Virus record (IMG/VR): IMGVR_UViG_3300047994_000586 | Span: 1 to 30,669 of that record | Source: a virus | Direction: 5' to 3' (one strand) | DNA: 30,669 nt | Shown: one piece after another, positions 1 through 30,669 of the stretch | Numbering within the stretch: the first letter of the stretch is position 1 | Layout: every line of letters begins with the position of its first letter | Position numbers and translations under genes: made by a program | Notes under the pieces: model-generated | Database searches by the model: none | Told to the model about the DNA's origin: nothing | Seen by the model: the letters and a program-made list of their open reading frames with translations, nothing else

Positions 1-97
1 CATCTTTTTCGTTTTTTAAACGTTTTCATTTTAATTTTATCGATCGCATTTGTGACGTACGTTTTTCTATCCCGCAAATTAGTTCTATAATTGGTAA

Positions 98-1189
98 ATG
101 ATTAAATCAGAAACATTAACCGATAAGGCCTCCCGTTTAACTGTTTCTCAAATTATTCAACAAAGCTACTACCCATCGTTAAATGGCCTCCGCGGCTTGT
201 CCATTTTAATGGTGATTGGGGCTCATTTGCAATTGTCCTCTTCTTTCTGGTACCCGGTGCTATTTAACGGTACACTCGGCGTAAATATATTTTTTGTGCT
301 GAGTGGTTTTTTGATCACCGTTATCTGTTTAAAAGAAAAGCATCAAACAGGGCAGCTTTCGCTAAAGAATTTTTATTTAAGGCGGGCATTAAGAATATTG
401 CCTGTTGCTTATTTATATCTGCTGGTATTATTGATCCTGGATCATTTTTTCCTGCTGCATATCCCTTACTTTCAATTATTGGGTGCGGCTTTTTTCGTGA
501 TGGATTTTAGTTACTTCAACAGCCATTCCTTCAATTTTATGGTTGCACACTATTGGTCATTATCGGTTGAAGAACAGTTTTACCTGATATTGCCCTTTAT
601 TCTGAAAAGAAGTTACAAGGTATTTTTCTGGTGCATCGTTTTTTTAGTGGCGGCTTTACCATTGCTGAGTTCGGCCCAGGCTTTTGTTCCTTTTTTAAAT
701 ACCGGGGGCATGTACTACCTGACTCATTTTTGTATCAAGTTTCAGTCCATTGCGGTTGGTTGCCTGCTGGCGTCACTCGCTTTTAACAAAGCGTTTGATC
801 ATTACCGGATCCTATCTTATAAAATTGCCGGTAACCTTATCGCTATAGCCTTAATCCTTTACTTGCACTATGATGCTTTTTTTTCTCCCGGATCAAGCAT
901 CATCAATTTATTGATCGCTATTTTAATAGCCTATATTATACTGAGCAATCTCGTCCCTGCTAACGATTTTATTTATCGTTTTTTAAACAATAAGGTAATT
1001 TCATGGATCGGAATAATTTCCTACAGTATCTATATCTGGCAACAGCTTTTTACCCTGGGAGATGCCCGGCTACCCCGATTTTTGACCGCTTTTCCCAACA
1101 ATCTGTTGTTTATTGCGATAGTGTCCTGTGGGTCGTATTTTATTTTTGAAAAATACTTCCTAAAGTTTAAGAAGCGTTTCAGCAGGTAG
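98..1189 (+). CDS. OafA-type membrane acyltransferase (acyltransferase 3 family), copy 1
   Basis: Inner-membrane protein of 363 residues predicted to transfer an acyl (often acetyl) group to a surface polysaccharide such as O-antigen. The family signature is clear: an N-terminal LNGLRGLSI stretch with Arg32 and His43 (the conserved R-N10-H pair), then GVNIFFVLSGFLIT at about 80-93, a basic FYLRRALRI loop, and the HYWSLSVEEQFYLILP motif near 150-165. About ten hydrophobic segments follow, with no C-terminal SGNH domain. The ATG start leaves a short polar leader. It runs against the phage strand and converges on the lysis cassette with an 11-base gap. It is a paralogue of the gene at 4343 (same leader layout and SLSVEEQFYL block). 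Family confident; substrate unknown; a role as lysogenic-conversion cargo is inferred from position. Confidence 0.88.
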   Translation: MIKSETLTDKASRLTVSQIIQQSYYPSLNGLRGLSILMVIGAHLQLSSSFWYPVLFNGTLGVNIFFVLSGFLITVICLKEKHQTGQLSLKNFYLRRALRILPVAYLYLLVLLILDHFFLLHIPYFQLLGAAFFVMDFSYFNSHSFNFMVAHYWSLSVEEQFYLILPFILKRSYKVFFWCIVFLVAALPLLSSAQAFVPFLNTGGMYYLTHFCIKFQSIAVGCLLASLAFNKAFDHYRILSYKIAGNLIAIALILYLHYDAFFSPGSSIINLLIAILIAYIILSNLVPANDFIYRFLNNKVISWIGIISYSIYIWQQLFTLGDARLPRFLTAFPNNLLFIAIVSCGSYFIFEKYFLKFKKRFSR

Positions 1190-1200
1190 TTACAGTTTTG

Positions 1201-1659
1201 CTAATTGTTTGGTGCTGCTTTATATTCATTCTGATAGTACCATTCCAAAACGGTTACGCCATCGCTCCAGGTTAAATTCCCCTTTGCGGCAACCTGTGCA
1301 ATAAAGATGGAAAGGTTGTGCAGAAATGCATTTTTAATATCACCGTTCAATCCCTGTAAAACTTTTATGGCGCAGGTGGTGATCTGCTGCGGATCAGTTA
1401 AGCCGCTGCAACTGTCGGCCAATTTTAGTTCGGTTAGTATACCCGGCAGTTTAGCCCTCAGCAGGTTTTTGATTTCGTCGTCGATATCGCCGGGGATCAG
1501 CGCGGTTAATACGTCTGCCGCGGGCGAATTTATAAACGTTTTAATGTTTTCGGTTACCACTACACCGATGTGAATAGCGGTTTTAATTTCAGATGGAAAG
1601 CTTTGAAACAGGCTCGTGATCGTGGCCCATAATTTTTCGATAAAGGTTTTTAAGCTCAT
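1201..1659 (-). CDS. small phage protein at the end of the lysis cassette, function unknown
   Basis: 152 residues, last gene of the minus-strand phage run. No catalytic motif is recognisable. The N-terminus is amphipathic (FIEKLWATITSLFQSF), followed by helical segments and two central Cys (SCSGLTDPQQITTCA). There is no convincing transmembrane segment or signal peptide. It lies 32 bases downstream of the single-span coiled-coil protein at 1692 and two genes after the endolysin, so it is probably part of the same lysis or late transcript. Proteins of this look sit beside endolysins in Bacteroidetes prophages, but I cannot assign a role. Confidence 0.7.
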   Translation of the reverse strand: MSLKTFIEKLWATITSLFQSFPSEIKTAIHIGVVVTENIKTFINSPAADVLTALIPGDIDDEIKNLLRAKLPGILTELKLADSCSGLTDPQQITTCAIKVLQGLNGDIKNAFLHNLSIFIAQVAAKGNLTWSDGVTVLEWYYQNEYKAAPNN

Positions 1660-1691
1660 GGTTTTATTGTTTTTAAGTGATTTGAATTTTA

Positions 1692-2006
1692 CTAACGCTG
1701 GCCGATCATACCAAACAGAGGCTGAGCGGAGGTTTTGATTCCGGCAGACGGACGCTGTGCAGGCTGCTGATTTCTTAGATCGTCAACTTCTTTTTGCAGC
1801 AGGCGGGCATTGTCTTCCAGTAACTTGATCCTGATGTTGTTGATCCGCGTTTCGGTTTCCTGGCTTTGCTTTATTTCGCGGATATCGGTTCGTAACCCAA
1901 AATAGGTAGTCATTACCGAGGCAACGATGCTTGCGGTGCTCATAACGGTTACCACCAGGTTTTTTACCGTTATGCCCTTGAGTTCGCGGTGTTCAATGGC
2001 TGTCAT
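1692..2006 (-). CDS. single-span membrane protein with coiled coil, lysis-associated
   Basis: 104 residues. A hydrophobic segment at about 15-37 (VKNLVVTVMSTASIVASVM) is followed by a charged, heptad-like helix at about 40-80 (IREIKQSQETETRINNIRI, then LLEDNARLLQKEVDDL) and a Pro/Gln-rich tail. One membrane anchor plus a coiled coil resembles Gram-negative phage inner-membrane spanin components or accessory holins. It starts 6 bases downstream of the endolysin stop, so it is translationally close to it. No partner lipoprotein spanin is visible nearby, so the spanin reading stays tentative; a holin-regulating protein is the alternative. Confidence 0.72.
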   Translation of the reverse strand: MTAIEHRELKGITVKNLVVTVMSTASIVASVMTTYFGLRTDIREIKQSQETETRINNIRIKLLEDNARLLQKEVDDLRNQQPAQRPSAGIKTSAQPLFGMIGQR

Positions 2007-2012
2007 GGTCGT

Positions 2013-2528
2013 TTATTTTATTTGATGTGGCGCATCGGGTAATAAAAACAGCCTGCTTTCCTGCTGCCGTCTTTCTACCAGCGTTTCGCAGGTTATTTTT
2101 GCACCGGTTTTTGGGTCGGTGATCTTATCCCAGGCCAGGAAATGACCGGCGGCCTCCTGATAATTGCCTTCATTGAGTTTAACCAGCATGGTGGAACTTT
2201 TCAGCGCGCCTGTACCGAGGTTATAAGTAAATGATACGAGCGCATCAAATTGGTTTTGGGATAGCGCAACCTTTACGTCGTGATTCACGGCTTGCTCGTA
2301 TTCACCGAGGGTGTTTTTTAAAAGGGCATCGGCCTGCAGCTGACTGGCGAGCACATCGCCGGGTTTTACAGACCGGCCATCGTGGTAACGGGTGGAACCG
2401 TAGCCGATGGTCCATACGCCGGCAACGTCGCGATAAGCGGAGAGGCTTAAACCTTCAAAATTTTTAATGATCTTTAGGCCGTTTGCGCTTGTTTGCATTG
2501 GGGTTTTAGGTGGTGGGTTATTGGTCAT
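2013..2528 (-). CDS. phage endolysin, T4-type lysozyme (GH24)
   Basis: 171 residues. Muramidase that cleaves the MurNAc-GlcNAc bond of peptidoglycan to release phage. The catalytic triad has T4 lysozyme spacing: Glu25 in NFEGLSLSAYRD, Asp34 nine residues on, and Thr40 six further in VWTIGYG. The downstream block QNQFDALVSFTYNLGTGAL and the C-terminal RRQQESRLFL match the family. There is no signal peptide or SAR segment, so export should depend on a holin. The next gene begins 6 bases downstream and a holin-like gene lies 32 bases upstream. The leader before QTSANGLKIIKNFEG is Pro-rich, so Met11 is an alternative start. Confidence 0.93.
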   Translation of the reverse strand: MTNNPPPKTPMQTSANGLKIIKNFEGLSLSAYRDVAGVWTIGYGSTRYHDGRSVKPGDVLASQLQADALLKNTLGEYEQAVNHDVKVALSQNQFDALVSFTYNLGTGALKSSTMLVKLNEGNYQEAAGHFLAWDKITDPKTGAKITCETLVERRQQESRLFLLPDAPHQIK

Positions 2529-2560
2529 GGTTTTTGGGTTTTAATTGCCGGAACAAAGTT

Positions 2561-2785
2561 TTATTCGGCAGCGGGGCCGACTGTTTTGGCAGGAGTGAAG
2601 AAGTTTTTGGTTAGATACGACAGACCGGCAGCCAGGGCAGTGTAGCCGATGTTTTTGTAGTTGATGGATAATGACCCGGACTGCAGGCTGCCCTGGATGG
2701 CTGCAATAACAGCCCCGCCGATAGCAACTAACAGTCCCTTGCCGAGGTCTTTTAAATTGAGCGCGAATAGTGATGATGTTTGCAT
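2561..2785 (-). CDS. small holin-like membrane protein
   Basis: 74 residues with two hydrophobic stretches, at about 15-32 (GKGLLVAIGGAVIAAIQG) and 45-58 (IGYTALAAGLSYL), and a short polar C-terminus. Size, two probable spans and position directly upstream of the endolysin fit a holin, which would form the membrane lesion that lets the signal-less endolysin reach the wall. It is the first gene of the lysis cassette, separated from the tail fibre gene by two acyltransferases on the other strand, so this cassette probably has its own promoter or relies on read-through. Holin families are too diverse to name this one. The overlapping frame at 2541-2831 is a shadow. Confidence 0.7.
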   Translation of the reverse strand: MQTSSLFALNLKDLGKGLLVAIGGAVIAAIQGSLQSGSLSINYKNIGYTALAAGLSYLTKNFFTPAKTVGPAAE

Positions 2786-3087
2786 GATTTATTTTGAGAT
2801 TAGGGTTTTGATGATCTGGACGGAAAAGCATGGCGAAAGCAAATGCTCTCCCGATCTGTTTTCGTTGATTTGCGTTATAATTAGTGTTTATTTGGTGAAC
2901 ATTCTTTTAGTAAAGTTTTCGAAGGTGCCTGCAGTTTTTAGACTGACGAATCAAAATCTATAAATTGGGTCAACGCTCTTTACGTGGAGGTAACTGCTCT
3001 TTTGTAATCAATAAATTATATATCTTGCGGGTATAAACGTATTCTTGCCACCTCCATACGGTAGCCAGTAACAGACTGTTTTTTAGC
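2786..3087 (+). other. divergent intergenic region between lysis cassette and acyltransferase 2
   Basis: 302 bases without a credible gene, between divergent starts at 2785 (minus) and 3088 (plus). The part from 2860 is AT-rich. For the plus strand, TTTG at 3001-3004 followed after 16 bases by TATCTTG at 3021-3027 resembles a Bacteroidetes sigma-A promoter with short spacing and could drive the acyltransferase. I see no convincing minus-strand promoter for the lysis cassette. Confidence 0.4.
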
Positions 3088-4296
3088 ATGCAAGATCCCG
3101 GGTATTTAGTAAAAGATATAAATTCAAAAGTCAGGCTTCATTTGCCAAATCTGGATCCCCTCAGGTTTTTTGCCGCCGCCATTGTTTCGTTTTACCACAC
3201 GGACATGATGCTCGTATCCAATCATTTAAAAAAGGATTATTATTATTTTTTTCCTTTTCAGCATGGCGATATTGCGGTTATCTTTTTCTTTGTGCTGAGT
3301 GGATTTTTAATAACCTTCCTGCTGCTCAATGAAAAAGATCAAACCGGAAAGATTTCGGTAAAAAAGTTTTATTTGAAGCGGATCTTCAGGATCTGGCCAT
3401 TATACTTTTTAATGATCGGGCTCTCAATCGGCTATTTTAACACCAGCGATTTCTTTCAGCACCAGGCCATTCCCAACTATACTAAGCTCTATGAACATAT
3501 TGGATTGTACGCGCTACTGTTTCTTTTGATCGCGCCAAATATGGTTACACTGGGTGTACCTTCTATTGGGTATGCTAATCCCACATGGTCCATCGGCGTG
3601 GAAGAACAGTTCTACCTGATCTGGCCCTGGATCATAAGGGGTAAACATGCACTACGGAATATTTGTATCATTATAATTTGTGTTTTCCTGCTCACTAATG
3701 GGCTTTCAGGGCGGATATTAGGGGCGTTAACCGCGCATCACGTGCTGCAAACCGGTAGTTTACCTGCAAGCATATTGTTTTACGTTGATCAGTTTTTTAC
3801 CTCCGGATATTCGTTCCGGATCGATGCTATGGCAATTGGAGCGATAGGCTCCTATGTGCTGGTACGCTCACCAGGCTTATTGACTATTATTTATGGAAAA
3901 GCATTTCAGTTTTTTTTATACGTGATCCTGTTTGTACTACTGTTGTTCCCTCATTTCGTAGTTTACCAGTTTTACGCGTTGGTTTTTATATTAATCATCT
4001 TAAACCTATGTGGGAACAGGATGACTATTGTAACGATAAAAAGTAAGGTTCTAAATTATTTAGGTAAAATATCATACGGTATTTATATGTTTCACCTTAT
4101 CGCTATGGTACCTTCCATGCTATTTGTAACTGCCGTTTTAAAGCTGCCGATTAACTTTTATACGGAAATTTTAACCTGCCTGATTTCGTTAGGTATCACG
4201 ATATTAATTGCTTCATTCAGCTTCTATAGTTTTGAACGTTTCTTTTTTATATTAAGGGATCGATTGATAAAAGATTTAAAAACGCCTAAGTTTTAA
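3088..4296 (+). CDS. OafA-type membrane acyltransferase, copy 2
   Basis: 402-residue polytopic acyltransferase 3 family protein, predicted to acylate a surface glycan from the cytoplasmic membrane. Diagnostic blocks: NLDPLRFFAAAIVSFYHTD with Arg26 and His37, DIAVIFFFVLSGFLITFLLL at about 67-86, FYLKRIFRIWPLYFL at about 100, and TWSIGVEEQFYLIWPW near 165-182. It is less similar to copies 1 and 3 than they are to each other (LDPLR rather than L.GLRG; WSIGVEEQ rather than WSLSVEEQ), so it is probably an independent acquisition. It is the first of two tandem plus-strand genes in a minus-strand phage cluster; the next possible start follows within 50 bases. Family certain, substrate unknown. Confidence 0.9.
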   Translation: MQDPGYLVKDINSKVRLHLPNLDPLRFFAAAIVSFYHTDMMLVSNHLKKDYYYFFPFQHGDIAVIFFFVLSGFLITFLLLNEKDQTGKISVKKFYLKRIFRIWPLYFLMIGLSIGYFNTSDFFQHQAIPNYTKLYEHIGLYALLFLLIAPNMVTLGVPSIGYANPTWSIGVEEQFYLIWPWIIRGKHALRNICIIIICVFLLTNGLSGRILGALTAHHVLQTGSLPASILFYVDQFFTSGYSFRIDAMAIGAIGSYVLVRSPGLLTIIYGKAFQFFLYVILFVLLLFPHFVVYQFYALVFILIILNLCGNRMTIVTIKSKVLNYLGKISYGIYMFHLIAMVPSMLFVTAVLKLPINFYTEILTCLISLGITILIASFSFYSFERFFFILRDRLIKDLKTPKF

Positions 4297-4342
4297 GTTC
4301 AATATCTTGGTCTGTTGTGTTCTAAATAATTTTATTCTTGAA

Positions 4343-5464
4343 ATGAATAATATGACTGGTAATAAAGCGAGTGCTTTTAAACAAAAACTATTTGCCGAGA
4401 TAACTGAAATACCGGATATACTAAAACCGTCGTATTTGCCTGGACTTGACGGTTTAAGAGGGCTTTCGATATCAATCGTGATTATAGGCCATTTTGCATT
4501 ATATCGTGGGCTATTGGACTATTTGAATGGTGAAATTGGGGTACAGGTTTTTTTTGTTATAAGCGGTTTTTTGATTACGACCTTGTTATTGAAGGAAAAG
4601 GTTAAACATAAAAACGTCTCACTTCGCAAATTCTATATTCGTCGATTTTTAAGAATTGTTCCTGTTTCGTATTTATATCTGATAGTCGTAATTCTTTTAA
4701 ATAGGCGACTGCATTTGGGTGTAACGTTGAAAAGTTTTACAACAGCATTTTTGTACCTTAAAAACATTCCTTTCAAAAACGCGACCGATTGGACAACGGG
4801 GCATTATTGGTCTTTATCAGTTGAAGAGCAGTTTTATCTTTTTTTTCCATTTTTTATTATATTTAAATGTAATAAGTATTTATGGTTAAGTATCTTAATA
4901 ATAATTTTTTTGCCATTTTTAAACATTCTTGGTTTTAATAATGTAGGTGTATTCTACAAAAATCATGTAATACATTTTTTTACATTTTCCTTAATAATTC
5001 TTCTTGGTAAAGGCACAGCCAGTATTCTTGTAGGGTCTACATTTTCTATTTTACTCTTTAAAAAAATTATTCGTATCGAAAATTTACCAGATAGCTATTT
5101 TTTGAGCTTTTTACTGTTAGTATTTGCTTTTGCTTTATTAACAAGGGTATCGGTTTTCTATTATGAATTTATATCTGTTGCAATTTTCCCATTTTTAATA
5201 GGTTACATAATTGTTGTTAACCTAAGACAGCGAAATTTTTTAAGTAATGTTCTCGAAAACGCTACGATAAAAAAAATTGGCGTTTTGTCGTATAGTTTGT
5301 ATGTCTGGCAACAAATTTTTACAAATAATGATCGTTGGAATTTGTTTAAATATTCCGATACGATAATCGTTAGACTAATTATGCTCGTTTTAGTAGCTAA
5401 TATTTCATACCATTTTTTCGAGAAGATATTTTTGCGTTATAAGGCAAAATTTAAAATGAGCTAG
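4343..5464 (+). CDS. OafA-type membrane acyltransferase, copy 3
   Basis: 373 residues from the ATG at 4343 (a second ATG lies at 4352). An upstream TTG at 4307 would extend the frame, but it falls inside a promoter-like TATCTTG and adds an unconserved leader. Family blocks: GLDGLRGLSISIVIIGHF with the conserved Arg and His 11 residues apart, GVQVFFVISGFLITTLLL, FYIRRFLRIVPVSYLYL, and HYWSLSVEEQFYLFFPFF. Strongly AT-rich with long T and A runs compared with the phage structural genes, a sign of recent transfer. It is the closest relative of copy 1 here. The gene converges on the tail fibre gene across a 75-base gap, so surface-modification and receptor-binding genes sit side by side. Confidence 0.88.
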   Translation: MNNMTGNKASAFKQKLFAEITEIPDILKPSYLPGLDGLRGLSISIVIIGHFALYRGLLDYLNGEIGVQVFFVISGFLITTLLLKEKVKHKNVSLRKFYIRRFLRIVPVSYLYLIVVILLNRRLHLGVTLKSFTTAFLYLKNIPFKNATDWTTGHYWSLSVEEQFYLFFPFFIIFKCNKYLWLSILIIIFLPFLNILGFNNVGVFYKNHVIHFFTFSLIILLGKGTASILVGSTFSILLFKKIIRIENLPDSYFLSFLLLVFAFALLTRVSVFYYEFISVAIFPFLIGYIIVVNLRQRNFLSNVLENATIKKIGVLSYSLYVWQQIFTNNDRWNLFKYSDTIIVRLIMLVLVANISYHFFEKIFLRYKAKFKMS

Positions 5465-5539
5465 AGAATGACTTTATTGAAAGGAAGTATTCAATTTTAA
5501 ACATATTGTACTCTTATGATTTTTATGAAGTCGGTATTG

Positions 5540-7186
5540 CTAATTGGATGAAATAGTCTCCCAAGTATTTCCTGTATAAATACAAAGCTTGTTTAATGTT
5601 TTATCGTACACTGTCAAACCTAACCGAGGGGATGATATTTGATTTTTTTGTACAGTTGTCATTGTCGGGAACCCAAAACCACGGCTAGTGCTGTCTAATT
5701 GTAACAGGGCACTTGCATCGGGTTGAAAACCTGCTGAACTCCCTCCATTAAGAATCAGACTGGAATTTGTTGGATTAAATTGAGCGTATGAATTGCTCTG
5801 CCCATCGCCTGTTTTATCAAAACAAAAGTTTCTACTTGACGAAAATAAGAAGTCGCTAGCGTTTTGAGGCGAAGTATAGTTATTTCCAGCTGAAGTAAAA
5901 GTTGCGTTGTACAACGGGGTTCCTGACACTCCTCCCCAATTAAAACTAAAGAAAAATTGGGTGGCAAATGAATAATTTATCGATCCGTTAGGATTAGTGC
6001 CTATTTTCCCTACACTAGGCAAAATTAAATTCCCATAAAAGCTAATTGTATTTGCTTCAAAGGTCAACGAACCACCATTCATGTTCAAAACGGAAATGTC
6101 GTTAGTGTTTTCGGCATGGGAACTTTGCCCTCCACCTATATACCCAACTTGGTTTCCATTGCTTTCAAAAAAAATTCCTGGAAACATAGGAGCATTTATG
6201 TAAAATCCTCCATAGTCTTTTACATTTACATAAAACTCTTTTGTTGTGTTGTTATACGTCAAATTCGCGCTTCCTCCAAAACTGCCGTTGTTATTAAACT
6301 GGATCTGTCCGTTGGTGCCGCCTGGGGTGGTGGATCCGCCGCCGCCGCCTGAAGATGGAGTGATCCATTGGGTGTTATAGTCGGTGGCGTCAATTTTGGC
6401 GAGTACCTGTCCCGCTGTTCCGCCGGGAATCACTCCTTGTCCGTTTGTTCCATTAGTGCCATTCGTTCCATTTGTTCCGGCAGGCCCCTGCGGACCTGTG
6501 GCTCCGGTTGGTCCCTGTGCTCCCTGCGGTCCGGCGGGTCCGGTAGCGCCATCGTTTCCTAAAATGCTTACGCCTGTGGGCCATACGCCAGCTGTTTTAG
6601 GTCCAAAGAGCGTATAGCTCGAAGTGTTGATATAAAAGTTGCCGTCCACCCCGGTAGCGGTATTCGAAGGGTTGGTGGTTCCGTATAAAATGGTATTGCC
6701 ATTTATGCCGTTGGTGCCATTGGTGCCGGGTACACCCTGCGGTCCCTGCGGCCCGGTAGCCATAGAAAAAACCTGCGCCCAGCTTCCGCCGGTTTTCTGG
6801 TAAAAGATGCCGGTAAGCGTATTGATATAGCTGTCGCTGTTCTTTCCTGTCGTGGTGGCCGGCGTGCCTGCTCCGTAGAGCAAGGTGCCGTCGGCAGCGT
6901 TTGCCTGGGGTAGGTTGTAGACTACCGTCCAGGTACCGGCTATCTTTTGGGCGAATGAGCCGGCAGCGGTATTTACAAATACATCGCCGTTATTACCGGT
7001 GGTGTTTTGAGGCAGCACCGTGCCGAAGCCGATAGCCGCCCCGGTAGCGATGTTGGCCTCCAGAAACTGCAGCAGCAGGGTGAAGGTGTACTGGTAGTCG
7101 GTGCCGTTATCTACCAATACCGAAACGTCGGCTGCGTTAATATTATTGGCTACGGGCAGGTCGGTTATTTTTTTATCTGTTGGCAT
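5540..7186 (-). CDS. phage tail fibre with collagen-like repeats
   Basis: 548 residues, predicted receptor-binding fibre. The N-terminus (MPTDKKITDLPVANNINAAD) is a probable virion-attachment domain. Three related beta units of about 45 residues follow at about 53-90, 100-143 and 163-205, each with a (N)GD.YINT..G.F.QKTAG.W pattern. Gly-X-Y collagen-like stretches lie at about 145-162 and 210-251, the second rich in TNG triplets, followed by a GGGGG hinge at about 280. The C-terminal half is beta-rich and ends in a GFGFPTMTTVQKNQI / GLTVYDKTLNKLCIY / TGNTW tip seen on many Bacteroidetes fibres. The DNA for the distal half (5540 to about 6290) is clearly more AT-rich than the proximal half, which suggests tip exchange at the collagen repeats. 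Confidence 0.85.
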   Translation of the reverse strand: MPTDKKITDLPVANNINAADVSVLVDNGTDYQYTFTLLLQFLEANIATGAAIGFGTVLPQNTTGNNGDVFVNTAAGSFAQKIAGTWTVVYNLPQANAADGTLLYGAGTPATTTGKNSDSYINTLTGIFYQKTGGSWAQVFSMATGPQGPQGVPGTNGTNGINGNTILYGTTNPSNTATGVDGNFYINTSSYTLFGPKTAGVWPTGVSILGNDGATGPAGPQGAQGPTGATGPQGPAGTNGTNGTNGTNGQGVIPGGTAGQVLAKIDATDYNTQWITPSSGGGGGSTTPGGTNGQIQFNNNGSFGGSANLTYNNTTKEFYVNVKDYGGFYINAPMFPGIFFESNGNQVGYIGGGQSSHAENTNDISVLNMNGGSLTFEANTISFYGNLILPSVGKIGTNPNGSINYSFATQFFFSFNWGGVSGTPLYNATFTSAGNNYTSPQNASDFLFSSSRNFCFDKTGDGQSNSYAQFNPTNSSLILNGGSSAGFQPDASALLQLDSTSRGFGFPTMTTVQKNQISSPRLGLTVYDKTLNKLCIYTGNTWETISSN

Positions 7187-7254
7187 AATTGTTCAAATAT
7201 GGAGGGGACTGCGGTTTTATAAATTGGGTGGTAAGGCAGTTGCTGAAAATTGAT

Positions 7255-7881
7255 TTAGTTCATAAACTCGGTGATGGGGAAGTAGCTGTCCAGTCCGGAT
7301 GGGTCATACCCGGAAGGATAGTTAAAGCAGGTACGGTCAACACTGCGGATCCTCGGGCCTGCCTGCCTGGCGCTTTTGTTTTTACCGTTATAGTGCCATA
7401 GCGGAAAGAGGGTTTTATTATCCCACAGGAATTTTTCTACCTCGTTGGCATGCGCGTTGGCTACGCTGCGTTGCTGTTGTACCAGTTTTACGATGTCAGC
7501 AGGTTGCAGCGCATCTGCGTTATCATGATGTTTCAGCACCGGCCCGGTAGCGGTATAATGTACGGCATCGGCTTCGATAAAACGGGCAAACGTAAAGTAT
7601 ACCAGGGTAGGGATAAGGCCCTCGTATAAAACGATATGGCCATGTTTGTCCAGGTATTCGCTGCCGTTGAGCAGGTCCTTATACTGTTGCGGCGCGTTAT
7701 CCATGATGGTGCCATCAGGGTTGAAATGCTGCATCAGGTCGTAATACAATGCATGACCGAGGAACGGTTTCAGGTCGAGGTCCTGTGCTTTTTTGATAAA
7801 GATGCTGAGGCGCTGCGGTTTAATATTGGCCGCGATATCCTCATATTGCTGAAATGTGTTTTGGTTGATCAGGCAGATCAT
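7255..7881 (-). CDS. phage structural protein, probable head-tail connector
   Basis: 208 residues, no signal peptide. Mostly helical and soluble (IKPQRLSIFIKKAQDLDLKP at the N-terminus, YEGLIPTLVYFTFARFIEAD in the middle). It resembles the DUF6712-type proteins of Bacteroidetes phages that I recall lying next to portal and capsid genes as adaptor-like proteins; this is pattern memory, not a search. It starts 49 bases downstream of the portal gene and precedes the fibre, which fits a connector ring bound to the portal. A structural role is likely; the connector call is moderate. Confidence 0.6.
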   Translation of the reverse strand: MICLINQNTFQQYEDIAANIKPQRLSIFIKKAQDLDLKPFLGHALYYDLMQHFNPDGTIMDNAPQQYKDLLNGSEYLDKHGHIVLYEGLIPTLVYFTFARFIEADAVHYTATGPVLKHHDNADALQPADIVKLVQQQRSVANAHANEVEKFLWDNKTLFPLWHYNGKNKSARQAGPRIRSVDRTCFNYPSGYDPSGLDSYFPITEFMN

Positions 7882-7930
7882 ACGTTCGGGGGATTTAAGG
7901 TGAAAATTTAAGATCGGTAGCGCGATGGAA

Positions 7931-9214
7931 TTAACTTACCATAGCTTCTGCTTCGGCTTGCTTAAAGCCATAAACATAAACCAGTGTGGCAATCTTATTT
8001 TGGGCAGGGAGGTTGGCCAGCAACAGCTGGTTGATGCTGGTTCCTGCTTTCAGCCCGGTAAGGTCGTCGGCGGCATTGGCCGGTACCGGTACGATGTTCC
8101 AGTTATTTGCAGGATTAATCTCCCGGTAATAGTTGCTGAATATTGCGGCGAATGCTTCGGTAAGCTCCAGCCGTTCGGGTGCGGTATTATCATTAAACTC
8201 GCGGATGGCCTCGCGCTTTTCTCCGCCGTTGCTGAGGCCCGAAGTGCTTTCGGAATTGATGAGTTCCTTAGGTACCGAGAAGCCTTTGATAATGCGGGCC
8301 TCAACCGAACGTTCGGTCGCCTCAAAGAGTTTATCATTGTTCTGGATAGAGTAGGGCTGAAACTCAGGTTTGGAAGCTTCGTCCTCGTATTCGATCACGA
8401 TGATCTTTTGCGCACTTTTGGCGCCCTGGAATGTGCCGAGGTCCTTTTCCAGTTGCGATGGGGAATTGTTCCAGGCGCGTTCATCGTCATCCGGGTTGCT
8501 ATTGTCCGCCTCTTCCCTGCGCGACTGCATAAATAACATGGTAGAGGGTAAAAATCCGGTGGTTACTTCGCGGTTGTTAAAGATCTTTATTCCGGCTTCG
8601 GTTTCAAAATCTTCCCAAACGCTGTCGGCTTCAATCAGCGGATAGTCGTCCACCTCCGGATTAAAATAGTACAGCTGACCCTTGTAATTTTCCCATCCGC
8701 CTGCGGCCACCACCTGCTGTTTGATCGCATCCTGATCAGGGTCGTATTTATCCAGGAAGGTGATCTTGCTGCGCATGATGTTTTTCCAGGTTTTGCGACC
8801 CCAGTCGGAGTAGATGGCGTACTTGTTTGCCGTATCGGCGCAATCGGTATCGCCCAGGCGGATGTCCTCGAACTTAACATAGTTTACGGATACAATTTTG
8901 AAGTTGGCATTGTAGTTTACGTGGATGCCAAAGCCCGTAAATAACGCTTTATCAGTTGCCACGGCCTTTAATAATTTGGCCAGGGTTAAGCCTTTTGCGT
9001 TAACCACCTGCCTGCCCAGGCCGGGTTGCTCAAAGCCATTTCCGGCAATAAATTTGGCCCGTTTGTTCCAGCAATCTTTAGCGGTAGGCGAGGCAGCCAC
9101 CAGCTCCAGCATACGCTGCGGATAGGCATTATCCATATCGTAATTAAGGATGCCGAAGGTTTGGTTGGGCCTAACCAATATCCTGCGTTCAATTTGTGGT
9201 AAATAGGTCTTCAT
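7931..9214 (-). CDS. phage portal protein
   Basis: 427 residues. The dodecameric portal sits at one capsid vertex, docks the terminase and is the DNA channel. Supporting features are the typical early block TAKDCWNKRAKFIAGNGFEQPG, an alpha/beta clip-like centre (YVKFEDIRLGDTD), a long helical region with VEARIIKGFSVPKELINSE near 300-320, and a following helix (NGGEKREAIREFNDNTAPER) like the portal stem/crown of Bacteroidetes phages. Size fits the family. Unusually, the gene lies downstream of the capsid and protease genes, rather than between large terminase and protease as in lambda/HK97. The gene for an 87-residue protein ends 14 bases before its start. Confidence 0.8.
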   Translation of the reverse strand: MKTYLPQIERRILVRPNQTFGILNYDMDNAYPQRMLELVAASPTAKDCWNKRAKFIAGNGFEQPGLGRQVVNAKGLTLAKLLKAVATDKALFTGFGIHVNYNANFKIVSVNYVKFEDIRLGDTDCADTANKYAIYSDWGRKTWKNIMRSKITFLDKYDPDQDAIKQQVVAAGGWENYKGQLYYFNPEVDDYPLIEADSVWEDFETEAGIKIFNNREVTTGFLPSTMLFMQSRREEADNSNPDDDERAWNNSPSQLEKDLGTFQGAKSAQKIIVIEYEDEASKPEFQPYSIQNNDKLFEATERSVEARIIKGFSVPKELINSESTSGLSNGGEKREAIREFNDNTAPERLELTEAFAAIFSNYYREINPANNWNIVPVPANAADDLTGLKAGTSINQLLLANLPAQNKIATLVYVYGFKQAEAEAMVS

Positions 9215-9228
9215 TTAATTTCTGTTTA

Positions 9229-9492
9229 TTAGTCGGGATCATCAAGGGTTTGCGGGCCGTTATCGGTAACCGGCGGCGTAATTTCGTCAGCCGGGTTGGC
9301 GCTGGTTGCTATTGGCTGCTGTTTAGCGGGCTGTTCGCTCATGTTGAGCGGTTCAAACAGTCCGGCGATATGCGGGTAATGCTGCAAATACCATTCGGCT
9401 TCTTCGTCGGTCAGGGTTTCGTTACGGTGTATCGCCGCCGAGCCGGGCGCAAACTGGTGGAGGCCCGGTTTTAAGTTATATTTCTTTGTCAT
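9229..9492 (-). CDS. small phage protein in the capsid-portal operon
   Basis: 87 residues starting MTKKYNLKPGLHQFAPGSAA, with a conserved-looking core TLTDEEAEWYLQHYPHIAGL and a disordered Pro/Gln/Thr tail. I chose ATG 9492, although the frame stays open to 9552, because the extra 20 codons are encoded by a CCATGG-type repeat and read as low-complexity (MDDRLWTMD). Small proteins with a KYxLKPGxHQFAPG start are, from memory, common beside Bacteroidetes portal genes. Function unknown; it could be a head decoration or assembly factor. It ends 14 bases before the portal start. Confidence 0.65.
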   Translation of the reverse strand: MTKKYNLKPGLHQFAPGSAAIHRNETLTDEEAEWYLQHYPHIAGLFEPLNMSEQPAKQQPIATSANPADEITPPVTDNGPQTLDDPD

Positions 9493-9507
9493 GGATGCTT
9501 TTTTTAA

Positions 9508-9586
9508 GTCCATGGTCCATAGACGATCGTCCATAGCCATCTTTTTTTGCATCCTGAACCATGGACTATTACTTTTTAGCTATGGA
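9508..9586. repeat. CCATRG-rich palindromic intergenic repeat
   Basis: Within 79 bases there are five CCATGG/CCATAG-type hexamers (9510, 9517, 9531, 9559, and 9580 on the other strand) and a perfect palindrome GACGATCGTC at 9522-9531. It lies between the 195-residue gene and the 87-residue gene. Its translation produces a spurious N-terminal extension of the latter. Similar 'tccatggtccatag' strings occur, from memory, between genes in Sphingobacteriaceae genomes. Confidence 0.55.
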
Positions 9587-9588
9587 AC

Positions 9589-10176
9589 TTACGCGGCCAC
9601 CAGCGTTTCAATTGCCGCAAGGGTGCTGGCGTACGTGGCGGTTCCTGTGGTTGGCGCTATGGAGACGGCGCGCGGAGGGTAGGGCTCCCTCAATTTATCC
9701 GGGTTGGTTAGTTTAAGCTTGTAGCCGCCGTCGAGCGTTTCGTCGGCTGCGCTGCGTTCGGCGTCGGTTAAGATCAGGCCGTTCACTGCACCAAAAAGCT
9801 CGATTGCGGAGTCGCTTGAACTGTAGTTATTTACGGCTATGGCGCAAACCCTGCCGTAGCCCATGGCCATCAGCTGTGCCTTGATTTCGGCTGAAAACCC
9901 GGCGATGTTAAAGTCGACTTCCTCAGTATAGCGGGGGCCGACAGCTGTTTTCGCCAGTTTTGAAACCGTGTTAAAGCTGTTGTTGGTGCCTTCAAATTTA
10001 TAAATATTGGCAGTGCCTACCGGCGTGATGCCGGTTACGATGAGCGGGTTGGTAATATCGTAAGTTAAGGTGAAATCATCCTGGTTAAAGATGTAGATCA
10101 CATCCTCTATGCCGGCGGTTACCGGCGATGCGGTACCTAAACTGAAACCGGAGTTTATTTTATTGTAGATTGACAT
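9589..10176 (-). CDS. phage virion protein, possible tail tube
   Basis: 195 residues following the major capsid gene. Beta-rich N-terminal half (FSLGTASPVTAGIEDVIYIF, then DFTLTYDITNPLIV) and a Gly/Ala-rich helical C-terminus. The pattern of an N-terminal 'inkg.slgt.sP..aGi' segment followed by alternating strands (YKFEGTNNSFNTVSK, YTEEVDFNIAGFS) resembles tail tube proteins of siphoviruses. No other tube candidate is present in the window, which supports the call by exclusion. A head completion protein is the alternative, because the gene lies in the head block. Structural role fairly sure, tube identity moderate. Confidence 0.55.
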   Translation of the reverse strand: MSIYNKINSGFSLGTASPVTAGIEDVIYIFNQDDFTLTYDITNPLIVTGITPVGTANIYKFEGTNNSFNTVSKLAKTAVGPRYTEEVDFNIAGFSAEIKAQLMAMGYGRVCAIAVNNYSSSDSAIELFGAVNGLILTDAERSAADETLDGGYKLKLTNPDKLREPYPPRAVSIAPTTGTATYASTLAAIETLVAA

Positions 10177-10289
10177 GCGTTGTTAATTTTTAATGTTGAT
10201 TAATTTAATGGGGTCGGACCGGGCTGACCGGGGCGGCTGAATTGATTTAATTTACCGGGGATCAACCTCACCCGATCAACCCTCCTGAA

Positions 10290-11498
10290 TTATGCGCTCA
10301 GGTAAAACAGTTCGTTAGCGAATTTGAAGTTTACGGCTGCTTTCATCCGCGCTTTCATGCGCACCACGTTGTCGTTGGTGTAAGGCTTCATGTAAACGGT
10401 AGACAGTTCGGATGCATCGCCTAACAGATCGACGCCTAAAAACAGGTTGGATGAGCGGGCACCTAATATGGTGTTGGCCTGCCAGTGGTTCATGATCTGT
10501 AATGGAATACCAAGGTAATCCATCTTTTTCAGATCGGTAAATGCGTTGATTACGTTGAGCGCCTTATTCGCCTGTGCCTGTGCAAAAGCATATGCCACAT
10601 GCAACGGTACCTGCAGGTTAAAATCTTCCTGGATTCGGTCTGCCGGGTCAAGCTGTGCATAAACGCTGCCCAGTACCTGCAAAACGTTGCTTACGTTAAT
10701 GTAGCTTATGGTAGCTGCTGTTGCCGTACCGCTAAAGGTTGCAGGCTTACGACTGTTGATCTCGTTATAATTCCGGATCAGCTTAAAGGAGGTAGCACCT
10801 GCGACCTGGATAAAGTAGGATTGCCCCTGAACCGCGATGCCTGTTCCGCCGTTAGTAGTGTCTTTTATACTGCCGGTGATGTTGGTTAGGGTCACTACGT
10901 CGCCGTCGGCAAGGGTAGAGGTGTCCGATACGGTCACCAGGCCGGTGGCATCAATTGCCGTGGCAGCCATTGAGGTTGCCGGTTTACCTAAACCAACTTT
11001 ATATACACCCGAAGCTGCTGCAATGGTTGGCAGTAAGCCTGTAAAAGGCGCTGTAAAAGTAGCTTCTTTGGTAGAACCTTTGCCCAGCCAGTAAAGGCGT
11101 TCGTTGGCAATTTGGATCTTGCTCAGGTAACGTTGTACCATAAAGTCCGAGAGGTCTACAATGCCCTCGTAATCCATAAAGGCACCCGGTTTAAGGCTTT
11201 GCGCCTCCCACGACTGGATGAGGTGATCCCATTGTTCCTGTTTCATAAATTCGTATACTACCGGATCGAGGTAGCTTTCGTTTTGCAGGGCGGTTGTTCC
11301 CTGATCGGTAAACAGGCCGGAAGGGTCCTGCAGCACCACGTCATCGTCCACATCAAGGATCACCTTGCGCGATTTTACGTCGTTGATAACCGTTAATAAT
11401 CCACGCTTTACGGAATCAGCTTCCAGCAGCGTGCTTGCCATAAACCCGGCCAGCGCTTCGCCGGCATAGGTATTGTTTGTAAATGTAAATTGGGCCAT
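10290..11498 (-). CDS. major capsid protein, HK97-like, with inserted beta domain
   Basis: 402 residues, calls as the main shell protein from its position directly downstream of the head protease, its size and its layout. Residues 1-160 hold an N-terminal helix region, a probable E-loop (VVLQDPSGLFTDQGTTALQN) and a spine helix (FMVQRYLSKIQIANERLYWL). Residues 270-402 hold a second helical part and a beta P-loop-like C-terminus. Between them, about 184-268 form an extra beta-rich insert (GLVTVSDTSTLADGDVVTLT, then GQSYFIQVAGATSFKL). This insert recalls the small beta domains, such as FCCH-like 'DGD.V.L....T' modules, decorating many phage proteins. The insert would project on the capsid surface. 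There is no long N-terminal delta domain, matching a separate or protease-fused scaffold. Confidence 0.78.
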   Translation of the reverse strand: MAQFTFTNNTYAGEALAGFMASTLLEADSVKRGLLTVINDVKSRKVILDVDDDVVLQDPSGLFTDQGTTALQNESYLDPVVYEFMKQEQWDHLIQSWEAQSLKPGAFMDYEGIVDLSDFMVQRYLSKIQIANERLYWLGKGSTKEATFTAPFTGLLPTIAAASGVYKVGLGKPATSMAATAIDATGLVTVSDTSTLADGDVVTLTNITGSIKDTTNGGTGIAVQGQSYFIQVAGATSFKLIRNYNEINSRKPATFSGTATAATISYINVSNVLQVLGSVYAQLDPADRIQEDFNLQVPLHVAYAFAQAQANKALNVINAFTDLKKMDYLGIPLQIMNHWQANTILGARSSNLFLGVDLLGDASELSTVYMKPYTNDNVVRMKARMKAAVNFKFANELFYLSA

Positions 11499-11607
11499 TT
11501 CTTGTTTTTAAGGTTTTTTTGAGGAGGTATTTAGTTTGATTAAGTTGTTTGGGTTAAATGGTTCATGCCGGCTGTAACTATTTACCTTATCAACCATTCA
11601 ACCTCAA

Positions 11608-12813
11608 CTATTTAGCTACCGCTTTTTTAACTGCGTTTTGTGCCAGCTGCGTTTGAGGGGCGAAGAATGGAGCGGGTTCGGTTTTAGCTTTGCTGCTGCG
11701 TTTTGAGCCTTCCGGTGTAAAGTCGGATTTGATCTCGTTCCTCACTTCTTCCCTAGTTTTGTTAAGGCGGAGGGTGGCTGCTTCGAGTGCCTGTTGTGCT
11801 TCGGCCAACAGGGCGTTTTGCGCGTGGAGCTTAGCTTTTACCGTCTGCAGCTTATTCTGGATGTTCATCGGTTTTTTAGCTGCTTTAAATTTGTCGGCCA
11901 CGCTGTCATCGTCGTCATCATCGGCATCCGGTTCGGTACCGGGGACTTCCTGTGGCGGCGTGATCTTTTGCACCTGCCCTCCGGCAACCGCTACCTTGCT
12001 GCCATCTGCGGTAGTGTAGGTGTCGGCGGCGGCGGGGCTGTCCATGTCTTCGTCATTGTAAACCGGGGTTCCTTCGTCCAGTTCGCCTGCATGGTGCAAT
12101 ACACCTTTGTCTGTAATGGTTTGTTTGTTTACTACCTTCTTAAAGAAGTTCATAATCTTATCTAAAACCGAACTGGTTTTATCGATAAGTTCTTTGTTTT
12201 CGATGTTCATGTTGCTTTTTTTGGTTAAGATCTTATTAATACAGCGCTGATAAACAGCGGGTGCGGTGTTCATGTAATTTTTGATGATGTGGCCATTGGT
12301 CACCTCCGTGTTGTAGTCTTCTACCTGGTCGATAAAGCCGAGGTCGAGCGCCTGGTCGGCAGATAACCAGGTGACAGCGTTGATCAGGCTATTGATAGTA
12401 ACGCTGTCCAACCCGGTTTTGTCGATATAGATCTGCGCCAGGCGCGATTGGACTATATTCAACATCTGCACATCTTTTAAAAGCTCGTCGGCATTTCCGC
12501 CGGTGCCCACCATCGGTTTATGGATCATCAGGAGGGCGTATTTGCTCATTACCACGGATTTGCCGCCCATAGCGACGATGGATGCTGCTGAGGCCGCCAG
12601 TGCATCTACATAAGTAGTTACGTTGCCGGGGTATTTCTTAAGCAGATCATATATGGCAATGGCATCGAAGGCGCTGCCGCCAACTGAACTGATGTGTACT
12701 TCTACATCCTGCCCGGCAGCTGCCTGGAGCTGTGCCTGGATGCTTGATGAAGATAATGCGCCCGAACCGATGCAGTCGGTATCCGTGTCGTATAGGTAAA
12801 TTTTGTAGCTCAT
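11608..12813 (-). CDS. ClpP-type head maturation protease fused to scaffold-like tail
   Basis: 401 residues from ATG 12813; an upstream in-frame TTG at 12825 is less likely. The first 190 residues are a ClpP/S49-like serine protease that trims scaffold and capsid precursors: DVEVHISSVGGSAFDAIAIY, nucleophile Ser in DALAASAASIVAMGG (Ser75) and catalytic His in LLMIHKPM (His98). After about 200 comes a linker with an acidic DADDDDDD run and a C-terminal coiled coil (LQTVKAKLHAQNALLAEAQQ, then LNKTREEVRNEI), the usual look of a scaffold. An internal ATG after AAAAAAGCAAC (starting MNIENKELI, about residue 202) could give a separate scaffold protein. First gene of the head block. Confidence 0.85.
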   Translation of the reverse strand: MSYKIYLYDTDTDCIGSGALSSSSIQAQLQAAAGQDVEVHISSVGGSAFDAIAIYDLLKKYPGNVTTYVDALAASAASIVAMGGKSVVMSKYALLMIHKPMVGTGGNADELLKDVQMLNIVQSRLAQIYIDKTGLDSVTINSLINAVTWLSADQALDLGFIDQVEDYNTEVTNGHIIKNYMNTAPAVYQRCINKILTKKSNMNIENKELIDKTSSVLDKIMNFFKKVVNKQTITDKGVLHHAGELDEGTPVYNDEDMDSPAAADTYTTADGSKVAVAGGQVQKITPPQEVPGTEPDADDDDDDSVADKFKAAKKPMNIQNKLQTVKAKLHAQNALLAEAQQALEAATLRLNKTREEVRNEIKSDFTPEGSKRSSKAKTEPAPFFAPQTQLAQNAVKKAVAK

Positions 12814-12864
12814 GTTTTTTATCAATTTGGTGAGGTCAGGAGTGCCTCTGTTTATTAAATGAAT

Positions 12865-12884
12865 ATTATGCTGATTGGCATAAT
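12865..12884. promoter_or_regulatory. inverted repeat ATTATGC-N6-GCATAAT, candidate late-operon operator
   Basis: Perfect 7-base arms with a 6-base spacer, 51 bases upstream of the protease ATG on the minus strand. The core ATGCTGATTGGCATA matches 14 of 15 bases of ATGCCGATTGGCATA at 28494-28508, upstream of the small terminase gene. The shared sequence in front of the first gene of both phage blocks suggests a common DNA-binding regulator or RNA hairpin. Confidence 0.5.
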
Positions 12885-13036
12885 TGGTCTTGTGTTTTTT
12901 CCAGCTTTGCTGATCGTGCCGGTGTTGATGATCTGTTATTGGTGAACTTTCGGAGATCCTGGTTACGCCAGAAATGGTGAATATCGCTTTTGATCAGCTG
13001 ACATTACAAATATCGGGACATTATTTCAATAAAGTG

Positions 13037-13054
13037 CTGACACTATTTTGTCAG
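13037..13054. promoter_or_regulatory. palindrome CTGACA-N6-TGTCAG, repeat unit 1
   Basis: Perfect 6-base arms with a CTATTT spacer, followed directly by TACTTTTG, which fits the Bacteroidetes -7 consensus TAnnTTTG on the plus strand. This is repressor-operator-like geometry, though no TTTG -33 element stands at the right distance. Confidence 0.45.
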
Positions 13055-13178
13055 TACTTTTGCAATCGGTTGATCTTTTATCCGGGTGCCTTGAGAGATC
13101 GTCGAGATCTCTATCCGGATCGAATTTCTCTTTGATTGGCTGACATTACAAATATCGGGACATTATTTCAATAAAGTG

Positions 13179-13196
13179 CTGACACTGTTTTGTCAG
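13179..13196. promoter_or_regulatory. palindrome CTGACA-N6-TGTCAG, repeat unit 2
   Basis: Same arms as unit 1, spacer CTGTTT, again followed directly by TACTTTTG on the plus strand. Arms and distance to the -7-like element are conserved while the linkers between units have diverged, which argues that the palindrome is the selected part. Confidence 0.45.
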
Positions 13197-13319
13197 TACT
13201 TTTGTGGTTTGATCTTTTAGCTGGATGTATTTAGGGGTCTTCCAGATCTCCTTATCCGGATCAATATTCCTCTTGACCAGCTAACCTTACAAATATCGGG
13301 ATTAGATTTCAATAAAGTG

Positions 13320-13337
13320 CTGACACTGTTTTGTCAG
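13320..13337. promoter_or_regulatory. palindrome CTGACA-N6-TGTCAG, repeat unit 3
   Basis: Both arms are intact although the surrounding unit is the most diverged of the three. The following octamer is GACTTTTG, so the -7-like TA is lost. Candidate operator only. Confidence 0.42.
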
Positions 13338-13357
13338 GACTTTTGAGGTTTGATCTT

Positions 13358-13728
13358 TTAAAATAAATTCATCAAGTCGGTAAATTGAGCTATTAGATAA
13401 TTAGCCAATGGATTGTTCTCATTATAAAGTAGAGACGCATTTATTTTGTAGCCGTCAGCCGTCTTAAAACAATAATCATATTTCATTACGTTAATAACAT
13501 TTTCTTCTTTATTAAGAATTCGTCCGATGATATCAATCACTGTATTTTTAATCCAAAAGTCTATAGGCGAAATTGTTTTTTCGTCTTCCGGATAAATGTT
13601 TAAATAAAAAGCTTTAACACCTAAAGAGTCATTAGTTGTTAAAGCTACAATATATTTTAAATCGTGTTTGTTGTAAAAAAGTAGGTTAATCTATCATCAG
13701 ATGATTTAACTTCATAAAGGCTTTGCAA
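13358..13728 (-). pseudogene. small AT-rich gene broken by a -1 shift at a T6 run
   Basis: Two overlapping frames read as one protein of about 123 residues: an N-terminal piece from about TTG 13728 (LQSLYEVKSSDDRLTYFFTT) runs into a stop. The -1 frame then continues HDLKYIVALTTNDSLGVKAF to a long C-terminal part ending LIAQFTDLMNLF at 13358. The switch falls near the TACTTTTTTACAAC stretch (about 13670-13681), so a one-base loss is the simplest explanation. The layout (aromatic, T-rich N-terminus, then 'FWIKNTVIDIIGRIL') recalls small Bacteroidetes proteins of the DUF6169 kind, but I do not claim the family. It overlaps the upstream 51-residue gene, so the two formed a pair. AT content is well above that of the phage genes. 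Confidence 0.5.
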
Positions 13729-13867
13729 AATGGATACCCTTTTCTTTAGATAATGTACTCATCGGTTTCTTTTCCGAAATTGCTTCTTTTATAGCCTTTT
13801 TTTCCTCAAGTAACTTGCTAAGAAACGGAGGAATTCCTTTTGGAATATCGTTGTTTTTAGCTTTCAC
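13712..13867 (-). CDS. 51-residue small protein ending KGIHFAKPL, partner of the broken gene
   Basis: Starts at GTG 13867 (an in-frame stop lies three codons upstream) and runs KAKNNDIPKGIPPFLSKLLE, then KKAIKEAISEKKPMSTLSKE and GIHFAKPL before the stop at 13712. Highly charged, Lys/Glu-rich helix with a short conserved-looking C-terminus; no membrane segment. Its stop overlaps the reading frame of the next gene, as in tightly coupled two-gene units, including toxin-antitoxin-like pairs. From memory, small Bacteroidetes proteins ending in 'kgikFaKPL' do occur in such pairs. Function unknown; the gene is too short for coding statistics alone. Confidence 0.5.
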   Translation of the reverse strand: MKAKNNDIPKGIPPFLSKLLEEKKAIKEAISEKKPMSTLSKEKGIHFAKPL

Positions 13868-13892
13868 ATCAATTTAATTAATTTTTGTACTA

Positions 13893-13923
13893 TAAATATA
13901 TTACTGTTCATACAATAAACAAC
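13893..13923 (-). promoter_or_regulatory. candidate sigma-A promoter of the small gene pair
   Basis: On the minus strand GTTG (13923-13920) is followed after 19 bases by TATATTTA (13900-13893), close to TTTG-N19-TAnnTTTG. It lies 26 bases upstream of the GTG at 13867 in AT-rich DNA, where chance matches are more likely. Confidence 0.35.
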
Positions 13924-14114
13924 AATGTTTGTGTCAAATAGCTAACTTTTATTCAATTATACGTCAGTAACTTAAAGATAGTTTAGCCGTTTAATAGTTT
14001 AATTCATGATTAATTTCGATTCAAAGGCCCTCCTTTAATCTTCATGATCCCGCTCCCCTTGGGGAGCAGGACCGGAAGATCAACTAAACTAAAACTGTTT
14101 TAAATTTCGTGTGC
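13924..14114. other. non-coding spacer after lepB
   Basis: With the promoter region to its left, this makes about 250 bases without a gene between the small gene pair and the end of lepB. Apart from the hairpin at 14052-14067 I see nothing in it. The left part is AT-rich like the gene pair and the part beyond 14025 has higher GC, so a junction of the transferred segment probably lies here. Confidence 0.4.
14052..14067. terminator. strong hairpin downstream of lepB
   Basis: GCTCCCC-TT-GGGGAGC, a perfect 7-base GC-rich stem with a 2-base centre, 47 bases past the lepB stop. No clear T-run follows on the minus strand, so it is either a weak or factor-aided terminator or a small intergenic repeat. 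Confidence 0.4.
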
Positions 14115-15209
14115 CTATTTGATAGGTCTTAATATCCTGTTCCAGCGTACTTTGTGGAACACATTCTGTGATGAATCCAGACTGAGCCAGGTGATCATTG
14201 CCTTGCCGATGATATGATCCTCGGGAACATAGCCCCAGAAGCGGGAGTCGAGCGAATTGTGGCGGTTATCGCCCATCATCCAGTAGTAATTCATTTTAAA
14301 GGTATAGCTATCCGCTTTTTTTCCGTTGATCAAAATGTCTTTGCCCTGTACGTCAACCTTGTTATGCTCGTATACTTCAATAGCGCGTCGGTATAATGCA
14401 AGGGTCGAATCGTTCAGTGTTACGGACGTTCCCTTTTTTGGCAGCACCAGCGGACCGAAATTATCGAGGTTCCATTTAAAGCGGGCATCGTGCGGGAAGA
14501 TCTGCGGATCTACCTGCCCGGCTGACTGGAATATCGGTGTAACACTTTTTATGTTCGAGTAGGCTTTCAGCGCAGCTACACCGTCGGTAGGGATCAGCAT
14601 TACAAATGTTTTATCGTCGTTTTGCTGCATCAGGGTAATCTTCAGGTCTTCCAGTACCTGCGGGTTGATGTTTCGCCCGTCGGTCACTACGGTATAATCC
14701 GTCTGGGCATGCGGCGCATTGGGTGCGGGCTTTCCGTTGATGTATACCTGGGTATTAACAATGGAGAGCCGATCGCCGGGTTCAGCCTGGCAGCGTTTGA
14801 TCAGGGTGGTGCGCTGGTCTACCGGGATGCCGGCATCTGCTTCTTCGGGTTTGTTAAATACCACGATATCACCTTTTTTAGGATCGCTAAATCCAGGTAA
14901 GCGAAAAAACGGTAACTGGATGGAGCTGATGTACGTTTTGATGCCGTACATCACCGGCTCGGTAAACGGGATAGATAAAGGCGTTATCGGCATCCTTGCG
15001 CCGTAGCTGAACTTACTCACAAATAGGTAGTCGCCGGTTAGCTCGGTGCCCTCCATTGAACCCGATGGAATGGCATAGGCTGAAAATAATAAGCCCCGGA
15101 TAACAGTTGCCGCAATAATGGCGAACACCAAAGCATCAACCCACTCGCGGGTTTTCGATTTTTTGGGTTGGTTAGCGGCTTTTTTGCTGTTAAATATTTT
15201 CCAGTTCAT
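14115..15209 (-). CDS. lepB: signal peptidase I
   Basis: 364-residue type I signal peptidase that removes signal peptides from exported proteins at the outer face of the inner membrane. One N-terminal span (about 23-45) leads to the nucleophile Ser51 in IPSGSMEGTEL. The general base Lys138 lies in TLIKRCQAEPGD, and the third signature GDNRHNSLDSRFWGYVP is near 318-334. Domain layout and length, including the long insert at about 165-290, match Bacteroidetes LepB. All catalytic residues are present, so it should be active. It follows a TPR lipoprotein gene by 67 bases and probably shares its promoter at 15925. A complete lepB between tape measure and head protease genes is odd: host DNA caught between phage blocks, or cargo. 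Confidence 0.93.
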   Translation of the reverse strand: MNWKIFNSKKAANQPKKSKTREWVDALVFAIIAATVIRGLLFSAYAIPSGSMEGTELTGDYLFVSKFSYGARMPITPLSIPFTEPVMYGIKTYISSIQLPFFRLPGFSDPKKGDIVVFNKPEEADAGIPVDQRTTLIKRCQAEPGDRLSIVNTQVYINGKPAPNAPHAQTDYTVVTDGRNINPQVLEDLKITLMQQNDDKTFVMLIPTDGVAALKAYSNIKSVTPIFQSAGQVDPQIFPHDARFKWNLDNFGPLVLPKKGTSVTLNDSTLALYRRAIEVYEHNKVDVQGKDILINGKKADSYTFKMNYYWMMGDNRHNSLDSRFWGYVPEDHIIGKAMITWLSLDSSQNVFHKVRWNRILRPIK

Positions 15210-15276
15210 GATAAACGCAGTTTATCTATAAGACTTTCAGGAAAACGATATGTTACAGCGAAAATAAAATTTTGGA

Positions 15277-15906
15277 TCAGTTGGTTGTCTTTTCCTTGCC
15301 GCCATTTAAAATGTCTTCGCGGGTGGTGTTCATCATACGTTCGTAGGCCTGTTTATAAACCGGGTTCGATTCGGCCGCATACAGGTGCTCTAAAATGGCG
15401 CGGGCCATTTTGGGCTGCCGCAGCAGGATGAGCGACATGGCTTTGTTACTCTCCAATGCGTTATGTTCCTTGCTTTTGGCAGACATGGTATCGAGCACAT
15501 GGGTGTAGGTTTGGAGCGCGCTCTTGTAAAAGTTGCGTGCCGTTACGGTGTCGCCCATTTTTTCGGAAGTGATACCCGCGCTGATCCTGATATCGGCGTT
15601 GGCGGGCCTTAGCTCCATCATTTGTTTTGCAGTGAGCAGCGCATCTCCGTATTGTTTGAGCCTGTTCTGCAACAGGAACTTGTTGTAATATGCTTCGAAA
15701 TAGTTGTTATCCAGCTTAATGGCCTGGTTCAATATGTTGATGGCGTTCTCCAACGCGGCCGTGTCGGGTTTGTTTCCGGAGAGCGACAACGAGCCAAGGG
15801 CAGCATCGTTTAATTTCCGGGCCTCGGGGTTTATTCCCTGCGGGAGATGCGAGCAGCCGGCTAAAAAGGCACAAAACAAAAGGGCGATGAGGGCGGTACG
15901 TTTCAT
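15277..15906 (-). CDS. TPR-containing lipoprotein
   Basis: 209 residues. Signal peptide with lipobox LAGC (acylated Cys18), so it should be a membrane-anchored lipoprotein. Helical TPR-like repeats cover about 50-190: INILNQAIKLDNNYFEAYYN, YGDALLTAKQMMELRPANAD, then MGDTVTARNFYKSALQTY, and a last pair ending AYERMM. Such repeats bind protein partners; the partner is unknown. It is the first gene of a two-gene unit with lepB, with a close-to-consensus Bacteroidetes promoter upstream. Nothing in it looks phage-derived. Confidence 0.82.
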   Translation of the reverse strand: MKRTALIALLFCAFLAGCSHLPQGINPEARKLNDAALGSLSLSGNKPDTAALENAINILNQAIKLDNNYFEAYYNKFLLQNRLKQYGDALLTAKQMMELRPANADIRISAGITSEKMGDTVTARNFYKSALQTYTHVLDTMSAKSKEHNALESNKAMSLILLRQPKMARAILEHLYAAESNPVYKQAYERMMNTTREDILNGGKEKTTN

Positions 15907-15924
15907 TGATCGGGTTTAACGCTG

Positions 15925-15955
15925 CTAAGTTAGGTAACCGGCCGGGTAAAACAAA
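15925..15955 (-). promoter_or_regulatory. sigma-A promoter of the TPR lipoprotein-lepB unit
   Basis: On the minus strand TTTG (15955-15952), exactly 19 bases, then TAACTTAG (15932-15925): one mismatch to TTTG-N19-TAnnTTTG. It lies 19 bases upstream of the lipoprotein ATG. It indicates transcription independent of the phage operon. Confidence 0.55.
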
Positions 15956-15962
15956 CCCTACC

Positions 15963-16193
15963 TTATTCATCAAAGCTATTGAGCGCGCGCCAGATGGTCC
16001 GCTCGTTTTTTTTAAATTTTATTTCGGCCTCCAGTACGGCCTGCCTGCGGTTGATGCCGCGCGTTTTTACCTGTGCGGTGATCCAGAGATAAATTTCGCG
16101 GTATACAAATACCTTGGTGGTGATAAACCCGGCCTTGTACATCGACGAGAATGTTCCTTCGTCGAATAAAGTGTTAGCTGTTTTGATGTTCAT
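15963..16193 (-). CDS. small protein, possibly helix-turn-helix, last gene of the tail block
   Basis: 76 residues, soluble and basic. The C-terminal half (INRRQAVLEAEIKFKKNERT followed by IWRALNSF) looks like a helix-turn-helix recognition segment (xERTIxRAL), so DNA binding is possible. The N-terminus (TANTLFDEGTFSSMYKAGFI) is unfamiliar. It lies 71 bases after the tape measure gene on the same strand and before the promoter of the lipoprotein-lepB unit. It could be a phage regulator or an unrelated small gene; no function is assigned. Confidence 0.55.
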   Translation of the reverse strand: MNIKTANTLFDEGTFSSMYKAGFITTKVFVYREIYLWITAQVKTRGINRRQAVLEAEIKFKKNERTIWRALNSFDE

Positions 16194-16264
16194 TGATATA
16201 GCTCGTAATGATGCGTGTTTATTGCTGAAGTAACTGATTTGCGGAAATACGGTAACCCTGGAGC

Positions 16265-18898
16265 CTATAAATTAACCCGGTTAATGGTTTGGGCCAGGAT
16301 GTTCTGCTGGTTGTTCACGTCTTTCACGTCGACATACACCGGGGGGAAATTATTGATCATCTGGTAGGCAATGGAGTTGGCCAGGTTCTTCTGGTCGGCA
16401 ACCGGAGCGTTGTAAAAGCGGTTGGCATCGCCGCCATCGGTAAAGATACCGCCTACGGCATAGCCGCGCCCGGGATTGGTGATTGAAAAATCGCGACCGC
16501 CAAAACCCACGTTAATGGCGCTTACCAGGTTACGTGCCCAAGGCACCTGCATCGCTTCGGACACCACGATGCCCTCGCCCGAGCGGAGGAAGGCGTTGGT
16601 ATTATCGGTACGACTGTAGCCCGGTAAAACACCACCGCGCCCGTCGGAGGCATAGTGTAGGCCGCCTTTTGCGTAGGCAGGTGGCTTTTGTGAAGCGATC
16701 TTGGCTACCTGTATGGCTGTTTCGGCAATGGTGACGCCAATTTCCAGCGGTGCCAACACACCGCTCTGGGACGAAACTTTGGTGATCGCCAATGCGCCGT
16801 TGATCAATGCCTGGGCAATGGATATTTCCTGTTCCTCCTTAAATGCCTTCACCTTTATGGCACCTTCTTCGCGGCGGTATTTTTGCTCTATCGCCAGCCT
16901 TTGTGCCGAAGTGAGCCCTTTATTGCTCAGCTCCGCGGTTTTATCCTTTTCAAGTCCGGCAATTTTGGCTTCGCTCTCCTGTTTTATGCTGGACGAAAGC
17001 AAGGCGAGCGACTGATCAAAAATCTGCTTCGCGTCCTTTTTGGCTTCTTCCTTAAATTTCGTTCGCTTCTCAGCTGCATCTTTTTGCTTCTTTTCCTCGT
17101 AGTCCTTGTTCAGCTGCAGCAGATCGGCGTTCAGCTTTTGGGTGATTGATACTATTGCAGCTGCATTGTTATTTGCCTGGCTAATTTCAAATGCGGCCTT
17201 ATCGGTAGTTAATTTTTTCTCTGCTTCCAGCTTTTTCTCCGGATCGTTTTCATTATCAACCGCTTTGGTGTCGTTATTGATCACCTCGTCCTGCTTTATT
17301 TTATTGATGGCTTCGGCGGTTTGCTGCTCCATAATGATCCGTTTTTGGTTATTTACGGTTTGCAGCTGCATTTGCAGGTTCAGCTGCTGTTGCAGTTCAG
17401 TGGTATCGGCTTTAGGGTCGGTCTTTTTGGCGGCCAGGATATCTTCACTCAGCTTTTTAACTTTGTCCACACTGTCTTTTAGCGCCTTATCCAGCTCTGC
17501 CTGCTGGTTGTTCAGTTGAAGCTGCAGTTCGGCAATTTGTTTTTCTTTGCCCTCCTTCATGGCCTTTACCTGCAATTCGGCCAGCTCTTTTTGTGCTTCG
17601 GCAACCTGCCCGGCGGAGTCGAGCTGCTCGTCATTTAACTTTTTGGTGCTTTCCACCAGATCGGTATGCGCCGCTTTTTGCCTGCGGAAACTCTTAATTA
17701 TTACTTCGCCATTTTTATTGATGGCTTTCGCATTTGCTTTAGCTTGTTTCTCGCCCTCGTCAAAAGCAGTGATCATTTCGCCGGTAGTTTGCACCACTAT
17801 TTCCTTAGCGTGGTCGTATGCTTTCGCCAGTTTGCCGGTAGCGTCGGTAACACCCGTTACGGCCTGCAATGCACCGTTGGCTACTTTTTTAAAGTCGAGG
17901 TGGATAATGCCATCCAGTATCACGCTAAAGGCTTTAAAGCGGTTAACGATATTTTCCATAATCATTTTGCCGAGTGTCTTCAGGCTTTCTACCGGGTGCG
18001 TAACTGCATCGATGATGGCTGTTTTTAAGGTGTTGACAAAATCCTTTACTTTATTTACCACCACACCGATGGCCGAGATGGCACCCGAGAGGATTGCGCT
18101 ACCTTCGGATGATTTAAGAAAGTTGTCGAACAAGTCCTGCAAGATTTCGAGCAGAAAGCCGAGCCCATCGGATTTTATGGCCGTCCCGATACCTTTGATG
18201 CCGCCCTGCACTATATCCAGCCCTTTTTTCATGCTGTTGAAACCATCGGCGGCGTCCTTCAGGCTCGGCCCGAAGATGCCGGAGACATTCTCGATCGACT
18301 TGAACGACTTTTTCATTTCGTCCATCGTTTTCTTGTGACCGTCGAAAGCTTTTTTATTGGTCGCGATGGTTCCCTGCTGCGACTTCAGCGCTCCGCTGGC
18401 TCCGCTTACCGCGCCTTTAAGCTGTTTGGCTTTGGTGGCGCTTTTAGCCAGGCTGCCACCCAGTGCATCGGCTGCCTTTTTACTGTCGCCGGTTGATTTT
18501 TTGTTTTTGGCGGTCGCCTTGTCCAGGTTGCTCACCTGTTTACTCAGTTCCTTGGTTTTTGCAGTGGCATCACTGGTGGCTTTTGCCGCTTTTTGCTGTT
18601 GTGTTGCCAGTGCGGCAAGTGCCGTGCCGGCTGTTTTGGCAGAACTGCCCAGTGTTTTCAGTGCCGAACTGCCGGAACTGAGCTGGGTGCTGAGCGCCTT
18701 TATTTTTTTCTGTAGTTCTTCTACCTTATCTGCCGTGTCGGAAAAATCGGCTGAGTTTTGCTTGCCCGAGTTTTTTAGCTGTTCCTGTTTAGCCAAAAGT
18801 TCGTCGATGGATTTATTGAGGCTGTTGATGTTTTCGGTGATGTTGCCCGCCTCCAGCTCAACGGCGATGGTTATTTTTTTGCTGATATCGTCTGCCAT
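16265..18898 (-). CDS. phage tail tape measure protein
   Basis: 877 residues. Sets tail length and is ejected with the DNA. Long Lys/Ala/Gln-rich coiled coils cover about 10-200 and 400-690 (KDAKQIFDQSLALLSSSIKQ is typical). A hydrophobic/amphipathic centre at about 200-350 (AILSGAISAIGVVVNKVKDF) is followed by a Gly-rich C-terminus with the tape-measure end motif (YSRTDNTNAFLRSGEGIVVSEA). By the usual 1.5 Å per residue the tail would be about 130 nm, so a siphovirus or myovirus. No sheath gene is visible, which favours a siphovirus. Unlike lambda, no chaperone pair lies immediately upstream. Confidence 0.9.
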   Translation of the reverse strand: MADDISKKITIAVELEAGNITENINSLNKSIDELLAKQEQLKNSGKQNSADFSDTADKVEELQKKIKALSTQLSSGSSALKTLGSSAKTAGTALAALATQQQKAAKATSDATAKTKELSKQVSNLDKATAKNKKSTGDSKKAADALGGSLAKSATKAKQLKGAVSGASGALKSQQGTIATNKKAFDGHKKTMDEMKKSFKSIENVSGIFGPSLKDAADGFNSMKKGLDIVQGGIKGIGTAIKSDGLGFLLEILQDLFDNFLKSSEGSAILSGAISAIGVVVNKVKDFVNTLKTAIIDAVTHPVESLKTLGKMIMENIVNRFKAFSVILDGIIHLDFKKVANGALQAVTGVTDATGKLAKAYDHAKEIVVQTTGEMITAFDEGEKQAKANAKAINKNGEVIIKSFRRQKAAHTDLVESTKKLNDEQLDSAGQVAEAQKELAELQVKAMKEGKEKQIAELQLQLNNQQAELDKALKDSVDKVKKLSEDILAAKKTDPKADTTELQQQLNLQMQLQTVNNQKRIIMEQQTAEAINKIKQDEVINNDTKAVDNENDPEKKLEAEKKLTTDKAAFEISQANNNAAAIVSITQKLNADLLQLNKDYEEKKQKDAAEKRTKFKEEAKKDAKQIFDQSLALLSSSIKQESEAKIAGLEKDKTAELSNKGLTSAQRLAIEQKYRREEGAIKVKAFKEEQEISIAQALINGALAITKVSSQSGVLAPLEIGVTIAETAIQVAKIASQKPPAYAKGGLHYASDGRGGVLPGYSRTDNTNAFLRSGEGIVVSEAMQVPWARNLVSAINVGFGGRDFSITNPGRGYAVGGIFTDGGDANRFYNAPVADQKNLANSIAYQMINNFPPVYVDVKDVNNQQNILAQTINRVNL

Positions 18899-18976
18899 AT
18901 GTATTGTTATTTTATTTTATGTTTAATATGTTATTTGGCATAGTCCGGTGTTTTTTTATCCGGGTTGATGCCACGG

Positions 18977-21058
18977 TTAGCCCAGTTTGATCAGTTCAAC
19001 CTTGGTGGGCTGTCCCTTGCGCCAGGCGTCAATTTTATTGATGTAGTAGTAGGCGCTGTCCTGCTCCAGGTAAACGGGGATCAGCAGGTTAAGCTCCAGG
19101 ATGTCGCGGGGGGTGAGCATGATGTACCTGACAACCTTTTTTGTTTGCTGCAAAACCTTTTCGAGTGCGGGATAATATTTTTTGCGCAGGTCGTCAAACA
19201 TCAGGCTGTAGGTGCCGCCGGGTTTATAAAAGTAAGGCGTGCTGATGAAGTCGTTCACGTAGCGGTTGCTGGTGCCATCGGTAAACGTTACGGTTTTGCC
19301 GATGTTCATGAGGTTAAGCTTCTGGTCGATCAGGATCCTCGGGTTTACGCCGATGCTAAAATCCATGCTGCTGCTCGTATTGTCGATCATGGTGATCTGC
19401 GCGATACTGCCGCCATAATAGGGGCGGTTAAAACTTGGCCCGAAAGGACTTTCGAATAGCGTGGCATTAGCGGGCAGTGTTTGGTCGGCTACCTGGATCT
19501 GCGACCAGCCGTATTGCAGCGGCAACAGGTTGGGGTCGGTTTTGTACTGCATGTAATTGAGCTGCGCATAGTTGCCGAGCTGAAAGGATACCTGTTTGCC
19601 CTGGTTAAGGCATTTGCTGCTCCAGTTTTTTGCAACCGGTATATTGTTCACAATATCGTTAAGCGAGTTAAAGGAGACCGTTTTGCTGGTATTGTCTGTC
19701 TGGCAGATGATGCCGAAGCGCTGCAGGGTATCTTTCAAAAGGTCCTTCTGCGAAATATCCGGGAAGATCCGCTCGCACTGCACCGTTTGGCCGAACTGTA
19801 CAACCTGGTTCTGGCTCTTTATGGCAATGGTTACACCCGGTAAAATATTAGCGGTATGCGGTGTATAGCCGGTCCAGTTATACGCTACGTAGATGCTGCC
19901 GCCCTTTGGTAATGTTGTTTGGCAGGATAGCACCGTGTTATAAATAACCTGGGTTCCTAAAATATCGCTGCCGCTGCCACTGTTCCTGATCCATCCATGC
20001 GGGTCGGAACCGGGCGGGTTTCCCGGTTTTTGTTCGCCGTAGGAATCAAATGAAAAAGGAAAATCCGTAAGCGCCGTATCGGGTGTGCCCGGATAGTTAG
20101 GATCGCGGTAGTAAATATAGGCCGTTAACTTACTTGAATTAGGGTGAGGCGTAACGCGGCCGAATAGGTTGACCTGCGGAAAAGTTACCGTGATAGTTAC
20201 GGGATTTTGGTCGATGGATTTAAATACCGTATTGCCTTCGGTGAGCTGATGGCTGTTGTCGGCCAGTACGTTATCCCACCTGATCACTCCTGATGTGTTA
20301 TTGGTAACCACCCCGGTGAGGTTTTTGGCACTGAGCCCGCGGTCGTCTATTTGGTTCTGATAGTCGGATCCGTGCTCAAAGCTTCCATTGGAAAACTGCG
20401 CGATCATCAACGGATACATAGGATCATTGAGGAGCGAACCAACAGCCGTATAACCCGATGCCTGCAATAAAAGGTCGATAGCGGTTTTGATAAAAAAGCC
20501 GGGTCTCTGGTATTGAACATTAATCGGTGTCTCAAAAAAAGTAGCATCTATCGCCCCGTAATCCACTACGGGATAGAGCCATCCGTCGGTTTTGGTTTGG
20601 GTGAGGGCTACGTTATCGAGGTTCCAGGTATGGTCATAGGGTTTCCATACCAGGTTTTGTCCGTAGTTGCTCCAGATGCTGGTACTGTCGCCCATGTCGT
20701 ACAGTTTCCCGTCTATCGCATCAAAAAAATCCACGTTTCCGGATAGTACGGTAATGCTGGCCGTGTCCTGTTCAATGCCGTTTAACTCGGCTATGCCGTA
20801 GGGTACAATCTCCAAACCATCCTGCACAATTTTAGCTTCGTATTTCTGATAGGGCAGGTTGGTGCAGGTTGCCACATCGTCCGGGAAGCCCAGTACCTGC
20901 CGGTTTCGCTGGGTAAGCGGCAGCTTAAACTGGTTACTGGTATTGCCCTGCTGATTTTGCACCTCGGCGAGGTTGTTGATCTGGAAGGTAAGGGCAATAG
21001 GGCTATCGTCGCTTAAATCTACCAGGTGGTCGTTGATATACAATTGAATTTGGTTCAT
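18977..21058 (-). CDS. large tail-tip or baseplate protein
   Basis: 693 residues, beta-rich, with no enzymatic motif seen. The N-terminus (MNQIQLYINDHLVDLSDDSP, then NTSNQFKLPLTQRNRQVLGF) resembles the distal-tail/hub proteins of Bacteroidetes prophages. The middle has many aromatic strand patterns and NNTS-type loops. The C-terminus (YYYINKIDAWRKGQPTKVEL) looks like a compact barrel end. It lies just upstream of the tape measure in transcription order and downstream of the SprB-repeat protein, so a tail-tip or hub role is inferred. Translation begins 3 bases inside the region left free by the antisense lipoprotein insertion. Confidence 0.65.
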   Translation of the reverse strand: MNQIQLYINDHLVDLSDDSPIALTFQINNLAEVQNQQGNTSNQFKLPLTQRNRQVLGFPDDVATCTNLPYQKYEAKIVQDGLEIVPYGIAELNGIEQDTASITVLSGNVDFFDAIDGKLYDMGDSTSIWSNYGQNLVWKPYDHTWNLDNVALTQTKTDGWLYPVVDYGAIDATFFETPINVQYQRPGFFIKTAIDLLLQASGYTAVGSLLNDPMYPLMIAQFSNGSFEHGSDYQNQIDDRGLSAKNLTGVVTNNTSGVIRWDNVLADNSHQLTEGNTVFKSIDQNPVTITVTFPQVNLFGRVTPHPNSSKLTAYIYYRDPNYPGTPDTALTDFPFSFDSYGEQKPGNPPGSDPHGWIRNSGSGSDILGTQVIYNTVLSCQTTLPKGGSIYVAYNWTGYTPHTANILPGVTIAIKSQNQVVQFGQTVQCERIFPDISQKDLLKDTLQRFGIICQTDNTSKTVSFNSLNDIVNNIPVAKNWSSKCLNQGKQVSFQLGNYAQLNYMQYKTDPNLLPLQYGWSQIQVADQTLPANATLFESPFGPSFNRPYYGGSIAQITMIDNTSSSMDFSIGVNPRILIDQKLNLMNIGKTVTFTDGTSNRYVNDFISTPYFYKPGGTYSLMFDDLRKKYYPALEKVLQQTKKVVRYIMLTPRDILELNLLIPVYLEQDSAYYYINKIDAWRKGQPTKVELIKLG

Positions 21059-21175
21059 ATTTTTAATTCAGAAATTCCGGCGGTAAAAAAACGAACTCCG
21101 GAGTTGGAGGTGAAAGGATTAAATTGATTTAAAATATTTATCTTGAACAGGTTGTGTAAACGAAACCTAAGCTTA

Positions 21176-22075
21176 ATGAAAACGCATTTTTTAATATCGG
21201 TACTTTGTTTTTTAATGTTAGCCGCATGTGAAAAATCCAACAAAGCGCCTGATGCCATAACCAGTATAGAGGTTGCCACACGGGGCTGTGGAGAACTTTG
21301 CCAGTATAATGCCATCCTTATAAAAAAGAATCTCAGCTACCAATATTTTGCAGGCTGGACACCAGCGTTTAGCAATCAATTCAAACCGGGATACTATGTA
21401 AGCCATGTGAGCCAGCCCTTTTGGGATTCCATTACCGGAGTTCTTCGGCAAATTGATTTAAGTCATTTAAAACTTAAAAATGACAATGTAAACGGTGACG
21501 ATCATTTAGAGATCATCATTCACTATGATAGCAAGGTAAAACATCTAACAGGTTCTTTTTCCACGCTGCCATCCAAACTAATCGACATCTTTGGTTTGAT
21601 AGATGCGAGCTACCGCACTTTAAATTTGAAACCGGCTGGCCAACGTTTAAAGTTTGAAATTCCAACTCAGCAATTTGAACGTTTTAACGTAAGTGAATCT
21701 ATCTCAATATCAAAAGAACGAGGTGTATTTTTGGGTGAAAATCAAATACATGCACCTTTAATCGCGGGTAGAATTGTATTGCATAGTTTTTACGAAAAAA
21801 ACTATTATTTAAATGATTCCGGCAAAGTTCAGATCGGCCCACCTGGCATGCATGACGTGTATCTCCTCAAACCTGCATCTGTACCGGATAGTATCGCCAA
21901 AGCAAACTTTAAAAAATGGATGCTGAGAGATGATAAAGAAGATACCTTCATTCGATACAACTATTATGCGCCTAACGTGTTTTTTTGGTTATCAGGTGGG
22001 ACATATGACGCAATTGCCTTTAAAAACTACGGAAAGATTTATAAATCTATCCGTAAGCATTTAGCACACCAGTAA
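21176..22075 (+). CDS. lipoprotein with DUF6438-like domain, antisense cargo
   Basis: 299 residues from ATG 21176. The frame is open from a TTG at 21143, but that TTG lies in a promoter-like TATCTTG and the ATG gives a perfect lipoprotein signal (MKTHFLISVLCFLMLAACEK, acylated Cys18). The segment ITSIEVATRGCGELCQYNAI with Cys38 and Cys42 matches the 'i...tg.CG.CP.y' start of DUF6438 domains as I recall them. The remainder is mixed alpha/beta and unknown. It runs opposite to the phage genes and ends 13 bases from the convergent stop of the 705-residue tail gene. Surface exposure and a role such as superinfection exclusion are inferred only from the context. Confidence 0.75.
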   Translation: MKTHFLISVLCFLMLAACEKSNKAPDAITSIEVATRGCGELCQYNAILIKKNLSYQYFAGWTPAFSNQFKPGYYVSHVSQPFWDSITGVLRQIDLSHLKLKNDNVNGDDHLEIIIHYDSKVKHLTGSFSTLPSKLIDIFGLIDASYRTLNLKPAGQRLKFEIPTQQFERFNVSESISISKERGVFLGENQIHAPLIAGRIVLHSFYEKNYYLNDSGKVQIGPPGMHDVYLLKPASVPDSIAKANFKKWMLRDDKEDTFIRYNYYAPNVFFWLSGGTYDAIAFKNYGKIYKSIRKHLAHQ

Positions 22076-22088
22076 CCATCGTTAACTA

Positions 22089-24206
22089 TCATTGACTCTG
22101 AATATTAATCGACGGCATGTTGAACGTTACGCTGAACGGTGCCACGCCGTTAATGGTTTCGTACTCGGTAAAGGTAGCGGTGTTAAGTACAATGGTTTGC
22201 CACTTAACCGGGTTCTTGCTGATCAGCATTTGCACCTTGGGCGAGTATTTGATGGACTGCAGTCCCCTGATATCGCTTACGGAAAGATCCTCGGCCATTA
22301 CTTTCATTTTTTGCCCCGCACTTTTGCCGATCACTTCTTCAATGCTGTCCTGGTTCTGCCAGTCGCTTACGTAGTTTTTAATGATTACCGCATTTTGCAC
22401 ATCCAGCGAAACTTCCTGGTTATACACAAAGCGGTAGTAGTTCCAGCTGCCGGTTAAGCCTATCCAGCGCAGATAAACCGAGTTTTCATCCACGGCGTCA
22501 TCAATCCTGATGGTTTGCGTCTGGGTAACGGTGTGGACGATGCTTTCCGCATCGGTATATTTTAAGGCCAGCGTAAAGTAATGCGCGTCGCTTTCAAAAA
22601 CGGTGTTAACCAGCAACCTGTTGAGGCCCAGCTGTGCCGGTACCGGCGTGCTTGCCGATGTTGCGCCTGCAATAATCAGGCGGCTATCGTCCTGGTTCAA
22701 TAACCAGGATCCATCCTCATTTAGCAGGTAGGTAGTTTCGGAGCCTCCGGGAAGGGGTTTACGGTTGATGTCCAGCAGTGTCAGTTCGCAGTAAAGCTGT
22801 AGCCCGGTTAAGGCATCGCCATAAATAAAGCCGATATCGAAAGGGTATCCGTTGGAAAAGGCAGGTTCGGCAAAGTCCGTAACCCATTGGGCCAGCTGGC
22901 TGCTGCTGGTCACCGCGGGGAACGGTACAAAAGCAGCGAGGTTGCCACCATAAAGCTGGCCCAATTGCCGGGCGGCATACAGCACGTAGTAGGGTGCGGA
23001 TACAGGTGTATATGTTAAGCTGGTTTGGGTGCCCGTTAGTTTACCGTCCCAATATTCGGCATAGGCTACCTGGTAGCTGGCGCTGAGGTTGCTGTCGCGA
23101 TAGTTGGTTTGGGTAAAATTGCTATCGTCCTTTGCGCGGAGCAGGCTTTGTAAAAAGTTGCTGATATCCGCCCTGATCAGTCCGGTACCATCGGGCCTGT
23201 TGGTGGAGGTGATGGTGCTTTGCTGCCCGGTAACAGGATCCTGGTAAGTGATTTGGGTACGTACCTGGTAATAGGGGCGCAGCAGGTTAATGTTGATATA
23301 GCCCGTTGCATTGCCCGTGTAAGGCGCATTGATGAGCAGCTGCCCGCCTGCCGTTGCCGAAATCACCTGGAAGGTACCGGCATAGCTGCCTGCCTTTAAA
23401 TAAACATACACGGGGTTGTTGTTCAACAAAACCACATTCAGGCTGGCGGCGTTGGCGCTGGCCTGGTTAAATGCGGTAATGGCAGTTACAATTGCCGAGG
23501 TATCGGCATTGACGGACACGGTGGCGTTCCCGGTGGCGGTATCTAACGTGATGCCGATTACTTCAAAATCCTTTCGCTGATAGGTGAAAACAACCGGGTT
23601 AAACGCAGCGTTCCAGCGGGAAATGTTGCCTCCGGGCAGGGAAACCGACGGATCGGCGATGAGCAGGCTGTTTTGGGTAGGGATGGTCACGGCAGCGGTG
23701 GCGGTGCAGCCATTGGCATCGCTGGTATAAACGGTTTTTACCCCGCCGGTTAAGCCGGTAAAGGTAGGCGAGGTTTGAAAGTGGGTGCCATCCAGGCTAT
23801 ATTGGATGGGGCCGTAGCTGGAGGAGGCCGTTACGGTGATTTGCGCGTCGGCGGCACCGGGTGCCGTTTCCGATCCGTCGACATTAATAAAGCTGATGAC
23901 GAGGTCGCACTGGTTAACGGGTGGGGCAGGAGCGGGTACCTGGCCCACACTGGTGATGGTAAAACTGGTGAAATACCCGGTCGCCGTGTCGGCGAGCAGG
24001 CCGCTGTAGATGGCCGCCGTTTGCCCGGGTATGGTGGCGGAGCCATTGTAGACGGTGCCGTTGATGTTTTGGGTGAAAGTAACTACCACGTTGTTGCCGT
24101 TGGCCGGCTGCCCGGTGGTGGTATCGATCAACGATATAAATACCTGTCCGTTGGTTTGGGTGCCGGTTACGTAGGTGTGGGAGTAATCTATTTTTGCAAG
24201 GATCAT
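22089..24206 (-). CDS. large tail protein with one SprB repeat
   Basis: 705 residues, no signal peptide, beta-rich. Residues about 1-90 form an Ig-like domain (TGQPANGNNVVVTFTQNING). Residues about 120-176 are a textbook SprB repeat (ITVTASSSYGPIQYSLDGTH, FQTSPTFTGLTGGVKTVYTS, DANGCTATAAVTI), a module known from gliding adhesins of Flavobacteria. The rest includes a LLNEDGSWLLNQDDSRLIIAG stretch near 490-515 and a C-terminal strand-rich domain. With no secretion signal and a place in the tail block, it is more likely a tail-tip or adhesion protein than a cell adhesin. The SprB module may contact host surface glycans. Confidence 0.65.
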   Translation of the reverse strand: MILAKIDYSHTYVTGTQTNGQVFISLIDTTTGQPANGNNVVVTFTQNINGTVYNGSATIPGQTAAIYSGLLADTATGYFTSFTITSVGQVPAPAPPVNQCDLVISFINVDGSETAPGAADAQITVTASSSYGPIQYSLDGTHFQTSPTFTGLTGGVKTVYTSDANGCTATAAVTIPTQNSLLIADPSVSLPGGNISRWNAAFNPVVFTYQRKDFEVIGITLDTATGNATVSVNADTSAIVTAITAFNQASANAASLNVVLLNNNPVYVYLKAGSYAGTFQVISATAGGQLLINAPYTGNATGYININLLRPYYQVRTQITYQDPVTGQQSTITSTNRPDGTGLIRADISNFLQSLLRAKDDSNFTQTNYRDSNLSASYQVAYAEYWDGKLTGTQTSLTYTPVSAPYYVLYAARQLGQLYGGNLAAFVPFPAVTSSSQLAQWVTDFAEPAFSNGYPFDIGFIYGDALTGLQLYCELTLLDINRKPLPGGSETTYLLNEDGSWLLNQDDSRLIIAGATSASTPVPAQLGLNRLLVNTVFESDAHYFTLALKYTDAESIVHTVTQTQTIRIDDAVDENSVYLRWIGLTGSWNYYRFVYNQEVSLDVQNAVIIKNYVSDWQNQDSIEEVIGKSAGQKMKVMAEDLSVSDIRGLQSIKYSPKVQMLISKNPVKWQTIVLNTATFTEYETINGVAPFSVTFNMPSINIQSQ

Positions 24207-24305
24207 TATGGAGTTTTATTTTAGAAGAAGGTTTATCGAAGGAGGTGAACGCAATGGTTTATGACCGCGGCTGATGAAAATTTAGTGTATGAAGCACCGC
24301 GACTG

Positions 24306-24746
24306 TTAACCGCTTTCATTCGCGATGCACTTTATGATCTCCTGGGCCAGTTCTTCGAGCAGTGGATGGAGGCGGGCGTTGATGTTATCATTGCCAAGCG
24401 GCTCAGTTAATAAGCCGGGCACGCCTTTGAATCCTTTTTTGTCGATCGATTTTTTGATCGCCCAGGCCGCTTTCGCCGGGATTCCCCGTTCCTGGCACCA
24501 CTGCTGGATGCGCAGGATCATCGGCGGGTTACCCGGAACGGCACCGGGGTGCGTGGGGCCGCGACCTGTCTCCAGCAGCTTCATGTAGCCGGGCAGTTCC
24601 AGCTGCGCCGAATCTTCGCCGGTAGTAATGGTAAGCTGTTTGGCGGTTTGTCCGCTGGCATCTTTCCCGTTAGCCTGAAGGGAATTAATAAGGTCGGTGC
24701 GGATAAGCTGGAGCAATTGGGTTAGCTGCGCAGTATTGGAGTTCAT
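24306..24746 (-). CDS. HK97 gp10-like tail completion protein
   Basis: 146 residues. The core PGYMKLLETGRGPTHPGAVP followed by NPPMILRIQQWCQERGIP matches the Gly-rich turn and helix of HK97 gp10-like proteins, which act at the head-tail joint of siphoviruses. The KKSIDKKGFKGVPG block and a C-terminal helix complete the fold. It sits next to the terminator-like gene, as in other phages, but downstream of it, opposite to HK97. Soluble, no export signal. The 99-base gap to the next gene has no ORF. Confidence 0.7.
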   Translation of the reverse strand: MNSNTAQLTQLLQLIRTDLINSLQANGKDASGQTAKQLTITTGEDSAQLELPGYMKLLETGRGPTHPGAVPGNPPMILRIQQWCQERGIPAKAAWAIKKSIDKKGFKGVPGLLTEPLGNDNINARLHPLLEELAQEIIKCIANESG

Positions 24747-24833
24747 GGCGTTGTTTTATTTTTTAAACAGAACAAGGTTTTTTGTTGAGTATGCTATTTA
24801 GGTTGCTACGTCAAGCGCAATCAGCCTTATCCA

Positions 24834-25283
24834 TTACACATACGATTCATAATACATGGTAGCGAGTGAAATGGTGAGGTTAACGCCGGTGGTATTTACG
24901 TCGAATTTATTGTATACCGGGAGGCACCGGGCCTTGTCGCCGGCTTTTATTTTAAAATAGCGGCCCTCCGTTTCGCGGTACCTGGATGCTTTTACAATAA
25001 ACTCGTTAGCCAGCGACAGGGCCCGGTTTACGTACGTTTCATTGTCGGCCGTGTATTGGTCGAAATCTGTCTTAAACAGAAATTCGAGGTAGACGGAAAA
25101 GGTATTGTCGACCGAGCCGTTCACCTGCGGCGAAACGTCAACAGGCTGCAAGGGATACATAAATACGCAGGGAAATGAGCTGTCGTCGGCAAGCTGATTC
25201 AGTTCGTTGGCTGTGCCGTAAACAAAGCTTACCGGTGTGCTCAAGGTTTGCGTTATGGCTTCTATTTGGTTGCGGATAGGCAT
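24834..25283 (-). CDS. phage tail terminator-like protein
   Basis: 149 residues, soluble, alpha/beta. The N-terminal helix (IRNQIEAITQTLSTPVSFVY) is followed by strands with an SSFPCVFMYPLQPVDVSP stretch, a central amphipathic helix and C-terminal strands (NVTTGVNLTISLATMYYES-like). Size and the helix-then-strand plan fit terminator proteins that cap the tail tube and contact the gp10-like neighbour. No diagnostic motif exists for the family, so the call rests on fold plan and context. Confidence 0.55.
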   Translation of the reverse strand: MPIRNQIEAITQTLSTPVSFVYGTANELNQLADDSSFPCVFMYPLQPVDVSPQVNGSVDNTFSVYLEFLFKTDFDQYTADNETYVNRALSLANEFIVKASRYRETEGRYFKIKAGDKARCLPVYNKFDVNTTGVNLTISLATMYYESYV

Positions 25284-25347
25284 GGGATTATGGTATTGGT
25301 GAGTAGTTGATTCGGTGAATGGTTGATTGGTGTTGATTGTTTTGCGT

Positions 25348-25605
25348 TTATTGCTTCTCCAGCAAGGCGCTGTATCGTTTCTGGTATTCGGCTTCCGTTT
25401 TGTTGAGGAGCAGCTTGGTGAGGACGCGCTCGTAGGGGAGGTTCAATACCTGCGCCCATTTGCAAACATCGCCCCCGGCAAGCGAATTTATGGTGTTGAT
25501 GTATTTAAACTTATCGAAGGCTTGTATGCCCGCCCTTTTTTCGAGAACGGAAGCAGGCGATGCCAACAGCTTGTTTTCGGTTTCGATAAGTTGGGATAAC
25601 AGGTA
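25348..25605 (-). CDS. C-terminal part of the tail chaperone, reached by a -1 shift
   Basis: 85 codons in the -1 frame relative to the gene at 25488, beginning YLLSQLIETENKLLASPASV and continuing LEKRAGIQAFDKFKYINTIN to the stop at 25348. The frame has no ATG at its beginning (only a TTG at 25566), overlaps the upstream gene by 118 bases, and continues its last helix (KHFF then YLLSQLIETE). It is therefore best read as one 280-residue product formed by frameshift at the T7 run, not as a separate gene. The C-terminal domain is helical and Leu-rich (VLNLPYERVLTKLLL). Confidence 0.6.
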   Translation of the reverse strand, partial: YLLSQLIETENKLLASPASVLEKRAGIQAFDKFKYINTINSLAGGDVCKWAQVLNLPYERVLTKLLLNKTEAEYQKRYSALLEKQ

Positions 25606-26189
25606 AAAAAATGTTTGGCAATGGGCAGCGCCTCACATACCCTTAGTTTTTTTATTTCGCCGGTAAATGCTTCTGCTTCGTATTCGTTGTAGGGTTTGCC
25701 GGTGGCACGGCAATAAAAATAATGTGCCAGCACCTGCGCACAGGCCTGTAACGACGGGTTAAAATGATCCTGCCATTCATCCGGACCGTAAAGGTTTACC
25801 TGTGCGCTGATCTCTTCGGCGATAATATCGCGGGCGGCCATAAAGGCTCCCGCCGGTTCAACCGATAGGTTGTGCATCACAAATACAGTTTTATAGCCGT
25901 CTTCGAGGTGGAAGGTAACCGATTTGGGGATCTCATCGCTGTCGTAAAGCGATTTGATCTCTTCGGCAAGCGTTAACAGGGGCAGGGCAAACTCGTGCAG
26001 GTCATCAATGCGGATGATGTTTTGCAGGCCTGACAGTGGGATCCCCGAAAGGATGCTGATGGCCTGCAGGTCGTTCAAATCCGCTTCCTGTTGCATGCTG
26101 ATGAGTTGTTCGAGCGTAATTTCATCGAGCCGGGTAGGGATGCTTACCCGCAGCTTCCCTGTGGTGGTTTTTAGTGTTTTATGGAGCAT
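25488..26189 (-). CDS. tail assembly chaperone-like protein, zero-frame part
   Basis: 233 codons from ATG 26189. The N-terminus KLRVSIPTRLDEITLEQLIS has the 'v.iP..wdeiTl.q...' form seen at the start of tail assembly chaperones and related Bacteroidetes phage proteins. The fold-like part ends at KHFF (residues 192-195). At codons 193-195 the mRNA reads CAU UUU UUU A, giving a perfect U UUU UUU slippery heptamer. Beyond it the zero frame gives an unnatural Cys/Ser/Pro-rich tail (TCYPNLSKPKTSCWHRLLPF) while the -1 frame continues a sensible helix. Lambda makes gpG and gpGT by such a shift; a single T loss or a read error gives the same picture. It sits directly after the large terminase, not before the tape measure. 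Confidence 0.65.
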   Translation of the reverse strand: MLHKTLKTTTGKLRVSIPTRLDEITLEQLISMQQEADLNDLQAISILSGIPLSGLQNIIRIDDLHEFALPLLTLAEEIKSLYDSDEIPKSVTFHLEDGYKTVFVMHNLSVEPAGAFMAARDIIAEEISAQVNLYGPDEWQDHFNPSLQACAQVLAHYFYCRATGKPYNEYEAEAFTGEIKKLRVCEALPIAKHFFTCYPNLSKPKTSCWHRLLPFSKKGRAYKPSISLNTSTP

Positions 26190-26239
26190 ATTGAAGTATA
26201 TGGGTTTAGTTCGTTTCGAGTTGATTTATTCACCTGCGG

Positions 26240-27490
26240 TTAGCGCAGCAAATGCATTGCTGCAAAATCAAAAGCCGGGCCGTTACTTTTGGGCAGCCAG
26301 CTTTTTGGCCCGCTCACATTACGCGTGTTCAGCTTATTGAGGGCCACGTAACGCAGGGGATCAATCAGGTGGTTCCAGGTATCTACGGGCTCGTTCAATA
26401 CCTTGCCGTTGCGGTCGGTTTTCCATTTATAACGGCCCAGCTCATTGCGCAGGTTAACGCTTTGCCGGGTAACGTTAATGCGGTAGCGTTTTAAAATATC
26501 GATGGATATATTGATACTGTCGGGGCCCTTTTTTGCACCCACAACGCGCCATCCCAGGCGGCGCAGTTCCTCGATGGATTTAGGTTCGGCGCTATCGGCA
26601 ATGATCTCCGTATTTTTGCCGATGCCCGCCCGGTTGAGTTTGGCAGCAATTTCCGGGTTGGTGAGGCCGGTTTGATACAGCACTTCATCTACCCATAACT
26701 CGCCGTTCTGGCGGTAAACCAGCAGGCAGCCCGTTTCATCGTTGGTGAAACCAAAATCGAGCCCCGCAGCCAGCAGCGTGGCACCTTCGGGAACGGCGTT
26801 GCAAAGGTGCCAGTTGGTGAGTACCAGTCCGGTGATCTTACCGGTTAAGCCGCGGGCATACACCCGCCATAACTCATTGTCTACCGCTTTTAACGATTCA
26901 ATTTTATCGCGCGTTTGTGCCGACAGGAACGGGTTGTGCCGGTGATCGCTGATGATGAGCTGTACGCCCGGCTGACCGATCAGCCTATCGTGTACCCAAA
27001 AGGCGCTGTTCGGGTTATAGTCGATGTAGATCTTCTTTTTGGTGCGGAGGGCCAGCTCGTTGTATACATCATAGTCTATCCCGTTTGCTTCGTTCACAAA
27101 AAGGTAATCGCGTTTGCCCGATTTTGCATCCTGGGCATTGTCATAGCTTTTAAACTCCATCAGGCTGCCGTTGGTAAATTCAAAAATACGGTCCGTTTTG
27201 TTGAAGCTTTTCACGGCGGCCTGCAATACCGCCGAGCCATAATAAATGCTTTGCGCGTCGCGCAGGGCACCTGCCTTCAGGTTCGGGATGTCCTGCCCTA
27301 CAACGGTGATCACCTGTTTGGCATTTTCGCAGGCCAGGCAAAACAATACCTGTTCAATGGCATACGTTTTTCCGGAGCTGGTGCCGCCCTGGTTAATGAT
27401 GATGTGACCCGCGGCGTTATAATTTTCGCTGAATAACACAGATGCCTGCTGATCTGCCGGGATGGTATTTTTTTTGGAGGATGCTGGCAT
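26240..27490 (-). CDS. terminase large subunit
   Basis: 416 residues from ATG 27490; the upstream TTG at 27535 adds a leader that overlaps the opposite promoter. DNA-packaging motor: Walker A GGTSSGKT at about 35-42, Walker B with catalytic Glu in DYLFVNEANG, then an RNase H-like nuclease domain with AAGLDFGFTND, IIADSAEP and a late Asp in WNHLIDPLRYVAL. These are the PBSX/Terminase_3-like features. The pattern suggests headful or cos-type packaging, not decidable here. It follows the small subunit gene with an antisense lipoprotein gene inserted between them, and precedes the chaperone-like gene by 50 bases. Confidence 0.93.
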   Translation of the reverse strand: MPASSKKNTIPADQQASVLFSENYNAAGHIIINQGGTSSGKTYAIEQVLFCLACENAKQVITVVGQDIPNLKAGALRDAQSIYYGSAVLQAAVKSFNKTDRIFEFTNGSLMEFKSYDNAQDAKSGKRDYLFVNEANGIDYDVYNELALRTKKKIYIDYNPNSAFWVHDRLIGQPGVQLIISDHRHNPFLSAQTRDKIESLKAVDNELWRVYARGLTGKITGLVLTNWHLCNAVPEGATLLAAGLDFGFTNDETGCLLVYRQNGELWVDEVLYQTGLTNPEIAAKLNRAGIGKNTEIIADSAEPKSIEELRRLGWRVVGAKKGPDSINISIDILKRYRINVTRQSVNLRNELGRYKWKTDRNGKVLNEPVDTWNHLIDPLRYVALNKLNTRNVSGPKSWLPKSNGPAFDFAAMHLLR

Positions 27491-27528
27491 TTTAAGCTTT
27501 ATGGTTGTAAATAATTTAAGTTCAGTTA

Positions 27529-27561
27529 TTTGCAAATGTGTACCGATAAGCAGTACATTTA
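27529..27561 (+). promoter_or_regulatory. sigma-A promoter of the lipocalin-like lipoprotein
   Basis: TTTG (27529-27532), 21 bases, then TACATTTA (27554-27561), close to TTTG-N19/21-TAnnTTTG, 20 bases before the ATG at 27582. A private promoter on the strand opposite to the phage genes is the classic sign of a moron. Confidence 0.5.
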
Positions 27562-27581
27562 AAGTGATTTAGTCATCGTGC

Positions 27582-28031
27582 ATGAAAAAGGTGGTTTTTA
27601 TACTTTTAGGTTTCTCCGCGTTATTTATTTTATCCTGCAAAAAAGGAAGTGCTGTATCCGCAACACCCGCTGTAAGCATCATCGGTAAGTGGTACGTAAC
27701 CGATCATATCGAAACGCATTACTTTCAAAATACCCTTGTAGATTCAAATAATTACAAGCAGTTCACCACCGACGATTATATCCAGTATTTCACCGACGGA
27801 TCGGGTATCGGTTCGGTAAACGCTACGCCTGCTCCGCGACTGAGTATCTTTAAATACACTATCGACGGCACTGCGTTAATGGTCTATAATTCAGTAGGCA
27901 ATCCGGGTGTGCCACAAACCGTTACCAAGCTAACGGCTACGGAACTGGCCATTCATTTTGTACAATTGGTGAGCGACCCGTATACCGGCAACCAGGATGT
28001 GGAAACCAATGATTTTACCTTTAAAAAGTAG
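27582..28031 (+). CDS. lipocalin-like lipoprotein, moron between terminase genes
   Basis: 149 residues. Signal MKKVVFILLGFSALFILSCK with acylated Cys19. The mature part starts SIIGKWYVTDHIET, has DDYIQYFTDGSGIG and LSIFKYTIDGTALMVYN, then ends in VTKLTATELAIHFV and short strands: the G.W start and repeating strand pattern of lipocalin-like Bacteroidetes lipoproteins. It is inserted between small and large terminase genes, antisense to both, with its own promoter, and its stop is 4 bases from the small terminase stop. It should be expressed from the prophage and exposed on a membrane; exclusion of other phages is possible but unproved. Confidence 0.8.
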   Translation: MKKVVFILLGFSALFILSCKKGSAVSATPAVSIIGKWYVTDHIETHYFQNTLVDSNNYKQFTTDDYIQYFTDGSGIGSVNATPAPRLSIFKYTIDGTALMVYNSVGNPGVPQTVTKLTATELAIHFVQLVSDPYTGNQDVETNDFTFKK

Positions 28032-28035
28032 GCGG

Positions 28036-28473
28036 CTATAACTGTACGCCCTGCTCGGTTCTGGCAGGTTTGGGGCCGCTTTCAATGATCTCTATTTTAA
28101 TGTTCCCTGGCAGTGATACCGCTGTTTTTTCTTCTGTTTTTTCTTTCCAGCCCAATGCGCGCAGCGCGAAGATAGCACCGGATGGCGACTGCTGGTGCAG
28201 CTTCCGCTCGTAGGCCGCTTCAATGCGCAGGCGACTTCGCTTAACGATGGCGGCAAATTCGCCGTTTTGTTCATAATCATCAAATTCCTGTTTGCTGCTG
28301 AACCCCAGGAACAGCGCAAGCCCGGCCATGGTAGCAGGCTCGGGATCGCGGTCGCATATCTTTTGCTCTTTGCCGTTTATTGTTTCGAGGTGATATTCGC
28401 CTGCTATAAAAACAAAATAGGCGTCGGCTTTTTCAGCCAGTTTTGTGGCGTTTTTAAAGTGTGTTGGTAACAT
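28036..28473 (-). CDS. terminase small subunit (gp3-like)
   Basis: 145 residues, recognises phage DNA and hands it to the large subunit. The middle (PATMAGLALFLGFSSKQEFD) is a helix-turn-helix-like DNA-binding segment. The following block (AIVKRSRLRIEAAYERKLHQ then SGAIFALRALGWKEK) is characteristic of the GP3_package-like small subunits. The C-terminal KIEIIESGPKP tail is probably the large-subunit contact. First gene of the minus-strand phage run, with a good promoter and an inverted repeat in its leader. Confidence 0.85.
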   Translation of the reverse strand: MLPTHFKNATKLAEKADAYFVFIAGEYHLETINGKEQKICDRDPEPATMAGLALFLGFSSKQEFDDYEQNGEFAAIVKRSRLRIEAAYERKLHQQSPSGAIFALRALGWKEKTEEKTAVSLPGNIKIEIIESGPKPARTEQGVQL

Positions 28474-28493
28474 GCTGGCTGATTATGTTTATA

Positions 28494-28507
28494 ATGCCGA
28501 TTGGCAT
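28494..28507. promoter_or_regulatory. inverted repeat ATGCC-GATT-GGCAT, candidate late-operon operator
   Basis: Perfect 5-base arms with a GATT centre, between the -7 element (28518) and the small terminase ATG (28473), around the expected transcription start. It shares 14 of 15 bases (ATGCYGATTGGCATA) with the inverted repeat at 12865-12884 before the head protease gene. A bound protein here would block or control initiation. Confidence 0.5.
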
Positions 28508-28517
28508 ATCAGTGATG

Positions 28518-28549
28518 TAAAGATACGGCAATAGAATTTAAAATGCAAA
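28518..28549 (-). promoter_or_regulatory. sigma-A promoter of the terminase-tail block
   Basis: On the minus strand TTTG (28549-28546), 20 bases, then TATCTTTA (28525-28518). One mismatch to TTTG-N19/20-TAnnTTTG. It is 44 bases upstream of the small terminase ATG. This is the best candidate for starting the right-hand phage transcript. Confidence 0.55.
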
Positions 28550-28655
28550 TATTTTTAGCAATTTCTGATAGTTGTAACAAGTTTGTGAGGTTCTTCAGGG
28601 AAAATTCAGATTTATTGCGGATAATTGATAATTGGAAAAAATGCTGCCTCCATTT

Positions 28656-29903
28656 ATGAACCGGATTTTCTTGTTTTACTGCTTGGTTCTGGGTGTTTTA
28701 TGCTGCCCCGGTTCGCTGCATGCGCAGGATATCAGGTACATACCACTCACTAAGCATCCTAAGGGGGATAGCATTATCGCCAAAAAAAAGGATACGGTGC
28801 AGCAACTGGATGTGTACGATGTTATTTCCGGCTGGTTCGGCTCGAAGAGCATTTCGACCAAGCCCGATACGGTGGGTAAAAAACCGGTGTTTTCGGTAGT
28901 GCCTGCTTTGGGCTATACGCTGCAATCAAAACTTGCCCTCACACTGGCTGGGAACATCGAGTTCCGGGTGTCGCCGCAAACCAAAATATCCACCATTATC
29001 ATCAATACGGCCTTTACGCAAACCAAGCAGATCATCATTCCCATACAATCCAGCATCTGGACAAATAATAACGACTATAATTTTGTGGGCGATATCCGGT
29101 ACCTCAAATACCCGGAAAGCACCTGGGGACTGGGCAGTAATTCGAAGTTTAAGGATGAGGATCCGATGGATTACTCCTTTTTCCGGTTTTACGAAGTGAT
29201 CTTACGGCGCGTATGCCCGGATGTATTTTTAGGAGCCGGATTTATTTACGACGATCATTTTAAGATCAGGGAAAAAGGTACGCTCGACGGCGCACCATCG
29301 GGCTATGCGGCCTATGGTGCCGAATCGCACACCTTATCATCAGGTATTACGCTGAACGGCTTATTCGATAACCGCGATAATTCCATCAATGCTTCCAGGG
29401 GATGGTACGCTGCAGTAACCTATCGCGATAACAAAAGCTTTTTGGGCAGTACGCGCAACTGGCAGTCGCTGGTGTTTGATGTGCGTAAATATTTCAGGTT
29501 TCCGGAAGGGTCCAATAATGTGCTGGCGCTCTGGTCGTACGATTGGCTGGTGATCGGCGGCACGCCGCCCTACCTCGATCTTCCGTCCAATACGTGGGAT
29601 ACCTTTAGCGGTACGGGCAGGGGCTACATACAGGGCCGTTTCCGCGGGGCGCAAATGGTGTATGCCGAATCGGAGTATCGCTTCAAAATTACCCGGAACG
29701 GTTTGCTGGGCGGGGTATTCTTTGTAAATTCAGAATCGTTCTCGGCTGCACCGGGTACCGGCCTGCAAAGTATACAGCCTGCGTTCGGTCCGGGCATCAG
29801 GTTAAAGCTCAATAAGATCTCTAAAACCAACATTGCGATAGACTACGGTATCGGGCGCGAAGGGTCGCGCGGGGTATTTATTAACGTTGGCGAAATATTT
29901 TAA
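28656..29903 (+). CDS. BamA/TamA-like outer membrane barrel protein
   Basis: 415 residues from ATG 28656; the frame is open from a TTG at 28632 with another ATG at 28641, but the third start gives a clean signal peptide (MNRIFLFYCLVLGVLCCPGS, cleavage after LHAQ). After a short periplasmic stretch the protein is a barrel of the Omp85 surface-antigen type, with alternating strands: FSVVPALGYTLQSKLALTLA, GLFDNRDNSINASRGWYAAV (the typical 'D.RD....P..G.....'), GRGYIQGRFRGAQMVYAESE (the 'RGY..g.f.g......E.R' signature) and a terminal strand ending GEIF. No POTRA repeats are visible, so it is a short Omp85-like protein, possibly a nuclease-independent porin or assembly factor. Ordinary host gene, divergent from the terminase operon. 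Confidence 0.82.
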   Translation: MNRIFLFYCLVLGVLCCPGSLHAQDIRYIPLTKHPKGDSIIAKKKDTVQQLDVYDVISGWFGSKSISTKPDTVGKKPVFSVVPALGYTLQSKLALTLAGNIEFRVSPQTKISTIIINTAFTQTKQIIIPIQSSIWTNNNDYNFVGDIRYLKYPESTWGLGSNSKFKDEDPMDYSFFRFYEVILRRVCPDVFLGAGFIYDDHFKIREKGTLDGAPSGYAAYGAESHTLSSGITLNGLFDNRDNSINASRGWYAAVTYRDNKSFLGSTRNWQSLVFDVRKYFRFPEGSNNVLALWSYDWLVIGGTPPYLDLPSNTWDTFSGTGRGYIQGRFRGAQMVYAESEYRFKITRNGLLGGVFFVNSESFSAAPGTGLQSIQPAFGPGIRLKLNKISKTNIAIDYGIGREGSRGVFINVGEIF

Positions 29904-30081
29904 GAATTATTGCCGTTTTTGAATAGATAGCATGGTTTTTGTGATTTACTTAAGGTTAAGATCCGCTGCTTTTTCCTTCCTTGTTAAAAATTGTTAAATT
30001 CACTATTAAAAGAAAAATAAAAAGCAACCAATAGTGTTTAATATACGTTAATGTTATTAAATTTATAGTAATAATCCGGCT

Positions 30082-30669
30082 ATGGGTAACAAAAGGTTTA
30101 CTTACCTTATTTATACTTTCGCAATATTGCTGCTGGCAGCGGTTTCATCGTGCCAGAAGGATGATAGTGCGGCCCAGCCCGATCCGGTTAAGACCAGTGT
30201 AATTGCCGATAGTTCGGTGATGTCGTCTCCCGGAAATTTCCTTGCCGTGAGCGGTACGCTAAGCGTAAAATACAACGATTCTACTTATACTTTTGATGCT
30301 GCGCATGATTCGATTGCCTTTATCAATGTGCACGGCGATGCCAGCGCGCGCTTTTTTGGCATCACGGCGATCAATAAAGAACATAACATGAGCTTCGGGA
30401 TCAGCTCTTCCGGGCATCCTTACAGCAAGATCAATGCAGGCGTTGCAGGCAGCCAGTTTTTGTTAACTACCGATGCGCAGAAACCCGCCATGCAATTATC
30501 CCTCAGCAAATATTCTGCACCTACCGACCTGGGCAGTATCACCATAGATACCTATAACGAAGGTACCCAGCTGGCAAAAGGAACTTTTGTTACTTTTTTG
30601 GCCAAGGATGATAAGGCCAATTCACCGTATTACCGCGTAGAAGGTACGTTCGACCTGAAGCTGAAATAG
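30082..30669 (+). CDS. DUF6252-like lipoprotein, complete at the window edge
   Basis: 195 residues, stop TAG at 30667-30669, so the gene is complete though it ends with the window. The signal MGNKRFTYLIYTFAILLLAA is followed by VSSCQ, with acylated Cys24. The mature part is a beta sandwich-like domain (LAVSGTLSVKYNDSTYTFDA, then MSFGISSSGHPYSKINAG, LAKGTFVTFLAK and YYRVEGTFDLKLK). The closing G.F pattern resembles DUF6252-type Bacteroidetes lipoproteins; family given from memory. The 178 bases between it and the barrel gene are AT-rich and hold nothing I recognise. Host gene, function unknown. Confidence 0.7.
   Translation: MGNKRFTYLIYTFAILLLAAVSSCQKDDSAAQPDPVKTSVIADSSVMSSPGNFLAVSGTLSVKYNDSTYTFDAAHDSIAFINVHGDASARFFGITAINKEHNMSFGISSSGHPYSKINAGVAGSQFLLTTDAQKPAMQLSLSKYSAPTDLGSITIDTYNEGTQLAKGTFVTFLAKDDKANSPYYRVEGTFDLKLK

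What the first reader, a model, noticed from the sequence alone, without database searches (positions are those of the whole stretch)
25348..26189. Tail chaperone-like gene split by a -1 shift at a perfect U UUU UUU heptamer
At codons 193-195 the zero frame reads CAU UUU UUU ACC. The zero frame beyond it loses protein character, while the -1 frame continues a plausible helix (KHFF then YLLSQLIETE) for 85 codons. This is the gpG/gpGT arrangement of many phages, here placed after the large terminase and with a plain T7 slippery site. The equally simple alternative is loss of one T from a T8 run, by mutation or read error.
Basis: partly seen in the sequence, partly recalled or inferred. Interest (0 to 1): 0.6.

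Follow-up and report, generated by a model that had tools for sequence, protein, structure and literature searches.

The report
Conserved frameshift in Bacteroidota phage gene
A phage-type gene that looks broken by a run of seven T's is really read in two ways, giving a short and a long protein. The arrangement is kept in every close relative examined (some 70 Mucilaginibacter species-level genomes), and in at least one cultured phage and several other phage lineages in a T9 form, although no database describes it.

Summary
On the minus strand, ORF 26189..25488 (233 aa) meets T_TTT_TTT at 25611..25605, and the -1 frame runs on for 85 codons to a stop at 25348. This is not a mutation or read error. 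All 53 viral-contig homologues found through the neighbouring terminase, and all 73 Mucilaginibacter/Pedobacter loci found through the C-domain, keep a T7-T11 run with the C-domain in the -1 frame; none is fused in one frame. The slip codons show no synonymous variation, and the -1 frame is the better conserved half.

(2) A GGAGG lies exactly 19 nt upstream in all 61 T7-T8 genome loci but in 1 of 12 T9 loci. (3) Eight highly divergent phage lineages, including cultured Nonlabens phage P12024S, carry an in-phase T9 at the same place. No conserved downstream hairpin was found.

Tail-chaperone function is likely by analogy but unproven: no sequence or fold match, and the gene follows TerL rather than abutting the tape-measure gene. 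The gene lies in a single-copy element near recurring neighbour genes across Mucilaginibacter, possibly a domesticated prophage.

The parts
25488..26189 (-). Zero-frame ORF (short product, 233 aa): 195-aa N-domain plus 38-aa zero-frame tail
   Evidence: homologous N-domain (43-63% identity) in 53 viral contigs and 73 genome loci
25605..25611 (-). Slip heptamer T_TTT_TTT (codons 193-195 CAT TTT TTT)
   Evidence: T>=7 in all 126 homologous loci; no synonymous variation at codons 193-195
25348..25605 (-). -1 frame extension encoding the 85-aa C-domain and its stop (long product 280 aa)
   Evidence: C-domain 46-82% identical and always in the -1 frame
25488..25604 (-). Dual-coded stretch: 38-codon zero-frame tail overlapping the C-domain, with its stop codon
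   Evidence: open >=35 codons in 94% of homologues versus 6% expected from synonymous recoding; 3 stops seen versus about 103 expected
25631..25635 (-). TGAGG, aligned with the GGAGG (Shine-Dalgarno-like) found 19 nt upstream of the slip in relatives; candidate stimulator, degenerate in this window
   Evidence: GGAGG at exactly 19 nt in 62/73 genome loci; codon 186 is GAG in 38 of 46 while GAA is commoner elsewhere in the gene
26240..27535 (-). Large terminase subunit, directly upstream
   Evidence: Pfam Terminase_3/3C, PHROG terminase large subunit
28036..28473 (-). Small terminase subunit
   Evidence: phrog_606 E=2.5e-17
16265..18898 (-). Tape-measure protein, downstream in the same module (four structural genes between)
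   Evidence: several PHROG tape-measure families, best E=1.2e-8

Best explanation
The gene makes two proteins by programmed -1 ribosomal frameshifting. Most ribosomes read the 233-aa short form. A fraction slip back one base when tRNA-Phe occupies UUU UUU in the P and A sites of U_UUU_UUU, and finish a 280-aa form in which the helical C-domain replaces the 38-aa zero-frame tail. In this clade the slip is probably helped by a GGAGG-like element 19 nt upstream and not by a downstream hairpin. The products most likely act as a pair of tail-assembly chaperones, in the manner of lambda gpG and gpGT. Shown: gene structure, conservation, codon-level selection on both overlapping frames. Inferred: that the shift happens on the ribosome, its efficiency, the role of GGAGG, and the chaperone function.
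For: -1 frame and T>=7 in 53/53 and 73/73 separately gathered loci, many of them isolate genomes; one set was found through TerL, the other through the C-domain, so frame arrangement was not a selection criterion. Zero synonymous change at codons 193-195 among 50 distinct genes (3146 same-residue codon pairs) although TTT is only 73%, CAT 59% and TAT 51% elsewhere. C-domain 46-82% identical versus 43-63% for the N-domain. No fused single-frame version among the 126. T7 is shorter than the T-run (n>8) cited for transcriptional realignment (PMC3711429). Upstream ACG GAG codons and GGAGG strongly constrained. Gene lies in the TerL-to-tape-measure block, also in phage TCUEAP1, and follows TerL in cultured phage P12024S.
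Against: No protein or reporter data. U_UUU_UUU is a weaker slip site than A_AAA_AAG in E. coli (PMC5009743). GGAGG at 19 nt lies just outside the 6-17 nt window searched for known stimulators (PMC4066793), and in this window it is reduced to TGAGG. No conserved downstream structure. No homology of N- or C-domain to known tail chaperones; not adjacent to the tape-measure gene.
Confidence: 0.8

Rival explanations
1. Programmed transcriptional realignment: RNA polymerase stutters on the T run and inserts one U in a fraction of transcripts, giving the same 280-aa product. Likeliest for the T9 relatives.
For: Eight divergent phage lineages carry exactly T9 at this place; Tn with n>8 is cited as a transcriptional realignment motif (PMC3711429); insertions rise exponentially with the length of A/T runs (PMC5574713).
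Against: The window and most Mucilaginibacter loci have only T7-T8 (61 of 73). In T7 genes the phase is always the one needed for tandem tRNA slippage, though this may be a single inherited event. Conserved GGAGG accompanies the short runs.
Confidence: 0.13
2. The frame break is an inactivating single-base deletion (T8 to T7) or a sequencing error.
For: Loss of one T would give the same local picture; some genes of this element are broken in some species (TerL in 6 of 71 loci).
Against: 126 of 126 homologous loci from many assemblies keep the break at the same codon with no fused form, and an identical second contig has T7.
Confidence: 0.01
3. Phase variation: the T run changes length in DNA and switches the C-domain on and off.
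For: Homopolymeric runs can mediate phase variation.
Against: Runs of T7, T8, T9 and T11 all leave the C-domain in the -1 frame, so the length differences arise by substitution, not indel; no in-frame state was seen.
Confidence: 0.02
4. The frameshift is real but the pair is not a tail chaperone; for example a neck or head-assembly factor of Bacteroidota phages.
For: Directly follows TerL rather than preceding the tape-measure gene; no homology to known chaperones.
Against: Lies at the start of the tail block that ends in the tape-measure gene, in the window and in TCUEAP1; the two-product -1 architecture is typical of tail chaperones.
Confidence: 0.25

Closest known systems
Lambda gpG/gpGT and other tail-assembly-chaperone frameshifts (reviewed in PMC5009743)
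   Different: All-U slip; no sequence or fold homology found; directly after TerL and not next to the tape-measure gene; zero-frame tail of about 38 codons (114 nt), where annotated phage frameshifts average 26 nt to the in-frame stop (PMC10885494)
dnaX / IS911-type -1 frameshift signals with an upstream Shine-Dalgarno-like stimulator (PMC4066793)
   Same: Homopolymeric-type heptamer and an SD-like element upstream
   Different: U run instead of A run; spacing 19 nt where 6-17 nt was the range searched; no downstream hairpin conserved
Programmed transcriptional realignment at A/T runs (Thermus dnaX type; PMC3711429)
   Same: T9 form in distant relatives would fit
   Different: Window clade has only T7-T8, with GGAGG
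Elizabethkingia phage TCUEAP1 QGZ15838.1 (L004:2164-2706)
   Same: Same position after TerL; C-domain homologous (33% identity; E=2.7e-12 by profile)
   Different: 180 aa in one frame, no T run: an unshifted relative

Membership tests
Tail assembly chaperone with -1 frameshift (lambda gpG/gpGT kind) | First ORF and a -1 frame extension joined at an X_XXY_YYZ heptamer | tested here: met
   T_TTT_TTT with the C-domain in -1 in 126/126 loci
Tail assembly chaperone with -1 frameshift (lambda gpG/gpGT kind) | Gene sits between major tail protein and tape-measure gene, next to the latter | tested here: not met
   Gene directly follows TerL; four structural genes and about 6.6 kb separate it from the tape-measure gene
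Tail assembly chaperone with -1 frameshift (lambda gpG/gpGT kind) | Sequence or fold homology to known tail chaperones | tested here: not met
   No Pfam or informative PHROG match, no PDB sequence match, no PDB fold match. BFVD fold matches are unnamed phage proteins. Known chaperones are very divergent, so this is weak evidence.
Tail assembly chaperone with -1 frameshift (lambda gpG/gpGT kind) | Both products made in a fixed ratio, bind the tape measure, absent from virions | not testable with these tools
   Needs protein work
Programmed -1 ribosomal frameshift signal | Slip site under selection at synonymous positions | tested here: met
   Ratio of observed to expected synonymous difference 0.0 at codons 193-195 versus 0.89 in codons 1-180
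Programmed -1 ribosomal frameshift signal | Stimulator: upstream SD-like sequence or downstream structure | tested here: inconclusive
   GGAGG conserved at 19 nt, outside the usual window; no downstream structure (mean z -0.25)
Programmed transcriptional realignment | T run longer than 8 | tested here: not met
   T7 in the window; T9 only in 12 of 73 genome loci and in distant lineages
Gene transfer agent or domesticated prophage (context of the gene) | Single copy at a conserved chromosomal place, inherited vertically | tested here: inconclusive
   One copy per genome in nearly all carriers; recurring neighbour genes beside the element in most loci, though gene order differs between lineages; distances track RpoB, Mantel r 0.70-0.73 for this gene, p=0.001
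Gene transfer agent or domesticated prophage (context of the gene) | Packages random host DNA; no self-mobilisation genes | not testable with these tools
   No integrase recognised among window or G002 genes by inspection, but no systematic family scan was done; packaging needs particles

The most novel reading that the evidence does not exclude
The frameshift belongs to a phylum-wide but undescribed family of poly-U-shifted tail genes of Bacteroidota phages. In Mucilaginibacter it serves a vertically inherited, domesticated phage particle (possibly a gene transfer agent), and there the decoding signal has changed from a T9 run to T7 plus a GGAGG helper, perhaps a change from transcriptional to ribosomal slippage, while a second, dual-coded C-terminus is kept for the unshifted product.
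Probability: 0.3. Interest if true: 0.8.

Novelty: new variant of a known kind. Interest (0 to 1): 0.55.

Why it matters
It shows that a well-known trick of phage tail assembly exists across Bacteroidota phages in a form that annotation has missed: P12024S genes 38 and 39 are listed as two unrelated hypothetical proteins. It offers a natural series (T7+GGAGG, T8+GGAGG, T9 without GGAGG, T11) for asking how ribosomal and transcriptional slippage replace one another. It also gives the zero-frame product a second selected tail, so both products may have dedicated C-termini. And it draws attention to a conserved phage-like element in Mucilaginibacter whose function is unknown.

Tried and rejected
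A long-range stem pairing GGAGGCGCTGCC (upstream) with GGCATCGCCTCC-like sequence about 45 nt downstream looked good by eye. Duplex energy was lower than in synonymous recodings (mean z -1.36), but own arms paired hardly better than arms taken from other sequences (-20.9 versus -20.3 kcal/mol; own better in 22 and 29 of 46), so covariation does not support it and I dropped it. RNAalifold gave no consensus structure in any window. A downstream hairpin was not supported (z -0.25). Protein search of genome contigs with the single 280-aa query found nothing; the C-domain alignment did. Flavobacterium phage 6H gave a weak fold match, but its -1 frame has a stop just after its T_TTT_TTC, so it is not counted. 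PDB sequence and fold searches gave nothing. The GGAGG/T-run association (Fisher p=3e-12) is largely one or two events on the RpoB tree, so the p-value is not taken at face value.

Full report
What is there. On the minus strand of the window, an ORF from 26189 to 25488 (233 aa) follows the large terminase gene (26240-27535). Its codons 193-196 read CAT TTT TTT ACC. From the last T of the run (25605) the -1 frame is open for 85 codons to a stop at 25350-25348, so a -1 slip gives a 195+85 = 280 aa protein. The window is a virus record; a second, identical IMG/VR contig also has T7.

Homologues settle the question of error versus programme. Searching viral contigs with the neighbouring terminase gave 80 loci. 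In 53 of them both halves of the gene are found, and in all 53 the C-domain lies in the -1 frame with at least T7 at the junction. A separate scan of bacterial and archaeal genomes with an alignment of the C-domain alone gave 73 loci, nearly all Mucilaginibacter species and one labelled Pedobacter. In all 73 the same holds: T7 in 52, T8 in 9, T9 in 12. The two sets overlap in part. No locus has the two halves in one frame. Neither search used the frame arrangement as a criterion.

Codon-level selection. Among 50 distinct genes, codons 193-195 show no synonymous difference in 3146 same-residue pairs, although TTT, CAT and TAT make up only 73, 59 and 51% of their codon pairs elsewhere. Normalised synonymous diversity is 0.89 over codons 1-180, 0.67 at 181-192, 0.0 at the slip, about 0.6 at 201-210, and returns to about 0.87 in the C-only part. 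The C-domain is 46-82% identical to the window, more conserved than the N-domain.

The zero frame after the slip is also kept. It stays open for 35 or more codons in 94% of loci; synonymous recoding of the C-domain would leave it open that long in 6%. Zero-frame stops in codons 197-230 number 3 where about 103 are expected. Controls show no such depletion: the third frame of the same stretch has 108 versus 127, the same frame beyond the stop 137 versus 180, and the N-region 664 versus 756. The terminating stop at codon +38 is enriched (40 versus 26 expected). In annotated actinobacteriophage frameshifts the mean distance from slip to zero-frame stop is 26 nt (PMC10885494); here it is 114 nt.

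Signals around the slip. GGAGG lies exactly 19 nt upstream of the run in 62 of 73 genome loci: in all 61 with T7-T8 and in 1 of 12 with T9. The viral set agrees: 36 of 37 versus 1 of 9. The one T7 exception is this window, with TGAGG. The constraint includes synonymous positions (ACG GAG). Most of the T9 genomes fall in one or two branches of an RpoB tree, so the association is suggestive only. The spacing is just outside the 6-17 nt searched for known SD-like stimulators (PMC4066793). No conserved downstream structure was found; a long-range stem seen by eye failed the covariation test.

Wider family. Among terminase relatives with no or only marginal N-domain similarity, L053/L054, L059/L065, L060, L066, L067/L068, L080, L082, and the cultured Nonlabens phage P12024S (L157) all have, within 1.5 kb after TerL, a single run of exactly T9 after 159-174 open codons, with a -1 tail of 82-99 residues that often carries a (Y/W)GW motif (first seen). 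T>=7 runs are rare in these loci (31 in 165,576 bases). P12024S was reached through a fold match of the N-domain model (pLDDT 82; BFVD E=1.1e-4); its gene is annotated as unrelated hypothetical proteins 38 and 39. TCUEAP1 has a single-frame relative of the C-domain. T9 is the length at which transcriptional realignment becomes a real alternative (PMC3711429; PMC5574713), so those relatives may use either mechanism.

What it does. The position at the start of the block from TerL to the tape-measure gene (16265-18898, and for TCUEAP1), the two-product -1 architecture and the small helical C-domain (model mean pLDDT 70) make a tail-assembly chaperone pair the best guess. Two defining features of the lambda kind were tested and not met (homology; adjacency to the tape-measure gene), so I do not file it as a member; I claim it works like one.

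Context worth following. The C-domain is found in 101 of 150 genomes of the host genus, one copy in all but one of them. Host-side genes recur beside the element: a lipoprotein-like gene (window 30082-30669) in 50 of 73 loci and a surface-antigen-like gene (28632-29903) in 25. An S24-type repressor-like gene and a 138-aa gene lie upstream of TerS in all six genomes examined at 60 kb, and in 39 of 59 loci with enough flank at least one of them is seen; ubiE and porT-like core genes are shared further out in three. The naming of these neighbours is from inspection of their sequences, not from a family scan, and flank order differs between lineages. Distances of this gene track RpoB (Mantel r 0.73 and 0.70, p=0.001, 30 genomes). 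The major capsid protein is 71-93% identical over its full length in most of the 76 genomes that have it, while TerL is interrupted in 6 of 71 loci. This resembles a domesticated prophage, conceivably a gene transfer agent, but is not shown to be one. I found no paper on it.

Literature limits. Papers were searched only in the open-access set; a description of this family in a subscription journal would have been missed.

Noticed in passing
window 1-30669; L084-L156; L159-L176: The structural gene cluster is single copy in about two thirds of 150 Mucilaginibacter genomes, with recurring neighbour genes and divergence that tracks RpoB: possibly a domesticated prophage or gene transfer agent.
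   Followed up: partly
window 10290-11498 (-): Major capsid protein 85-93% identical across most carrier species, far more conserved than the other cluster genes; missing in many carriers of the frameshift gene and in pieces in a few (G005, G079, G004).
   Followed up: partly
L157:23136-23827 (Nonlabens phage P12024S genes 38 and 39): Unannotated frameshift gene in a cultured lytic phage: T9 at 23578, C-domain in the -1 frame.
   Followed up: yes
L159, L162, L165, L168, L171, L174, upstream of TerS: An S24/LexA-like repressor gene and a 138-aa gene of unknown function recur near TerS in all six genomes examined; possible regulator of the element.
   Followed up: no
window 14115-15209 (-) and 15277-15906 (-): A signal-peptidase-like gene and a TPR-lipoprotein-like gene lie inside the structural cluster and were rarely or never found in relatives' flanks, so probably cargo.
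   Followed up: no
window 98-1189, 3088-4296, 4307-5464, 21143-22075, 27582-28031 (+): Opposite-strand acyltransferase-like and lipoprotein-like genes inserted between structural genes; variable cargo between species.
   Followed up: no
L088, L090, L104, L128, L141, L144: TerL reading frame looks interrupted in these loci, so the element may be decaying in some species.
   Followed up: no
L004:2164-2706 (Elizabethkingia phage TCUEAP1): Relative of the C-domain in a single uninterrupted 180-aa frame: a form without frameshift.
   Followed up: partly
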